Source: Salinicola corii (GTDB lineage Bacteria; Pseudomonadota; Gammaproteobacteria; Pseudomonadales; Halomonadaceae). Taken from it: a DNA stretch of 64,000 nt. How positions within the stretch are numbered: the first letter of the stretch is position 1; each line of letters begins with the position of its first letter. A program made the position numbers and the translations under genes. Below, in pieces: positions 1 through 64,000 of this stretch. Under the pieces are notes generated by a model. It saw only the letters and a program-made list of their open reading frames with translations, was not told the DNA's origin and ran no database searches. The DNA is taken from NCBI RefSeq assembly GCF_008298015.1, contig NZ_VTPX01000003.1:68290-132289 (forward strand). The letters are read 5' to 3'.

Positions 1-2
1 GC

Positions 3-1070
3 GTCAACTATCTACGTCCGGGACATACTATCGCCTCCGCCGATCCCGGCCGGGGCGATATCGATGATGCTTTGAGTCACGCCCTGAGCCAGGGCGCGAT
101 CGGGCTGAAACTGTTGGGTGGGCACTATCCATTGACGGCCGAAGCGACGGCTCAGGCCATCGCAGCGGCTGCGGGGCACGGTGCGTACGCGGCCTTTCAT
201 GCCGGCACGCAGTCGGTCGGCTCGAATATCGAGGGCACGCGGGAGGCGTGCGAACTGAGCGCCGGACATCCGCTTCACCTGGCGCATATCAACAGCTACT
301 GCCGCGGTCAGACCCATGATGCCGTGTCCGAGGGCGAGGAGGCGCTGGCGCTTCTGGCAGCGCATCCGCACATCCGCTCGGAGTCCTATCTGGCCCCCTT
401 CAATGGGGTCAGCGGCGAATGCATCGACGGCGTGCCGGGAAGCCGACTGGCGGCCTTCGGTCTCGAGCGCGGCGGGTATGCGGCCACCAGCGAGGGGATG
501 GCTGAGGCGATTCTGACCGGCTGGGCGCTGGTCAATCTGGAGCGCGACGGCATCATCGAACTGGTGGGCGGGTCAGAGGGGCTGGCCGCCTGGCACGCCT
601 GCGGGTCGCTCATCGGTATCAGTTTCCGCGCCAATCCTCCCGAGCCGCGCCTGCGTCTGGTGACGGCCACGCGGCTTGATGGCCGCTTCGCGGTGGATGC
701 CCTGGCAACCGACGGAGGCGGCATCCCGCGCAACGATATCGTGGCGCGCGGCCTCGCGCTGGTGCACCTCGATGCCTTGAGTCTCGAGGGCTTCGTACGC
801 AAGGCGAGTCTACATCCGGCGAGGATTCTCGGGTTGCGCGACAAGGGGCATCTGGGTGTTGGTGCCGATGCGGATATTACCGTGCTCGATCTCGAACGCC
901 GGCGTCCGGTTTTGACCTATGCCCATGGGCAACGACTGCTCGATGGCGAAGCTGTCGTCGGCCGCGGTGGCCGCTTGGTCACTACGCCGGCGGGCGAGAC
1001 TGCGGTGCGTGCTGCCGGGCTGGACGCCCTGGTCATCCAGCCGGGCAGCATGCTGAAAACCCCTCAATGA
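3..1070 (+). CDS. Amidohydrolase-superfamily metal-dependent hydrolase (5' partial)
   Basis: The frame is open from the left edge, so the N-terminal part, including the usual HxH metal motif, lies outside the window. What remains (about 355 codons) looks like a cyclic-amidohydrolase/deacylase TIM barrel: GLKLLGGH, a possible carboxylated-lysine strand; FHAGT; LHLAHINSY with two histidines; and TDGGGIPRND with the likely catalytic Asp. The C-terminal GADADITVLDLE strand is the usual small beta domain. It sits 37 bases before an N-acyl-D-amino-acid deacylase and a TRAP transporter, so hydrolysis of an acylated or cyclic D-amino-acid derivative is likely, but the substrate is inferred from context only. 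Confidence 0.75.
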   Translation, partial: VNYLRPGHTIASADPGRGDIDDALSHALSQGAIGLKLLGGHYPLTAEATAQAIAAAAGHGAYAAFHAGTQSVGSNIEGTREACELSAGHPLHLAHINSYCRGQTHDAVSEGEEALALLAAHPHIRSESYLAPFNGVSGECIDGVPGSRLAAFGLERGGYAATSEGMAEAILTGWALVNLERDGIIELVGGSEGLAAWHACGSLIGISFRANPPEPRLRLVTATRLDGRFAVDALATDGGGIPRNDIVARGLALVHLDALSLEGFVRKASLHPARILGLRDKGHLGVGADADITVLDLERRRPVLTYAHGQRLLDGEAVVGRGGRLVTTPAGETAVRAAGLDALVIQPGSMLKTPQ

Positions 1071-1107
1071 CAAGACGTTGGCCGTACCTCGCCATCAGGA
1101 GAGCAAC

Positions 1108-2547
1108 ATGACATTCGATGTGATCATTCGCCGTGCCCATGTCGTCGACGGTACCGGTCGTGAGTCATTCGTGGCCGATATCGGCGTGAAGGGAGAGCGA
1201 ATCGCGGCGATCGGTGATCTGGATGCGACTCATGCCGCGCAGGTGGTCGAAGCCCAAGGGCGGTATCTTTCCCCGGGATTCATCGACGTTCATACCCACG
1301 ACGATAGCTGCGCCATCCGCGAACCGGAGATGCTGCCCAAGATTACCCAGGGCGTGACCACGGTGATCGTCGGCAACTGCGGTATCAGCGCCTCTCCGGT
1401 AAAGATCGTTGGCGAGGTGCCGGATCCGATGAATCTGCTGGGAGAGCGCGACGCGTTCTTCTCGACGTTCGAGGCCTTCGCCGAGGCCGTCGAGACGGCG
1501 GCGCCGGCGGTGAACGTGGCCGCGTTGATCGGCCATACCACGCTGCGAGCCGGCGTGATGGACCGCTTCGACCGGGCCGCCAGCGACGAGGAAGTGCTGG
1601 CCATGCGCCAATCGCTGCGCACGGCGCTGCGTGCCGGTGCGATCGGCCTCAGTACCGGTCTGGCCTATACCAACGCGCGTCAGGCGCCGGCCGGTGAGGT
1701 GAAGGCGCTGGTCGAGGTAGTCGGCGAAGAGGGGGGGATCTACACCACCCATATGCGCAACGAGCGCGAGCGACTGTTCGAGGCGATGGATGAGGCCTTC
1801 GAGACAGCGCGTCACGGGCGCGTACCGCTGGTGATCTCGCATTTGAAATGCGCCGACGTCGAGAACTGGGGCAAGAGCGAACACGCCATCGAGAAGCTCG
1901 AGGCAGCGGCGGCCGAGCAGCCTTGCAACTGCGACTGTTATCCCTATTCGGCTTGCTCGACGACGCTGGATCTGTGGCGCGTCTCGGACGAGTTCGACAT
2001 CTTGATTACCTGGTCGAAGCCGCATCCCGATCAGGGGCGGCGCCTGCTGACCGAGATCGCCACGGAGTGGGGCGTAGATCTGACCGAAGCGGCAAGCCGT
2101 TTGATGCCGGCCGGGGCGATCTACCACAACATGGACGAGACGGATGTGCGTCGCGTTCTGGCGCATCCTCTGACCATGATCGGTTCCGATGGGCTTCCCA
2201 GCGACCCCAACCCGCATCCGCGGCTGTGGGGTAGTTTCCCCCGCGTCATCGGTCATTATTGCCGCGATGAAGGTCTGTTTGCCCTCCCGGAAGCGATTCG
2301 CAAGATGACGTCGATGTCGGCGGCGCGTTTCGGCTTGACCGATCGCGGCGTGATCCGCGAGGGGGCCTTCGCCGATCTGACCCTGTTCGACTTCGATAAC
2401 GTGAAAGATGGCGCGAGCTTCGTGGAGCCGACCATACCGGCAGTCGGCATCGATTGGGTGATGGTCAATGGGCGCCCGGCTTGGATCGATGGAAAGGTTC
2501 GCCATCGAGCAGGGCGTCTGCTTCGGCGTGAAGAGATAATCGAGTAG
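1108..2547 (+). CDS. N-acyl-D-amino-acid deacylase (D-aminoacylase family)
   Basis: A 479-residue zinc amidohydrolase predicted to split N-acyl-D-amino acids (for example N-acetyl-D-glutamate) into the free D-amino acid and the carboxylic acid in the cytoplasm. Visible marks of the family: the HTH metal pair at residues 62-64, the GNCG loop with its conserved Cys near 91, THMRNE and HLKCAD in the barrel, and GSDGLPSDPNPHPRLWG with the catalytic Asp. The ATG at 1108 is preferred over an upstream in-frame start because AGGAGAG lies 4 bases before it and the protein then begins MTFDVIIRRA, as in relatives. It forms an apparent operon with the preceding hydrolase. D-Glu preference is inferred from the DgcN/DgcA neighbours. 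Confidence 0.88.
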   Translation: MTFDVIIRRAHVVDGTGRESFVADIGVKGERIAAIGDLDATHAAQVVEAQGRYLSPGFIDVHTHDDSCAIREPEMLPKITQGVTTVIVGNCGISASPVKIVGEVPDPMNLLGERDAFFSTFEAFAEAVETAAPAVNVAALIGHTTLRAGVMDRFDRAASDEEVLAMRQSLRTALRAGAIGLSTGLAYTNARQAPAGEVKALVEVVGEEGGIYTTHMRNERERLFEAMDEAFETARHGRVPLVISHLKCADVENWGKSEHAIEKLEAAAAEQPCNCDCYPYSACSTTLDLWRVSDEFDILITWSKPHPDQGRRLLTEIATEWGVDLTEAASRLMPAGAIYHNMDETDVRRVLAHPLTMIGSDGLPSDPNPHPRLWGSFPRVIGHYCRDEGLFALPEAIRKMTSMSAARFGLTDRGVIREGAFADLTLFDFDNVKDGASFVEPTIPAVGIDWVMVNGRPAWIDGKVRHRAGRLLRREEIIE

Positions 2548-2678
2548 CTTGCCGTGGCTTAACACAAGGTTATGCCACGCTGACGAATAAAGCATAAGAC
2601 AGGCGTGTACTGTATCGCTGACTATTTTTGGACGCTCGGTGACGAGCTTGTGACTACAACGATAACGAGGTTTACCCC

Positions 2679-3764
2679 ATGCCCTTGATGAACCCGCAAT
2701 CCCGCCAGTGGCGTCAACTGATGTCTGCGGCCGCCGTGACTTTGGTTCTTGGAGCTGGCACGGCTGTGATGCCCGGTACCGCCGCCGCCGCGGAAACGCT
2801 GACTTATGCGACCAATACCGCACCGAATGGCCTGCGCGGCGCCGCCGAGAAAGGCTTTCTGGATGCCTTGAGTGAGGTTTCCAACGGCGAGATCGAAGTG
2901 GTGCCTTATTGGGGGGCGTCGGTCATGCAGGGCGATGAAATTCTCGGCGGTGTCAGCAACGGTGTCGCTGACATGGGCTATATCAACATCAATTACTATC
3001 CCAATCGGCTGTTGCTGAATGGGGCGTTCCAGCTGTTTCCCGCCGGCCCCGAGAACTACGCGGACATCATGTCGGTTTACCATGATGTCTATGATCAGGT
3101 ACCCGAGCTAAGCGAGGAATTCGCCAGGCAGGGCCAGCACATCATCTATATCTACCCCTATCTTCCCTATGCCGGTGTCTTTCGCGAACCCGTGACGTCG
3201 TTCGATGATTTCCAGGGCAAGCGGGTGCGCGCTTCCAGCCAGTGGATGCTCAATCTGCTGGGCGATCTGGGGGCAACGCCGGTATCGGTTCCCTGGAGCG
3301 ACACCTATCAGTCCTTGCAGTCAGGTGCCATCGACGGGGTCTTCACCAATTACGACAGCCTCAACCGCACAGGCATGGACGAGGTCGCGCCGAATGTCCT
3401 GACGTCACGCCGCTTGTGGTTGGCGGTCCCCATGATCCTTACCGTCAATCAGCGCAAGTGGGATGCGATGTCGGCAGAGATGCAGGACTGGTTCGAGCAA
3501 GCCGCGGCTCGGGCGGAGAAGACCTTTGGTGACTATTACGCCAATGAGTTCGATCGCATCGTCGAGGTACAGGAGGCTGCCGGCTATACGGTGACGGCCG
3601 CCTCTGCCGAGGATATCGAGAAATTCGTCTCGTTGCCGGCAGTGGAAAGCAATCGACAGACCTGGATCCAGAGTGCCGAGGATGCGGGTGCGGAGAATCC
3701 CGCGCAGATCATCGAAAAGATGAAAGCGATCATCGATAACGGTTCGTCGGTCAGCGGCTCATGA
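2679..3764 (+). CDS. dctP: TRAP transporter solute-binding protein (DctP family)
   Basis: A periplasmic solute receptor of 361 residues for a tripartite ATP-independent transporter. The N-terminus is a Sec signal peptide with a long hydrophobic stretch ending in AAAAE, the likely cleavage point. The mature protein shows the DctP fold signatures, including FQGKRVRASSQW, whose second Arg normally salt-bridges the substrate carboxylate, and the SGAIDGVFTNYDSL segment. GAGG precedes the ATG by 8 bases. The 131 bases before it hold no gene and probably carry the promoter of the transport and catabolic genes. The following dctQ start overlaps its stop. The ligand is probably an anionic N-acyl or D-amino acid, judged from the operon alone. 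Confidence 0.9.
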   Translation: MPLMNPQSRQWRQLMSAAAVTLVLGAGTAVMPGTAAAAETLTYATNTAPNGLRGAAEKGFLDALSEVSNGEIEVVPYWGASVMQGDEILGGVSNGVADMGYININYYPNRLLLNGAFQLFPAGPENYADIMSVYHDVYDQVPELSEEFARQGQHIIYIYPYLPYAGVFREPVTSFDDFQGKRVRASSQWMLNLLGDLGATPVSVPWSDTYQSLQSGAIDGVFTNYDSLNRTGMDEVAPNVLTSRRLWLAVPMILTVNQRKWDAMSAEMQDWFEQAAARAEKTFGDYYANEFDRIVEVQEAAGYTVTAASAEDIEKFVSLPAVESNRQTWIQSAEDAGAENPAQIIEKMKAIIDNGSSVSGS

Positions 3765-4321
3765 AGGGTAAGCCGAACAGTAATGCACAAACGCATCCCG
3801 GGACCCGGCAGCCCGGCGCGGGACCGGGCATTCACCAGGCGCGCAAACCGCGCCTGATGACCCGGCTCAATCAGAGCCTGGCCGAGTTGTGCGGGTGGCT
3901 ATTGATCGTGGTGGTGCTGTTCATGATCGTCGATCTGGTGGCTCGAGGCTTTTCGCGTCCTCTCTACGGCGTCTCGGAACTGGCCATGTTCACGATGATC
4001 GCGGTCGTATATCTCGGCCTGTCGCACGCGGAAGAACGGGACGCGCATATTCGCGTCGAATTCTTGACGGATAAGCTTGGCGGCCTCGCCGCACGCCTGC
4101 TGACGGGATTCATAACGCTGGTTTCGCTCGTGACGGTAATCATCGTGGCGTGGGCCGTGTGGACCAACGCGGTCAATGCCTGGGAGAGCCGCCAGGCGAT
4201 TGCCGGGCCCCGCCCGATCCTGGTTTATCCGGTCAAGTTCGTGATGTTCGCCGCGCTGGTGCTTTACGGGCTACAGCTGTGTCGCCGGCTGGTGGCCCAA
4301 TTCCGATTCAAGCGTCCGTGA
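3761..4321 (+). CDS. dctQ: TRAP transporter small permease (DctQ family)
   Basis: The four-helix small membrane subunit that links the solute receptor to the large permease. Hydrophobic segments cover about residues 43-63, 72-92, 112-135 and 155-172, and the family signature YGVSELAMFTM followed by HAEERDAHIRVE is present. Start and dctP stop overlap as ATGA, which suggests translational coupling. The first 32 residues are hydrophilic and proline-rich, unlike most relatives, so the second Met at 3857 is an alternative start; neither has a strong ribosome-binding site. Confidence 0.85.
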   Translation: MKGKPNSNAQTHPGTRQPGAGPGIHQARKPRLMTRLNQSLAELCGWLLIVVVLFMIVDLVARGFSRPLYGVSELAMFTMIAVVYLGLSHAEERDAHIRVEFLTDKLGGLAARLLTGFITLVSLVTVIIVAWAVWTNAVNAWESRQAIAGPRPILVYPVKFVMFAALVLYGLQLCRRLVAQFRFKRP

Positions 4322-4379
4322 AGACCGAGAAGCTTGCGCCTTTTGGGTTTCCGACGTTTCTACTACTACGGATATCATC

Positions 4380-5696
4380 ATGGACTTCACGCTAGTCGGC
4401 GTCGTCGGTGTCGCGGCATTACTGATACTTCTCGTGCTTGGCGTTCCCTTGGCCATCAATTTCCTGCTGGTCGCTTTCGTCGGAATCGCCACGCTTCTGA
4501 CCCCTTTCAGCGCCACTTCGCTACTGGGGGATACCATGTACACGGCGATCGCTTCGCCGACCTTCACGGTGCTGCCGTTATTTGTCTTGATGGGAGCGCT
4601 GGCGGCGGCCAGCGGCTTCGCCGAGCTGGCCTACAAGGGGTTGCATCGCGTGACCGCGCGGATTCCCGGCTCGCTGGCCGTCGCGACGGCTTTCGGCAGC
4701 GCGGCGTTCTCGACCGTCTGCGGTTCCTCTTTGGCTACCGCTAGCGTGTTCGGGCGTATTGCCTATCCGGAGATGCGTCGTTATCAGTATGACAAGCGCT
4801 TCGCACTGGGCAGTATCGCCTGTGCGGGCTCGTTCGCGGCGATGATTCCGCCCAGCGGCATGTTCATCCTGTTCTCCATCTTCACCGGCGTACCGGTAGG
4901 GCAGCTTTTCATCGCCGGCATCGTGCCGGGCGTACTGACGGCTGTCGTCTACGCGATCTCGATTGTCTGGCGCGCCAAGCGCAATCCGGCACTGGCGCCG
5001 ATGCTGGAGGAGGAGCACCGGATCATGCTGAGGGACCGTGTACGCGGTATTCTTGATCTGTGGCAGATCCTGCTGCTTGGCGGGGTCGTCATCGGGGGCC
5101 TTTACGGTGGGCTATTCACGGCGACCGAAGCCGGTGCGGTCGGGGCCCTGGGAGCGATCATTCTGGGCGTGGCGACCGGGCCCCTGCGCTCGCTCGACAA
5201 GCTGCGCGGGGCGCTGAGGGAGTCGGCAGGGATCACCACGACGCTATTTTTCATTATCGTCGCGGCGCTGTTCTTCAGTCGATTTCTGGGGTTGACCCGA
5301 ATCCCGTTCGAGATCACAAGCTTCATGACCTCCTGGGACGTGCCCTCATGGATGGTCCTAGGACTGATTCTGGTCATCTGGTTCCTGATGGGGATGGTCG
5401 TGGTGCCCGCAGCGGCATTCGCGTTGACGCTGCCGATCGTGTTCCCGATCGTGGTAGAGCTAGGTTACGAGCCTATCTGGTTCTGTATCATTGCCATGAA
5501 GATGTGCGAAATTGCAGGGGTAACGCCACCCGTGGGGCTCAACGCCTTTGCGCTGGCCGGGGCTGCTGGCAAGGAGGTCAAAATCAGTGAGGTCTTCGCG
5601 GGTGTCTGGCCTTTCGTGGCGTGCGATCTGATCATTCTTGCACTGCTGCTGGCGTTCCCCGCCATTTCGCTGTGGCTGCCGCAGAGTATGATGTAG
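4380..5696 (+). CDS. dctM: TRAP transporter large permease (DctM family)
   Basis: A 438-residue inner-membrane protein, the ion-coupled translocation subunit of the DctPQM transporter, with about twelve hydrophobic segments along its whole length. The conserved core is clear: FGSAAFSTVCGSSLATA, then FALGSIACAGSFAAMIPPSG, and a C-terminal EIAGVTPPVGLNAF. No convincing Shine-Dalgarno sequence precedes the ATG, although translation from dctQ ends only 58 bases upstream. Together with dctP and dctQ it should import the substrate of the enzymes flanking it, driven by the sodium gradient in a halophile (inference). Confidence 0.93.
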   Translation: MDFTLVGVVGVAALLILLVLGVPLAINFLLVAFVGIATLLTPFSATSLLGDTMYTAIASPTFTVLPLFVLMGALAAASGFAELAYKGLHRVTARIPGSLAVATAFGSAAFSTVCGSSLATASVFGRIAYPEMRRYQYDKRFALGSIACAGSFAAMIPPSGMFILFSIFTGVPVGQLFIAGIVPGVLTAVVYAISIVWRAKRNPALAPMLEEEHRIMLRDRVRGILDLWQILLLGGVVIGGLYGGLFTATEAGAVGALGAIILGVATGPLRSLDKLRGALRESAGITTTLFFIIVAALFFSRFLGLTRIPFEITSFMTSWDVPSWMVLGLILVIWFLMGMVVVPAAAFALTLPIVFPIVVELGYEPIWFCIIAMKMCEIAGVTPPVGLNAFALAGAAGKEVKISEVFAGVWPFVACDLIILALLLAFPAISLWLPQSMM

Positions 5697-5766
5697 CGGA
5701 GCGTGATGCCGTGTCGCCATGACGGAGAGGGCTCCGTCACTATCTATTCATCAGAGACAAGACAAT

Positions 5767-6768
5767 ATGCTCAAGACTCCCTATTTGCTGTTCCTGGGCG
5801 ACGTGCCCGACCCGCTGTCCGCCAAGGTCGCTCAGGGCATTCGCGACTGGCGCCCGGAGTATGCGTTAGGGCAGTACCGGTTACCCGGATGCCAGGCGGA
5901 TATGAAACTGCCGGATCTCGATATCGACGCGGCTGTGGCGCAAGGTGTCAGGACGCTGGTGATTGGCGCGGCCAATCGCGGTGGGGTGATCTCCCGCAGT
6001 TGGATCGCGGTGCTCAAGGAGGCACTGGCTGCCGGCATGGATATCGCTTCCGGCCTGCACAATCTGCTGCGTGACGAACCGGAGCTGGTCGAGGCGGCCG
6101 AAAGACATGGCGGGCGCTTGATCGATGTGCGCGTCCCCCAGGTCCAGTATCCGATCGGCGACGGCAAGAAGCGCCATGGCAAGCGCTGTCTGGCTGTGGG
6201 TACCGATTGCTCCATCGGCAAGATGTACACCGCACTGGCGCTGGATATCGCCCTGCGCGAGCGCGGCGCCAACTCGAGCTTCCGCGCCACCGGCCAGACC
6301 GGCATCCTGATCACCGGCGAGGGCGTGCCACTGGATGCCGTCATCGCCGATTTCATGGCGGGTTCGATCGAGTGGCTGACGCCGGACAACGACGACGACC
6401 ATTGGGACATCATCGAAGGGCAGGGCAGTCTTTTCCACCCTTCCTATTCCGGGGTCACCATGGCATTGATTCACGGCGGACAGCCGGATGCGCTGATTCT
6501 GTGTCATGAACCGACGCGCACGCACATGCGCGGGTTGCCGCATTACCAATTGCCGACGCTCGAACAGCTGCGCGATACGGCGCTGCCGCTGGCACAGGTG
6601 GTGAATCCCGGATGCCAGGTCGTCGGTGTTTCGGTGAATACCTCCGGCATGGCGATCGACGAGGCCGATCGCTATCTGGCGGCACTGGAAACGCGCATGG
6701 GGTTGCCCTGCGTCGACCCCTACCGCCAGGGCGCGGATCGGCTGGCGGAGGCGGTGTTGGCATGCTGA
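5767..6768 (+). CDS. dgcN: N-acetyltransferase DgcN of D-glutamate catabolism (DUF1611 family)
   Basis: A 333-residue member of the DUF1611 family, in which DgcN was described in marine proteobacteria as the enzyme that acetylates D-glutamate before DgcA racemises the product. A P-loop-like stretch VGTDCSIGKMYTALAL lies mid-protein; RATGQTGILITGEG, EGQGSLFHPSYSGVT and CHEPTRTHMRG are further family blocks. I place the start at the ATG of MLKTPYLLFLG; an in-frame ATG at 5719 would add 16 residues with no better binding site. The gene overlaps dgcA by 7 bases, which fits coupled expression. The assignment rests on family resemblance and on the dgcA partner. Confidence 0.85.
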   Translation: MLKTPYLLFLGDVPDPLSAKVAQGIRDWRPEYALGQYRLPGCQADMKLPDLDIDAAVAQGVRTLVIGAANRGGVISRSWIAVLKEALAAGMDIASGLHNLLRDEPELVEAAERHGGRLIDVRVPQVQYPIGDGKKRHGKRCLAVGTDCSIGKMYTALALDIALRERGANSSFRATGQTGILITGEGVPLDAVIADFMAGSIEWLTPDNDDDHWDIIEGQGSLFHPSYSGVTMALIHGGQPDALILCHEPTRTHMRGLPHYQLPTLEQLRDTALPLAQVVNPGCQVVGVSVNTSGMAIDEADRYLAALETRMGLPCVDPYRQGADRLAEAVLAC

Positions 6769-7742
6769 CACTGAGCGTCGAGGAGCAGGTCTTTCCGCTC
6801 GCCGAAGTCTTTACCATCTCGCGTGGCTCGCGTACCGATGCGCGAGTCGTGGTGGCGACATTGAGCGATGGTGTTCACACCGGACGGGGCGAGTGCGTAC
6901 CTTATGCGCACTACGGCGAGTCGGTCGACAGCGTGATTGCCCAGATCGAGTCGATGCGTGAGGCCCTGGCAGAAGACATGGATCGCCTCGCGCTGCAGTC
7001 GCGACTGCCGGCCGGTGCCGCTCGCAATGCGCTCGACTGTGCGTTCTGGGATCTGGAAGCCAAGCGCAGCGGGTGTCCGGTCTGGCAACTCGCCGGGCTG
7101 TCAGCGCCGGTGGCCGAGATCACGGCCTTCACATTGTCCCTGGATACGCCCGATGCCATGCGCGAGAAGGCCAGGCTCCACGCCGCCCGACCGCTACTCA
7201 AGTTGAAGTTGGGCGGAGAGGGCGACATCGAACGCCTGCGAGCGGTGCGCGAAGGCGCCCCCGAAGCACGGATCATCGTTGACGCGAACGAAGGTTGGGA
7301 CCGTGACACCTACGCACGTCTGGCGCCGGTGCTGTTGGAGCTGGGCATCGGCATGGTCGAGCAGCCGCTACCGGTTGGGAACGATGCGCCGCTGGCGGAG
7401 ATCGAACGGCCGCTACCGGTCTGCGCCGACGAGGCGTGTCATGATCGCACGTCGCTACCCGATCTGGTCGGCCGCTACGACATGATCAATATCAAGCTCG
7501 ACAAGACCGGTGGTTTGACCGAAGCTCTGGCGCTCAAGCGCGAGGCGCTGGCGCAGGGGTTCGAAGTGATGGTGGGCTGCATGGTGGGATCGTCGCTGTC
7601 GATGGCGCCGGCACTGTTGGTGGCCCAGGGGGCGGCCGTGGTCGATCTCGATGGGCCGCTGTTGCTGGCCCGGGATCGCGAGCATGGCATGCGCTTCGAC
7701 GCCGAGGGTATCCATCCGGCTTCACCACGCCTGTGGGGTTGA
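6762..7742 (+). CDS. dgcA: N-acetyl-D-glutamate racemase DgcA (enolase superfamily)
   Basis: A 326-residue enolase-superfamily racemase/dipeptide-epimerase relative. Catalytic landmarks are in the right order: the KLKLGG lysine pair near residue 150, DANEGWD and ADEACH supplying Mg2+ ligands, and NIKLDKTGG with the second catalytic lysine. In the DgcN-DgcA pathway it converts N-acetyl-D-glutamate to N-acetyl-L-glutamate. Its ATG lies inside the end of dgcN. Without that partner it would be called a generic L-Ala-D/L-Glu epimerase, and this remains the main alternative: such enzymes handle murein peptides and also contain D-Glu. Confidence 0.85.
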   Translation: MLTLSVEEQVFPLAEVFTISRGSRTDARVVVATLSDGVHTGRGECVPYAHYGESVDSVIAQIESMREALAEDMDRLALQSRLPAGAARNALDCAFWDLEAKRSGCPVWQLAGLSAPVAEITAFTLSLDTPDAMREKARLHAARPLLKLKLGGEGDIERLRAVREGAPEARIIVDANEGWDRDTYARLAPVLLELGIGMVEQPLPVGNDAPLAEIERPLPVCADEACHDRTSLPDLVGRYDMINIKLDKTGGLTEALALKREALAQGFEVMVGCMVGSSLSMAPALLVAQGAAVVDLDGPLLLARDREHGMRFDAEGIHPASPRLWG

Positions 7743-7776
7743 CGAGCCACGTCGCGCAAGAATCGAGACAAGAGAA

Positions 7777-8649
7777 ATGGATGAAATGACTCAGCGCACG
7801 GTGTACGTGAATGGGGAGTATGTCGCGGAGCGGGACGCCAGAGTATCGATCTTCGACCGGGGATTCCTGCTCGCCGATGGTGTCTACGAGGTTTCGTCGG
7901 TGCTGGAGGGCAAGCTGATCGACTTTCCCGGCCACATGGGGCGTCTGAAACGCTCGGCCGCGGAGCTCGAGATGGCGCTCCCGTGGGATGAAAAGGCGCT
8001 GCTGACGATCCATCGCGAGTTGATCCGGCGCAACGCGCTCGCGGAGGGCATGGTCTATCTACAGCTGACGCGGGGCAGTGCCGGTGATCGCGATTTCGGT
8101 TATCCCGATACCGATACACCGCCTACGCTGGTGCTGTTCACCCAGGCCAAGTCGCTCGTCGATAGCCGCAGTGGCAGCGAAGGCATTCGTGTCGTGACGC
8201 AACCCGACTGGCGCTGGGCGCGGCGTGACATCAAGACGGTGCAGCTGCTCTATCCCGCCATGGCAAAGATGGCGGCGAAAGCGGCCGGCGCCGACGACGC
8301 CTGGATGGTCGAGGACGGCATGGTGACCGAAGGGGCGTCGAACAATGCCTGGATGCTGACGCACGATGGAACGCTGGTGACGCGCGAGCTCTCCCACGCC
8401 ATTCTGCCGGGCATTACCCGAGCCGTCGTTCTGGAGATCGCCGAGGCGCTGTCGTTGCGGGTCGAGGAGCGGGCGTTCAGTGTCGAGGAAGCGCAAAGCG
8501 CCAAGGAGTGCTTCGTGACGTCGGCGTCCTCGTTCGTGACGCCGGTCATCGCGATCGACGACGTCTCGATCGGCGACGGATGCCCCGGCGAGGTGGCCCG
8601 GCGCTTGCGAGCGGCCTATATCGAGGAGAGTCGTCGACGCGCAATTTGA
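7777..8649 (+). CDS. dat: D-amino-acid transaminase (PLP fold type IV)
   Basis: A 290-residue fold-type IV aminotransferase that would exchange amino groups between D-amino acids (D-Ala, D-Glu) and 2-oxo acids. Family features: FDRGFLLADGVYEV near the N-terminus, the PLP-binding lysine in RRDIKTVQLL, EDGMVTEGASNNAW which contacts the cofactor phosphate, and FVTSASSFVTPV. Weak purine-rich sequence precedes both ATG 7777 and ATG 7786, so the protein may begin three residues later. It is the last gene of the D-amino-acid island and is followed by a hairpin terminator. It gives D-Glu a second fate beside the DgcN-DgcA route. Confidence 0.88.
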   Translation: MDEMTQRTVYVNGEYVAERDARVSIFDRGFLLADGVYEVSSVLEGKLIDFPGHMGRLKRSAAELEMALPWDEKALLTIHRELIRRNALAEGMVYLQLTRGSAGDRDFGYPDTDTPPTLVLFTQAKSLVDSRSGSEGIRVVTQPDWRWARRDIKTVQLLYPAMAKMAAKAAGADDAWMVEDGMVTEGASNNAWMLTHDGTLVTRELSHAILPGITRAVVLEIAEALSLRVEERAFSVEEAQSAKECFVTSASSFVTPVIAIDDVSIGDGCPGEVARRLRAAYIEESRRRAI

Positions 8650-8706
8650 GCCACCGTCGCGGCCGACTTGAACGAGTCAGCCGATCATTATGGAGCCGAA
8701 AACGAC

Positions 8707-8739
8707 AAAGCCCGCCGATCATGAGAGCGGCGGGCTTTT
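8707..8739. terminator. Bidirectional intrinsic terminator
   Basis: An 11-base perfect stem AAAGCCCGCCG / CGGCGGGCTTT encloses a 10-base loop and ends in TTTT on the + strand. It separates the converging dat gene and tRNA-Met and can serve both, since on the - strand it is followed by TTTGTCGTTTT. Confidence 0.8.
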
Positions 8740-8748
8740 CGCGATATC

Positions 8749-8825
8749 TGGTGGCTACGCCCTGATTCGAACAGGGGACCCCATCATTATGAGTGATGTG
8801 CTCTAACCAGCTGAGCTACGTAGCC
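8749..8825 (-). tRNA. tRNA-Met (elongator, CAT anticodon)
   Basis: A 77-base gene with the CCA end encoded. The cloverleaf folds cleanly: acceptor GGCTACG/CGTAGCC, D arm AGCTCAGCTGGTTAGAGC, anticodon loop CTCATAA, T loop TTCGAAT. The acceptor starts with a normal G-C pair, which marks elongator rather than initiator tRNA. It has its own promoter upstream and the hairpin at 8707-8739 downstream. Confidence 0.97.
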
Positions 8826-8861
8826 TGAAGGGCAACCCGTGGCGCCCGACAACGGTTGCGA

Positions 8862-8889
8862 ATACTACCATAACCCGATGAAACGTCAA
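8862..8889 (-). promoter_or_regulatory. Sigma-70 promoter of tRNA-Met
   Basis: Read on the - strand, TTGACG (8884-8889) and TAGTAT (8862-8867) are separated by 16 bases and end 36 bases before the mature tRNA 5' end. Both hexamers are close to consensus. Confidence 0.65.
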
Positions 8890-8929
8890 CGCTTTTCGAA
8901 ATCCATACGCAGCTCGAAGGCGTCGATGT

Positions 8930-10021
8930 CTAGACGTTGAAACGGAAGTGCATCACGTCACCGTCCTGGACGACGTAGGCCTTGCCTTCGAGACGCCACT
9001 TGCCGGCTTCCTTGGCGCCGTTCTCGCCGCCCAGCGCCACGAAATCTTCATAACTGACCACTTCGGCGCGGATGAAACCCTTCTCGAAGTCGGTATGGAT
9101 GACGCCGGCCGCCTGCGGTGCGGTGGCGCCGATCTTGACCGTCCACGCCCGGACCTCCTTCACGCCCGCGGTGAAGTAGGTCTGCAGGCCCAGCAGGCCA
9201 TAGCCGGCACGAATGACGCGGTCGAGCCCGGGCTCCTCCATGCCCATCTCTTCGAGGAACATGGCGCGCTCCTCGTCCTCGAGTTCGGCAATCTCCGCTT
9301 CCAGCTTGTTGCAGACTGGCACGACGACGGCATTTTCCTGGGCCGCGATCTCGCGCACGATATCGAGATGCGGGTTGTTCTCGAAGCCGTCTTCGTTGAC
9401 GTTGGCGATGTACATCGTCGGCTTGAGCGTCAGGAAGCCGAAGCTGCGTAACTGGTGCTGTTCGTCGGCGTCTAGGCCGAAACTGCGCAGGGGCTGGCCT
9501 TCGGCCAGATGTGGCTGAATTCGATCCAGAAGCGCCTTGGTGGCGATCGCCTCCTTGTCGCCACCCTTGACCACGCGCGTCAGACGCTGGATCGAGCGTT
9601 CGACGGCATCGAGATCGGCCAGCGCGAGCTCGAGGTTGATGGTTTCGATATCGGCGGTGGGGTCGACCTGGTTGGCGACATGGATGACATTGTCATCCTC
9701 GAAGCAGCGCACCACATGGGCAATAGCATCTGTCTCGCGGATGTTGGCCAGGAACTGGTTGCCCAGACCCTCGCCCTTGGAGGCGCCCTCGACCAGGCCC
9801 GCGATGTCGACGAACTCCATCGTGGTCGGCACCACTTTTTCCGGCTTGACGATCTCGGCCAGCTTGTCGAGACGCGGGTCGGGCATCGGCACGATACCGG
9901 TGTTGGGTTCGATGGTGCAGAAGGGGAAGTTCTCGGCATCGATGCCGGAGCGCGTCAATGCATTGAAGAGAGTCGACTTGCCGACGTTGGGTAGGCCGAC
10001 GATGCCGCAATTGAAACCCAT
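8930..10021 (-). CDS. ychF: Redox-regulated ATPase/GTP-binding protein YchF
   Basis: An Obg-family P-loop NTPase of 363 residues that associates with ribosomes and, unlike most Obg proteins, prefers ATP. The G1 motif GLPNVGKST begins at residue 8, the switch/G3 motif [17 protein letters not shown] follows, a coiled-coil insert lies in the middle, and the C-terminal TGS domain ends in [11 protein letters not shown]. The start is the ATG of [10 protein letters not shown]; upstream extension is not conserved. It lies downstream of pth, as in most gammaproteobacteria, with tRNA-Met behind it on the same strand. Confidence 0.96.
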
Positions 10022-10169
10022 GGCTTGGTCCTGAAGGAATGTGAATCTGAACAAGGCTATGCCGGAGACTCGCTTTCGAGGGCGAAAGGGCAATCGTGAA
10101 TGGCGGGCATTCTACGGGAGACGGGCTGTTCCGGCCACACTCTTGGCCTCGCTTCGAGCGTCGAGCGAA

Positions 10170-10754
10170 TTAGGCGGGCTTGAAACTGTGCAGACGATTC
10201 ATGGCCTTGGCCCAGTCGCCGGATAGCGCATCGGGGAGGGTGGCGATGATCTCGCCGATGGCATCATCGATGGCCTGACGCTCGGCTTTGCTGGGTCGAC
10301 CGAGGACATAGTTGGTGACGAGCTTGGCACTGCCCGGATGGCCGATGCCGATACGTAGGCGGTGAAAGCCGTTGCTACCCAGCGCGCTGGTGATGTCGCG
10401 CAGGCCGTTGTGTCCGCCGTGTCCGCCGCCCGTCTTGTAGCGGGCGCAGCCGGGGGCGATATCGAGTTCGTCGTGAGCGACGAGAAGCTCGTCCGGGGCG
10501 ATCTTGAAGAACTGGCACAGCGCGGCCACGGAGGCGCCGCTGCGATTCATGAAAGTAGTCGGGTTGAGCAGATGGAGGTCCTGCCCGTCCAAACGGATCC
10601 TGGCGTGAAGACCCAGGAACTTGCGTTCGGGACGCAGCGTTTCCGCTGCATCCCGGACGAGTTGCTCGACCAGCCAGGCGCCGGCATTGTGGCGGGTGTC
10701 TTCGTACTCCGTTCCCGGGTTGCCGAGACCGATGATCGCTTTCACTGCGCCCAT
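10170..10754 (-). CDS. pth: Peptidyl-tRNA hydrolase
   Basis: A cytoplasmic esterase of 194 residues that frees tRNA from peptidyl-tRNA dropped by ribosomes. It carries the GLGNPGTEYEDTRHNAG signature with the catalytic His, NPTTFMNRSG, the HDELD aspartate and GHNGLRDI. The second possible start, GTG at 10745, would give the shorter MKAIIGLG beginning seen in some relatives. It is transcribed from the rplY side towards ychF. Confidence 0.96.
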   Translation of the reverse strand: MGAVKAIIGLGNPGTEYEDTRHNAGAWLVEQLVRDAAETLRPERKFLGLHARIRLDGQDLHLLNPTTFMNRSGASVAALCQFFKIAPDELLVAHDELDIAPGCARYKTGGGHGGHNGLRDITSALGSNGFHRLRIGIGHPGSAKLVTNYVLGRPSKAERQAIDDAIGEIIATLPDALSGDWAKAMNRLHSFKPA

Positions 10755-10787
10755 GTCGCCTGCCTGTCCTGATCGCTAAGAGCTGGC

Positions 10788-11444
10788 TTACTCTTCGCCT
10801 TTCTCTTCTTTCGGCTCGCCATCTTCGTCGACGCCTTCACCGGCGACTTCGTCGTCACTGGCGACAGTCGGGTGGGTCACGCTGACGACACCGGCGTCGT
10901 GCTCTTCGCCATGGCTCAGTTCGACCAGTGTCACGCCTTCCGGAAGCTTGATGTCGGAGAGGTGGATAGTCTCGCCCAGGCCCAGATCGGCGACGTCGAC
11001 TTCGAGGTATTCCGGCAGCTTGGACGGCAGACAGCTGATCTGAACGTCGTTGTTCAGGACGTGGAGAACGCCACCTTCGTCCTTGACGCCCTTGCACGAC
11101 TCTTCGTTCACGAAGTGCAGCGGGACGTTCATCGTCAGCTCGTGAGTCGCATCGACACGCATGAAGTCGGCATGAGTGACCAGCGCCTTGTACGGATGAC
11201 GCTGAAGATCACGGATGATGACCTGTTCGCTCTTGCCGTCGACGTTGATATCGATGACCGAGGAGAAGAACGCCTCGTCTTCGATTGCCTTGTAGAAGGC
11301 GGGCTTGTCGATGGTGATCGGCTGCGGTGCCGTGGTGCCACCGTAGATGATGGCGGCGACCTGTTCGTTCTTGCGGCGCAGGCGGCGGCTCGCACCTTTC
11401 CCCAGCTCCTTACGAACGTTGGCGGTCAGTGTGTAATGGGACAT
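10788..11444 (-). CDS. rplY: 50S ribosomal protein L25, long Ctc/TL5 form
   Basis: A 5S-rRNA-binding ribosomal protein of 218 residues. The N-terminal 90 residues match the L25 core ([15 protein letters not shown], then [12 protein letters not shown]), and a C-terminal Ctc beta domain continues to VSHGEEH-like sequence before an acidic tail rich in Asp, Glu and Gly. AGAGGTGA precedes the ATG. The long form, not the about 95-residue enterobacterial form, is normal in pseudomonads and halomonads. It lies between prs and pth in the conserved order. Confidence 0.95.
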
Positions 11445-11592
11445 TGATTGTCACCTCTAGTGGTCAAGTAAAGGAATCGGCACCGCCCGCGACCAGACGA
11501 TGCCGTTCCAGCAGGGACCACCGCCATCACGGCAGTGGCCCACGTATCCGCGCGTGCTTCGCTTGTCGCCCCCGCCCGTTTCCGGGGAGGGA

Positions 11593-12534
11593 TCAGTGAA
11601 ACATCGCGCTGACGGATTCTTCGTTACTGACACGCCGGATGGCTTCGGCAATCAGGCCGGCGACCGTCAATTGACGGATTTTGCCGCTGCGACGTGCAGG
11701 TTCGGAGAGCGGTATGGTATCGGCAACGACGAGTTCGTCAAGCACTGAACCAGTAATATTGTCCACGGCGGGCCCGGAAAGGATTGGGTGCGTGGCGTAA
11801 GCGACCACACGATGGGCGCCGTGAGCCTTCAAGGCCTCTGCGGCCTTGCAGAGCGTGCCGGCGGTATCGACCATGTCGTCGACCACCACGCAGGTGCGGT
11901 CCTGGATGTCGCCGATGATGTGCATCACCTGGGCCTGGTTGGCTTGCGGGCGGCGCTTGTCGATGATCGCCAGGTCGACATTGAGTTGCTTGGCGATGGC
12001 GCGGGCACGCACGACCCCGCCCACGTCGGGAGAGACCACCACCAGATCGTCGTAGTTCTGGCGCTCGATGTCATCGAGCAGGATCGGCGAGCCGTAGACG
12101 TTGTCCACCGGGACATCGAAGAAGCCCTGGATCTGGTCGGCGTGCAGGTCCATGGTCATGACGCGGTCGACGCCGGCCTTGACCATCATGTCCGCCACGA
12201 CCTTGGCCGAGATCGGCACGCGGGCGGAGCGCACGCGACGGTCCTGACGGGCGTAGCCGAAGTAGGGCACGACCGCGGTGATCCGCGTTGCCGAAGCGCG
12301 GCGCAGCGCATCGACCATCAGGATCAGTTCCATCAGATTGTCGTTGGTCGGTGCGCAGGTCGACTGGAGAATAAAGACGTCTTTACCGCGCACGTTCTCG
12401 TTGATCTCGACGGCGATTTCTCCATCGCTGAACTGCCCGACCGTGGCATGGCCGAGTCGGTTATCCAGACTCTCGGCTACCTTTGAGGCGAGTCCGACAT
12501 TGGCGTTACCGGTAAAAACCATCAATTTAGACAC
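11593..12534 (-). CDS. prs: Ribose-phosphate pyrophosphokinase
   Basis: Makes PRPP from ribose-5-phosphate and ATP for nucleotide, His, Trp and NAD synthesis. The 313-residue protein has the full family pattern: [16 protein letters not shown], the flexible-loop [18 protein letters not shown], and the PRPP-binding [12 protein letters not shown]. The start codon is GTG, with AAAGGTGG about 8 bases upstream. Its neighbour upstream on the same strand is tRNA-Gln with ispE beyond, an arrangement common to gammaproteobacteria. Confidence 0.96.
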
Positions 12535-12797
12535 GCGCGGCCACCTTTGGGAGCTGTTGAAGGTCAGTAGGGGACATTCGGTTCAAGCCAGGACGGGTGA
12601 CAAGACTGCCGGGAGAGTACGGGACGAGGGGCGGGTTTTCCGAGACACCATGCTTACCCGACCGCGATGCGGGTTGGCATCGAGGTCGCGCGTCGAAACG
12701 GCAGGAAAAAAAACCGCAACGTCGGTGGGGAAATCGTGTGGGCTGAGCGGCCATCGCGTCCCGGTTTCCGTTTGCAGGCTTGTCGAAATTCAGGAAG
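12535..12797. other. Gene-free spacer between prs and tRNA-Gln
   Basis: No credible reading frame. On the - strand a run of eight T (complement of 12716-12723) follows a short GC-rich imperfect hairpin and may end the tRNA-Gln transcript; the remainder should contain the prs leader and promoter. Confidence 0.4.
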
Positions 12798-12872
12798 TGG
12801 CTGGGGTACCAGGATTCGAACCTGGGAATGCTGGTACCAGAAACCAGTGCCTTACCACTTGGCGATACCCCA
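12798..12872 (-). tRNA. tRNA-Gln (CTG anticodon)
   Basis: A 75-base cloverleaf with encoded CCA. The acceptor is TGGGGTA/TACCCCA with a G discriminator; the anticodon arm CTGGT-TTCTGGT-ACCAG gives CTG, and the T arm is CCAGG-TTCGAAT-CCTGG. The weak first U-A acceptor pair is a normal identity element of glutaminyl tRNA. It lies between ispE and prs on the same strand. Confidence 0.95.
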
Positions 12873-13013
12873 GCAATCATCGGTCGCGCTCATTATGCGC
12901 AAAAGCGCAAACCGTTGGCTAGGTTTGAGGGCAAAACCAGTCGTGAAGTCGTCATCCGCCTGAAAAGACTGATGAAAACTGCGCAAGTAAGCCGGCTTTC
13001 CAGGTCGGCGACA

Positions 13014-13898
13014 TCACGCTTGGGACTGACCCAAACCTTCGGCAAGGTTCAAAGCCTGGTGCAGCGGAGACAAGTTGCAACCGCGAGCCTTGAAGGCTTG
13101 CCATTCGTCCGGGACCTGCCGCAGCACCTGATCGGCCTGCGTTTCGTCGTCCAGCGGACAAAAGACGCAGGCGCCAGTCCCCGTCAGTATCGCGGGGCCA
13201 TACTGGCCAAGCCAGTTCAGCGCGCGATCGACCTCGGGATGAAGCGCTCGCACGATGCTCTCGCAGTCGTTGCGCCACACCACTTCGGGGGCAGCCCCGT
13301 CGAGTGCGCGACGCATACTAATGACCGTGCTATCGCGTGTCAAACCGGGGTGGCTGAAAATCGCCGCCGTGGCGATCTCCACGCCAGGATGGACGATGAC
13401 GAGCCAGGCAGGCTCGAGATCCACGGCGGTCAAGCGTTCACCGACGCCCTCCGCCCAGGCGGTGCGGCCCCGCACGAATACCGGGACATCGGCGCCCAGT
13501 TCCAGCCCTAGCGTCGCCAGTCGCTCGAGTCCGAGCCCGAGACCCCAGAGACGATCAAGCGCCAGCAGCGTGGTGGCGGCGTTGGAGCTGCCCCCACCCA
13601 GTCCGCCGCCCATCGGCAGGCGCTTCTCCAGCGTGATGGTCGCGCCCTGTCGGCAGCCAGTCTCGCGCTGAAGCCGGCGGGCGGCACGAACGATCAGGTT
13701 GTCCGCTTCGGTGACGCCGACGAGCGCCGGCGACAAGGTGATATCGCTCCCCCGGGGCTGCGTTTCGAACCGCAGCGTGTCGCCGCGGTCCAGGATCTGG
13801 AACAGCGTCTGCAACGAGTGATAGCCGTCCTCGCGACGCCCGGTGATCCGCAGCAGCCGATTGAGCTTGGCCGGCGCGGGCAGCGTCAGCGACCTCAT
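13014..13898 (-). CDS. ispE: 4-diphosphocytidyl-2-C-methyl-D-erythritol kinase
   Basis: A GHMP-family kinase of 294 residues that phosphorylates CDP-methylerythritol in the non-mevalonate isoprenoid pathway. Seen: LPAPAKLNRLLRITGRREDGYH at the start with the substrate-binding lysine, the ATP-binding loop PMGGGLGGGSSNAA, and LTGTGACVF near the C-terminus. The ATG at 13898 overlaps the lolB stop as ATGA, and this fixes the start over an in-frame codon 19 residues upstream. The lolB-ispE pair is conserved in gammaproteobacteria. Confidence 0.95.
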   Translation of the reverse strand: MRSLTLPAPAKLNRLLRITGRREDGYHSLQTLFQILDRGDTLRFETQPRGSDITLSPALVGVTEADNLIVRAARRLQRETGCRQGATITLEKRLPMGGGLGGGSSNAATTLLALDRLWGLGLGLERLATLGLELGADVPVFVRGRTAWAEGVGERLTAVDLEPAWLVIVHPGVEIATAAIFSHPGLTRDSTVISMRRALDGAAPEVVWRNDCESIVRALHPEVDRALNWLGQYGPAILTGTGACVFCPLDDETQADQVLRQVPDEWQAFKARGCNLSPLHQALNLAEGLGQSQA

Positions 13899-14593
13899 GG
13901 CGACGCGTCCGCCGCCTGCCCGGGTGCTCCTTCGCTCCCGCTCCCCGGTTGCCACTGGTTGACCACCAGCGTGGCGCGGATGTCGTCATACGTCATGATC
14001 AGGCGGCTCGGCAGCCACAGCGAATCGGCGTAGGTCCAGTCCCGGTAGCGAATGGTCCAGCCGTCCTGGCTCAGGGTCTTGGGGAAGCCGAGTTCATCAT
14101 CGCTCTGCCGATGGGCCCGGCCCGGTGCGGGGAGTCCGCGCACCCAGTAGTCCAGGGCCGATATCGGCAGCGACCAACCCAACTGTTGCTGCATCAGCGC
14201 TTCCGGCGACGACGCCTCGAAGCGACCGTCGCCGGTGGTCAGGGTGACGGCACCCTGGCGGCCTTCGAGGACGCTGCGTCCGGCACCGAAGGGGCCGCTG
14301 ATCAGCATGCGGTAGTGATCGGGTGCCTGGGACCAGTCCAGGTTGGCGCTGCGGCTCTCTTCCGCGGTGCGCAGCCCGACCTTGCCGGCCACCGTCCAGG
14401 TATCCAGCGCTGCCAGGTCCTGCTGCTGCCGCTGCCAGTCGTCGGGCTGTCGCGGCACGTCCGGGGCCGGCGCCTGTCCGGCGCAGCCGGCCAGCCAGAC
14501 CAGCAGGAGCAGTGCACCCAGCGGCTGCCACCGTTTTTGAAACGGGGACGACAGGTAGCGAGGCCGATCGTTGGCGAGAAGGCTTGGAGACAT
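13895..14593 (-). CDS. lolB: Outer-membrane lipoprotein receptor LolB
   Basis: Accepts lipoproteins from LolA and inserts them in the outer membrane; itself a lipoprotein. The 232-residue product has a signal peptide with the lipobox LAGC (Cys at about residue 37), an unusually long positively charged lead of some 20 residues before the hydrophobic core, and the LolB-type core W-TVAGKVGLRT, NLDWSQAPDHYRMLISGPFGAG and LDYWVRGLPAPG. AGGAA lies just before the ATG. It sits between a TPR lipoprotein and ispE, exactly as in Pseudomonas. Confidence 0.93.
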   Translation of the reverse strand: MSPSLLANDRPRYLSSPFQKRWQPLGALLLLVWLAGCAGQAPAPDVPRQPDDWQRQQQDLAALDTWTVAGKVGLRTAEESRSANLDWSQAPDHYRMLISGPFGAGRSVLEGRQGAVTLTTGDGRFEASSPEALMQQQLGWSLPISALDYWVRGLPAPGRAHRQSDDELGFPKTLSQDGWTIRYRDWTYADSLWLPSRLIMTYDDIRATLVVNQWQPGSGSEGAPGQAADASP

Positions 14594-14707
14594 GGGAAGT
14601 TCCTGTCGAGTACGGATGATTCCGACGTGGAATAGGGGCGCATACGATAACAGGGGCGCCGGGTTGTCACGAACTGCGAGTGCCGCCCGTCACCCCGCGG
14701 CGTCCGG

Positions 14708-16420
14708 CTACGGGGCCAGTTGGGGATAGCGGGTCAACAGGTCGTCGATGTCCGGGTGGACGTCGTTGTCGGCGAGCGCGGACCTCACCAGGGCATGGGC
14801 CTCGTCCTGGTGATCGAGCACGACCAGTACTTCGGCGAGATGCGCGGCGACCTCCTGATCGGGTTGGCCGGCGTAAGCGCGGCGTAGATATCCCAGCGCC
14901 TTGCGCGTCTCCCCGCGTTTGAAATATACCCACCCCAGGCTGTCGAGGATCGCGGGGCTCTGGGGCTCGAGCGCATGCGCCCTCTCGACGAGTTCCTGCG
15001 CCTCGTCGTAGTGCTCGGTCGTCGTCGCCAGGGTATAACCCAGGGCGTTGAGCGCTGCGGCGTTGTCGGGATACCTGGCGATGAGCTGACGCATCTGGCG
15101 CATCATCGTCTCGACGTTGCCGCGTTCGAATTCGCGCATGGCGCGGGTGTAGAGGAGGTCGGCTTCGTCCGGCGCCTGCTCGAGGCTGCTGGCAAGCAAG
15201 GCATCCGCCGCCGCTGACTGATCGACACGGTCGAGGGCCTGCAGGCCAATCTGGGTCAGTGCAACGCGTTGGCCGGGATGGCGCAGAATCTCGACGCGCA
15301 GGAACTGCTGGGCTTCGTCGGTGCGGTCGTTGGCGGTCAGCATGCGGGTGGCCAGCGCGCGCGAGTCGAGGAAACCCGGACCCACGGGTACCTGGCGGTA
15401 GTAGAGCAGCGCGTTGTCGATCTCGCCCTGGGTCTCGGCGATGCTCCCCAGCACCAGATAGGTAGCCGGCGGCGTATCGTCGCGGTCAAGCAGCGGCAAC
15501 AGCAGTCGGCGGGCGGGCTCCAGCGCACCGGCATCGAGATAGAGCTGGGCCAGGCCGATACGCAGCGACGGCGTCGCGTCGTGCCGTGCCAACAGCCGAT
15601 CGATCTGCCCTTCGGCGGCGGCGATGTCGCCATCGGCGATCTGCGCCTGGGCCAGCGCCAGCAGGAACCGGTCGTCACCGGGAGAGAGCTCTTGGCCACG
15701 CCTCGCGGTGGAGGCGGCCTGGGCGTAGTCGCCGGCTTCGAGGGCGATCTGGGATCGGGTCAGCCAGAGCTCGGGTAGCTCGGCGTGGCGTCGTGCCAGG
15801 CTTTTCAGGCGCTGCTGGGCTTCATCGACCAGCCCGTCGGCGGCTTCCAGCCGGGCGGTGGCCATCTGGGCGTCGGCGTGGTCCGGGAAGGCGACGGTGA
15901 AATCGCGCAGTTGGGCAATCAGCGGCGGCAGTTCCGCCCGGGACTCCACCATCAGGTCGGCGAGGTCGAGCAATTGCGCGTCTTCCCCCGACCGGGCGAG
16001 TTCGAGCCTGTGCTGCAGGGCCGCCGGCCAATTGCCGCGATCTACCGCGATCCCCGACAGCAGCTTTTCCGGAGCCGTATCATCGGGCGCAAGTTGCTGC
16101 CAGCGCTCTGCAGTGGTATTCAGCAGTGCCGTGTCGTCGGTATAGCGCGCGGCCAGGGTGGCACGCTCGGCCAGGGCGGCGGAGCGGTAGCGCTCGGCGG
16201 CCGCCAGGTAACCAGCCGCGGCACGGTGAAAGTCGCCGCGTTGGCCAGCCATCTCGGAAAGCAGTACCTGGGAGAGGCCTTCGGCATCGAAACCGCTGGA
16301 GATCGGCGGCGCTGTCGCCAACGGGTCGTCGACGGGCGGCGACGCAGTTCCGCCCGACATGCTCTCGCAGCCAGCCAGCAGGACCGCACAGATAGCGGCG
16401 GATAACAGACTTCTAGGCAT
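14708..16420 (-). CDS. Tetratricopeptide-repeat lipoprotein
   Basis: A 570-residue lipoprotein built almost wholly of TPR-like helical repeats. The start is placed at MPRSLLSAAICAVLLAGCES because this puts a lipobox (LAGC, Cys 18) behind a short signal peptide; longer in-frame starts would bury it. The clearest TPR units are near the C-terminus (AALNALGYTLATTTEHYDEA, then SLGWVYFKRGETRKALGYLR). An orthologue lies between hemA and lolB in Pseudomonas. Such proteins usually scaffold envelope complexes, but no specific partner can be read here. Confidence 0.85.
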   Translation of the reverse strand: MPRSLLSAAICAVLLAGCESMSGGTASPPVDDPLATAPPISSGFDAEGLSQVLLSEMAGQRGDFHRAAAGYLAAAERYRSAALAERATLAARYTDDTALLNTTAERWQQLAPDDTAPEKLLSGIAVDRGNWPAALQHRLELARSGEDAQLLDLADLMVESRAELPPLIAQLRDFTVAFPDHADAQMATARLEAADGLVDEAQQRLKSLARRHAELPELWLTRSQIALEAGDYAQAASTARRGQELSPGDDRFLLALAQAQIADGDIAAAEGQIDRLLARHDATPSLRIGLAQLYLDAGALEPARRLLLPLLDRDDTPPATYLVLGSIAETQGEIDNALLYYRQVPVGPGFLDSRALATRMLTANDRTDEAQQFLRVEILRHPGQRVALTQIGLQALDRVDQSAAADALLASSLEQAPDEADLLYTRAMREFERGNVETMMRQMRQLIARYPDNAAALNALGYTLATTTEHYDEAQELVERAHALEPQSPAILDSLGWVYFKRGETRKALGYLRRAYAGQPDQEVAAHLAEVLVVLDHQDEAHALVRSALADNDVHPDIDDLLTRYPQLAP

Positions 16421-16713
16421 GCGGTCCTCGAGATCGATCAGTGGGTCCAGCATAACGGCTGGCGGGCGGGGGTCAATCGCGAAGGCGGCCACCGCGGGCA
16501 TGATTCATTGCCTGCTAAGCGTCTTCCGGGTGTGCTAAAATGGCGCCGCTTCGCCCGACGGGCCACACTAGCGTCGGCCGGCATGTTTCGGCGTCTTGGC
16601 CACAGGCCGGTCGCGAACATTGGTGGGGCGCTTGACGACCTGACATCCGTCGCGCCGCGTGATGTTCGAAGGCGCGAGTGCCGGGTCCACGCAAGACAAA
16701 TGACCGTGATTTC
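16421..16713. promoter_or_regulatory. Divergent promoter region TPR lipoprotein / hemA
   Basis: A 293-base gene-free interval between divergent genes. On the + strand TGTGCTAAAAT (16531-16541) has the look of an extended -10 element for hemA; no good -35 hexamer is seen at the standard distance. No other clear signal found. Confidence 0.4.
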
Positions 16714-17988
16714 ATGACGCTGCTAGCACTGGGTATCAATCATAGGACGGCCGCGGTCGACATGCGCGAGCGTGTCGCCTTCTCGCCGGCACAGCTCGAG
16801 TCCGCGCTGACACAGTTGCGGGCCCTGCCCGACGTGCGCGAGGCGGCGGTGCTTTCCACCTGCAATCGGACCGAATTGTATTGCATCACCGTGGCCGAAG
16901 GTGAGCGTCAATTGCTGGAGTGGCTGGGGGCGTTTCACGGCATGCCCGCGGAGGAGCTGCTGAACTGCGCCTATCACTATCACGAGGGCGAAGCTGCGAA
17001 ACATCTGATGCGGGTGGCGGCTGGGCTGGATTCGATGGTACTGGGCGAGCCACAGATCCTGGGCCAGCTCAAGGACGCCTATCAGATCGCGCGCCAGCAT
17101 GCGGGACTCGGCAGCGAACTGGAACGCCTGTTCCAGCAGACGTTCTCCGTCGCCAAGCAGGTCCGAAGCGAAACCTCGATCGGCGAGAACCCGGTCTCGG
17201 TTGCCTATGCGGCGGTCAGCCTGGCGAGCCGGATCTTCGACGATTTCGGCCGGGCACGCGCTCTGTTGATCGGCGCCGGGGAGACGGTCGAGCTGGTCGC
17301 GCGCCATCTTCGCGAGGCGGGAATCATGGGGCTGACCGTCGCCAACCGCACTCTGGCGCGAGCCCAGGCGCTGGCCGATGAGTGCGGTGGACGGGCGATC
17401 GAGCTCAGCGCCATCCCGCAGGCGCTGGAGCAGGCGGACATCGTGATCGCTTCCACGGCCAGCGAACTGCCGATCCTCGGCAAGGGCATGGTCGAACGGG
17501 CGCTCAAAGTGCGCCGCCACCGGCCCATCTTCATGGTCGACATCGCGGTGCCAAGGGACATCGAGCCCGAAGTGGGAGATCTCGCCGATGTCTTCCTTTA
17601 TAGCGTCGACGATCTGCAGCAGGTGATCGCCGAAAATCGTCGTCATCGCGAGGTCGCCGCACGTCAGGCCGAGGCGCTGATCGACAGTGGCGTCGAGCAC
17701 TGGCTGCACGAGCGCCGGGTTCGCGGCGCAGGGGACCTGATTCGACGTTATCGTCAGCATGGCGAGGCGCTAAGGCGCGATTCCGAAGCGGAAGCACTGG
17801 CGCAGCTGGCGCGCGGCGAGGATCCCGAGACGGTGATCAAGCGGCTCTCGCACCAGTTGGCCAACAAATTGATGCATGGCCCGACGCTGCGCCTGCGCGA
17901 AGCATCGGGCCAGTCACGTCACGATATCATCCAGGCGGCCGATAACCTGCTCATCGAGGGGCCCGCCAAGACACAGGACTCGGTATGA
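16714..17988 (+). CDS. hemA: Glutamyl-tRNA reductase
   Basis: First enzyme of the C5 route to 5-aminolevulinate and haem: reduces Glu-tRNA with NADPH. The 424-residue protein shows the catalytic STCNRTELY (Cys near residue 50), the GEPQILGQ block, the NADPH-binding [13 protein letters not shown], and a C-terminal dimerisation helix. The ATG at 16714 gives the canonical [13 protein letters not shown]; a frame extension of 12 residues upstream lacks support. Starts the hemA-prfA-prmC operon. Confidence 0.96.
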
Positions 17989-18004
17989 AAATACAGGACT
18001 GGGC

Positions 18005-19090
18005 ATGAAAGCGTCTTTGCGCGAACGACTTGACGCCTTCCAGGACCGCTTCGAGGAGCTGTCCGCGCTTCTTTCCGAGCCCGAAGTGATCGCCGATCAG
18101 CCGCGTTTCCGGGACTACTCTCGCGAGTATGCCGAGCTCGAGCCGCTGGTCGGGGCCTGGCTCGCCTATCGCCGTACGGAAGGTGATATCGAGGCGGCCG
18201 ATCAGATGCGGCAGGACAGCGATCCGGAGATGCGCGAGCTGGCCGAGGAGGAGTGGCGATCGTCCAGAGCGGAGCTCGAGGAACTAGAGGAAGAAGTCAA
18301 GCGCTTGCTGGTGCCCAAGGACCCGGATGATGACAGCAATGTCTTCCTGGAAGTCCGTGCGGGTACCGGTGGCGACGAAGCTGCGCTGTTCGCCGGCGAT
18401 TTGTTCCGCATGTACTCCCGTTATGCTGAGCGCCGGGGCTGGAAAGTCGAGGTGGTCAGCGCCAGTCATGGCGAGCAGGGCGGGTACAAGGAGATCATCG
18501 CGCGGGTCAAGGGAGATAACGTCTACGCGTCGTTGAAGTTCGAATCCGGTGCTCACCGCGTACAGCGCGTCCCGGCAACGGAATCCCAGGGGCGCATCCA
18601 TACCTCGGCTTGTACCGTCGCGGTGATGCCCGAGGCGAGCGAGGTCGGTGATGTCGACATCAACGGCAATGATCTCCGCGTCGATACGTTCCGCTCCAGC
18701 GGTGCTGGCGGTCAGCACGTCAACACCACGGATTCCGCCATCCGCATCACCCATCTGCCGACCGGCTTGGTAGTCGAATGTCAGGAAGAGCGCAGCCAGC
18801 ACAAGAACCGGGCTAAGGCGATGTCTTTGCTGGCGGCGCGACTCAAGCAGGCCGCCGTGGACTCGCAGCGCCGGCAGCAGGCCGATACCCGGCGCTCACT
18901 GGTGGGGTCGGGCGATCGCAGCGAGCGAATCCGGACCTACAACTTTCCCCAGGGGCGGCTCACCGATCACCGTATCAATCTGACGATCTACAAGCTGGGT
19001 GAAGTCGTTGCCGGCGATCTCGACGAAGTGATCGGGCCTTTGGTCAACGAGTATCAGGCCGATCAACTGGCGGCGCTGCAGGGCGAGTGA
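18005..19090 (+). CDS. prfA: Peptide chain release factor 1
   Basis: Recognises UAA and UAG and triggers peptide release on the ribosome. The 361-residue protein carries the GGQ motif in [16 protein letters not shown], the RF1-type arginine-rich [13 protein letters not shown] and the [11 protein letters not shown] region. The frame is open far into hemA, but [16 protein letters not shown] at 18005 is the family N-terminus, 16 bases after the hemA stop. The GGQ glutamine is the substrate of PrmC, encoded next. Confidence 0.96.
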
Positions 19091-19920
19091 TGACGATCGA
19101 CGAGGCTCTGCGCGAGGCGGCCGGACGACTCGTGGCGTCGCCCACGGCGCGCCTCGATGCCGAAGTGCTGCTAGCCCATGTCTGTGCCACGAACCGGACC
19201 TGGCTCTATACTTGGGGCGATCGCAAGCTGACGGCGGTGCAGCGCGAGGAGTTTCAGGCGCTGGTCGTCCGTCGGGCCGAGGGGCTGCCGGTGGCCTATC
19301 TGGTCGGCTCGCGCGAGTTCTGGGGACTGGGTCTCGAGACGTCGCCGGCGACGTTGATCCCGCGACCGGATACCGAGCGCCTCGTCGAGGTGGCGCTCGA
19401 GTCGACACCGAGGCCGGTTGGCGAGCTGCTTGATCTGGGTACCGGCACCGGCGCGATCGCGCTGGCTTTTGCCAGCGAGCGTCGTGACTGGCAGGTTATC
19501 GGAGTCGACCTCTCCGTCGATGCCGTGACGCTGGCACAGACCAACGCCCGGCGGCTGGCGATAACCAACGCTCGCTTCTTCCAGAGCGATTGGTTCTCCG
19601 CGCTGCCCGGGCAGCGCTTCGACCTGATCTTGTCCAATCCCCCTTATATCGCGGCAGACGATCCGCATCTGTTGCTCGATGACGTCCGCTTCGAGCCACG
19701 CTCGGCGCTGGTGGCGGAGGCGGGGGGAATGTCGGACCTGGCGTGGCTGGTCGAGCATGCGCCGAACTACTTGCGTCCAGAAGGCTGGCTATGGGTGGAG
19801 CACGGACATTGCCAGGCGGGTCAAGTGCGGGAAGCGCTGAGGCGTCGCGGTTTTCGGGGCGTCGCGTCGCATCGCGATCTGGCAGGTCTCGAGCGAGTGA
19901 GCGGCGGCCAGTGGGCCTGA
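19090..19920 (+). CDS. prmC: Release-factor glutamine methyltransferase
   Basis: Methylates the GGQ glutamine of release factors using S-adenosylmethionine. The 276-residue protein has an N-terminal helical domain and a Rossmann methyltransferase with LLDLGTGTGAIALA and the substrate-glutamine motif NPPYI. The ATG overlaps the prfA stop by one base (TGATG); a GTG three bases earlier is possible. The functional and translational pairing with prfA is plain. Confidence 0.95.
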   Translation: MTIDEALREAAGRLVASPTARLDAEVLLAHVCATNRTWLYTWGDRKLTAVQREEFQALVVRRAEGLPVAYLVGSREFWGLGLETSPATLIPRPDTERLVEVALESTPRPVGELLDLGTGTGAIALAFASERRDWQVIGVDLSVDAVTLAQTNARRLAITNARFFQSDWFSALPGQRFDLILSNPPYIAADDPHLLLDDVRFEPRSALVAEAGGMSDLAWLVEHAPNYLRPEGWLWVEHGHCQAGQVREALRRRGFRGVASHRDLAGLERVSGGQWA

Positions 19921-20099
19921 CTCGAGGTAACGATGTGGGTCTGCGTTGAACGAAGGTGACCGGGCTCACTGGAGGTTTGTAACAGCTCTGTGATAGTAAT
20001 AATGCCCCGCGAGCGGCGGCGAGACCGTGGCGACAACGGGTTGGCGGCCTCGTGTCGTTCGGAACACTTCTCATCCATCGGCTTGGAACAATTACAGCA

Positions 20100-20600
20100 A
20101 TGAAAGCCAAATCTCGAGCTCTCGATCGAATCGATCTCAACATACTGCGTTGCCTGCAGGATAATGCACGTATTTCCTATGTGGATCTGGCATCGCAAGT
20201 GGGGTTGTCGACCACACCTTGCCTGGAGCGCGTCAAGCGACTCGAGCGCTCCGGTATCATCAGGGGTTACAAGGCGATACTTGATCCCCGGGCACTGCGC
20301 GCCAATTTGCTGGTGTTCGTCGAGATCAGCCTGGAAACGCAGTCGCCGTCGGTGTTCGACGAGTTTCGCAAGGCGGTTGCCAAGCTGCCGCAGATCCAGG
20401 AGTGCCATCTGGTCTCCGGGCAGTTCGACTACATTCTCAAGTGTCGGATTCCCGAAATGTCCGCCTATCGACAACTGCTGGGCGACGTGGTGTTGACGTT
20501 GCCGGGCGTCAAGGAGTCCAAAAGCTACGTGGTCATGGAAGAGGTCAAGGAGGAGCTGGCGTTGCCGATCCCCGATCTCCTGCCGGAAGACGACCGATAA
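20100..20600 (+). CDS. lrp: Lrp/AsnC-family transcriptional regulator
   Basis: A 166-residue leucine-responsive-type regulator: N-terminal helix-turn-helix (DRIDLNILRCLQDNAR, then VDLASQVGLSTTPCLERV) and a C-terminal RAM effector domain with HLVSGQFDYILKCRIPEM. Length and sequence look like global Lrp more than a local AsnC. It has its own 180-base upstream region and sits between prmC and moeB, which are adjacent in pseudomonads. Global or local role cannot be told from sequence. Confidence 0.88.
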   Translation: MKAKSRALDRIDLNILRCLQDNARISYVDLASQVGLSTTPCLERVKRLERSGIIRGYKAILDPRALRANLLVFVEISLETQSPSVFDEFRKAVAKLPQIQECHLVSGQFDYILKCRIPEMSAYRQLLGDVVLTLPGVKESKSYVVMEEVKEELALPIPDLLPEDDR

Positions 20601-20651
20601 CGCGTGGGTAGGACTGGCCGACAACGGTAGCTTTCGCGCCCAGGAAAATTC

Positions 20652-21398
20652 ATGAACGACGAAGCACTACTACGCTACAGCCGTCATATCATGCTCGATG
20701 AGATCGACATTGTGGGGCAGGAGCGCCTGCTGGCGTCCCGCGTATTGATCATCGGTGCCGGTGGCTTGGGGTCTCCCGCCGCGCTTTACCTGGCCGGGGC
20801 CGGTGTGGGCCACCTGGTCATTGCCGACGACGACATCGTCGAGCTATCCAACCTGCAGCGTCAGATCGCCCATGCGGAAGGGCGCCTGGGGCATTCCAAG
20901 GCGCGTTCCGCGGCTGATGCGGCACGGGGTCTGAACTCGGCGTGCGACGTGCGGGCTCTGGATGCGCGTCTTGTCGGGGAGACGTTGATGACGGAGGTCG
21001 GGCTGGCCGATGTCGTGATGGATTGCACGGATCGCTTCTCCAGTCGCTTCGCCATCAATCGCGCTTGTGTCGAGAACGGGACACCATTGGTGAGTGGTGC
21101 TGCCATTCGCTTTTCAGGCCAGTTGGCCGTATTCGATCCACGTCAGTCTCGATCGCCATGTTATGCCTGCCTCTATGGTGAGCAGGGGGATGACGATGCG
21201 CTGACCTGCGCGGAGAGCGGTGTCATTTCGCCACTGGTCGGCCTGATCGGCAGCTTCCAGGCGCTGGAGACGATGAAGTTGATCAGTGGTGCAGGGCAAC
21301 CTCATCGTGGGCTATCGACATTCGACGCGCTGAAAGGCGAGTGGCGTCACTTTGCGCTACCCAGGGATCCTGACTGCTCGGTGTGCGGTAACCGTTAG
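20652..21398 (+). CDS. moeB: MoeB/ThiF-family adenylyltransferase
   Basis: Activates the C-terminal glycine of a sulfur-carrier protein (MoaD for molybdopterin, or ThiS) as an acyl-adenylate. The 248-residue protein has the ATP loop GAGGLGSPAALYL, the SNLQRQIAH block, DCTDRFSSRFAIN, and two zinc CxxC pairs, SPCYACLYG and SVCGNR at the very end. No C-terminal rhodanese domain, so it is the short bacterial form. MoeB fits the hemA-prfA-prmC-moeB order; no ThiS gene is nearby. Confidence 0.88.
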   Translation: MNDEALLRYSRHIMLDEIDIVGQERLLASRVLIIGAGGLGSPAALYLAGAGVGHLVIADDDIVELSNLQRQIAHAEGRLGHSKARSAADAARGLNSACDVRALDARLVGETLMTEVGLADVVMDCTDRFSSRFAINRACVENGTPLVSGAAIRFSGQLAVFDPRQSRSPCYACLYGEQGDDDALTCAESGVISPLVGLIGSFQALETMKLISGAGQPHRGLSTFDALKGEWRHFALPRDPDCSVCGNR

Positions 21399-21609
21399 AC
21401 GCTCCTGGTCCTTCGGGGGACGAGACGCTCTATCGCGACCCGTCTGGCAATGGCAGGCGACGATGGTTCTGCCGATCCCCTAGCGTGGCTCGTCACGACC
21501 GGACCGAGGGGCTGTTACGGCGCTGATCGGCGCGCGGCGTTTGTCCGGCAACACTAAAGTCGATGGAAATTCCTCTTTCTCTCCCTCGCGATGTCCTGCT
21601 AACCTAATA

Positions 21610-21798
21610 TCCATAGTAGTTGGGTGGGGTTCGTATCTACCATATGTTGATTTCCGGTGTGCAAGCGGAATCCCATGATTTAGCGAATCGAGGTGAGCGC
21701 ACCTGGTGTGTGTAGCCCGGAAGTTCATGGTCGCGATACCGCGATCTTTGGCCCGATAGACTTCAGCGCAAGCGATCGAGTCTATCGGGCATTTTTTT
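21610..21798 (+). ncRNA. Candidate structured small RNA
   Basis: Four successive hairpins: TTCCG/CGGAA (21652-21670), AGGTG-AGCG-CACCT (21691-21704), TCGCG-ATAC-CGCGA (21731-21744) and the terminator at 21751-21798. No protein-coding frame covers them. TAATAT at 21605-21610 could be a -10 element but has no -35 partner. The 5' end is a guess and no known RNA family is recognised. It could also be the long 3' tail of moeB mRNA. Confidence 0.35.
21751..21798 (+). terminator. Strong intrinsic terminator
   Basis: A 12-base perfect stem GCCCGATAGACT / AGTCTATCGGGC with a 16-base loop, followed by ATTTTTTT. It lies 350 bases beyond the moeB stop. Confidence 0.85.
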
Positions 21799-22091
21799 GT
21801 CAGCCATCTCTACACGACCCGCCAGTCATTTTCCCGCCTTCAGGACTCCTGCTCTGCAACGTTCTCAAGCTTTTGATATCAACGCCGATAATTCGAGTTG
21901 AGTTCGGATTCCCGACGCAGATCGAGATTCGTTTCGGCCTTTGAAGGATAACTCTTTTCGGTCATTCCTTGATCCAGGTGAATGAGAAGGGAGGGTGATA
22001 TAAGGCTGGTTAATTTTAATTAATTTAGGGCAGGCGCTGTTCAGCCACATTAGCATCATGGCCGTATTGGAGGCGAATATTCGGTAAGATC

Positions 22092-22322
22092 ATGAAATTG
22101 ACCGTGCGAGATTTTCAGCCTGTCCAGCTACGGACAAGAAGTGCGCCGCGTGAAGGCAGCCTGGCCTACCACGCCCAAGTTTCCGGTATACCGGTGGGGA
22201 CATTGAAAACGCGGGTCAAGAAACTCGTTGATAAGGGAATCGAGAGAGAACACGCCATCGAAATCGCGCTAAGTCAGCCAATCGGGCCTCAGGGACGGCC
22301 GAGGAAACCGACTCATCGCTAG
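22092..22322 (+). CDS. Small orphan protein with predicted HTH-like segment
   Basis: A 76-residue basic protein I do not recognise. Residues 25-60 (AYHAQVSGIPVGTLKTRVKK, then a short link and EHAIEIAL) resemble the helix-turn-helix element of phage and plasmid proteins in which a SGI..GTLK.R recognition helix is followed by a small hairpin and an EAL-like helix. It lies in AT-richer DNA, has a weak binding site (GGTAAG) and ends before a hairpin shared with the convergent gene. It may be a DNA-binding remnant of a mobile element. Existence as a real gene is likely but unproved. Confidence 0.5.
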   Translation: MKLTVRDFQPVQLRTRSAPREGSLAYHAQVSGIPVGTLKTRVKKLVDKGIEREHAIEIALSQPIGPQGRPRKPTHR

Positions 22323-22339
22323 GCCCGATAACATGGCGA

Positions 22340-22366
22340 AAGCCTCTGATTCATCTTCAGAGGCTT
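22340..22366. terminator. Hairpin between convergent genes
   Basis: AAGCCTCTGA / TCAGAGGCTT with a 7-base loop lies between the 76-residue gene and the glycine-zipper gene. T runs are short on both sides, so termination may be weak. Confidence 0.5.
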
Positions 22367-22400
22367 CCAGGCGGAAATAGAGACAGCTGCGGCCAGCTCA

Positions 22401-22949
22401 TCAGGAGGATTGAGTATCATCCTTCCACTGGGGAGCGCCGTCGCGCATCAGAACCCGGTCGCTGTCGGGTTTGTCATCCAGCTTGGCTTCATGTACTTCA
22501 CCGTCATAGCGATACCGAACGTCGTAGCCCACGGTCTCGTCTTTGCTGTCGTTGACGGTACTGCAGCGCTGTTCGGTGGTCTGGTAGGTGTCGCCCTGCT
22601 GCATCTGTTGCTGGACCTGGTTTCCCGCTACGCCACCACCGACGGCGCCCGCCGCCGTCATGATCTTCTTGCCGCTGCCGCCACCGAACTGATTGCCCAC
22701 GACGCCGCCGACGATGGCGCCGATCGCGGTGCCAGCGATGCGGTTCTCGTCTTTCACCGGGCGCTGGTGAGTCACCGTGACGTTTTTGCACACTTCGCGT
22801 GGTGTTTCGGTGGTCTGCACGATTGGCTCGACGCTGACGATCTCCGCATACCTGGGCCCGCTTTCGGAGGATTGATAGGAGCCGACGGCGATGCCCCCGG
22901 CAATACCCAGTGCGGCAATGACGCCACCAATGACGATCGGTTTGTTCAT
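22401..22949 (-). CDS. Glycine-zipper 2TM (SlyB-like) envelope protein
   Basis: A 182-residue protein with an N-terminal hydrophobic anchor (residues 4-22), a polar linker, and a glycine-zipper hairpin IAGTAIGAIVGGVVGNQFGGG then AAGAVGGGVAGNQVQ, the Rickettsia 17-kDa-antigen/SlyB pattern. A C-terminal Asp/Lys-rich segment includes YDVRYRYDGEVHEAKLDDKP, a module common in such proteins. GAGGAG precedes the ATG by 8 bases. No lipobox is visible, so it probably stays anchored in the inner membrane or is exported uncleaved. Envelope-stress role is family knowledge only. Confidence 0.8.
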   Translation of the reverse strand: MNKPIVIGGVIAALGIAGGIAVGSYQSSESGPRYAEIVSVEPIVQTTETPREVCKNVTVTHQRPVKDENRIAGTAIGAIVGGVVGNQFGGGSGKKIMTAAGAVGGGVAGNQVQQQMQQGDTYQTTEQRCSTVNDSKDETVGYDVRYRYDGEVHEAKLDDKPDSDRVLMRDGAPQWKDDTQSS

Positions 22950-23348
22950 GACCTTGCTCCTCTCTGTGTTCTCCGCAGCGTCGAACCGTCATGCGCTCGA
23001 GCGCTGCAGTCAACGCAATTCCTGTGGTGTCCCTATCGATTGCCGGTTGGCATGATCCTCGGAGAATGTCATTCCATGGACGTCTCCCCAAGATCGAGTG
23101 AGTATAGTCTCGAAACAGTTGGTGAGCGCCCGGTTGGTGGGTTTTTGAACACTGTTTTCATGTTGGTGTCCACAGTGTCTCCAAATGGGGACATCCTCCG
23201 GGGCGGCGAGCGTCAGCTTCGAGCGGCTGGGAGAGCTGAGCGGCCTTCCCAGCGGAGAGTGGAAAAGGGAGAGGATGGGAAGAGATAGCGGGGGGGCGCG
23301 ACTCGTCGGCACCAGGGTTGCCGGCGCCGACCCTGATACCGATGTGGC
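22950..23348. other. Gene-free spacer
   Basis: About 400 bases between two - strand genes. It must carry the promoter of the glycine-zipper gene. An imperfect hairpin near 23311-23336 (CAGGGT / ACCCTG) could mark the pfp transcript end, but it has no T run. Nothing else seen. Confidence 0.4.
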
Positions 23349-24608
23349 TTACAGCTCGAACCTGGCCAGCTTGCGGTCGACTTTCGCCTTCTTCAGTTTG
23401 GCGACCTTGGGCAGGCCGTTCTCGAATGGGGGGAAATCCTCGCCCAGAATCAGCGGCGCAAGATAGCGCCGGCCAGCTTCGCTGATATAGAAACCGTCTT
23501 CGCTGATGTAGTCCCGCGGCATGAATTTTTCGTGGTTGGCGATCTCGGACAGGGAGGCCGGTTCGACCTTCCATTCGTAAGGGGCATCGGAGACGCGCTT
23601 GATGGCAGGCATCATCGAGTTCTGGCCTGCCAACGCGAGTTCGACGGCGGCTTCGCCCACGGCATAGGCCTGGTTGACATCGGTTTTGGAGGCGATGTGA
23701 CGAGCGGCCCGCTGCAGATAATCGGCCACCGCCCAGTGGTACTTGTGGCCGAGATCTTCCTTGACCATCGACGCCAGGGTGGGGGCGACCCCGCCGAGCT
23801 GCTTGTGGCCGAAGGCGTCGGTGCTGCCCGAATCGGTGAGGAAAGTCCCGTCGGCGTACTGGGCGCCTTCGGAGACCACGAGCACGCAGAATCCGTGATG
23901 CTTGACCGCCTCGTCGATACGCGCCATGACCTTCGCCCGGTCGAACGCGATCTCCGGGAAGATGATCAGATGCGGTGCCTCTTCCGGAGATTCTCCGGAC
24001 AGGGCGCCGGCGGCGGCGATCCAGCCGGCATGTCGACCCATCACTTCGAGAATGAAGACCTTGGTGGACGTCGAGCACATCGACTCGATGTCGAGCGCCG
24101 CTTCGCGCGTCGAGGTGGCGACGTACTTGGCGACACTGCCGAAGCCGGGGGAGTTGTCGGTGATGGGAAGGTCGTTGTCGACGGTCTTGGGAACGTGGAT
24201 GGCAGTCAATGGGTAGCCCATCGTCTCCGACAGCTGGGAGACCTTGAGGCAGGTGTCGGCACTATCGCCGCCGCCATTATAGAAGAAGTAGCGGATATCG
24301 TGAGCCTTGAATACCTCGATCAAGCGCTCGTACTCGGCGCGATGCGTCTCGATGGACTTGAGCTTGTAGCGACAGGAGCCGAACGCCCCGCCGGGTGTGT
24401 GGCGCAGTGCCGCGATCGCCTCTTCGCTCTCCTGGTTGGTATCGATCAGGTCTTCCAGAAGCGCGCCAATGATGCCGTTGTGCCCCGCGTAGAGATGGCC
24501 GATGCGATCCGAGTGACGACGGCAGGCTTCGATCACGCCACAGGCGCTGGCGTTGATGACGGCGGTGACGCCACCGGACTGGGCGTAGAACGCATTATGC
24601 TTGGCCAT
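23349..24608 (-). CDS. pfp: Pyrophosphate-dependent 6-phosphofructokinase
   Basis: Interconverts fructose-6-phosphate and fructose-1,6-bisphosphate with PPi/Pi, reversibly, in glycolysis and gluconeogenesis. Of 419 residues. The diagnostic positions are PPi-type: YNGGGDSADT, where ATP enzymes have a glycine at the phosphate-binding site, and PKTVDNDL, with Lys in place of Gly. Other blocks: AQSGGVTAVIN and EVMGRHAGWIA. I take the ATG of MAKHNAFYAQ; an ATG four codons earlier touches the AGGAG itself and is too close. No ATP-type enzyme is in this window. Confidence 0.92.
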   Translation of the reverse strand: MAKHNAFYAQSGGVTAVINASACGVIEACRRHSDRIGHLYAGHNGIIGALLEDLIDTNQESEEAIAALRHTPGGAFGSCRYKLKSIETHRAEYERLIEVFKAHDIRYFFYNGGGDSADTCLKVSQLSETMGYPLTAIHVPKTVDNDLPITDNSPGFGSVAKYVATSTREAALDIESMCSTSTKVFILEVMGRHAGWIAAAGALSGESPEEAPHLIIFPEIAFDRAKVMARIDEAVKHHGFCVLVVSEGAQYADGTFLTDSGSTDAFGHKQLGGVAPTLASMVKEDLGHKYHWAVADYLQRAARHIASKTDVNQAYAVGEAAVELALAGQNSMMPAIKRVSDAPYEWKVEPASLSEIANHEKFMPRDYISEDGFYISEAGRRYLAPLILGEDFPPFENGLPKVAKLKKAKVDRKLARFEL

Positions 24609-25040
24609 ATCGGCTCTCATCTCCTGAGGTTCGGTTGTGCTGGTCTCGCGTCATGGCGCGGCGTGCTTGGTCACACACCCACGCGGGCTTCCATGACGAT
24701 CTCGCGCTGGCAATGATCGACCTTGAATCATCACAAGAGGATGAAACTGACTGGCCAATCGTGTGACACCTCCCTGTCGAGGGCCGGGGCACGAATGCGG
24801 GCCCAGCATAGCCGAAAGGCGAATGCCTGTTAATACGAGGCGGTAGTGAGGGGGCGATCAATTTTCTGCGCCTGAGGAATGAGGGGGATGCCAGCATGGT
24901 CGGATTCGCCGAGTCGGCTCGCCGGTTCGACGAGGCCGGCTTCACGCATGCCACGGTGCCCGAGGGAGCGCGCAAAGCGTCCGGTGGCCCGGTCCAGGAG
25001 GCCATGCTAGGCTCGCCGGCTAATGTGAGGGAGAGTTCGG
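24609..25040. other. Divergent intergenic region pfp / mpl
   Basis: 432 bases between divergent genes, expected to hold both promoters. I found no clean promoter hexamers, operator palindrome or hairpin. Short open frames here read as GC-rich noise. Confidence 0.4.
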
Positions 25041-26414
25041 ATGCACGTTCATGTAGTGGGGATTTGCGGGACTTTCATGGGGAGTCTGGCACGCTTGGCC
25101 AAGATGCTGGGGCATCGCGTGACGGGGTCGGACGCCAATGTCTACCCGCCGATGAGCCTCCAGCTTCGGGACATGGGCGTCGAACTGAAGGAGGGCTATC
25201 ACGCCGATAATTTGCGGCCGTCGCCTGATCTGGTCATCGTCGGCAATGCGCTCTCCCGAGGCAACCCGGAGATCGAGGCGCTGTTGAATGCCAAGCTTCC
25301 CTATGTCTCCGGGCCGCAGTGGCTGGCCGAGCAGGTATTGCCGGGGCGTCGGGTCCTGGCGGTGGCCGGGACGCACGGCAAGACGACCACTGCCAGCCTG
25401 CTGGCATGGATACTGGAATGCGCGGGTCTCGAGCCGGGATTCCTGATCGGAGGCGTGCTTCGCAACTTCGGCCTCTCCGCTCGGCTCGGAGGGGGTGGTG
25501 CGCCTTTCGTCGTCGAGGCGGACGAGTACGATACGGCGTTTTTCGACAAACGTTCGAAATTCGTCCATTACAGGCCGGACATCGCCGTTCTCAACAATCT
25601 CGAGTTCGATCACGCCGATATCTTTCCTGATCTGGCGGCCATCGAGCGCCAGTTTCACCACTTCGTGCGCACCGTGCCGGGTAATGGCTCGCTGCTGGTC
25701 GCGGATGACGAACCGGCGTTGGAGCGGGTGCTGGATCAGGGCTGCTGGACGCCGGTGCAGCGCTTTGGGCAACTGGCCGGGAGCGAGTGGCAACTGCTGC
25801 TCGATCCGGACGACAGTCGCGCCTTCACCGTAGTCTCGGGTGGTGAGAGTCATATCGTCCGCTGGGCGATGAGTGGCCGACACAACGCCGCCAACGCCGT
25901 CGCCGCCCTGGCCGCGGCCAGCCGGCTGGGCGTCCCTCTGGTCGAGGGTTGCCGGGCACTGGCGACATTCGCCGCGCCCCGACGGCGCCAGGAGATCCGC
26001 GGCGAGGTGGGTGGAATACAGGTCCTCGACGACTTCGCCCACCACCCCACGGCCATCGCGCTGACGCTCGAGGGGCTGAACCACGACCGGCATGGCGGTC
26101 GGCTGCTGGCGGTGATCGAACCCCGTTCCAACACTATGCGTCAGGGCAGCATGAGGGCGCGCCTGATCGATAGCGTAGCGCTGGCAGACAGCGCCTGGTG
26201 GTATCAGCCTCCCGGGCTCGACTGGTCGCTGGCCGACGTGATTGCCGGGCATGCGGCCAGTCGCGTCGAGACCGATCTCGACGTGCTCGTCGCCCACGTC
26301 GTCGAACAGGCGGTATCCGGCGACCGGATCGTCGTCATGTCGAATGGCGGTTTCGGCGGCATCCACGATAAGTTATTGCGGGCACTGGAGGTACGACATG
26401 GCAGTTCGCGGTGA
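25041..26414 (+). CDS. mpl: UDP-MurNAc:L-Ala-gamma-D-Glu-meso-DAP ligase
   Basis: Recycles murein tripeptide by attaching it directly to UDP-N-acetylmuramate. The 457-residue Mur-ligase fold is complete: HVVGICGTFMGSLA at the start (Mpl-type, distinct from MurC), the ATP loop AGTHGKTTTASL, EADEYDTAFFDKRSKF, and the C-terminal FAHHPTAIALTLEGL and PRSNTMR blocks. GAGGGAGAG lies upstream. The ubiX start is inside its last codons. The product re-uses D-Glu-containing peptides, which overlaps thematically with the D-Glu genes far to the left. Confidence 0.95.
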   Translation: MHVHVVGICGTFMGSLARLAKMLGHRVTGSDANVYPPMSLQLRDMGVELKEGYHADNLRPSPDLVIVGNALSRGNPEIEALLNAKLPYVSGPQWLAEQVLPGRRVLAVAGTHGKTTTASLLAWILECAGLEPGFLIGGVLRNFGLSARLGGGGAPFVVEADEYDTAFFDKRSKFVHYRPDIAVLNNLEFDHADIFPDLAAIERQFHHFVRTVPGNGSLLVADDEPALERVLDQGCWTPVQRFGQLAGSEWQLLLDPDDSRAFTVVSGGESHIVRWAMSGRHNAANAVAALAAASRLGVPLVEGCRALATFAAPRRRQEIRGEVGGIQVLDDFAHHPTAIALTLEGLNHDRHGGRLLAVIEPRSNTMRQGSMRARLIDSVALADSAWWYQPPGLDWSLADVIAGHAASRVETDLDVLVAHVVEQAVSGDRIVVMSNGGFGGIHDKLLRALEVRHGSSR

Positions 26415-27036
26415 TGCGACTTCTCCGAAGAAATATCGGGCACCGATCGCGGTGGCGCTTACTGGCGCTTCCGGCGTCCAGTATGGGTTACGCCTGATCG
26501 AGTGCCTGATCGCCGCCGGCCACGAGGTCTACGTGATGGTATCCAAGGCGGCCCATCGCGTTATCGCTGTCGAGACCGAGATCGAGCTGCCGGCCCAGCC
26601 GGACCGGCTGGCGCGGGACCTGGCGAGGCGATTCGACGCTGAAGAGGGGCAGGTCCGCTGCTTCGGGCGCGAAGACTGGATGGCACCGGTGGCATCCGGT
26701 TCGGGGAATTGGCAAGCACTGGTCATCTGCCCCTGTTCGACCGGCACCTTGTCCGCTGTGGCCTGCGGCGCCAGCAACAACCTAATCGAGCGCGCCGCCG
26801 ACGTTGCGTTGAAGGAGCGACGAAAACTGATCCTGGTTCCCAGAGAAACGCCGCTCTCGGCCGTCCACCTCGAAAACATGCTGAAGTTGACCAACATGGG
26901 TAGTGTGATACTGCCGGCCGCCCCCGGTTTCTATCATCGCCCGGACAGCGTCAAGGCGATGGTCGACTTCGTCGTGGCACGCATTCTCAACCAGTTGGAT
27001 GTCGCCCAGACGCTGATGCCGCGCTGGGGCGATTGA
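26398..27036 (+). CDS. ubiX: Flavin prenyltransferase UbiX
   Basis: Makes prenylated FMN, the cofactor of the UbiD decarboxylase in ubiquinone synthesis. The 212-residue protein shows ALTGASGVQYGLRL, CPCSTGTLSAVACGASNNLIERAADVALKE with the flavin/prenyl-binding loop, and LVPRETPLSAVHLENML. GGAGGT precedes the ATG at 26398, which lies within mpl (17-base overlap); the mpl-ubiX pair is common in pseudomonads. The N-terminal 16 residues are a variable polar lead. Confidence 0.94.
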   Translation: MAVRGDATSPKKYRAPIAVALTGASGVQYGLRLIECLIAAGHEVYVMVSKAAHRVIAVETEIELPAQPDRLARDLARRFDAEEGQVRCFGREDWMAPVASGSGNWQALVICPCSTGTLSAVACGASNNLIERAADVALKERRKLILVPRETPLSAVHLENMLKLTNMGSVILPAAPGFYHRPDSVKAMVDFVVARILNQLDVAQTLMPRWGD

Positions 27037-27047
27037 TCGGCAGACCC

Positions 27048-27212
27048 AGGAGTCTGTCGGGCTTGACCAATTGTCGCGAGAAAAAACGGATTTTGAATCA
27101 AGTTCATCGATCGGGTAAGGCGAATAGCCCGCTATTTAACGCATCCGATCGAATGAAATTGGCCAGAAGCCCGGGGTTCGCAGCAGATTAGTGTTAAGCC
27201 CAACAGACTCCT
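27048..27212. repeat. Nested-palindrome element with 19-base terminal inverted repeats
   Basis: A 165-base element. AGGAGTCTGTCGGGCTTGA (27048-27066) is matched at the far end (27194-27212) by its inverse with 17 of 19 identities. Inside lie further nested inverted repeats: CCAATT/AATTGG, TCGATCGG/CCGATCGA and, at the centre, AATAGC-CC-GCTATT. The whole can fold into one long hairpin. It has no coding capacity and is probably a MITE or IS remnant. Its right end supplies part of the stop codon of the convergent DedA-PAP2 gene. Confidence 0.75.
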
Positions 27213-28617
27213 AAACGGGGGCAAAGAGGGTGACTCGCAGGATTTCCAATACCAGCGAGGCTGCACAGAGCCAGGCCCAGGGGGGCATGTCGCGCTCGGG
27301 CCGCTGAAAATGCTGATAACTGATTCGCGTCAGGGCGCAGACGATCAGCCCCAGCAGGGCGCCACCAATCAAGTCGCTGGCCCAGTGGACGCCAATCACG
27401 AGCCTGGACAGGGCCATGGGAACGCAAGCGACGATGCCCAGCCAGTAAGCATACCCACGATAGCGCTGCGGCATCACCTGGGCTGCAAAGGCGGCGGTCA
27501 GCCCAACCACGACGACGATCGTCGAGGTATGGGCGCTGGGATAGGACATCGACCCCGTCAGGTAATCCGGCGTATCCGGGCGGGCGCGGCCCGCCAGAGA
27601 TTTGAAGACCGTGTTGCTGACGGCGACGAGAATCAGGGCGCCGGCGATATGAAGCAGCGCGGCGAAGCGCTTTGCCCACAGCAGCCACAAGAACCAGGGC
27701 GCCATCAGGACGCCGATGCCCAGTGCATCACCCACCTTGGCGAGGATCTCGCTGGTTCCGATGAGCCAGTTGCGCTGTAGCAGTCCGGCGAGGGAATGGA
27801 TCTGCTGGTCCATGGGTAGCGGGCCATCGTGCATCAGGACCCACGCCGTCCAAGCGACCAGGGCGATCAAGCTCGTCACGAGCAGCGACAATGACGCCAG
27901 CGGGAATTCGCTGGCCGGGGGCGGCGAGCACAACGCATGCCAGCTTTTGGCCAGTCGGGGACTGCCCACCATGCGCCTCTCCAGCCAAGCGTGCAAACGA
28001 CCTTCGGCACTGAGCTGATAGCGAATCCACGAAAACAGCAGTGCCAGCACCAGCAGCGAGACGGACAGGGCCAATAGCCACCGCTCGGCGCCGGAAGGCA
28101 GTTGCATCAACTCCTCCCAGGAGCGACCGAGGAGGTAGCCGGGTAGCAGGTAAGCCGGGGCCCATGCCATCGCGGAGACGAAATTGACGAGCGTGAAACG
28201 CTTCGTCGGCATCGATAGCATGCCTGCGATCATGGGAATGAACGGGCGAACAGGACCGAAAAAACGGCCGACGACAACAGACAGGATGCCGTAGCGCTGG
28301 AAAAACTCGTGGCCTTGGGCCAGCCACTGCGGATGGCGTGACAGCGGCCACCAGTGCGGAATACGGGCGCGCTGCGTGCGGCCCAGCCAGAAGCTGAGAT
28401 TGTCCCCGGCGAACGCGCCCAGGATGCCGGCAATCAATATCGACCACAGGGGAACGTCGTCATGACCGGCGATCGAGGCTGCCGCACCCAGCAACACGAC
28501 GCCGGGGACGAGGATACCGATGACGGCGAGTGACTCGATCAAGGCCACCACGAATATTATGACCAGCAACAGCTCGGGAGGGGGCGCGAGAGAATAGAGC
28601 CAGTGGGTAAGATTCAA
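27211..28617 (-). CDS. DedA-PAP2 fusion membrane protein
   Basis: A 468-residue integral membrane protein with two domains. Residues 1-210 are a DedA/VTT domain: IESLAVIGILVPGVVLLGAAAS, the FAGDNLSFWLGR block, and GRFFGPVRPFIPMIAGML with its conserved Arg and Pro. Residues 240-468 are a PAP2 phosphatase: K-x6-RP (KSLAGRARP), PSAHTS and SRLVIGVHWASD. DedA proteins flip polyprenyl phosphates or phospholipids; PAP2 removes a phosphate from lipid pyrophosphates, so the fusion could couple C55-PP dephosphorylation to carrier recycling (inference). The start is TTG, overlapping the upstream stop as TTGA. Confidence 0.85.
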   Translation of the reverse strand: MNLTHWLYSLAPPPELLLVIIFVVALIESLAVIGILVPGVVLLGAAASIAGHDDVPLWSILIAGILGAFAGDNLSFWLGRTQRARIPHWWPLSRHPQWLAQGHEFFQRYGILSVVVGRFFGPVRPFIPMIAGMLSMPTKRFTLVNFVSAMAWAPAYLLPGYLLGRSWEELMQLPSGAERWLLALSVSLLVLALLFSWIRYQLSAEGRLHAWLERRMVGSPRLAKSWHALCSPPPASEFPLASLSLLVTSLIALVAWTAWVLMHDGPLPMDQQIHSLAGLLQRNWLIGTSEILAKVGDALGIGVLMAPWFLWLLWAKRFAALLHIAGALILVAVSNTVFKSLAGRARPDTPDYLTGSMSYPSAHTSTIVVVVGLTAAFAAQVMPQRYRGYAYWLGIVACVPMALSRLVIGVHWASDLIGGALLGLIVCALTRISYQHFQRPERDMPPWAWLCAASLVLEILRVTLFAPV

Positions 28618-29537
28618 GCGCGTGGTTCCAGCAGTTTGTTGGCGGCGGTTTCCAGACGTTGCGAAAAGCTTTCGACGTCCTCTTGAGCACGCAGTGTGCA
28701 CACTCGACTGAAGCTTTCCAAAGATCCGATCTCCGGGTGTGTGACAGACGTTACGGCATCCGAAAGCCGCTTGGCCGCTACCACGGCACCGGGTTCGCCG
28801 GCATTGGGCAGAATAAGCCAGAAGACATTGGCATGATGTTCGCCGAGCAGGTCACTTTGCCGGCTGTTGTCGGAGATCACCTCGCTGAAACTCGCTGACA
28901 GTATTTCGCGCATGTGACCGCCGAACTGGTCGCCAGCCTGATCCAGTTGCGGAATGTAAAGTACCAGCACGCTCAGCGGGCGGTCGAGTGCGGACGCCCT
29001 GGCCACTTCCATTTCCAGATTTCTGGTGATGAATTCACTGGCAGGCCGCCTGTCGTCCCGCCAGGGCCTCAGCGTGAAACGCAGCGTGCGGGACGTGCTG
29101 CCCAATAACAGGGCCAAGGTGGCCGCCGTGAGAGAGAGCCACCAGCCAAGTACCAGGTTCATGGCCGTCATGTGTGTTTCGCCGAGCGATGCCAGCGAGA
29201 CGGGGACCAGAAGCAGGGTCAGCAGCAATGCCGGCAAGGGAGGCAACAACAAATAGCTGAGCGTGATCGACAGCCCCAGCCACAACATGGGGTTGTTGCT
29301 ACTGGGGGCTTCCAGGATACACAGAACCAAACCGCCGAACAGCAATATGTGGTCGGTGATAGCGGGATGCAGGCGGTCGAGACATTGCAGCGGTATGGAG
29401 ACGAGCAGCGCGATGGCCATCAGTGTGGGCGGCAGTATCAGATCGTAGTGACGCATCAGATGTTCCCACAGGGCAAGACCCAGCAGTAATGCCAGCGTGA
29501 GAAGTTGAGCGATCAACTTGTATCGACTCAATGCCAA
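28614..29537 (-). CDS. Membrane protein with degenerate GGDEF domain (A)
   Basis: A 307-residue protein with about six N-terminal membrane segments (residues 8-150) and a C-terminal domain that follows the GGDEF pattern block by block: ASALDRPLSVLVLYIPQLDQAGDQFG, then SRQSDLLGEHHANVFWLILPNAG and AKRLSDAV. The metal-binding Asp of DIDHF is replaced by Pro (YIPQL) and the GGDEF loop reads HHANV, so cyclase activity is not expected. Start is TTG with GGAGGTG five bases upstream, a convincing site. It is the middle gene of a three-gene overlapping operon. Function is unknown; a regulatory or scaffolding role is a guess. Confidence 0.75.
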   Translation of the reverse strand: MALSRYKLIAQLLTLALLLGLALWEHLMRHYDLILPPTLMAIALLVSIPLQCLDRLHPAITDHILLFGGLVLCILEAPSSNNPMLWLGLSITLSYLLLPPLPALLLTLLLVPVSLASLGETHMTAMNLVLGWWLSLTAATLALLLGSTSRTLRFTLRPWRDDRRPASEFITRNLEMEVARASALDRPLSVLVLYIPQLDQAGDQFGGHMREILSASFSEVISDNSRQSDLLGEHHANVFWLILPNAGEPGAVVAAKRLSDAVTSVTHPEIGSLESFSRVCTLRAQEDVESFSQRLETAANKLLEPRA

Positions 29538-30355
29538 GGCTGCACCTCCGGAACCGGGGAGGATCGTTTGCCGTGATAATTCGCGAAGCGATTCCCGATC
29601 TCCGTCAGGGGCGTTGAAGATACCTCTTTGTGCGGGGCAATCGCATGGCGCAACTGCTGCCGTCGCTGTTTGGCCGTCTCGGCGCTGGTGGCCACCACGA
29701 TCACGGCGATACCGTAATCATTGAGACGATAGGCGCGTTCGTAAAGCGTCAGCGCTTCCTGAAGGCGGCGGCAGAGTGCTGCCATGTCGGCCGTCGTCGA
29801 GCGGGCGCAGCCGAAAACCGTGACTTCCGCATGTAACGACTCACGCTCGGCCCGTTTCAGTTCTCGTTGAATGCCGCTATCCAGTTGGGCGGCTGGGAGA
29901 AGCCAGCTCGATTGGGTGTCCGCTGGTGTCTTCGCGGATACTCTCTGTCGATCCAGGCACAGCAGCCAGACGATGGCCAGAGCGATGCCGGCGACGACGG
30001 CGGTAGGCAGGGGCAGGGTCCAGCCGACGTAGATGACGCTTAGGACATAAATCAGCACGCTGGCGGTGACCCCGGCCCTGCCTGGCAATCCCAGCAGGCA
30101 CAACGGCAGCGCCCACAACCAGATATGGCTACTGGCGTGATGGGTGGCAAGCAGCGCGATGCTCAGTAGAGCGATCATGATGGGGAGCCAGTGAGAGAGG
30201 CGCGAGGGGCGAACCGTCAAAAGGGCAAACGCGATGCAACCGATCCAGGCAACCACCCGTGTGGCGTCCTCCGCCAGCCAGCCCGCCAGCAGGGCGAGCA
30301 GCGAGAGAAGTGACAGTAGGGTTCGGGAGCCGAGGCTTTTGTACTTGCTTTGCAT
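29528..30355 (-). CDS. Membrane protein with degenerate GGDEF-like domain (B)
   Basis: A 275-residue protein with about five or six membrane segments over residues 10-135 and a soluble C-terminal domain of some 110 residues. That domain looks like a more decayed GGDEF fold: IQRELKRAERESLHAEVTVFG in place of the first strand, AYRLNDYGIAVIVVATSAETA where RLGGDEFAVLLP would be. No catalytic residue remains. It is the first gene of the operon, overlaps the next one by 10 bases, and is divergent from proA. The two degenerate proteins may form a heteromer (inference). Confidence 0.65.
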   Translation of the reverse strand: MQSKYKSLGSRTLLSLLSLLALLAGWLAEDATRVVAWIGCIAFALLTVRPSRLSHWLPIMIALLSIALLATHHASSHIWLWALPLCLLGLPGRAGVTASVLIYVLSVIYVGWTLPLPTAVVAGIALAIVWLLCLDRQRVSAKTPADTQSSWLLPAAQLDSGIQRELKRAERESLHAEVTVFGCARSTTADMAALCRRLQEALTLYERAYRLNDYGIAVIVVATSAETAKQRRQQLRHAIAPHKEVSSTPLTEIGNRFANYHGKRSSPVPEVQPWH

Positions 30356-30564
30356 GGTGGCTTATATTGGACCGATTGCGAATGGCTTGCGCGATTCGTC
30401 TCTCACTATCACGTGTGCCGGGAATAACCGTATAGCGCCGATGGCAATAGAGAACAAAGCCCTATCGTATCTCTGGCGTCAAGCTTCCTGGCCAGTCGAG
30501 ACGTTCTCGATTCGATGCCGAACGTCGTTCGTCGCGGACTACCACTGACAAGAGATAGTACACC
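30356..30564. promoter_or_regulatory. Divergent promoter region, GGDEF-like operon / proA
   Basis: 209 gene-free bases between divergent genes, expected to hold both promoters. No hexamer pair with good spacing could be singled out. Confidence 0.3.
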
Positions 30565-31848
30565 ATGCAGCAGACTGCGACCCCACGGGTCGAGGATATC
30601 GCCGAATACATGCAGGCGTTGGGGCGGCAGGCACGCGTTGCGAGTGCCGAGTTGAGGCGTGTCGACACCGGCCGGAAAAACGCTGCGCTCGAGGCTATCG
30701 CGGCGCGCCTGAATGACGCCAGGCCGGCGTTGGCGTCGGCCAACCAGGACGACCTGGCCCGTGGTCGCGAAAACGGTTTGAGCGATGCGCTGCTGGATCG
30801 CCTGGCACTGACCCCCGATCGGATCGACACGATGATCCTCGGCGTTCGGCAAGTCGCCGCGCTTGCCGATCCCGTCGGTCAGATCGACGGCCTGAGCTAT
30901 CGGCCGAGCGGGATTCAGGTTGGACAGATGCGCGTGCCCCTGGGCGTGATCGGCATCATCTACGAGTCTCGGCCCAACGTCACCGTGGAGGCGGCGAGCC
31001 TGTGTCTGAAGTCGGGCAATGCTTGCATCCTTCGCGGCGGGTCTGAGGCCGCCTCCAGCAACGCGATGATTGCCGAGTGCATAGGTCATGGCCTGGCGGA
31101 TGCCGGTCTGCTCGCTACCGCCGTGCAAATCGTTGCGACCACGGATCGCGCGGCGGTGGGTGAACTGATCACGATGCCGCGGTTCGTGGACGTCATCGTG
31201 CCGCGGGGGGGGAAGTCTTTGATCGCGCGCATCGCCAGCGAGGCGACGGTGCCGGTCATCAAGCATCTTGATGGCATTTGTCACGTCTATATCGATGCTG
31301 CCGCGAACCTGGACAAGGCGGTGGCGATCGCGGACAACGCCAAGACCCAGCGCTATTCGCCCTGCAACACCATGGAGACCCTGCTCGTTCATGTCGACAT
31401 CGCGGGACAGGTGTTGCCGCGGGTGGCGGCTATCTATCGCAATAAGAGCGTCGAGATGCGGGGGTGCGCACGCACGCGTGAGTGGATAGGCGATGCCGTG
31501 GCGGCAACGGTCGAGGATTGGTCGACGGAGTATCTGGCACCGATCGTTTCCATCCGGGTTGTGGACGATTTCGACCAGGCCGTCGATCACATCAATACCT
31601 ATGGATCGCAGCATACCGATGCCATTGTGACGGAAAACCTGACGCTCGCCCGGCGGTTTCTTGGCGAGGTGGACTCCAGTTCGGTGATGGTGAATGCCTC
31701 GACGCGCTTCGCCGACGGTTTCGAATACGGGCTGGGGGCGGAAATTGGCATCTCCACCAACAAGCTTCACGCCCGGGGCCCTGTCGGCCTCGAGGGCCTG
31801 ACCACTCGAAAGTATGTCGTCTTCGGTGACGGCCATGTGCGGAACTGA
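30565..31848 (+). CDS. proA: Gamma-glutamyl phosphate reductase
   Basis: Second step of proline synthesis: reduces glutamyl-5-phosphate to the semialdehyde. The 427-residue aldehyde-dehydrogenase-fold protein has the NADPH region [28 protein letters not shown] and the catalytic Cys in [13 protein letters not shown]. It heads the block proA-nadD-rsfS-rlmH-mrdA-rodA found in pseudomonads. nadD begins inside its last codons. Proline is a compatible solute in halophiles, but no osmotic control is visible here. Confidence 0.96.
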
Positions 31849-32509
31849 CGTGCAGGATTTCTCGATTCCACGCATCGCGATGCTGGGTGGCACTTTCGAC
31901 CCGGTTCACATGGGGCATCTACGCAGTGCCGTCGAATTGGGAGAGGCGTTGGCATTGGATGCGGTACACATGATTCCGGCTCACGTGCCGCCGCACCGGA
32001 AAGCGCCGGGGATTTCCGCCGAGCATCGCCTGGCCATGCTGAGAGCCGGTATCGGCGACACGCCAGGGCTGGTGGCCGACGATCGCGAGGTGCGCCGCTC
32101 GGGCCACTCCTATTCCGTCGATACGCTGGCGTCGTTGCGTGAAGAATGGGGCGAGCAGGCGAGGTTGATCATGGCGGTCGGTCACGATGCGTTTCTCGGC
32201 CTTCCGGAATGGCACCAGCGGGAGAGACTGCTGTCGCTGGCGCACATCGTGGTGATCGATCGTCCCGACCACAAGGCGCCGCTGGAGCCGGCGTTGGCCT
32301 CATTGATCGAGGGGCGGGAGGTGTCGACGGTGGAGTCGATGATGGCCGCGCCTGGAGGCCATCTACTACGCCTGCGCCTGCCGAGCCGTATGGCCATTGC
32401 GGCCACCGAAGTGCGGCGACGCCTGCAACAAGGGCTTAGCGTGCGCTATCTGATTCCCGAAGCGGTGGAGTGCTATATCGCCAGTCATGCCCTCTATCGC
32501 CATTCGTGA
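31835..32509 (+). CDS. nadD: Nicotinate-nucleotide adenylyltransferase
   Basis: Joins nicotinate mononucleotide to AMP in NAD synthesis. The 224-residue nucleotidyl transferase has the ATP-binding [15 protein letters not shown] (GxFDPxHxGH), [17 protein letters not shown] and the C-terminal [11 protein letters not shown]. The ATG at 31835 overlaps proA by 14 bases; an in-frame start 7 codons earlier is less likely. Followed by rsfS after 114 bases. Confidence 0.94.
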
Positions 32510-32623
32510 GCGATATCAAAAGAGCGGGGCTGGCGTTAATGGTCCATCCGCGTAAAATGCGCCTCTCCCGGATCCCGGGGGTAGCGATTCCCTTCCTCGG
32601 AAGGGGTTATATGACGAGGAGCT

Positions 32624-33001
32624 ATGCAGACAGATACGCTTAAATCATTGGTGGTGGAAGCACTCGAGGAACTGAAGGCGCGCGATGTCGTCGAGCTGGA
32701 CGTGGCCGAATTGACCAGCGTAACCGATGTCATGGTCGTTGCCAGTGGCACGTCCTCGCGTCACGTCTCCGCCCTGGCGGACAACGTGATCGAGAAAGCC
32801 AAGGAGGCCGGCTTTCGCCCGTTGGGTGTGGAAGGGCAGCAGAGCGGGGAGTGGGTGCTGGTGGATCTGGGTGATGTCATCGCGCACGTGATGATGCCAG
32901 AGACCCGGCAGCTCTACGATCTCGAGCGTCTCTGGGCCGACTTGCCCGCCGATGCCCGGCGAGCCACTGGCGGTTCGGATCGGAAAGAGCTGCGGGGATG
33001 A
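32624..33001 (+). CDS. rsfS: Ribosomal silencing factor RsfS
   Basis: Binds ribosomal protein L14 and blocks subunit joining when nutrients are short. The 125-residue protein carries [27 protein letters not shown] and the [16 protein letters not shown] motif of the Iojap family. GAGGAGCT sits before the ATG. TAAAAT at 32553-32558 may be the -10 of a promoter for this gene and rlmH, without a good -35. It overlaps rlmH by 4 bases (ATGA). Confidence 0.95.
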
Positions 33002-33465
33002 GAATCCGGCTGCTGGCCGTCGGCTCTCGCATGCCGGCCTGGGTCGAGGCTGGTGTCGATGAGTATCGCAAGCGTCTGCCGCGAGAAATGCCGCTAGAGG
33101 TGGTCGAGATTCCTCCTGGCGCTCGTGGCAAGAATGCCGATATCGCGCGGGCGGTTCGGGCCGAGGGTGATCGGATGCTGGAAAAGCTGAAAGATCAGGA
33201 ACGTATCGTCGCGCTCGAGGTCAAAGGGCAGCCCTGGACGACAGAGCAACTGGCCGAACGTCTCGGCGCGTGGCGGTTGGAGGGGCAAGACGTCGCGCTG
33301 GTGGTGGGTGGCCCGGATGGTCTCGATCCCCGAGTTGCCGCCCGGGCTCAGGTCTCCTGGTCGCTTTCCGCGCTGACGCTGCCACACCCGCTGGTGCGCG
33401 TGGTGCTGGCGGAGCAGTTCTACCGTGCCTGGACATTGCTTGCAGGGCATCCGTACCACCGTTGA
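32998..33465 (+). CDS. rlmH: 23S rRNA pseudouridine-1915 N3-methyltransferase
   Basis: A SPOUT methyltransferase of 155 residues acting on helix 69 of assembled 70S ribosomes. It has the knot sequence [35 protein letters not shown] and the family-ending YHR. Start is ATG overlapping the rsfS stop. Both rsfS and rlmH act on the subunit interface, which suits their coupling. Confidence 0.96.
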
Positions 33466-33570
33466 GTCAGAGAGTCAGTCGCTTGTTTCCATTCGATACC
33501 GCCGACAGCGACGCCGTTGGACGCCATGCCCGCTCCGGGGCTCCTCATGCCCTGAACCGTCATTCTCGTC

Positions 33571-35466
33571 ATGCGTAAGCGCCGCGAAAACATCAAGAAT
33601 CACGAGCAGGAAGTCCGAATCTTCCGTAACCGCTCACTGGTCGCCGCTCTGGTCATCGTGCTGATGGCCGGGGGGCTGGTTTCCCGGCTGTTCTACCTGC
33701 AGGTCATCGAGCACGACGTCTTCATCACCCGGTCTGACAACAACCGCATGCGGGTCGAGCCGCTACCGCCCCGTCGCGGGCTGATCTATGACCGCAACGG
33801 CAAGCTGCTAGCGGAAAACCGTCCGACCTACAATCTCACGATCGTGCGTGAGCGTGTCGATGATCTGGATACCACGCTGCAGCGGCTGATCGATATTCTC
33901 GATCTGCCCGAGGACGAGGTGGCGACCTTCCGCGAGCGCTCCCGTCAGCGTCAGAGACCTTACCAGCCAGCACTTCTGATGAGCGACCTGACGGAAGATC
34001 AGATCGCGCGTCTGGCGGTGAACCGATACTTGCTCAGCGGCGTTGAGGTCGAGGCCCAGTTGATGCGCTACTACCCTGATCCCATCGTGATGTCGCATGT
34101 GCTGGGGTACGTCGGGCGGATCAACGAGGAAGAACTGGCCGAACTGGACTCGGGGGACTATGCCGGAACCCACTTCATCGGCAAAACCGGCATCGAGTAC
34201 ACCTACGAGGATCAACTCCACGGCAAGGCGGGCCTTCGCAAGGTCGAGACCAACGCGCGGGGCAGAGTCCTGCGGGAGCTGGACCGAGATTCGCCGGTGC
34301 CCGGGAAGGACATCACGCTGACCATCGACAGTCGCCTTCAGCACATGGCCTACGACCTGCTGGATGGCCGGCGGGGCGCCATCGTGGCGATCCAGCCCAA
34401 GACCGGCGACATCCTGGCGATGGTCTCGGCGCCCGGCTTCGACATCAACAAGTTCGTGACCGGCATCTCCTATGACGATTACCGGGCCCTGCAGCAGAAT
34501 CTCGATCTGCCCTTGTATAACCGCGCGGTTCGGGGCCAGTACCCTCCCGGCTCCACCATCAAGCCTTTCGAGGCGCTGGCGGCGTTGCAGGATGGCGTGG
34601 TCAAGCCCAACGACGTCATCTATGACCCTGGATATTTCCAGTTGCCCAACGACACGCGGCGCTACCACAACTGGCTGCGCTGGGGGCACGGGCGAGTCGA
34701 TCTCGAGCGGGCGCTGGAGGTCTCCAACAATACTTACTTCTACACCATGGCCTACCGGCTGGGCATCGACCGACTCTCCTCGTTCATGCATCAGTTCGGC
34801 TTCGGTGAGGTCACCTCGTTGGATGTGCAGGGCGCAGCCCCGGGCCTGATGCCCTCCCGCGAGTGGAAGCGCGAGAAGTACAATCAGGCGTGGTACCCCG
34901 GCGAGACGCTCTCCGCGGGTATCGGCCAGGGGTATTTCATGGCCACGCCGCTCCAACTGGCCGCGGCCACCGCCACGCTGGCCAACCATGGCCACTGGGT
35001 TCGGCCGCATCTGGCCAAGCGGATTGGCGATCAAGTCATCGAACCGCCTTTCGCCGACACCAAGCCGGACGTTCAGGTCGACCAGGCACGCTGGTGGCAG
35101 GACGTTTACAAGGGGATGGAAGCGGTACTCCAGGGGTCCGAGGGGACCGCCCGCAAGGTGGGAGCCGGCCTGCAGTACGAGATGGCGGCGAAGACTGGCA
35201 CCGCCCAGGTGTTTTCGCTGGGGCAGAATCAGAAGTACGACGCCGACGAACTGACGGAACGACTTCGGGACCACGCTCTGTTCATCGGCTTCGCACCGGT
35301 CGAGGATCCGCAGATCGCAATCGCGGTCATCGTCGAGAACGCCGGCGGCGGCGTTTCCGGTCTGGGGCGCGAACTGACCGATGCCTGGCTGTTGCCGGAC
35401 GGCGAACTGAAGAATCGACCGGACACCACGGTCAACGAAGAAGTCGAGAGTATCGATGGCGATTGA
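33571..35466 (+). CDS. mrdA: Penicillin-binding protein 2
   Basis: Transpeptidase of the elongasome that cross-links side-wall peptidoglycan with RodA. The 631-residue bitopic protein has one N-terminal anchor (about residues 20-42), the PBP dimerisation domain, then the SxxK motif in PPGSTIKPF, SxN in EVSNNTYFY and KTG in MAAKTGTAQVF. ATG 33571 begins MRKRRENIKNHEQE, a typical charged cytoplasmic tail. It overlaps rodA by 11 bases. Confidence 0.96.
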   Translation: MRKRRENIKNHEQEVRIFRNRSLVAALVIVLMAGGLVSRLFYLQVIEHDVFITRSDNNRMRVEPLPPRRGLIYDRNGKLLAENRPTYNLTIVRERVDDLDTTLQRLIDILDLPEDEVATFRERSRQRQRPYQPALLMSDLTEDQIARLAVNRYLLSGVEVEAQLMRYYPDPIVMSHVLGYVGRINEEELAELDSGDYAGTHFIGKTGIEYTYEDQLHGKAGLRKVETNARGRVLRELDRDSPVPGKDITLTIDSRLQHMAYDLLDGRRGAIVAIQPKTGDILAMVSAPGFDINKFVTGISYDDYRALQQNLDLPLYNRAVRGQYPPGSTIKPFEALAALQDGVVKPNDVIYDPGYFQLPNDTRRYHNWLRWGHGRVDLERALEVSNNTYFYTMAYRLGIDRLSSFMHQFGFGEVTSLDVQGAAPGLMPSREWKREKYNQAWYPGETLSAGIGQGYFMATPLQLAAATATLANHGHWVRPHLAKRIGDQVIEPPFADTKPDVQVDQARWWQDVYKGMEAVLQGSEGTARKVGAGLQYEMAAKTGTAQVFSLGQNQKYDADELTERLRDHALFIGFAPVEDPQIAIAVIVENAGGGVSGLGRELTDAWLLPDGELKNRPDTTVNEEVESIDGD

Positions 35467-36598
35467 TTTCCAGCGCGTGGCACCGCGAACACATCGGGCA
35501 CGAGTCGGGCGCAAGCGTTCGATATGGCTACGCATCCATCTCGATCCCTGGTTACTGTCGATCCTGGTGCTGCTGATCTCCTTTGGCCTGGTGGTGCTCT
35601 ACAGCGCCAGCGGCATGTCGACCTCGACGACGATGGCGCAGGCTTCCCGCATGGGGGTTGCGCTGCTTGGCGCGATCGTCATCGCGCAGTTCACCCCCGT
35701 CACGCTGCTCCGGTGGACGCCGGTCGCGTATGGTGCGGGGCTGCTGATGCTGGTCGCCGTCGAGATCATGGGAGACATCGGCATGGGGGCGCAGCGCTGG
35801 CTGGAGATCGGCCCGCTGCGTTTCCAGCCCTCGGAGCTGATGAAGATCGCCATGCCGATGATGCTGGCCGCCTACCTTCACCGCCGACCTCTGCCGCCCA
35901 CATGGCGCGACCTTCTGGTGTGCGGGGTGATCGTCGGCGTCCCGGTGTTGCTGATCGCTCGCCAGCCCGACCTGGGGACCTCGCTGCTGGTCACCTGTGC
36001 CGCAGTATTCGTGATTCTGCTGGCGGGACTTTCCTGGAAGTTCATCGTGACGCTCGTGGCGATGGCCGGTGGCGCGATGCCGCTGCTGTGGATCAACATG
36101 CATGACTATCAGCGCCAGCGGGTGTTGACCTTCCTCAACCCGGAGAGCGATCCGCTGGGCGCCGGCTGGAACATCATCCAGTCCAAGACGGCGATCGGCA
36201 GTGGGGGACTGGAAGGCAAGGGCTGGGGGTTGGGGACCCAGTCCCAGCTCGAGTTTCTGCCCGAACGCCACACCGACTTCATCGTCGCCGTACTCGGGGA
36301 GGAGTTCGGGCTGATCGGCATGGGCACCATCCTGGTTCTCTATCTGCTGCTGGTCGCGCGTGGGCTGGTGATGGCCAACAACGCGCAGGACACCTACGGA
36401 CGCCTGCTGGCCGGCAGCATCGTGCTGACGTTTTTCATCTACGTATTCGTGAATATCGGCATGGTCAGCGGCATTCTGCCGGTCGTCGGGGTGCCGCTGC
36501 CGCTGGTCAGCTATGGCGGGACCTCCAGCGTGACCTTGATGGCCGGGTTCGGTATTCTCATGTCGATTCACACGCACCGGCGTCTGTTGACACACTGA
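35456..36598 (+). CDS. rodA: Rod-shape-determining peptidoglycan glycosyltransferase RodA
   Basis: A SEDS-family polymerase of 380 residues with about ten membrane segments. It uses lipid II with PBP2 to build the lateral wall. Signatures: LYSASGMSTS, GAQRWLEIGPLRFQPSELMK, RQPDLGTSLL, FLPERHTDFIVAVLGEEFGLIG and PLPLVSYGGTSSV. Translationally coupled to mrdA. Confidence 0.96.
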   Translation: MAIDFQRVAPRTHRARVGRKRSIWLRIHLDPWLLSILVLLISFGLVVLYSASGMSTSTTMAQASRMGVALLGAIVIAQFTPVTLLRWTPVAYGAGLLMLVAVEIMGDIGMGAQRWLEIGPLRFQPSELMKIAMPMMLAAYLHRRPLPPTWRDLLVCGVIVGVPVLLIARQPDLGTSLLVTCAAVFVILLAGLSWKFIVTLVAMAGGAMPLLWINMHDYQRQRVLTFLNPESDPLGAGWNIIQSKTAIGSGGLEGKGWGLGTQSQLEFLPERHTDFIVAVLGEEFGLIGMGTILVLYLLLVARGLVMANNAQDTYGRLLAGSIVLTFFIYVFVNIGMVSGILPVVGVPLPLVSYGGTSSVTLMAGFGILMSIHTHRRLLTH

Positions 36599-36633
36599 CG
36601 CTGGACAAGCCGCAATCAGGGAGCGAGTCGCGC

Positions 36634-37665
36634 ATGCCGCTGCGTTGGAGACGAGAAGTTCGATTCAGCCTCACTCTGCTGCTGCTGGGGCTGCTGGGCA
36701 TGGCGAGCGCGGCCGCGCAGGGCGAGGAGGATTTCGATCCCGCCACCCACCCCGAGGTGAAGGCGATGCTGGAGTCGCTGTCCCGGCAGGGCGTGTCGGA
36801 GCAAGAACTCGATGCGGCCATGCGGGCGGCGAGATATCGGCCCCAGGTGCTGGAGGCGATGAACCACGCGGCGGAGCGACGGCTGCGCTGGGACGAGTAT
36901 CGCGACATCTTCATACAGCCCGAGCGGATACGGCAGGGGGTCGCTTTTCTCGACGCCAACCGGGAAGCCCTCGAGCGCGCCGAACGGCGCTACGGCGTGC
37001 CCCCGGAAGTCGTGGTAGCAATCTTGGGAGTCGAGACCCAGTACGGCCGGCACAAGGGGACACATCGCGTGCTCGACTCCCTGTCGACGCTGGCGTTTCA
37101 TCATCCCACGCGGAGTGGATTCTTCCGGGGTGAACTCGCGGCCTTTCTCGAAATCACGCTGGGGCAGGGGGTCGACCCACAGACGCTCTACGGCTCCTAT
37201 GCCGGGGCCATGGGATATCCCCAGTTCATCCCGACGAGCTACCAGGCCTACGCGGTCGATTTCGACGGCGACGGTTTGAAAGACCTGTGGAATGATCCGG
37301 TCGATGCCATCGGCAGCATCGCCAATTATTTCAGCGAGCATGGCTGGCAGCGACACCGGCCGGTGCTGGTCGAGGCCAGTGGTCCCGAGGCGCTGCCACC
37401 CGATGTGAAATTCAACCGCACCGCGCCGCCGGATACCACGGTCGAGGCCCTGAAGCGCGTGGGTATCGAACCGACGGCGGGAAATCTCCAGCCGCAGGAC
37501 AAGGTCGTGCCGCTGGCGCTGGATTTCGCCGATGGCCACGTCCGCTACGTACTGGGTCTCGACAATTTCCACGTCATCACGCGTTACAACCACAGTCATC
37601 TCTACGCCATGGCGGTGGCGACACTGGCCCAGCGCATTCAAACGGCCATGGATGACGGGGTATGA
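36634..37665 (+). CDS. mltB: Membrane-bound lytic transglycosylase B
   Basis: Cleaves glycan strands to 1,6-anhydromuropeptides in the periplasm. The 343-residue protein has an N-terminal hydrophobic signal (residues 10-30, ending near AAAQGEE) without a lipobox, so it is probably the soluble or signal-anchored form. The catalytic Glu lies in AILGVETQYGRHKGTHRVLDSL, and GAMGYPQFIPTSYQAYAVDFDGDGLKD is the family core with a calcium-type loop. Overlaps rlpA by 4 bases. Confidence 0.95.
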   Translation: MPLRWRREVRFSLTLLLLGLLGMASAAAQGEEDFDPATHPEVKAMLESLSRQGVSEQELDAAMRAARYRPQVLEAMNHAAERRLRWDEYRDIFIQPERIRQGVAFLDANREALERAERRYGVPPEVVVAILGVETQYGRHKGTHRVLDSLSTLAFHHPTRSGFFRGELAAFLEITLGQGVDPQTLYGSYAGAMGYPQFIPTSYQAYAVDFDGDGLKDLWNDPVDAIGSIANYFSEHGWQRHRPVLVEASGPEALPPDVKFNRTAPPDTTVEALKRVGIEPTAGNLQPQDKVVPLALDFADGHVRYVLGLDNFHVITRYNHSHLYAMAVATLAQRIQTAMDDGV

Positions 37666-38714
37666 CGCGTCGAGGCATGACATGGCGCGGTTTGCCGATG
37701 ATCGTGCTGGTGTCGATACTGGCGGGTTGTGCCGGCGGTGGCGGCTCCCAGCAGGGCGGCGGGCGCTACGCAATGGACCAGGACGCTTACCCCGACTCGC
37801 CCGAGGACGTCGCCAACGTGCCGGACGCGGTGCCCAGGGTCGAGCCGCGCTCCAGAAGCGGCAATCGTTCAACGTATAGCGTCTGGGGGAAGACTTACCA
37901 CGTACTCGATGATCCGACCGGATACTCGGCTGAAGGTCGTGCTTCCTGGTATGGGGTCAAGTTCCAGGGCTACGACACCGCCAACGGTGAGACCTACGAC
38001 ATGTACAAGATGTCGGCGGCGCATCGCTCGCTCCCCCTGCCGACCTACGCCCGCGTCACCAACCTCGACAACGGTCGCAAGGTCATCGTTCGCGTCAACG
38101 ACCGTGGCCCGTTTCACAGCGACCGCCTGATCGATCTTTCCTATGCGGCGGCCGCCCGGCTGGGAATCCTGAAGGGCGGAACGGGGCGGGTGAAAGTGGA
38201 GGCGATCGACCCCGTGGCCTGGGCGCGTACCCATGGCCGATCGAATTCTACGGACAGCTCTTCCGGACAGACCGATATCGCATCCCGATCCGCCTCGCCC
38301 GCGGTATCGAAACGGGCCGCGCCGAGCCGGCCGGCCGACCCGAAGTCGGGCGTCGGCTCGGCGGTGAACTACGAGGCGAGAATCGATCCCATCCTCTCGG
38401 CGGCCAATGACGGCGACCCCGCGGCTGTCGCCTCCGCGCCACCTGGCAATGCCGCAGCAGCGCCTGGCGCTTCGCGTTCGTCTGCCGGGCAGCGCTACGT
38501 TCAGGTCGCCGCACTGGGCTCTCAGGCCAAGGCGGAGGCGCTGAAAAGCCGCCTGCAGGGCTTGCTGTCGCGACCGGTTCGCATTGACAATGCGACACCT
38601 CTCTATCGTGTCCAGGTCGGGCCCCTCGATGACCTGGCATCGCTCGAATCCATCAGAGCTACCTTGCGAGATGCCGGCTACAGCCAGGTGCTCCTGGTAG
38701 CGCCCACACAGTAA
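37662..38714 (+). CDS. rlpA: Septal-ring lytic transglycosylase RlpA
   Basis: A lipoprotein of 350 residues that cuts denuded glycan strands at the septum. Lipobox SILAGC (Cys 23), then a linker, the double-psi beta-barrel GRASWYGVKFQGYDTANGETYD, RVNDRGPFHSDRLIDLSYAAA with the catalytic region, a Ser/Ala/Pro-rich spacer, and a C-terminal SPOR domain (YVQVAALGSQAKAEAL, VQVGPLDDL) that binds denuded peptidoglycan. Coupled to mltB. Confidence 0.95.
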   Translation: MTRRGMTWRGLPMIVLVSILAGCAGGGGSQQGGGRYAMDQDAYPDSPEDVANVPDAVPRVEPRSRSGNRSTYSVWGKTYHVLDDPTGYSAEGRASWYGVKFQGYDTANGETYDMYKMSAAHRSLPLPTYARVTNLDNGRKVIVRVNDRGPFHSDRLIDLSYAAAARLGILKGGTGRVKVEAIDPVAWARTHGRSNSTDSSSGQTDIASRSASPAVSKRAAPSRPADPKSGVGSAVNYEARIDPILSAANDGDPAAVASAPPGNAAAAPGASRSSAGQRYVQVAALGSQAKAEALKSRLQGLLSRPVRIDNATPLYRVQVGPLDDLASLESIRATLRDAGYSQVLLVAPTQ

Positions 38715-38740
38715 CCTTTTCCAATGAGAACCCGATTGTC

Positions 38741-39961
38741 ATGAAAGCGTTGTTCACTTCGTCTGTTTCACGCCTGGTCATCTCAGCGTCATTGTGTCTG
38801 GGGCTATTTTCATCACCGGTCGGCGCCCAGCAGCCCACTCCCGACAGCCAGATGTCCACGGCCAATCCGGAACCGGGGCAACTGATTCCATCGCCGCCGG
38901 ATCTGGCGGCTTCTTCCTGGGTGCTGATGGATGCCTCCACGGGTCAGTTGCTGGTGAATCACAACGGGGACCAGCGTCTGCCTCCGGCCAGTCTGACCAA
39001 GATGATGACGGCGTACATCGTCGAACAGGAGATCGACGGTGGCAGCATCTCCGACAGCGACATGGTCAGTGTGAGCGAAAATGCCTGGCGCACGGGCGGC
39101 TCCCGCATGTTCATCCAAGAGGGCACCCAGGTCAGCGTCGAGGATCTGCTGCGCGGCGTGGTCGTGCAATCCGGCAACGACGCCAGCGTGGCGCTGTCGG
39201 AGTACGTCGCCGGCAGCGAGTCGGCTTTCGCTGACCTGATGAATCAGCAGGCCCAGCGCATGGGCATGCAGAACAGCCATTTCATGAACCCCACGGGACT
39301 ACCGCACGACGATCACTACTCGTCCGCTCACGACCTGGCGATTCTCGCGCGCCATATCATCATGGACTTTCCCGACCACTATCAGGTCTATTCCGAAAAA
39401 TACTTCACCTACAATGATATCCGTCAGCCCAATCGGAACCGCCTGCTATGGCGTGATCCGGACGTCGACGGCCTGAAGACCGGGCATACGGAAGCCGCCG
39501 GCTACTGTCTGGTCGCATCCGCCAAGAAGCAGGATACGCGCCTGATTGCGGTGGTCATGGGCACCAACTCCGATGAAGCACGAGCGGCCGAGACTCAGCG
39601 TCTGCTCAATTACGGTTTCCGCTTCTTCCAGACCCGCAAGCTCTACGATGCCGGTTCCGTGCTCAACAAGGCGCGGGTCTGGGGTGGCGACAGCGATACC
39701 GTTCGCCTCGGCGTCAAGGATGCGGTCAGCATGACCGTACCGCGGGGCAGTGCCGACAACCTGACCGCTCGCCTCAACCTGCCGGAGACGCTGCATGCGC
39801 CGATTCAGGCGGGCCAACAGGTCGGCACGCTGGAAATCAAGTCCGGCGACGAGGTGCTGGGACAAGAGCCGCTGGTCGCGCTGGAAGGTGTCGAAGAGGG
39901 CAGCATCTTCAAGCGCGTCTGGGACTCCATCGTGCTGTTCGTGACCGGCCTGTTCGACTGA
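38741..39961 (+). CDS. dacA: D-Ala-D-Ala carboxypeptidase (PBP5/6)
   Basis: Trims the terminal D-Ala from pentapeptides. The 406-residue protein has a Sec signal (cut near VGAQQ), catalytic SxxK in PPASLTKMMT, SxN in VVQSGNDASV, and KTG in VDGLKTGHTEAAG. The last 18 residues (IFKRVWDSIVLFVTGLFD) form the amphipathic helix that attaches it to the periplasmic face of the inner membrane. Placed after rlpA as in pseudomonads. Confidence 0.96.
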   Translation: MKALFTSSVSRLVISASLCLGLFSSPVGAQQPTPDSQMSTANPEPGQLIPSPPDLAASSWVLMDASTGQLLVNHNGDQRLPPASLTKMMTAYIVEQEIDGGSISDSDMVSVSENAWRTGGSRMFIQEGTQVSVEDLLRGVVVQSGNDASVALSEYVAGSESAFADLMNQQAQRMGMQNSHFMNPTGLPHDDHYSSAHDLAILARHIIMDFPDHYQVYSEKYFTYNDIRQPNRNRLLWRDPDVDGLKTGHTEAAGYCLVASAKKQDTRLIAVVMGTNSDEARAAETQRLLNYGFRFFQTRKLYDAGSVLNKARVWGGDSDTVRLGVKDAVSMTVPRGSADNLTARLNLPETLHAPIQAGQQVGTLEIKSGDEVLGQEPLVALEGVEEGSIFKRVWDSIVLFVTGLFD

Positions 39962-40039
39962 GTACCGCTCTGGCGTCGCCCCGGCGGCGCCTCTCCCGCC
40001 GCCTCGGAGGAATTCTGCGGGGCGGAGGGGCGGCATCGG

Positions 40040-40069
40040 TTGGTGAGCTGGGTAAATGTTGAGTAGAAT
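40040..40069 (+). promoter_or_regulatory. Possible promoter for ybeD-lipB
   Basis: TTGGTG (40040-40045) and TAGAAT (40064-40069) are 18 bases apart and lie just before ybeD. The -35 hexamer is weak. Confidence 0.35.
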
Positions 40070-40099
40070 AGTCGGAAATGTCTTCCGTTCCCAGATGCC

Positions 40100-40387
40100 A
40101 TGACCCAGACTCCCAGCGATGTTGATCTTCCCCGGCCCAAGGTCGAGTTTCCCTGCGATTACCCGATACGGGTGGTTGGCGACGCTGCCGACGATTTCGT
40201 GGCGGTCGTCAGTGATGTGATCGAGAGTCATGCGCCCGGTTTCGATCCGGCATCGATCAAGCTCTCCGACAGTCGCAATGGCCGGTTCCAGTCGCTGCGT
40301 GTGGTCATCCATGCCACCGGCGAGGCGCAGTTGAATGCGCTGTTTCAGGATCTGAAGGCCACCGGTCGGGTCCACATGGTGCTATGA
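40100..40387 (+). CDS. ybeD: DUF493 family protein YbeD
   Basis: A small ACT-like alpha/beta protein of 95 residues with [39 protein letters not shown] and a C-terminal VHMVL. Family role is not settled; conserved position before lipB has led to suggestions of allosteric or regulatory binding. It overlaps lipB by ATGA. Confidence 0.92.
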
Positions 40388-41061
40388 CGCCGATGTCCGC
40401 TCTGTCGCTCTATCGCCTCGGGCGTCAGCCCTACCTGCCGGTCTGGCAGGCAATGTCGCGTTTCACCGATGGCCGCGACAGCGCAGAGCCGGATCAGCTG
40501 TGGCTGGTGGAGCACGAGCCCGTGTTCACGCAGGGGCGTGCGGGCAAGCCGGAACACCTGCTGATGCCTGGCGACATCCCGGTGGTGGCGAGTGATCGGG
40601 GAGGGCAGGTGACCTATCATGGGCCAGGCCAGATCGTGCTGTACCCGCTGCTGGACGTTCGCCGACGAGGACTGGGAGTGCGTGAACTGGTGACGCTGCT
40701 CGAGAGCGCGGTCGTCGATCTGCTGGCCCATCATGGCATTTCGGCTCGGGCGCGACCGGACGCACCGGGAGTCTATGTCGGTGACGACAAGATCGCCTCG
40801 CTGGGCCTGCGGATTCGAAGAGGCTGCAGCTTTCATGGGGTTGCCCTCAACGTCGACATGGACCTGTCGCCATTTTCCCGTATCAACCCGTGTGGCTATT
40901 CGGGCCTGAAGATGACCCAACTGCGCGATCATCTGCCTGGACCGATCTCGTTCGACCGTGAATCCACGAGGCTGGCCGACTGTTTCGCGCAGCGGCTGGC
41001 GGTGAAGCTCGAGGATCGGCCACGGTGGCCACAAGCTTTTGAACCGGTAGCGACTGCCTAG
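40384..41061 (+). CDS. lipB: Octanoyl-ACP:protein octanoyltransferase
   Basis: Moves octanoyl from acyl carrier protein to lipoyl domains. The 225-residue protein has [18 protein letters not shown], the catalytic Lys in [23 protein letters not shown] and the catalytic Cys in [14 protein letters not shown]. Coupled to ybeD; lipA follows 35 bases later. Its targets include 2-oxo acid dehydrogenases and the glycine cleavage H protein. Confidence 0.96.
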
Positions 41062-41096
41062 CTGCCGGCGTTCCAAGACCTATCAGGAAGGGACCT

Positions 41097-42086
41097 ATGA
41101 CCGAGACGACCGTGATGCAAACGCCCGAGGCCAAGAAGCCTGCCCGTGCCGAGCGGGGTGTCAAACTGCGCGGTGCCGACAAGGTATCGCGGATTCCCGT
41201 CAAGGTTATTCCGACCGAAACCCTGCCGAAGAAGCCGGACTGGCTGAGGGTCAGGATGCCGGTCTCTCCCCAGGTGACCCATATCAAGCAGACGTTGCGA
41301 AAGCATGGGCTGCACACCGTTTGTGAAGAGGCTTCCTGTCCCAATCTGGGCGAATGTTTCAGCGGCGGGACGGCGACGTTCATGATCATGGGCGACATCT
41401 GCACCCGGCGTTGCCCGTTTTGCGATGTCGCACACGGGCGTCCCAACGTGCTCAACGAGAATGAGCCGCGCGAGTTGGCCGAAGCCATTGCCGAAATGCG
41501 GCTCAATTATGTCGTCGTGACCTCCGTGGATCGTGATGATCTGCGCGACGGTGGGGCGCAGCACTTTGCCAACTGCATTCGCGAGATACGCCGTGATAGC
41601 CCGGAGATCGAGATCGAGGTTCTGGTGCCCGATTTCCGCGGCCGCATGCAGGTGGCTCTCGATATCCTGGAAGGCGAGGCGCCGGACGTTTTCAATCACA
41701 ATCTGGAGACGGTGCCGTCCCTTTACCGCAAGGTTCGGCCCGGTGCGGACTATCAGTGGTCGTTGGACCTGTTGAAGGGGTACAAGACTCGCCGTCCGGA
41801 AGTGATGACCAAGTCTGGGCTGATGCTCGGGGTGGGCGAGACCGACGAGCAGGTCATCGAGGTAATGCGTGACCTGCGTGCGCACGATGTCGACATGTTG
41901 ACGCTCGGGCAGTACATGCAGCCGTCCCGTAACCATCTGCCTGTCGATCGCTGGGTGCATCCCAAGACATTCGACTGGTTCGCCGAGCAGGGCAGGAACA
42001 TGGGCTTCACTCACGTCGCGTCCGGGCCACTGGTTCGCTCCTCGTACCATGCCGACAAGCAGGCCCATGGGGTCGAAGTGAAGTAA
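41097..42086 (+). CDS. lipA: Lipoyl synthase
   Basis: Radical-SAM enzyme of 329 residues that inserts two sulfurs into octanoyl side chains. The auxiliary cluster cysteines are in [12 protein letters not shown], the radical-SAM triad in CTRRCPFC, and the C-terminal serine ligand in [16 protein letters not shown] precedes the ATG. A hairpin terminator follows the stop. Confidence 0.97.
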
Positions 42087-42110
42087 CCTCCTCCTGAATC
42101 GAATCTCGGT

Positions 42111-42142
42111 CGGGCCCGCCGCTTCCATCGGCGGGCCCGTTC
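42111..42142 (+). terminator. Terminator after lipA
   Basis: An 11-base perfect GC stem CGGGCCCGCCG / CGGCGGGCCCG with a 7-base loop, followed by TTCCGTCTCT. The T tract is broken. Confidence 0.6.
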
Positions 42143-42311
42143 CGTCTCTGGTGAGTGATTGTCGTGGTGCTGGCCTGGCGCCAAGGCTTGGGGAAACGAT
42201 CGTCTTGCTTGAGTGTCGATGCATCTGACGTGGCACGGATGGCATATTGTGGTATTGAAACGTTCTGCGTGTCGGCGCGAATCTCCGCGAAGTGCCGCTT
42301 TCAGGCCTGAA

Positions 42312-42336
42312 CGATGATGGCGTCTAGCCATCATCG
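42312..42336 (-). terminator. Hairpin over the LysR-gene stop codon
   Basis: CGATGATGGC / GCCATCATCG with a 5-base loop that contains the stop codon of the LysR gene. No T tract follows, so it may protect the 3' end or act as a weak terminator. Confidence 0.4.
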
Positions 42337-43310
42337 GCAGGAAGGCACAATAGTGTAGGCGTCTCGATCGGGGTGATTGGCCCCCGGAAGTGTGCGTTCA
42401 ACTCTGGCAGCAGTTCGCGCACGAAACGCAGGAAGAGTTCCGTCACCGGGGTCGGGTAACGATCCTTGGGGTAGACCGTGCACCACGAGCGCCTCAGCGG
42501 GAAGCCCGGAATCGTCGGGCTCGCCAGCAGGCCCGATGCGAGTTCCAATTGTACGGCCAGTCTCGGTAATACGGCGACGCCGAGATGGGCCATGACCCCT
42601 TGCTTGATGGCCTCGTTGGTGCCGAGTTCAATGGTGTGATGCAGTGAAATGCGCTCCCGCGCCGCGAAATCCTCGAATGCCGTGCGTGCCCCGGACCCCG
42701 GTTCTCTCATCAGCAAATAGTGTCTCGCGAAATCCTCGAGCGTGGCCCTGTCGGCGGTCACCAACGGATGGCCCGGCCAGACGACGGGAATCAATTCGTT
42801 GTCCAGAATGGGCATGAAGACGAGATTGGGGTCGTCCGGCACCATGCCCATGATCACCAGGTCATCCCGCCTTTCCGCCAGTCGCTCGAGCGCTTGCCCC
42901 CGGTTGCAGACGCGCAACCGAATCTGAACCTCCGGGTAGCGGGCGCGAAAGCGAGCCAGGATGTGCGGCACCACGTATTGAGCCGTCGAGACGGCGGCCA
43001 GGTTGAGTTCGCCGCGGATGGTGCCGGCCAGCTCCGATAACTCCATCTGAAGGCTGGAGACCTGACCGAAGATCGACTGCACCGAGGCGGCCAAGGCATC
43101 GGCGGCGGGCAGGATGTGAAGTGTCTTGCCGGCATACTTGAACAGCGGCTGGGCCAGTGCCTGCTCGAGCTGCCGGATTTGAGCGCTGACGGCGGGCTGT
43201 GTCAGACCCAGTTGCTCTGCGGCGCGCGAGTAGGACTGCTGTCGATGGACAGCCTGGAAGACCTGAAGCTGACGGAATGTCAGGCGATTGAGCAGGTTGG
43301 GTCTCGACAT
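42324..43310 (-). CDS. pycR: LysR-type regulator, likely PycR
   Basis: A 328-residue LysR-family regulator: N-terminal winged helix (FRQLQVFQAVHRQQSYSRAAEQ, then GLTQPAVSAQIRQLEQAL) and a periplasmic-binding-like effector domain similar to the CbbR branch (SELAGTIRGELNLAAVSTAQ, RYPEVQIRLRVCNRG). It is divergent from the pyruvate carboxylase genes, as PycR is in Pseudomonas. The start at 43310 gives MSRPNLLNRLTFRQL; upstream extension is not conserved. A palindrome 23 bases before it is the likely operator. The name is by synteny. Confidence 0.82.
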   Translation of the reverse strand: MSRPNLLNRLTFRQLQVFQAVHRQQSYSRAAEQLGLTQPAVSAQIRQLEQALAQPLFKYAGKTLHILPAADALAASVQSIFGQVSSLQMELSELAGTIRGELNLAAVSTAQYVVPHILARFRARYPEVQIRLRVCNRGQALERLAERRDDLVIMGMVPDDPNLVFMPILDNELIPVVWPGHPLVTADRATLEDFARHYLLMREPGSGARTAFEDFAARERISLHHTIELGTNEAIKQGVMAHLGVAVLPRLAVQLELASGLLASPTIPGFPLRRSWCTVYPKDRYPTPVTELFLRFVRELLPELNAHFRGPITPIETPTLLCLPADDG

Positions 43311-43332
43311 TCGGTACGCTCTCGCGGTCAGG

Positions 43333-43350
43333 TATAAGGTGGAGCTTATA
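43333..43350. promoter_or_regulatory. Candidate LysR operator
   Basis: A perfect inverted repeat TATAAG-GTGGAG-CTTATA, containing the T-N11-A pattern of LysR boxes, in the divergent lysR-pycA promoter region. A weaker AT-rich half follows near 43363-43380. Confidence 0.55.
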
Positions 43351-43447
43351 GGTTGGCAAAAAAATATCAATTTTTCTATTGGGTCCTGGATGGCTAGCGT
43401 AGAGCCAAGGAGAACCAACGCTTATCCGCCAACCGGGAGAGCTTACG

Positions 43448-44863
43448 GTGTTTAAAAAGCTGCTGATCGCCAACCGTGGCGAGATTGCCGTACGTATTGT
43501 ACGGGCCTGTGCCGAGATGGGCATCCGTTCGGTCGCGATCTATACCGAACCCGACCGCTTTTCGCTACACGTCAAAGGCGCCGACGAGGCGTATTTCGTC
43601 GGGGAGGAGCCGTTGGCGGGTTATCTGGACCCGAGGCGTGTCGTCAATCTGGCACGGGAAACCGGTTGCGACGCCATTCACCCCGGCTACGGTTTTCTGT
43701 CCGAGAGTGCCGAGTTCGCCAGGATCTGTAGCGAGGCCGGTATCGCTTTCGTCGGCCCGAGTGCCGAAGTCATCGCCAAGATGGGCGACAAGACGGCGGC
43801 GCGAGCGGCCATGCGGGAAGCCGGCGTACCCATCACGCCGGGATCCGAGGGCAACCTCGCCAGCCGTGAAGAGGCGCTGACGGTGGCTGAGGAGGTCGGG
43901 TATCCGGTCATGCTCAAGGCGACGTCCGGCGGCGGTGGGCGGGGTATCCGCCGTTGCGACACGCCCGATCAACTGGCGCAGGCCTGGGACCGGGTGATCT
44001 CCGAGGCGACCAAGGCATTCGGCAGCGCCGAGGTGTTCATGGAGAAGTGCGTCGTCGATCCGCTGCACATCGAAGTCCAGGTGCTGGCGGATGGTCACGG
44101 TGGCGTCATTCATCTGTTTGAGCGCGACTGCTCGATTCAGCGTCGTAATCAGAAACTGATCGAGATCGCCCCCAGTCCGCAGTTGACTCCGGAGCAGCGC
44201 AGCTACGTTGGCAAGATGGCGGTCCGTGCCGCCAGCGCCGTGAATTACGAGAACGCCGGTACCGTGGAGTTTCTGGTCAAGGACAATGAAGTCTACTTCA
44301 TGGAGATGAATACCCGGGTCCAGGTCGAGCACACCATCACCGAGGCGATCACCGGGGTCGACATCGTTCGAGAGCAATTGCGCATCGCCGCGGGGGAAAG
44401 ACTGGCCTACCGCCAGGAGGACATTCGCCATCAGGGCTACGCGATCCAGTTCCGTATCAACGCCGAGGACCCCAAGAACGACTTCCTGCCCAGCTTTGGC
44501 CGCATAACTCGCTACTACGCACCCGGTGGCCCCGGCGTCCGCACCGACACCGCAATCTACACCGGTTACACCATCCCGCCATACTTCGATTCGATGTGTC
44601 TCAAGCTGATCGTGTGGGGAATGACCTGGGAGGAAACGCTCAACCGGGGCATCAGGGCATTGAACGATATGCGCCTTCAGGGGGTGAAGACCACCGCACC
44701 GTACTATCAGGAAATTCTTCGTCACCCTACGTTCCGCGCTGGCCAGTTCGATACCGGGTTCGTTCCCGCGCATCCAGAATTACTCAACTACTCCGTCAAG
44801 CGCAATCCGGAGGAGATCGCCCTGGCGATATCGGCGGCCATTGCGGCCCATGCCGGACTCTGA
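43448..44863 (+). CDS. pycA: Pyruvate carboxylase subunit A (biotin carboxylase)
   Basis: A 471-residue biotin carboxylase that carboxylates the biotin carried by the next gene's product. Typical blocks: FKKLLIANRGEIAVRI, GYGFLSE, the glycine-rich ATP lid KATSGGGGRGIR, EVQVLADGHGG and EMNTRVQVEHTITE. Start is GTG, with GGGAGAG upstream. Accessory biotin carboxylases of acyl-CoA carboxylases look alike; pairing with a carboxyltransferase-BCCP subunit and a PycR-like regulator favours pyruvate carboxylase. Confidence 0.9.
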   Translation: MFKKLLIANRGEIAVRIVRACAEMGIRSVAIYTEPDRFSLHVKGADEAYFVGEEPLAGYLDPRRVVNLARETGCDAIHPGYGFLSESAEFARICSEAGIAFVGPSAEVIAKMGDKTAARAAMREAGVPITPGSEGNLASREEALTVAEEVGYPVMLKATSGGGGRGIRRCDTPDQLAQAWDRVISEATKAFGSAEVFMEKCVVDPLHIEVQVLADGHGGVIHLFERDCSIQRRNQKLIEIAPSPQLTPEQRSYVGKMAVRAASAVNYENAGTVEFLVKDNEVYFMEMNTRVQVEHTITEAITGVDIVREQLRIAAGERLAYRQEDIRHQGYAIQFRINAEDPKNDFLPSFGRITRYYAPGGPGVRTDTAIYTGYTIPPYFDSMCLKLIVWGMTWEETLNRGIRALNDMRLQGVKTTAPYYQEILRHPTFRAGQFDTGFVPAHPELLNYSVKRNPEEIALAISAAIAAHAGL

Positions 44864-44918
44864 GCGCGGCCAACTCGAAATGCGACGAATCGATCGGGAC
44901 CAGAATCAGGAGACAAAA

Positions 44919-46739
44919 ATGAACGAAGCCGAGCCGTCATCCGTCAAGATCAGCGATGTCGTTCTGCGAGATGGACATCAGTCGCTGCTCGCCACGCGCA
45001 TGCGCACCGAGGATATGCTGCCGATCTGCGCCAAGCTTGATGCGATCGGGTTCCATTCTCTGGAGGTGTGGGGCGGTGCCACCTTCGATGCCTGCGTGCG
45101 ATTCCTCAAGGAGGATCCGTGGGAACGTCTGCAATCGCTGCGCGAGGCGCTACCCGGTACGCCACTGCAGATGCTGCTGCGCGGTCAGAATCTGCTCGGC
45201 TATCGTCACTACGCGGACGATGTCGTCGAGCGGTTCGTCGCGCGTTCGGCCGATAACGGGATCGATATCTTCCGGGTCTTCGATGCGTTGAACGACCTGC
45301 GCAATCTCGAGACTGCCATGAAGGCGGTCAAGGCCAGCGGCAAGCATGCCCAGGGAACGATCTGCTATACCGTCAGTCCGGTTCATACCCGTGACATGTA
45401 CGTCGAGCAGGCCAAGCGACTCGTCGATATGGGCGCCGACTCCATCGCGATCAAGGACATGGCGGGCCTGTTGACGCCGTACGCGACCGGCGAGTTGGTG
45501 CAGGCGCTGGTCGAGGCGGTAGACGTTCCGATTCATCTCCATGCTCACGCGACATCCGGGCTCGCCTCCCTGAGCCAGATGAAGGCGATCGAGGCGGGAT
45601 GCCGACACATCGATACCTGCATCTCCGCCTTTGCCGGAGGCACCAGCCACCCGTCGACCGAGGCGATGGTCGCGGCGTTCCAGGACACGCCCTACGACAC
45701 CGGCCTGGATCTGGTGGCGTTGAAAGAGATCGGCGACTACTTCCGTGAAGTCCGCAAGAAATATGCGGCTTTCGAGAGCGAGTACACTCGCGAGGACGTC
45801 AGCGTACAGATCTGGCAGGTACCGGGTGGCATGATGTCGAACCTCGCCAATCAGATGAAAGAGCAGAATGCCCTGGGCCGGATCCAGGACGTATTCGACG
45901 AGATTCCCAAGGTCCGTGCCGATCTCGGCTATCCGCCGCTGGTGACGCCGACTTCGCAGATCGTCGGCACACAGGCGGCCATGAACGTGTTGACCGGCGA
46001 GCGTTACAAGTCGATCACCAACGAAGTGAAGCGGTACCTGCTGGGCGGTTATGGTCAGCCGCCCGCTGAGGTGAACGCGGATGTTCGTCGCAAGGCGATC
46101 GGCAACGAGTCGGTCGACGATGGCCGACCCGCTGATCACATCAAGCCCGAGATGGCCAAGCTCGAGCAGGAGATTGGCTATCTCGCGAATAACGAGGAGG
46201 ACGTGCTGACTTTCGCCATGTTCCCCGATCTCGGGCGGGAGTATCTGCAGGGGCGGCGTGACGGCACTCTGGTGGCCGAACCGATTCCGGTCGCTGAAGC
46301 CTCCGGCGGCGCCAGCCGGCCGGTGTCCGAAGGCGTGCCTACCGAGTTCGTCATCGACGTTCACGGTGAGTCCTACGAGGTACAGATCACGGGCGTCGGC
46401 AGCGGCAGCGGTCGCAAGCGCCGGGTCTATTTGACGCTCGATGGCATGCCGGAAGAGGTCGTGTTCGAAGCCAAGGACGAGTTCGTCCAGGAAGGCAAGA
46501 GCGGGGGGCGGGCCAAGGCCAGCTCTCCGGGACACGTCACCACGTCGATGCCGGGGAATATCGTCGATGTGCTGGTCGCCGAGGGCGACAGCGTGAAGGA
46601 AGGGCAGGCCGTGCTGATCACCGAGGCCATGAAGATGGAAACCGAGGTCCAGGCGAGAATCAGTGGCACGGTCAAGGCCGTTCACGTGGCCAAGGGGGAT
46701 CGGGTGACGCCCGGCGAGGTGCTGGTCGAGATTGAATAG
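44919..46739 (+). CDS. pycB: Pyruvate carboxylase subunit B (carboxyltransferase-biotin carrier)
   Basis: A 606-residue protein: carboxyltransferase barrel (ISDVVLRDGHQSLLATRM near the start, metal and carboxy-lysine region SIAIKDMAGLLTPYA), PYC-type linker, a short poorly conserved spacer with PVSEGVPTEF, then a biotinyl domain with the acceptor Lys in ITEAMKMETEV. Start is the ATG after CAGGAGAC. It also matches the alpha subunit of the sodium-pumping oxaloacetate decarboxylase, but no beta or gamma membrane subunit is present nearby, so anaplerotic carboxylation of pyruvate is the better call. Confidence 0.9.
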   Translation: MNEAEPSSVKISDVVLRDGHQSLLATRMRTEDMLPICAKLDAIGFHSLEVWGGATFDACVRFLKEDPWERLQSLREALPGTPLQMLLRGQNLLGYRHYADDVVERFVARSADNGIDIFRVFDALNDLRNLETAMKAVKASGKHAQGTICYTVSPVHTRDMYVEQAKRLVDMGADSIAIKDMAGLLTPYATGELVQALVEAVDVPIHLHAHATSGLASLSQMKAIEAGCRHIDTCISAFAGGTSHPSTEAMVAAFQDTPYDTGLDLVALKEIGDYFREVRKKYAAFESEYTREDVSVQIWQVPGGMMSNLANQMKEQNALGRIQDVFDEIPKVRADLGYPPLVTPTSQIVGTQAAMNVLTGERYKSITNEVKRYLLGGYGQPPAEVNADVRRKAIGNESVDDGRPADHIKPEMAKLEQEIGYLANNEEDVLTFAMFPDLGREYLQGRRDGTLVAEPIPVAEASGGASRPVSEGVPTEFVIDVHGESYEVQITGVGSGSGRKRRVYLTLDGMPEEVVFEAKDEFVQEGKSGGRAKASSPGHVTTSMPGNIVDVLVAEGDSVKEGQAVLITEAMKMETEVQARISGTVKAVHVAKGDRVTPGEVLVEIE

Positions 46740-46770
46740 CGACCGTGGGCGCTGCGCCGTCGATTACGGC

Positions 46771-46810
46771 ACGACGAAAAGACGCGGAGCTAGGCTCCGC
46801 GTTTTGTCGT
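46771..46810. terminator. Bidirectional terminator, pycB / pyk
   Basis: ACGACGAAAAGACGCGGAGC pairs across a TAG loop with GCTCCGCGTTTTGTCGT, giving a GC core with A-runs and T-runs on both sides, between converging genes. Confidence 0.85.
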
Positions 46811-46846
46811 TCAGTGGATCGGACGCGTGGCGCCTGACGCCACGGC

Positions 46847-48310
46847 TTACTCCTCGACCTGGATGATCTTCATGGTGTTGGTACCGCCATGGGCGTTCAT
46901 GTGGTCGCCTCGGGTCAGAATGACATGATCGCCTTTGTCGGCGAGCCCGCGACTGACCAGCTCCTTGATTGCGCCGGCATTGATCTCGGTCAACGGGAAA
47001 CGCGAGCTGTCGAAGACCAGTGACACCACGCCCCGGTATAGTGCCATGCGACGCTGAACCATGGGCGTCTCCGCCAGCGCCACAATCGGGAGTCCGGACC
47101 GGATACGCGAAGCGATCAGCGGCGTGTAGCCGGAGGCAGTCAGGCAGGCGATCGCCACGACACCGGAGAGGTGGTTGGCAGCGTACATCGCGGATAGCGC
47201 CAGGGTTTCGTCGATGCGAGTGAAGCCTTCGTGAATGCGGTGCTGGGACTGCTGCGCGGCGCGTTCCCGCTCCGCACCCAGGCAGAGCCGGTTCATGGCG
47301 CGAATGGTTTCCACCGGATAGTCGCCAGCGGCGGTTTCCGCCGATAGCATGACCGCGTCCGTGCCATCGAGAACCGCGTTGGCGACGTCGAAAACCTCCG
47401 CCCGGGTTGGCAGGGGCGACTCGATCATCGATTCCATCATCTGGGTGGCGGTGATGACGACCTTGTTGAGGGTACGGGCACGCGCGATGATTCGTTTCTG
47501 GACTCCGATCAACTGGGCGTCGCCAATCTCGACGCCAAGGTCGCCGCGGGCAACCATGACGGCTTCCGAGGCACGGATGATGTCATCCAGGGTTTCCGGG
47601 TCGGCAACGGCCTCGGCGCGTTCGATTTTCGCGACCAGGCCGATCTCCTGGCCGGCCTCGCCGAGCAGCTCGCGGGCGTACTGCATGTCGGCGCCGCTGC
47701 GCGGGAACGAGACCGCGAGGTAATCGACGCCGATATCGATTGCCGTCTTGAGATCTTCCTTGTCCTTGTCGGTCAGGGCCGCGGCGGACAGGCCACCACC
47801 TTGCTTGTTGATGCCCTTGTTGTTGGTCAGCTTGCCGCCGACGACGACCTTGGTATGGATCCGGGGGCCATCGATGCGGTCGACCTCGAGTACCAGCCGG
47901 CCGTCATCCAGCAGCAGCTTGTCGCCCGCCTCGACGTCGTCCGCCAGCTCCTCGTAGTCGCAACCGACGCGCTCGCTGTCGCCGGCGTCGCGGTCCAGCG
48001 AGACGTCGAGTATGAAGGATTGCCCTTTTTCCAGTTTCACCCCGCCTTCTGCGGCAAAACGGGCGATCCGGATCTTGGGGCCCTGCAGGTCGCCGAGTGC
48101 GGCCACGGCTCGACCGTGACGGTCCGCCGCCTCGCGTACGGCCTTGAGGCGGCGCCGGTGATCCTCGGGATTGCCGTGGGAGAAGTTCAAGCGAACGACG
48201 TCGACCCCGGCTTCGATGATGGCGTCCAGCACCCCCTCGCGATCCGTGGCGGGCCCCAGGGTGGCGACGATCTTGGTGCGGCGAATCGGGCCGTGAAACG
48301 CGTGCTGCAT
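46847..48310 (-). CDS. pyk: Pyruvate kinase
   Basis: Last glycolytic step, phosphoenolpyruvate to pyruvate with ATP formation. The 487-residue protein has RRTKIVATLGPAT, the NFSHGNPEDH loop, MVARGDLGVEIG, the active-site ITATQMMESMIESPLPTRAEVFDVANAV and a C-terminal allosteric domain. The ATG at 48310 follows AGGAGA by 8 bases. It resembles the PykA (type II) branch. It faces the pyruvate carboxylase genes, so the two enzymes producing and consuming pyruvate are adjacent but separately terminated. Confidence 0.95.
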   Translation of the reverse strand: MQHAFHGPIRRTKIVATLGPATDREGVLDAIIEAGVDVVRLNFSHGNPEDHRRRLKAVREAADRHGRAVAALGDLQGPKIRIARFAAEGGVKLEKGQSFILDVSLDRDAGDSERVGCDYEELADDVEAGDKLLLDDGRLVLEVDRIDGPRIHTKVVVGGKLTNNKGINKQGGGLSAAALTDKDKEDLKTAIDIGVDYLAVSFPRSGADMQYARELLGEAGQEIGLVAKIERAEAVADPETLDDIIRASEAVMVARGDLGVEIGDAQLIGVQKRIIARARTLNKVVITATQMMESMIESPLPTRAEVFDVANAVLDGTDAVMLSAETAAGDYPVETIRAMNRLCLGAERERAAQQSQHRIHEGFTRIDETLALSAMYAANHLSGVVAIACLTASGYTPLIASRIRSGLPIVALAETPMVQRRMALYRGVVSLVFDSSRFPLTEINAGAIKELVSRGLADKGDHVILTRGDHMNAHGGTNTMKIIQVEE

Positions 48311-48391
48311 GGAAATTCTCCTGGCAACTGAGTGAGTCGTCTCGCCGCGCTGGAAAATCGGTGAATCGAAGCGCGGCGATGACATGTGGTT

Positions 48392-48420
48392 ATTTTACAA
48401 CAAGCGAGCCATCCTGTCCG
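48392..48420 (-). promoter_or_regulatory. Candidate pyk promoter
   Basis: On the - strand CGGACA (48415-48420) and TAAAAT (48392-48397) are separated by 17 bases, about 80 bases before the pyk start. Confidence 0.4.
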
Positions 48421-48826
48421 GAGCCCATTGGTGGGCTATTTCATCATGGACACGCCCATCATGGACAGGTCCACCGTGGACAGAGCCGCGCCGCCGACGC
48501 ACCTCGCACCGTCGGGAAATGGCGCGGGTTCCGGCGGCAGCCACTGGCATCGCATCACGGTCGCGCGACAGGGTGATGACGACCTCTGCCCGAGTGTAGC
48601 GTGCCAAAGAGGGCATGACATGAAGGGAAGGCAGGGAGCGCGTGGACAATCCACATCCTCTGGTTGGAATTCAACCGGTCAGCCCCATGATAGAGGGCCA
48701 TTGACAAGGTGCTGTCGTTGCTGCTCAAAGTCGAGCTACGGCTGGCGCCTCGAGAAAGGCTAGGGTAGGGTAGGCGGATTTTCCGGCCGGCCCTGGTAGC
48801 CAGGCGGCCGTCGAGCACGTCACCGG

Positions 48827-48855
48827 TCGCCGCACGATTAAGATCGCCGCACGAT
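48827..48855 (+). repeat. 12-base direct repeat before topA
   Basis: TCGCCGCACGAT occurs at 48827-48838 and 48844-48855, 17 bases apart in register, immediately before the topA ribosome-binding site (GCAGGAG). Confidence 0.7.
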
Positions 48856-48874
48856 ATAAAGAAGCAGGAGCGCT

Positions 48875-51496
48875 ATGGGCAAGTCACTGGTTATCGTCGA
48901 GTCACCGGCCAAGGCCAAGACCATCAACAAGTATCTCGGCAACGATTTCGTGGTGAAATCGAGTGTCGGGCATATTCGTGATCTGCCGACCAGTGGTTCC
49001 TCCAAGCAGGCCAGCGATCCCAAGGAGCGCGCCAAGCAGGCGGCGATCACGCGCAAGATGTCGCCGGACGAGAAGGCGAGCTACAAGAAACAGAAGCAGT
49101 GGGACCAGCTGATCCGGCGCATGGGTATCGATCCCGAGCACGGCTGGCGGGCCAACTACGAGATTCTGCCGGGCAAGGAGAAAGTGGTCGACGAGCTCAA
49201 GAGGCTCGCCGACAAGAGCGACACCATCTATCTCGCGACCGATCTGGACCGCGAGGGGGAGGCGATCGCCTGGCATCTGAAAGAGACCATTGGCGGCGAC
49301 GATTCCCGCTACAAACGGGTGGTCTTCAACGAAATCACCAAGAATGCCATCCAGGAGGCTTTCAAACAGCCCGGTACCCTCAATATCGCCCGCGTCGAGG
49401 CGCAGCAGAGCCGGCGTTTCCTGGATCGCGTGGTCGGCTTCATGATTTCCCCGCTGCTCTGGAGCAAGGTCGCTCGAGGGCTCTCGGCGGGGCGCGTCCA
49501 GTCGGTAGCCGTGCGCCTGATCGTCGATCGGGAGCGCGATATCCGGGCTTTCGTCCCGGAAGAGTTCTGGGACGTGCACGCGGATACCGTGACCGCCGAT
49601 GGTGAGCCTGTGCGCTTTGAGGTTGTGCGTCAGAACGGTGAGGCATTTCGGCCGACTTCCGAGCAGGAGACCCTGGAGCGAATCGCCCCGCTGCGCCAGG
49701 ACACGCTGGAAGTCACCAGTCGTGAAACCCGGCCGACCAGTTCCAAGCCTAACGCGCCGTTCATCACCTCGACACTGCAGCAGGCCGCGAGCGGTCGTCT
49801 GGGCTACTCCGTCAAGAAGACCATGACGCTGGCCCAGCGGCTCTACGAGGGCGGCTACATCACCTACATGCGTACCGACTCGACGAACCTGTCCCAGGAT
49901 GCGGTCGCCGGTGTACGCGACTACATCCAGTCGGAGTTCGGCGAACGCTATCTGCCGGAAGCGCCGAATCGCTACTCGAGCAAGCAGAATGCCCAGGAGG
50001 CACACGAGGCCATTCGTCCCTCCAATGTCCGGCAGCGAGCGGACGACCTATCCGTCGAGCGCGATGCCCAGCGGCTCTACGAGTTGATCTGGCGGCAGTT
50101 CGTGGCTTGTCAGATGGTGCCGGCGGAGTATCTCGCCACCACCCTGACGATCGAGACCTCGGGCTTCGAGCTCAAGGCCCGTGGCCGTGTGCTCAAGTTC
50201 GACGGCTACACCCGCGTGATGAAGCCGATCGCCAAGAAGGACGAGCAGACCCAACTGCCGGACATCGGCGAGGGGGCGAGCCTCACCGTCGACCGGATCG
50301 ATCCTCAGCAGCACTTCACCAAGCCTCCTGCGCGCTACACCGAGGCCAGCCTGGTCAAGGAGCTCGAGAAGCGGGGGATCGGACGCCCCTCGACCTACGC
50401 GGCGATCATCTCGACCATACAGGACAGGGGCTACGCCAAGCTCGATAATCGGCGCTTCTACGCCGAGAAGCTGGGCGAGATCGTGACCGATCGCCTGGTG
50501 GAGTCGTTCAACGACCTGCTCGATTACGGCTTCACCGCGCGCATGGAAGACCGCCTCGACGAGGTCGCCGAGGGGCACGAGAACTGGCAGCAGCTGCTCG
50601 ATGCCTTCTACGCCGATTTCAAGCGCAAGCTGGAGCGCGCCGAGGGCGAAGAGGGCATGCGGCCCAACGAGCCGATCGAGACCGATATCGCCTGCCCGAC
50701 CTGCGGCCGGCCGATGCAGATCCGGATCGCGTCGACCGGCGTGTTCCTGGGGTGTTCCGGCTACAACCTGCCGCCGAAAGAGCGCTGCAAGACTACCATC
50801 GACCTGATCCCGGGAGAGGAGGCGGTGCCGGCGGAGGCTGACGAAGCCGCCGAGACGGAGGCCCTGCGTGCCAAGCGGCGTAATCCGAACACCGGTACGG
50901 CGATGGACAGCTATCTCATCGACGAGGGGCGCAAGCTCTACATCAGCAACGACGACGACGGTTACTACGAGATCGAGCAGGGGCGCTTCCGGATCAAGGG
51001 TTACGACGGCCCGGTGATCGAGTGCGACAAGTGCGGTTCCGAGATGCAGCTCAAGAGCGGGCGTTTCGGCAAGTACTTTGCCTGCACCAACGAGGCCTGC
51101 GGCAATACTCGCAAGCTGTTGAAAAGCGGGGAAGTCGCACCGCCCAAGATGGATCCGATCCCGATGCCGGAACTGGCCTGCCAGAAGGTCGACGACCACT
51201 ACGTGCTGCGAGACGGTGCCAGCGGTCTGTTCCTCGCGGCCAGCCAGTTTCCCAAGAATCGGGAGACGCGCCCACCGTTGGTCAAGGAGCTCAAGGCGCA
51301 CGCTGACGCCCTGCCAGAGAAGTACCACTTCCTGCTCGAGGCGCCGAGCGAGGATCCGGATGGCCGGCCCGCGCAGATCCGGTTCTCGCGCAAGGCGAAG
51401 AGCCAGTTCGTGATGACCGACGAGAACGGCAAGGCAACCGGTTGGCGAGCGATCTACGAAGATGGCCGCTGGCAGGTGGAGGACAAGCGAAAATGA
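48875..51496 (+). CDS. topA: DNA topoisomerase I
   Basis: Relaxes negative supercoils by single-strand passage. The 873-residue protein has the Toprim domain ([19 protein letters not shown] at the start, [14 protein letters not shown]), the catalytic Tyr in [10 protein letters not shown], and C-terminal zinc fingers, the first [11 protein letters not shown], continuing to C-x-G-x-CKTT, and a second [24 protein letters not shown] follows GCAGGAGCGCT. The last codon region is overlapped by the next gene. Confidence 0.97.
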
Positions 51497-51951
51497 CGTC
51501 GCCGGCCCGTACCAATCAGCTGCTCTATCAGGCCGAGCTGCTGCTGGCGATCGAGCCGGGTGACGACGAACATGCGATGGCGCGTCGCATGGCGCTGGAA
51601 GAGGCTGCGCTGGGGCAGATGGAGCTGGCGCTGGATGCGCTGCTGCGCGAGGTCACCGAGCACACCGACCTGCCCCACGACGGTTGGCGCGCCTGGCTGG
51701 GAGCCACATCGGTCAGCGTCGCCGAGCTGGAGCGCCTGCGCGCGCTGGCCGGCGACCCCGACAGTTGGCTTTCGCTGCTGCTGTCACGCGCGCAGGCGCT
51801 CCACGGCGATGACGGTGCGGCCCGCCGGGATGCCCGCTCCGGGCTGATCGCCAGTGCCGGCGAACCCGCACTAGGGAACACGCTGCGATGGTGCCTTGGC
51901 GAATTCAAGGCCCTGCTGCCGGACCTGCGCGAGGGCAGTAGCGAATGGTGA
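51493..51951 (+). CDS. DUF6586-like conserved protein
   Basis: A 152-residue, mostly helical, Ala/Leu/Glu-rich soluble protein. An orthologue follows topA in Pseudomonas, so the pair is an old arrangement. ATGA overlap with the topA stop suggests coupled translation. No motif reveals a function. A strong terminator follows it. Confidence 0.75.
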
Positions 51952-51990
51952 CTGACTCTGGCCGAACGTGTTAGTCTGGAGATAGACATC

Positions 51991-52023
51991 AACGACCGGG
52001 GCCTAGGCTCTGGTCGTTTTTTA
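51991..52023 (+). terminator. Terminator of the topA operon
   Basis: AACGACC / GGTCGTT forms the outer stem, GGGCC-TAG-GCTC the inner part; TTTTTTA follows. Confidence 0.85.
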
Positions 52024-52075
52024 TTGGTCTCATCTTTGATTTGTGTCGTCACCGCCACGACAAGAGAGGTTAGCC

Positions 52076-52318
52076 GTGTCCGATACCGCGATTCTGGAAA
52101 TCGTCGAACTCGCCAATGGAGAGGTGGTGCTGCGTCCAGCGGAGGCCACGGGCGAGCCGCTGGTCTCGATCCGTTTTTCCGAGGAGGCCGTCGAGTTGTT
52201 GCGCCGCAGCCGCTTCGATGTGGCGCGCGAAATGCTCGACCATGCGATCACCCGCACCCATCTCTGGGAGGGCGACGAAGAAGACACCGTCGAGGAAGCG
52301 CCCGCGACCGTGCACTAG
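52076..52318 (+). CDS. Conserved small acidic protein
   Basis: An 80-residue acidic protein. Sequence SDTAILEIVELANGEVVLRP, then SIRFSEEAVELLRRSRFDVA and a C-terminal Asp/Glu-rich tail. Start is GTG with AGAGAGGTTA upstream; a GTG 11 codons earlier lacks a site. Similar small proteins occur near topA in other gammaproteobacteria (recollection, not checked). Function not recognised; the mix of a short beta-rich part and two helices suggests a compact domain. Confidence 0.65.
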   Translation: MSDTAILEIVELANGEVVLRPAEATGEPLVSIRFSEEAVELLRRSRFDVAREMLDHAITRTHLWEGDEEDTVEEAPATVH

Positions 52319-52337
52319 GCTCTATGCGAAAACTGTC

Positions 52338-52450
52338 TGCGCTCGGCAATACGGGGTTAAAAATCGGCTGGTGCGCCAGCCCGGTCAAGATGCTCATTGA
52401 CACCCCGTAAACTGGTGCGCCAGCCTGGTCCGTCTTCGCCGATTTTTGCC
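52338..52450. repeat. Hairpin-rich intergenic repeat
   Basis: TGGTGCGCCAGCC occurs twice (52369-52381, 52413-52425). ACGGGGT (52351-52357) is inverted by ACCCCGT (52402-52408), and AAAAATCGGC (52359-52368) by GCCGATTTTT (52438-52447), giving a large nested stem. The phrase TGCTCATTGACACCCCGTAAAC resembles a family of dispersed intergenic repeats I recall from several gammaproteobacteria. It has no coding sequence. Confidence 0.65.
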
Positions 52451-52574
52451 TTAGCTACGCGCCCCGGTCTTGCCTTCGCTCGCCGACTTTTCGTACAAAC
52501 CCTAATGCCACTCTCTGGGGTTTTTCGATCTTCGCGCGATCGCCTCCCGATTACGCCGAGTGACGCGCCCGATG

Positions 52575-52736
52575 CTACTGGGTCAGCCCTGCGATCAGCG
52601 CCGTGACGATGGCGGTCGCGACAGAAGCCAACGCGATCACCAGCAGGCTGCGGCGTCGTGTGGCGCTGAAGAGGAAGAAGGTGGGGAACGCGACGGTCAT
52701 CGCGAGCATGGAGATTACCCAAGCGTAGTTGGCCAT
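52575..52736 (-). CDS. Small two-helix membrane protein
   Basis: A 53-residue protein made of two hydrophobic helices (residues 5-24 and 30-50) separated by the basic turn SATRRRSL. AGGAG lies 11 bases before the ATG, and it is divergent from the cation transporter 137 bases away. Not recognised. Could be a regulator of the neighbouring transporter or an unrelated small membrane protein. Confidence 0.6.
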   Translation of the reverse strand: MANYAWVISMLAMTVAFPTFFLFSATRRRSLLVIALASVATAIVTALIAGLTQ

Positions 52737-52873
52737 CGAGCTGGCGGCTCCTGAGTCGATAGTGTGGCGTTTCGTTGACGGCGCATTATACAGATCGTGA
52801 AGGCCGCTGCGTCGTTTCGGGGGCGGGCGTCCCGAGAGCCATGATATCGAGAGCGTATTCGGGGGAGGGGGCA

Positions 52874-53845
52874 ATGGCGACAGGCCGGTCAGTCACCGAG
52901 AGCGGTGCGCTTCGCCTTTCGACGGCCGTGGCCGCGTTCATCGGGGTCCTGGCGCTGACGATCTCGGCGCTGTCCGGTTCCCAGGCGATTCTGCTCGATG
53001 GCCTGTTCAACGCGATCTACGCCGTGGTCGGTCTTTTCACGCTACGGGTGGGGCGATTGGTCGTCTCCCCCGACGACGACACCTATCCGTTCGGTTACGG
53101 CTACTTCGAGTCGATGGTCAACGCCTGCAAGGGCCTGCTCATGCTGGGCGTCGCCGCACTGGCACTGTTCAACTCCGTCACCGCGTTGCTGACCGGCGGT
53201 AACGCCATCGCCGCCGGCATTTCGATCGTCTACGCGTGCCTGGCGACCGCCTCCTGCGTGGCGACTGCCTTCGCGCTGAAACGCATCAGTCGTCATGTCA
53301 GCAGTCCCTTGCTCGAGGCCGACATCGAAAACTGGCGGGTCAACGCGCTGATCTCGGCAGCGGTGCTGCTGGCGTTCTGCCTGATCCCCGTGGCGCAGGC
53401 CCTTGGCTGGCACGCCATCGTGCCCTACGTGGACTCGTGGTTAGTGATCGCCGTCGTGCTGCTCTGTCTGGGGGTCCCCATTCGTGTCGCCAGGCGCGCG
53501 ATCCTGGAGCTGCTGAACCGTTCGCCGCTGCCCGCCGTCGCCGAGCCCGTCCGTGCGGCGATCACGTCAGCGCTGGCACCGCTTCCCACCGAGGCCATCT
53601 ACATCCGCATGGTCCGGCCTGGCCGGTTGCTCTACGTCACCGTGCACGTCGTGCTCGAGCAAGGGCACCCGCTCTCGATCGCGGAGGCCGATTGGTGGCG
53701 CGCGACGCTCGATGCCTGCGTGCGCCGAATATCGACGCCGGTACTGGTCGAGACGCTGTTCACCGGCGACCGGCGCTGGGCGGCGCCCAGCGCGGGGCTC
53801 GACCCCGTGGGGGGCGGGGCGGAGACGGACGGCGAGAAGATATAA
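52874..53845 (+). CDS. Cation-diffusion-facilitator family protein with altered metal sites
   Basis: A 323-residue protein with six membrane segments and a C-terminal cytoplasmic domain, the CDF architecture. Counting from the ATG at 52874 (strong GGGGGAGGGGGC before it), the positions of the E. coli YiiP zinc ligands fall in register but differ: site A D45, D49, H153, D157 are F45, Y49, N153, N157; site B H71 and H75 are Y71 and Y75, while D68 is kept. Canonical Zn2+/H+ exchange is therefore doubtful. It may move another substrate or be regulatory. Confidence 0.8.
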   Translation: MATGRSVTESGALRLSTAVAAFIGVLALTISALSGSQAILLDGLFNAIYAVVGLFTLRVGRLVVSPDDDTYPFGYGYFESMVNACKGLLMLGVAALALFNSVTALLTGGNAIAAGISIVYACLATASCVATAFALKRISRHVSSPLLEADIENWRVNALISAAVLLAFCLIPVAQALGWHAIVPYVDSWLVIAVVLLCLGVPIRVARRAILELLNRSPLPAVAEPVRAAITSALAPLPTEAIYIRMVRPGRLLYVTVHVVLEQGHPLSIAEADWWRATLDACVRRISTPVLVETLFTGDRRWAAPSAGLDPVGGGAETDGEKI

Positions 53846-53853
53846 AGGCGGAG

Positions 53854-53893
53854 CCGGACCGGGGCGGCAGTCGGGAGACTGCCGTATGTCCGG
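53854..53893. terminator. Hairpin between convergent genes
   Basis: Inner stem CGGCAGTC-GGGA-GACTGCCG with outer stem CCGGAC/GTCCGG. No T tract is present, but its position between two converging stops suggests a transcript end. Confidence 0.5.
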
Positions 53894-53902
53894 CCCGAGA
53901 TC

Positions 53903-55558
53903 TCAGCGCAGTTTGGTCAGTCGCAGTTCGGCGATCTGGGCGGGAGGCAGGAAGGAGTCCGGGCGCGCCTCCTCCCAGTAGTTCTGGAAGACGGTGTGGC
54001 GGCTGTTGCCGTTGAGCAGTTCGTCCGGCTGCAGAAAGGTGAACAGCTTGTCGTAGGACTGGATCTCGTCGGCGGAGACGCGCCGGATGATGTGCTCCGG
54101 ACCCAGCTCCGCGGGATGCTGCAGCCCGGCCGCGGCCAGCATCTCGGCCAGGCCCTTGAGCGTGTTGCGGTGGAAGTTGTAGACCCGCTCGGATTTGTCG
54201 GCGACGTCCAGGTGCCGGCTGCGCTTCGGGTCCTGGGTCGCCACGCCGCTAGGGCACTTGTCGGAGTGGCAGTTGAGCGCCTGGATACAGCCCAGCGAGA
54301 ACATGAAGCCCCGTGCTGCGTTGCACCAGTCGGCGCCCAGCGCCAGGGTCCGGGCGATATTGAATCCGGAGGTGATCTTGCCGGCGGCACCGATCTTTAT
54401 CTCCTCGCGTAGCCCGGCGCCTACCAGGGTGTTGTGTACCAACATCAGGGCCTCGGTCAGCGGCACGCCGAGGCGATTGATGAATTCCAGCGGCGCGGCA
54501 CCGGTGCCGCCTTCGCCGCCATCGACGACGATAAAGTCGGGGCGCTGACCGGTTTCCCGCATCGCCTTGACCATCGCGAACCATTCCCAGGGATGGCCGA
54601 TGGCGAGTTTGAAGCCGACCGGCTTGCCGCCGGAGAGTTCGCGCAAGCGGCCGATGAACGTCATCAGTTCCAGTGGCGTCGAGAAGGCGCTATGGCCGGC
54701 CGGCGAGACCACGTCCTCGCCCATGGGCACCTCGCGAGCCTCGGCGATCTCGGCGGTGACCTTGGCCGCGGGCAAAATGCCGCCGTGGCCCGGCTTGGCG
54801 CCCTGCGACAGCTTGATCTCGATCATCTTGACCTGCTCGTCGCGCGCGTTGGCGGCGAACCGCTCCTCGTTGAAGCTGCCGTCGTCGTGGCGGCAGCCGA
54901 AGTAACCGGAGCCGATCTCCCAGACCAGGTCGCCGCCGTGAATCCGGTGATAGCGGGAGATGGAGCCCTCGCCGGTGTCGTGGTAGAAGCCGCCTTTGCG
55001 GGCACCGGCGTTGAGTGCCTCGATGGCGTTGCCGGAGAGGGAGCCGAAGCTCATCGCCGAGACGTTGAACACGCTGGCGGCGTAGGGCTGGCTGCAGAGG
55101 CTGCCGCCGACCCGGACGCGGAAGTCGCTGTCCTCGATGTGGGTCGGCCGAAGCGAGTGGTTGATCCATTCGTGGCCGGGAGCGTACATGTCGATCAGGG
55201 AGCCGAAAGGCTTCTTGTCGCTTTCGTTCTTGGCACGCTGATAGATGACGGCGCGCTGTTCACGGGAGAACGGGCGCTCGTCGAGATCGGACTGAATGAA
55301 ATACTGGCGAATCTCGGGGCCGATCGACTCGAGGATATAGCGGCAGTGCGCCAGGATCGGATAGTTGCGGCTGATGGTGCGATGCTTCTGGCGAATGTCG
55401 TGAAACCCGAGCCAGGACAGCCCGCCGAAGATGACGACGCCCCACCACCAGTGCGAGGAGGAGGTGAGGCCGAGCAGGGAAACGACCAGCAGGCAGAGGC
55501 TGGCAATAAAGGTGGCGTTGCGTAGTGGCAGACGCGAGAGGCCAGTGGCTTGGCTCAT
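53903..55558 (-). CDS. Membrane-anchored FMN-binding glutamate-synthase-like protein
   Basis: A 551-residue protein. The N-terminal part has two membrane segments (about residues 15-32 and 37-53). The rest is the FMN/iron-sulfur synthase domain of GltB: SAMSFGSLSGNAIEALNAG, GEGSISRYHR, QGAKPGHGGILP, DGGEGGTGAAP and the cluster cysteines CIQALNCHSDKC. There is no glutaminase domain, so ammonia-dependent synthesis or another FMN oxidoreductase role is possible. Start is the ATG of MSQATGLSRL. Family members are common in proteobacteria; the physiological reaction is unknown. Confidence 0.88.
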   Translation of the reverse strand: MSQATGLSRLPLRNATFIASLCLLVVSLLGLTSSSHWWWGVVIFGGLSWLGFHDIRQKHRTISRNYPILAHCRYILESIGPEIRQYFIQSDLDERPFSREQRAVIYQRAKNESDKKPFGSLIDMYAPGHEWINHSLRPTHIEDSDFRVRVGGSLCSQPYAASVFNVSAMSFGSLSGNAIEALNAGARKGGFYHDTGEGSISRYHRIHGGDLVWEIGSGYFGCRHDDGSFNEERFAANARDEQVKMIEIKLSQGAKPGHGGILPAAKVTAEIAEAREVPMGEDVVSPAGHSAFSTPLELMTFIGRLRELSGGKPVGFKLAIGHPWEWFAMVKAMRETGQRPDFIVVDGGEGGTGAAPLEFINRLGVPLTEALMLVHNTLVGAGLREEIKIGAAGKITSGFNIARTLALGADWCNAARGFMFSLGCIQALNCHSDKCPSGVATQDPKRSRHLDVADKSERVYNFHRNTLKGLAEMLAAAGLQHPAELGPEHIIRRVSADEIQSYDKLFTFLQPDELLNGNSRHTVFQNYWEEARPDSFLPPAQIAELRLTKLR

Positions 55559-55763
55559 GCGGACATCGGCTCCGGGCAGGTGAAATAACGACGACACTGG
55601 GTGTCGTCGCGGTCAAGAATAGCGCACGGCCCGGCGTTGCGGCCAACGTCACTCGACGCTATTTTGAGACACCGTTCCGGACGCGTCGCAACCTGGATCC
55701 GGTGGGCGCTGCGGTGACCTGTCGACCTTTCGAATTCCGATACGTCGGACCTTTTCGCACCCA

Positions 55764-56921
55764 ATGCAAGGAATGCCGCACTTGCGACATCATCGATCGT
55801 TCCTGCGTCTGCGACTGATCCTGCTGGTCCTCCACGGTTATGTCGGCTGGCGTCTGCTGCCGGGGCTGTCGGCGGGCACGTTGGGCAGCGTCATCGTAGC
55901 CGGCTATCTGCTCTGCAGCGCACTGGCGATACCCCTGGTAATCCGGGTGACCTGGCTCAACGGGCGTTGGCTGGCATGGCCTGTCGCCTTGATGACTGGC
56001 GTCTTTTCGTTCCTGCTCCAGCTCACTCTCGCCCGCGACATTTTGCTTGCGGGATGGTGGCTCATCGCTGCGCCGTCGAGCGCCGCGATCTCCATCACTG
56101 CCTGGACCGTCCTGGCGGCGACCCTGCTGCTGTCGGCCTACGCCGTCTGGCAGGCACGCCGGGTTCCGCGGGTGGTCGAGGTGTCGGTTGCCGTGGCCGG
56201 GCTTCCCGCGGCGCTCGAGGGGTTCGCCATCCTGCAGTTGAGCGACCTTCACGTCGGCCCGACGATCAAGCGAGCCCATCTTCGGCGCATCGTCGAGCGC
56301 TGCAACGCACTGGCGCCGGACATGGTCGCGATCACCGGGGACCTGACCGATGGCCGGGTCTCCGAGCTGGAGGAGGAGGTCGCGCCGCTGGCTGACCTGA
56401 CTTCCCGGTACGGCACCTTCTGCGTGACCGGCAATCATGAATATTACAGTGAAGCCGAAGCCTGGGTGGCGGCGCTTCGACGCCTGGGCCTGCGAGTGCT
56501 GGTCAATGAGTTCGAATGCATCGAGCGCGACGGCAGCATACTGGCGGTTGCCGGCATTACCGACCTGACCGCTGGGTACTATGTCGCGGCGCATCGTAGC
56601 GATCCTTTGGCCGCCGCGAGGGGCATTCCGGAGGGTGCCACCAGGCTGCTGCTCGCCCACCAGCCCAACTCCGCCCCCGAGGCGGCGGAGGCCGGGTTCG
56701 ATCTGCAGCTGTCCGGGCACACCCATGGCGGCCAGATGTGGCCCTGGAGCCTGCTGGCACGCCGGGCCAACCGGTTCCTGGCCGGGCTGGGGAGACAGGG
56801 GCGGATGTGGGTCTACACCAGCCGGGGTACCGGTTACTGGGGACCGCCGATGCGGTTCGTTGCGCCGGCGGAGATCACCCGGATTCGATTGACTCGCGCG
56901 CCGGGGGCGAGCCGAACCTGA
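55764..56921 (+). CDS. Membrane metallophosphoesterase (calcineurin-like)
   Basis: A 385-residue protein with four N-terminal membrane segments (about 15-140) and a calcineurin-type metallophosphatase domain: LQLSDLHVGPTIK, AITGDLTDG, VTGNHEYY, LLAHQP and SGHTHGGQMWP, all metal-binding steps in order. Members are thought to act on lipid or nucleotide phosphates at the membrane; no substrate can be named. Met4 (behind AAGGA, too close) is an alternative start. Confidence 0.88.
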   Translation: MQGMPHLRHHRSFLRLRLILLVLHGYVGWRLLPGLSAGTLGSVIVAGYLLCSALAIPLVIRVTWLNGRWLAWPVALMTGVFSFLLQLTLARDILLAGWWLIAAPSSAAISITAWTVLAATLLLSAYAVWQARRVPRVVEVSVAVAGLPAALEGFAILQLSDLHVGPTIKRAHLRRIVERCNALAPDMVAITGDLTDGRVSELEEEVAPLADLTSRYGTFCVTGNHEYYSEAEAWVAALRRLGLRVLVNEFECIERDGSILAVAGITDLTAGYYVAAHRSDPLAAARGIPEGATRLLLAHQPNSAPEAAEAGFDLQLSGHTHGGQMWPWSLLARRANRFLAGLGRQGRMWVYTSRGTGYWGPPMRFVAPAEITRIRLTRAPGASRT

Positions 56922-56986
56922 AGCGCTTCGCATTGCCTTGACGGGCGATTAGGCTGAATCCGACGACAACGATAAAGGATGGGCCC

Positions 56987-58414
56987 ATGTTCGATGCAAC
57001 GGAACGCTGGATTCTCGGTGTGGTGGTGGCGGTCTGCTTTTTCCTGTTGATCGGCTACGCGGCCTACTTCTATCGACTGACGAAGACCTACGCGGATTAC
57101 AATCTGGCCGGCCGCTCCGCCTCGCTGTTCCCGATGATCCTGACCATCGTCGGCACGGCGATCGGCGGCTCCGTGCTGCTGGGCGCGATGAGCCAGGGGT
57201 ACGTCGGCGGGTTGGGCCAGATATGGCTGCCGGGATCGTTCACCGTGACCAGCATCCTGCTGGCGGTCTTCTTCCTGCGCCGGATCCGCGAGGTCGGCGA
57301 GCAGCACGACATGGTCTCGATCGCCGATTTCACCGCACTGCGCTTCGGCGATCGTGCCAGGATCCCGACCATCGTCAGCATCCTGTGCGCCTACTGCGCC
57401 ATCACCGGCATGCAGTTCGTCGCCATCGCTTCCATCCTCCACCTGGTGTTCGGGCTCAGCGTCACCGCCGGCATCCTGATCGCGTGGCTGCTGCTGACGC
57501 TCAAGACCTACCTGGGCGGGCTCAAGGCGGTGATCTGGTCCGATGCCGTGCTCGGCACGCTGCAGACCGTGGCGGTCATCGTGCTGCTGGCGGTCGTCTA
57601 CCTGCGCCTGGGTGGCTGGGGCGAGATCGAGCGGCTGGCCGCGGCCGGCGGGCAGCGCGACATGCTGCAGTTCGGCGGCATCACGCTGCAGGAGCTGGCG
57701 GTACTGTTCCTCACCATCGGCGCCTATCAGTTCGTGAGGCAGGATCTGTGGCAACGGATCTGGGCGGCGAAGAGCCTCGCCACCATTCGCTGGGCGTACT
57801 GGATCGGGTTGACGGTCGCCTTCCTGACCGGCGCCGTCGTCGTGGTGTTGGGGGTGCTGGCCGCCATCGGGCTCGATCTGGATCTCGCCGATCCCGGCCT
57901 GGTCTATTACGCGATCATCCAGGAGGTGTTGCCGCTGCCATTGGTGGCGCTGATGATCGTGGCGCTGCTGTCGACCGTCATCTCGTGCGCCGATTCCTTC
58001 TTCATCGCGGGGGCATCCTCCATCGCCAACGATATCATCCGGCCCCGGCTGAAGCGGACCGACGAGCGCACGCTGCTGCGCTACAGCCGCCTTTCCGTGG
58101 TGCTGATGTCCCTGATCGCGCTGGCGCTGGCACTCTATCTGCCCAACCTGGTACAGATGTGGATTCTCGGCTCGGCGATGCTGGTATCCGGCCTGCTGGC
58201 ACCGGTGCTTGCCGCGCTGATCTGGCCCCGGCTGTCGCCGAGGGCCGGCCTGGCGTCGATGTGGATCGGCCTGTTGACGGCACTGCTGTGGCAGGTCGCC
58301 GGCCAGCCGTTGGGTTGGCACCCGGTCTTCATTGGCCTGCCGGTTTCGATCCTGGTGCTGGCGGCGGGATCGTTGATCGCGGCACGAGCGGCGGCACCGG
58401 TCAGGGCAACCTGA
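56987..58414 (+). CDS. Sodium:solute symporter (SSS family)
   Basis: A 475-residue LeuT-fold carrier with about 12-13 membrane segments. The beginning (ILGVVVAVCFFLLIGYAAYFY, TYADYNLAGRS, PMILTIVGTAIGGSVLLGA) is the SSS pattern with the unwound TM1 sodium site, and the central STVISCADSFFIAGASSIAND with tandem Ser supplies sodium ligands. The solute cannot be read from sequence. Runs towards mfd with a 17-base gap. Confidence 0.9.
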   Translation: MFDATERWILGVVVAVCFFLLIGYAAYFYRLTKTYADYNLAGRSASLFPMILTIVGTAIGGSVLLGAMSQGYVGGLGQIWLPGSFTVTSILLAVFFLRRIREVGEQHDMVSIADFTALRFGDRARIPTIVSILCAYCAITGMQFVAIASILHLVFGLSVTAGILIAWLLLTLKTYLGGLKAVIWSDAVLGTLQTVAVIVLLAVVYLRLGGWGEIERLAAAGGQRDMLQFGGITLQELAVLFLTIGAYQFVRQDLWQRIWAAKSLATIRWAYWIGLTVAFLTGAVVVVLGVLAAIGLDLDLADPGLVYYAIIQEVLPLPLVALMIVALLSTVISCADSFFIAGASSIANDIIRPRLKRTDERTLLRYSRLSVVLMSLIALALALYLPNLVQMWILGSAMLVSGLLAPVLAALIWPRLSPRAGLASMWIGLLTALLWQVAGQPLGWHPVFIGLPVSILVLAAGSLIAARAAAPVRAT

Positions 58415-58432
58415 TCGTCGCCGGCACTCGCC

Positions 58433-61882
<3,450 letters not shown>

Positions 61883-62194
61883 GGGCCTTTCGAGCGACGA
61901 ATTTACGTTGAGGGATGATAGCAGGCCGTGGCGTGGCCGGGGGCGCCGAGTCATATTTCTTGTTTCTCGTGGGGTCTGTCGGCTACGACCTTTGTAGTGA
62001 AACTACAACAGTTGCGACCACGCAATGATTGCGGCGTGTTTCGTAGGGTGAGGATAATAATGGGGTTTTTGAGTCGACTCGATACCGTTCAGCGATGCTG
62101 GCCACTTGCCCGAGCGACGAACCTCACCACCCGGTGGAACGGTTGGCTCGACGAGCCTGTTCGACCGTCAATTCGACCAGAGAGAGACAAGCTT
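61883..62194. promoter_or_regulatory. Divergent promoter region mfd / gap
   Basis: 312 bases between divergent genes. The HexR-type palindrome lies near its middle. In-frame codons upstream of the gap GTG (62195) reach back to 61928, but that sequence does not look like a conserved N-terminus and would overlay the palindrome. Confidence 0.5.
61992..62008. promoter_or_regulatory. HexR-type operator
   Basis: A perfect 17-base inverted repeat TTGTAGT-GAA-ACTACAA, matching the TGTARTnnnAYTACA consensus for HexR, the RpiR-family regulator of central carbon genes that senses KDPG. It lies 186 bases before the gap GTG and 109 bases from mfd. Confidence 0.75.
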
Positions 62195-63646
62195 GTGAGT
62201 CAGGATCAGCTCGATACCGTCTTCCAGCAGTGGCAGGACAACGAAGCTCGCGCGGAGGAGATGATTCCACTGCTGGGCAAGCTCTATCGCCAGTACAACG
62301 TGATTCCGTCGCTGTTCGGTCGGTCGTTGATCAATCGCTCGGTCACGCGAATTCTCAAGAACCATCGTTACGTCCGCAAGGTCGAGGGCACCGAGCTGTC
62401 CGTCGCCGATACGCTGCCGATGGTGCGGGCGATGACCGAGCTCGAGCTGGGTCCCGCACATATCGATATCGGGCGTCTGGGCGTGGCGTTCAAGAATGCC
62501 GGCGAGAGCGACGTCGTGGCGTTTCTCAAGCGTGAACTGGCCGATATCGTGGGCTGTCACGACAGCAGCGGCATGGGTGGCGAGCCCCAGGATGTGGTGC
62601 TCTACGGTTTCGGGCGCATCGGGCGCATCCTTGCCCGGATCATGATCGAGAAGGCGGGGGGCGGCAATCTGCTGCGCCTGCGCGCCATCGTCGTGCGCGG
62701 CAGCGGCGACGATCTCGAGAAACGTGCCAGCCTGCTGCGCCGCGACTCCGTGCATGGACCTTTCTCCGGGTCGATCGACGTCGACTACGACAACCGTGCG
62801 CTGATCGCCAACGGCCATTACATCCGTATCATCTATGCCGACTCCCCGGCCGAGATCGATTACACCGCCTATGGCATCGACAATGCCATCGTGGTCGACA
62901 ATACCGGCAAGTGGCGTGACCGCGAGGGCCTGGCCCAGCACCTGGAAGCCCGAGGTGTTTCCAAGGTCCTGCTGACGGCGCCAGGCAAGGGCGACCTCAA
63001 GAACATCGTCCACGGCATCAACCACCAGACCATCGGCGACGACGATCGCATCGTTTCGGCGGCTTCCTGCACCACTAACGCCATCGTCCCGGTGCTGAAG
63101 GCGATCGACGACGAGTACGGCATCGTCCACGGCCACGTCGAGACCGTTCATTCCTACACCAACGACCAGAATTTGATCGACAACTATCACAAGGGGGACC
63201 GTCGCGGTCGCAGTGCGCCGCTCAACATGGTGTTGACGGAAACTGGCGCGGCCAAGGCGGTAGCCAAGGCACTACCGGCGCTCTCGGGCAAGTTGACTGG
63301 CAACGCGATCCGGGTGCCGACGCCCAATGTCTCGATGGCGATCCTGAACCTTTCGCTCGGCAGGGCAACCGACCGCGAGGCGCTCAACGAGTATCTGCGC
63401 CAGATGGCGCTGCACTCCCCGATGCACAAGCAGATCGACTATGTCGACTCGCCGGAGGTGGTGTCATCGGATTTCGTCGGTAACCGTCATGCCGGCGTGC
63501 TGGATGCCAAGGCGACCATCGCCGATGGCAAACAAGCCGTGCTCTATGTCTGGTACGACAATGAATTCGGTTACAGCTGTCAGGTGGTGCGAATTCTTCA
63601 GTACATGTCCCGGGTTTGCCACCGTTACCTTCCCTCCACGTCCTGA
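62195..63646 (+). CDS. gap: Glyceraldehyde-3-phosphate dehydrogenase, long form
   Basis: A 483-residue GAPDH with a 130-residue N-terminal extension (EMIPLLGKLYRQYNVIPSLFGR) typical of the mfd-linked enzyme of pseudomonads. The NAD fold starts at VLYGFGRIGRIL; the catalytic Cys is in SAASCTTNAIVPVL, and the C-terminus has YVWYDNEFGYSCQVVRI. GTG start with AGAGAGAC upstream. The HexR-type site suggests control with the Entner-Doudoroff pathway; whether it works glycolytically or gluconeogenically cannot be told. Synteny mfd-gap-nqrA supports the call. Confidence 0.93.
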   Translation: MSQDQLDTVFQQWQDNEARAEEMIPLLGKLYRQYNVIPSLFGRSLINRSVTRILKNHRYVRKVEGTELSVADTLPMVRAMTELELGPAHIDIGRLGVAFKNAGESDVVAFLKRELADIVGCHDSSGMGGEPQDVVLYGFGRIGRILARIMIEKAGGGNLLRLRAIVVRGSGDDLEKRASLLRRDSVHGPFSGSIDVDYDNRALIANGHYIRIIYADSPAEIDYTAYGIDNAIVVDNTGKWRDREGLAQHLEARGVSKVLLTAPGKGDLKNIVHGINHQTIGDDDRIVSAASCTTNAIVPVLKAIDDEYGIVHGHVETVHSYTNDQNLIDNYHKGDRRGRSAPLNMVLTETGAAKAVAKALPALSGKLTGNAIRVPTPNVSMAILNLSLGRATDREALNEYLRQMALHSPMHKQIDYVDSPEVVSSDFVGNRHAGVLDAKATIADGKQAVLYVWYDNEFGYSCQVVRILQYMSRVCHRYLPSTS

Positions 63647-63690
63647 GTCGTTCATTCGACTTTGGTCTAAAGCATTTGCTTTCGCTTTCG

Positions 63691-63718
63691 AAAGTCCCGG
63701 TCCTGCCGGGACTTTTTC
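63691..63718 (+). terminator. Terminator after gap
   Basis: Perfect 10-base stem AAAGTCCCGG / CCGGGACTTT, 5-base loop, then TT and TCG. Confidence 0.85.
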
Positions 63719-63774
63719 GTGGTGCGACGGCCGGGTCGGCGTGCCAGTGAGTGGTCTTCCGGGGTCTGCATCAT

Positions 63775-63780
63775 TATACT
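63775..63780 (+). promoter_or_regulatory. Possible nqrA -10 element
   Basis: TATACT matches five of six consensus positions, 190 bases before nqrA; the -35 partner is poor. A long leader would follow. Confidence 0.3.
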
Positions 63781-63969
63781 GGTGCCCGTTTTTTAGGTGC
63801 GGTCCCAATGGCAACGGTCCGCGGAAGCCAATTGAATTTCTGGTAAGCAAAGCATCGAATTCCGTGACGTCATCTTTCCCGCCTGCGACGCTGCCGGTGG
63901 ATAATCAAGCTGCCTGACGTCAGTCGGCTCTTTCCTTACGAATATCAGATTCGACAACTGGGCGAGACT

Positions 63970-64000
63970 ATGATCGAAGTCAAACGAGGCCTGGATCTCC
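63970..64000 (+). CDS. nqrA: Na+-translocating NADH:quinone reductase subunit A (3' cut by window edge)
   Basis: Only ten codons are visible, MIEVKRGLDL, which is the characteristic opening of NqrA, the biotin/quinone-side subunit of the Na+-pumping NADH dehydrogenase. The mfd-gap-nqr order in Pseudomonas supports the reading. The rest of the gene and the operon lie to the right. Confidence 0.75.
   Translation, partial: MIEVKRGLDL

Follow-up and report, generated by a model that had tools for sequence, protein, structure and literature searches.

A D-glutamate-converting gene core and its exchangeable, putatively LysR-controlled hydantoin and N-acyl cargo in Salinicola corii

What do the amidohydrolase, TRAP transporter and D-glutamate genes that adjoin one another in Salinicola corii do together, and what substrates do they serve? 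The window is the whole 64,000-nucleotide stretch of contig NZ_VTPX01000003.1 that was analysed. An initial annotation had placed in it a one-strand run of eight genes at 1-8649, with overlaps or short gaps and a terminator at the end, and had called the run a self-contained island. The coordinates and families were re-found, with spacing from -4 to 131 bp across the eight genes. The terminator also stands: the sequence at 8695-8750 has a folding energy of -25.5 kcal/mol (z -4.7), matched by 0 of 200 shuffles. The features are as follows.

3..1070, + strand: 3' part of amido1, an amidohydrolase of a rare family, cut by the window edge (whole gene L002:9661-11070, starting ~340 bp before the window)
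1108..2547, + strand: D-aminoacylase-like deacylase with the Thr/Arg pair (T292/R298) described for N-acetyl-D-glutamate deacylase (PDB comparison)
2559..2572, + strand: TTAACACAAGGTTA, the proposed LysR operator in its fourth copy, 106 bp ahead of dctP
2679..3764, + strand: DctP, TRAP solute-binding protein (Pfam)
3761..4321, + strand: DctQ, TRAP small permease (Pfam)
4380..5696, + strand: DctM, TRAP large permease (Pfam)
5720..5739, + strand: weak terminator-like hairpin in the dctM-dgcN gap
5767..6768, + strand: DgcN, D-glutamate N-acetyltransferase (NCBIfam; 7xrj, 530 bits)
6765..7742, + strand: DgcA, N-acetyl-D-glutamate racemase (NCBIfam)
7777..8649, + strand: class IV D-amino-acid transaminase, at subfamily level (NCBIfam NF005209)
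8703..8741, no strand assigned: terminator hairpin closing the island (folding against shuffles)

The closing hairpin also lies just beyond the end of a tRNA-Met on the - strand. Sequence similar to the hairpin at 5720..5739 precedes dgcN in four of the relatives compared (L007, L008, L010 and L020). Scans for consensus promoters and terminators gave matches no commoner than in shuffled sequence, and this applies to the hairpin at 5720..5739 too.

The island is not self-contained. In the organism's own genome the cluster runs on upstream from a start ~8.2 kb before the window, and the eight genes form the latter half of an island about twice as long as had been described. The order is a hydantoin-racemase homologue, a LysR gene, a D-hydantoinase, an amino-acid ABC importer and an N-carbamoyl-D-amino-acid hydrolase (DCase), and then the eight genes. 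The hydantoinase scores 538 bits against TIGR02033 (cut-off 393) and also passes the PRK13404 cut-off; its best PDB match is the D-hydantoinase 1nfg at 375 bits, versus 192 for an L-selective enzyme, and it carries the H-C-H, K, H, H, D motifs. The eleven best PDB sequences for DCase are all D-carbamoylases (335-409 bits), with the next family at 81. The racemase homologue matches PF01177 at 185 bits and is weakly similar to solved hydantoin racemases (best 66 bits). Hydantoin utilisation clusters built around D-hydantoinase and DCase share these two genes, the racemase homologue and the ABC importer, and a Thioclava plasmid bears a gene set similar to the hydantoin module. The island differs from them in adding the deacylase, the TRAP genes, a D-Glu to L-Glu converter and a common candidate operator.

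In the converter, DgcN scores 546.4 bits against an NCBIfam cut-off of 480, and DgcA 509.6 bits (cut-off 400) versus 334.9 (cut-off 343) for the L-Ala-D/L-Glu epimerase model; the two genes are adjacent, with a 4-bp overlap. The transaminase reaches 391.5 bits for the subfamily NF005209 (cut-off 320) and 227.8 for the stricter equivalog TIGR01121, under its cut-off of 277. That these three form a unit, as first proposed, is borne out in 20 of 20 loci (DgcN at least 77% identical). Of 80 named DgcN stretches, mainly from Rhodobacterales, 71 likewise have all three; the other nine, some of which are short contigs, lack DgcA or the transaminase. The dgcN-dgcA-transaminase set is thus an old core, and the other island genes are exchangeable cargo. 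With the DgcN-DgcA pathway the core shares both enzymes, over curated cut-offs and adjacent; it differs in adding the transaminase and a 14-kb hydantoin/N-carbamoyl/N-acyl cargo with its own LysR. A dedicated regulator beside dgcN is a feature of that pathway, and all 12 loci with DgcN of the 47-51% type have a LysR-like gene next to it. At the S. corii locus no regulator directly adjoins dgcN, and the nearest LysR gene belongs to the cargo, 12 kb further upstream. PMC12363236 cites Yu et al. 2023 (ISME J, doi 10.1038/s41396-023-01364-6) for the D-glutamate catabolic pathway, and PMC10845958 names it.

The explanation towards which we lean, with modest confidence and from sequence comparison, is that a LysR-controlled island of three modules would import D-amino acids in hydantoin, N-carbamoyl and N-acyl form, strip them and send their nitrogen to L-glutamate. 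The first module, lying before the window, comprises the upstream genes just listed, and would open hydantoins and remove the carbamoyl group to leave D-amino acids. The second would comprise amido1, the N-acyl-D-amino-acid deacylase and the TRAP genes, whose importer would carry one of the substrates that the island uses. In the third, the transaminase would pass the amino group of D-amino acids to 2-oxoglutarate to give D-Glu, DgcN would acetylate it, and DgcA would invert the product to N-acetyl-L-Glu. A housekeeping enzyme would then free L-Glu; a member of the ArgJ family, which could do so, is present in the genome (G000:C11, 473 bits). D-Glu may accordingly be an internal hub arising from transamination and not an imported nutrient.

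Both amidohydrolases had been annotated as N-acyl-D-amino-acid deacylases, and only the second is clearly D-aminoacylase-like. Against the PDB it scores 594 bits to 9g5m, 533 to OngB, 448 to D-aminoacylase and 405 to N-acyl-D-glutamate deacylase, and it stays under the one NCBIfam subfamily cut-off that it approaches (166 of 340 bits). It shares Y194, K254, Y285, S291, D368 and R379 with this group, as given in PMC12017989. The same source has Thr292 and Arg298 as the specificity pair of the N-acetyl-D-Glu enzyme (BbDam type), and Ser292 and Gln298 in OngB, a GlcNAc1A deacetylase. Counted on the PDB alignment in OngB numbering, T292 and R298 are present in 14 of 14 cargo deacylases. The whole sequence is closer to the OngB side (9g5m, PpOngB), but these two residues rule out OngB itself despite that closeness. 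Unlike the N-acetyl-D-Glu enzyme, the cargo deacylases have no bulky hydrophobic residue at 193, where Ala stands in 14 of 14, and position 256 is mostly small as well (Ala in 12 of the 14, Met in the other 2); on these positions we hold back from calling the protein a standard N-acyl-D-glutamate deacylase. It is predicted to act on N-acyl-D-amino acids with a preference for acidic side chains. Since hydrolysis of N-acetyl-D-Glu in the cytoplasm would reverse DgcN in a futile cycle, its true substrate may differ from that compound.

Amido1 appears instead to have metal ligands of the hydantoinase type. Its invariant residues are H65, H67, K150, H180, H206, H209 and D351. The profile evidence is mixed (177 columns aligned at 98.5% probability to a hydantoinase profile, 402 at 97.2% to a deacylase profile), and we set the deacylase reading aside because, as in hydantoinases, a Lys follows the HxH pair and precedes the later His residues. 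No solved relative is close (best 54 bits), and structure models from 7-row alignments were poor, with a mean pLDDT of 41.3 for amido1 and 42.0 for DctP. Amido1 is present in seven relatives of the same genus. Class-wide and phylum-wide searches, scoring at most four candidates per genome, found it in the S. corii genome only, although 369 genomes were sampled in the first and 398 in the second. A plasmid search matched 45 records, five of them covering at least 80% of amido1.

In a glutamate-specific alternative, D-Glu would come straight from the cargo, whose starting compounds would be hydantoin-5-propionate, N-carbamoyl-D-Glu, N-acyl-D-Glu or related ring compounds; the transaminase would only balance D-Glu with D-Ala. 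The invariant Thr/Arg pair, which PMC12017989 gives for the N-acetyl-D-Glu enzyme, speaks for this. So does the finding that in other lineages genes for ring opening lie close to the cargo. L012 and L038 have HyuA/HyuB (Pfam Hydantoinase_A/B), L052 has LamB_YcsF, CT_C_D and CT_A_B, and L039 has the first and the last of these three, which are Pfam families of the 5-oxoprolinase type. Such genes and HyuAB are common, and therefore their closeness to the cargo proves little. The residues at 193 and 256 argue in the other direction, as does the conflict between a cytosolic N-acetyl-D-Glu deacylase and DgcN, and the hydantoinase falls far short of both cut-offs for hydantoin-5-propionate amidohydrolase, with 236.5 bits where 650 are required and 180.3 where 600 are. 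We regard the glutamate-specific alternative as unlikely, though it is the strongest of those considered.

In Salinicola the core normally lies just 3' of an M18 aminopeptidase gene, and the cargo is inserted between the two. Linkage to dgcNA holds for the transaminase in every one of the 20 loci; 10 of the 20 have no deacylase next to the core, and 11 have no TRAP genes there. Unlinking in relatives, which the initial annotation had named, together with a lack of induction by D-amino acids, as a result that would count against it, is thus seen in part. Three genomes moreover hold cargo away from DgcN, one of them a single-contig genome in which the distance is ~2.4 Mb by coordinates. The cargo is patchy and exchangeable even among closely related Salinicola species. 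Amido1 and a TRAP system occur on Rhodobacterales plasmids with no D-Glu genes nearby, and in the genome G119 TRAP genes stand with a DCase fragment, away from DgcN. All of this would suit chance or selfish-operon clustering, in which three unrelated cassettes (hydantoin, TRAP-amido1 and D-Glu) share a permissive site upstream of dgcN and no common flux. On the other side, DCase at 81% identity or more goes with DgcN in 13 of 13 family genomes (three with DgcN of the 47-49% type elsewhere in the genome), whereas DCase at 51-57% goes with DgcN in 0 of 11; the 13 are phylogenetically dependent, coming from four genera. Vreelandella olivaria holds island and core jointly, and its core falls inside Salinicola. 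At L017, which has no TRAP genes, the deacylase ORF stops 11 bp before dgcN. A Pantoea plasmid has LysR, DCase, transaminase, ABC and deacylase genes in a row.

The candidate operator also stands against chance clustering. LysR-type regulators bind palindromic sites of the T-N11-A type before the genes that they control, and the TTAAC-N5-GTTA sites of the island fit that rule and precede genes that would be so controlled. The palindrome TTAACANNAKGTTA, a pattern noticed by eye in the island's own four sites and so defined post hoc, has four copies in the 4.66-Mb genome, all in the island (reversed control, 1); they lie before lysR/racemase, the putative hydantoinase operon and dctP. The looser TTAACN5GTTA gives 11 genome matches (control 7); five of them are in the island, where one match is another read in reverse. 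Allowing at most one mismatch to TTAACANNNNGTTA, and counting one strand with stretches oriented in the dgcN direction, there are 23 matches in 10 cargo loci, four of which are the island's own sites, and none in 10 bare loci; 22 of the 23 fall in cargo promoters as read from coordinates. With a matrix built from the own four sites, the best score exceeds the null maximum of 17.2 in 12 of 14 cargo stretches (those of L012 and L039 lie inside the null range) and in none of the 10 bare ones, where the highest is 16.1. On the Pantoea plasmid scores of 23.1 and 22.6 occur before DCase and lysR. A candidate operator precedes dctP in 9 of 9 retrieved loci with dctP beside dgcN, and also DCase or the hydantoinase half, although some well-placed sites score within the null range (before dctP in L008, L012, L013 and L020; before DCase in L007, L012 and L015). 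The island is apparently under one LysR regulator, and we consider chance clustering quite improbable. In the three-module explanation, LysR would bind TTAAC-N5-GTTA ahead of its own gene and the racemase, the hydantoinase operon and dctP, and the dctP-proximal site would put the core under the same switch as the cargo; cargo-free relatives have no such site near the core.

DctP, DctQ and DctM are all over Pfam cut-offs, so all three subunits of TRAP (DctPQM) transporters are shared; DctP differs in that even its best solved relative is distant (81 bits). A search with DctP in 275 family genomes found it in 10, beside dgcN in 9 and beside amido1 in 8, the exceptions to the latter being V. olivaria and G119. 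That the importer belongs to amido1 and not to dgcN failed in this search. Only one of five plasmid records has a DctP relative above 30% identity (51%); it adjoins amido1, with no DgcN in that stretch. The original proposal, in which TRAP imports free or acylated D-Glu or D-amino acids and the island exists to serve DgcN-DgcA, is very improbable to us: the TRAP genes do lie directly before dgcN in nine loci, but the plasmid DctP, the G119 TRAP genes and the occurrence of DgcN without TRAP at the 10 bare-core loci and L017 weigh against it.

Going one step further than the three-module explanation, and only tentatively, D-Glu could be an internal collector for D-derivatives. The core would be a docking site at which salt-loving bacteria exchange cassettes that bring core-capturing LysR operators, and the rare amido1 family, which often adjoins TRAP importers, would be a new front end, possibly for a cyclic substrate. 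All the component families are known except amido1. We found no description of the combination, the candidate operator or the docking-site arrangement in the literature searched, which was judged largely without full text.

To our knowledge, the natural job of D-hydantoinase and D-carbamoylase, both industrial workhorses, is poorly understood. Here the two share candidate operators with a converter of D-Glu to L-Glu, which proposes a concrete physiological role, and if the collector reading is true, it would be a natural role for the pair. DgcN-DgcA, studied as a marine D-Glu route, may be a general exit for D-amino-acid nitrogen, which is suggested because the transaminase belongs to the conserved core. 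PMC11747546 describes growth on D-Phe, D-Lys, D-Glu, D-Ser and D-Ala for a member of the Rhodobacteraceae that carries genes for a transaminase, DgcN and DgcA. The patchy cargo of Salinicola offers a natural experiment in how catabolic islands capture an existing pathway together with its regulation.

The eight genes of the initial annotation are all there as described, judging by gene calls and profile searches of the window, and the terminator closing the cluster was found as well (fold −25.5 kcal/mol, z −4.7), with a tRNA-Met on the opposite strand adjoining it. The cluster is not, however, the self-contained D-Glu island that had been proposed. It does not start at window position 1 but continues into the DNA before the window (stretch L002, contig positions 58,290-77,290, in which window position is L002 position minus 10,000), so the earlier observation holds for half of the object only. 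From the hydantoinase to the transaminase gene, all frames run the same way, and the spacing between neighbours ranges from −23 to 178 bp.

Genes of the island and its upstream flank (L002 coordinates, strand)
300-1646, +, M18 aminopeptidase (PF02127)
1792-2451, −, racemase homologue (PF01177)
2619-3518, +, LysR
3765-5294, +, D-hydantoinase (D-hydantoinase equivalog)
5272-6072, +, ABC ATPase
6251-7126, +, ABC binding protein
7232-7915 and 7917-8582, +, two ABC permeases
8673-9599, +, N-carbamoyl-D-amino-acid hydrolase (DCase; CN-hydrolase, PDB relatives)
9661-11070 (window part 3-1070), +, first amidohydrolase (amido1)
11108-12547, +, D-aminoacylase-like deacylase
12679-13764, +, DctP
13761-14321, +, DctQ
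14380-15696, +, DctM
15767-16768, +, DgcN (7xrj)
16765-17742, +, DgcA (DgcA model)
17777-18649 (window 7777-8649), +, transaminase (D-amino-acid transaminase subfamily)

We call dgcN, dgcA and the transaminase gene the core, the exchangeable genes upstream the cargo, and a core without cargo bare. DgcN occurs in 32 of 275 family genomes; in 20 of these its identity is at least 77%. The neighbourhood comparison in halomonads suggested by the initial annotation bears out the core, which is together in all 20 of these loci, and the cargo only in part: ten loci have it, ten are bare, and three further genomes carry it away from DgcN. The Salinicola corii locus has all modules. Seven cargo loci have LysR, DCase, amido1, deacylase and TRAP; L017 has racemase, LysR, hydantoinase, ABC, DCase and deacylase only; and the Vreelandella olivaria locus (L020) has hydantoinase, ABC, DCase, deacylase and TRAP without amido1, with LysR and a racemase about 11 kb further on in the extended stretch L052. 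All but one of the 14 Salinicola loci have the M18 aminopeptidase upstream. In five bare loci it stands about 86-244 bp ahead of dgcN, and in eight others the cargo separates the two; the exception is L012, where it was not seen within the stretch. Among the best 80 named DgcN loci, eleven of them from the same family as S. corii, 71 have the full trio within the stretch (the nine others are L066, L078, L087, L097, L098, L102, L114, L125 and L126, some on short contigs), and DCase with deacylase is in the stretch of only four, three Salinicola and V. olivaria (L057, L059, L060 and L062).

The cargo shares a candidate operator. TTAACANNAKGTTA occurs four times in L002, at 2534 and 2580 in the racemase/lysR interval, 3562 before the hydantoinase gene and 12559 before dctP, where 0.01 copies are expected; these are the only copies genome-wide, and the reversed control has one. 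Since the pattern was derived by eye from these sites, it was tested on other loci. With one mismatch allowed, TTAACANNNNGTTA has 23 matches in ten cargo loci, including the four original sites, and none in ten bare-core loci. By coordinates, 22 of the 23 fall in the promoter regions of lysR, DCase, hydantoinase or dctP, and a few of these reach the end of the preceding gene; the remaining match, in L013 (oriented 1275), lies elsewhere. A candidate site precedes dctP in all nine searched loci having that gene. The best match to a matrix built from the four original sites alone exceeds the highest null score (17.2, from 20 Markov draws of 19.9 kb each) in 12 of 14 cargo stretches, the exceptions being L012 and L039, and in none of ten bare stretches (highest 16.1). 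Several second sites at the expected place score within the null range, including those before dctP in L008, L012, L013 and L020. The looser TTAACN5GTTA has 11 matches in the S. corii genome versus 7 in the control; five of the 11 fall in the island, where one is the 3562 site read in reverse.

A terminator-like hairpin lies at window 5720-5739, between dctM and dgcN, and could attenuate core expression. Similar sequence precedes dgcN in L007, L008, L010 and L020, and is absent there in L012, L013, L015 and L016.

In the core tree, cargo and bare species are interleaved (L017/L018; L015/L016/L014; L002/L007/L008/L010 and L009/L011). The V. olivaria core is placed inside Salinicola, in a clade with L007, L008 and L010 (support 0.97), which suggests transfer of the entire island. 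The S. corii LysR groups with those of L017 and V. olivaria (support 1.00), whereas its DCase and deacylase are placed, with weak support (0.41), beside the L007 type; the island therefore looks composite. The M18 aminopeptidase (L002:300-1646) is 95-97% identical to those of L014-L016, while YchF (window 8930-10093), DgcN and DctM are closest to L007-L010 or L009, and these differing relatives suggest recombination at or within the island. G+C is 0.56-0.60 in the hydantoinase-ABC part (L002:3001-9000), below the 0.62-0.63 of the preceding DNA, then 0.63-0.67 at 9001-12000 and 0.59 at 12001-14000, matching a composite island only loosely.

Cargo modules also occur apart from the core. DCase reaches E 1e-60 or better in 24 family genomes. 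A DgcN gene is somewhere in all 13 with DCase at 81% identity or more, and in none of the 11 at 51-57%; because the 13 represent four genera, the independent evidence of co-occurrence is small, though in one direction. In three of the 13 (G117-G119), DgcN is of a 47-49% type and at another place, the cargo (L039, L040 and L038) having no DgcN nearby; the two loci are about 2.4 Mb apart by coordinates on the one contig of G118, and on different contigs in G117 and G119.

Plasmids carry similar sets. One from Thioclava has together TRAP, amido1 (52%), LysR, racemase, hydantoinase (50%), DCase (63%) and ABC genes (55-66%). The Thioclava, Salipiger and Antarctobacter loci have TRAPs of types other than ours (DctM 27-29%, or TAXI type). 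On a Sulfitobacter plasmid, a TRAP 52, 49 and 67% identical to our DctP, DctQ and DctM is directly before amido1, and 18 kb away are DCase, racemases, hydantoinase and another TRAP. A Pantoea plasmid has in a row LysR (57%), DCase (79%), transaminase (51%), ABC genes and deacylase (60%), with no DgcN within the stretch. The ABC importer accompanies the hydantoinase in the six loci having that importer (L002, L017, L020, L039, L040 and L139); the Sulfitobacter hydantoinase is accompanied by TRAP instead.

As plasmid loci had been found through amido1, the search was repeated with DctP. Five plasmid records matched, only Sulfitobacter W027 above 31%. DctP is in 10 of 275 family genomes, nine times in dgcN islands, eight of these with amido1; the tenth is G119. 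There, DctPQM (68, 77 and 89% identical; L143:9785-12930, G119:C19) precede a DCase fragment of 48 residues close to the contig end; amido1 and DgcN were not found in the stretch, which looks like the remnant of a broken-up island. L038, from the same genome, has a candidate site before DCase; in L143 the palindrome was not seen. A transaminase homologue (58%) is about 7 kb further along L143. On these counts TRAP may partner dgcN or amido1, and its dedication to D-Glu, as first proposed, is no more than a possibility. HyuA/HyuB-type hydantoinase/oxoprolinase genes, divergent from LysR, stand with a TRAP system in L012 (12698-16575) and L038 (5031-8790), possibly as a replacement front end. 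Genes of 5-oxoprolinase type are near cargo in L052 (LamB_YcsF, CT_C_D, CT_A_B) and L039 (LamB_YcsF, CT_A_B).

Amido1 represents a rare family of amidohydrolases, with members in eight Salinicola loci, seven of them in same-genus relatives, and in five Rhodobacterales plasmid records. With up to four candidates scored per genome, samples of 369 genomes at class level and 398 at phylum level gave a single hit each, S. corii both times. All four plasmid loci read adjoin a TRAP system, of differing kinds, and in the fifth record, H4, the match overlies a TRAP permease. H65, H67, K150, H180, H206, H209 and D351 are among the invariant residues; in profile comparison the HxH, Lys and next His align with hydantoinase ligands. 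The L010 copy (9122-10533) is split into two overlapping tblastn pieces, so it may be frameshifted.

The hydantoinase scores 538 bits against an equivalog cut-off of 393, and its closest solved relatives are D-hydantoinases. For the CN-hydrolase, the eleven top solved relatives are N-carbamoyl-D-amino-acid hydrolases without exception (335-409 bits), and the next family follows at 81 bits. DgcN matches 7xrj at 530 bits. DgcA has 4gfi closest and E. coli dipeptide epimerase second, and exceeds the cut-off of the DgcA model only, not that of the dipeptide-epimerase model. The transaminase is above the subfamily cut-off and below the equivalog cut-off. By eye, it retains the R of the RxH carboxylate-trap motif described for Bacillus DAAT (PMC10671532) but not the H, which is F here, so it may accept a different range of amino acids.

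From family knowledge, the hydantoinase would open hydantoins, DCase and the deacylase would release D-amino acids from carbamoyl and N-acyl forms, the transaminase would hand the amino group on to give D-Glu, DgcN and DgcA would convert this to N-acetyl-L-Glu, and ArgJ, which the genome encodes, or a similar enzyme would free L-Glu; genes, order, sites, residues and distribution are the observed part. Growth on D-Phe, D-Lys, D-Glu, D-Ser and D-Ala has been reported for a strain carrying DgcN, DgcA and transaminase genes (PMC11747546). A version of the route limited to glutamate has to be weighed. The deacylase is closest overall to 9g5m and PpOngB, and, counted on an alignment with PDB relatives, Thr292 and Arg298 are present in each of the 14 deacylases of cargo type that were compared; Thr and Arg are described as marks of an N-acetyl-D-glutamate enzyme where GlcNAc1A deacetylases have Ser292 and Gln298 (PMC12017989). 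Ala193 is kept in all 14 and Ala256 in 12, so acidic side-chain specificity is a prediction only, and membership in that enzyme group no more than possible. We rank the general route higher because a cytosolic N-acetyl-D-Glu deacylase would reverse the DgcN step.

The island parts are known families, amido1 excepted; what is new is that they come together behind one candidate operator, and the proposed history of the core as a docking site. Use of D-amino-acid derivatives, the part of the initial reading that stands, is the likely role of the island.
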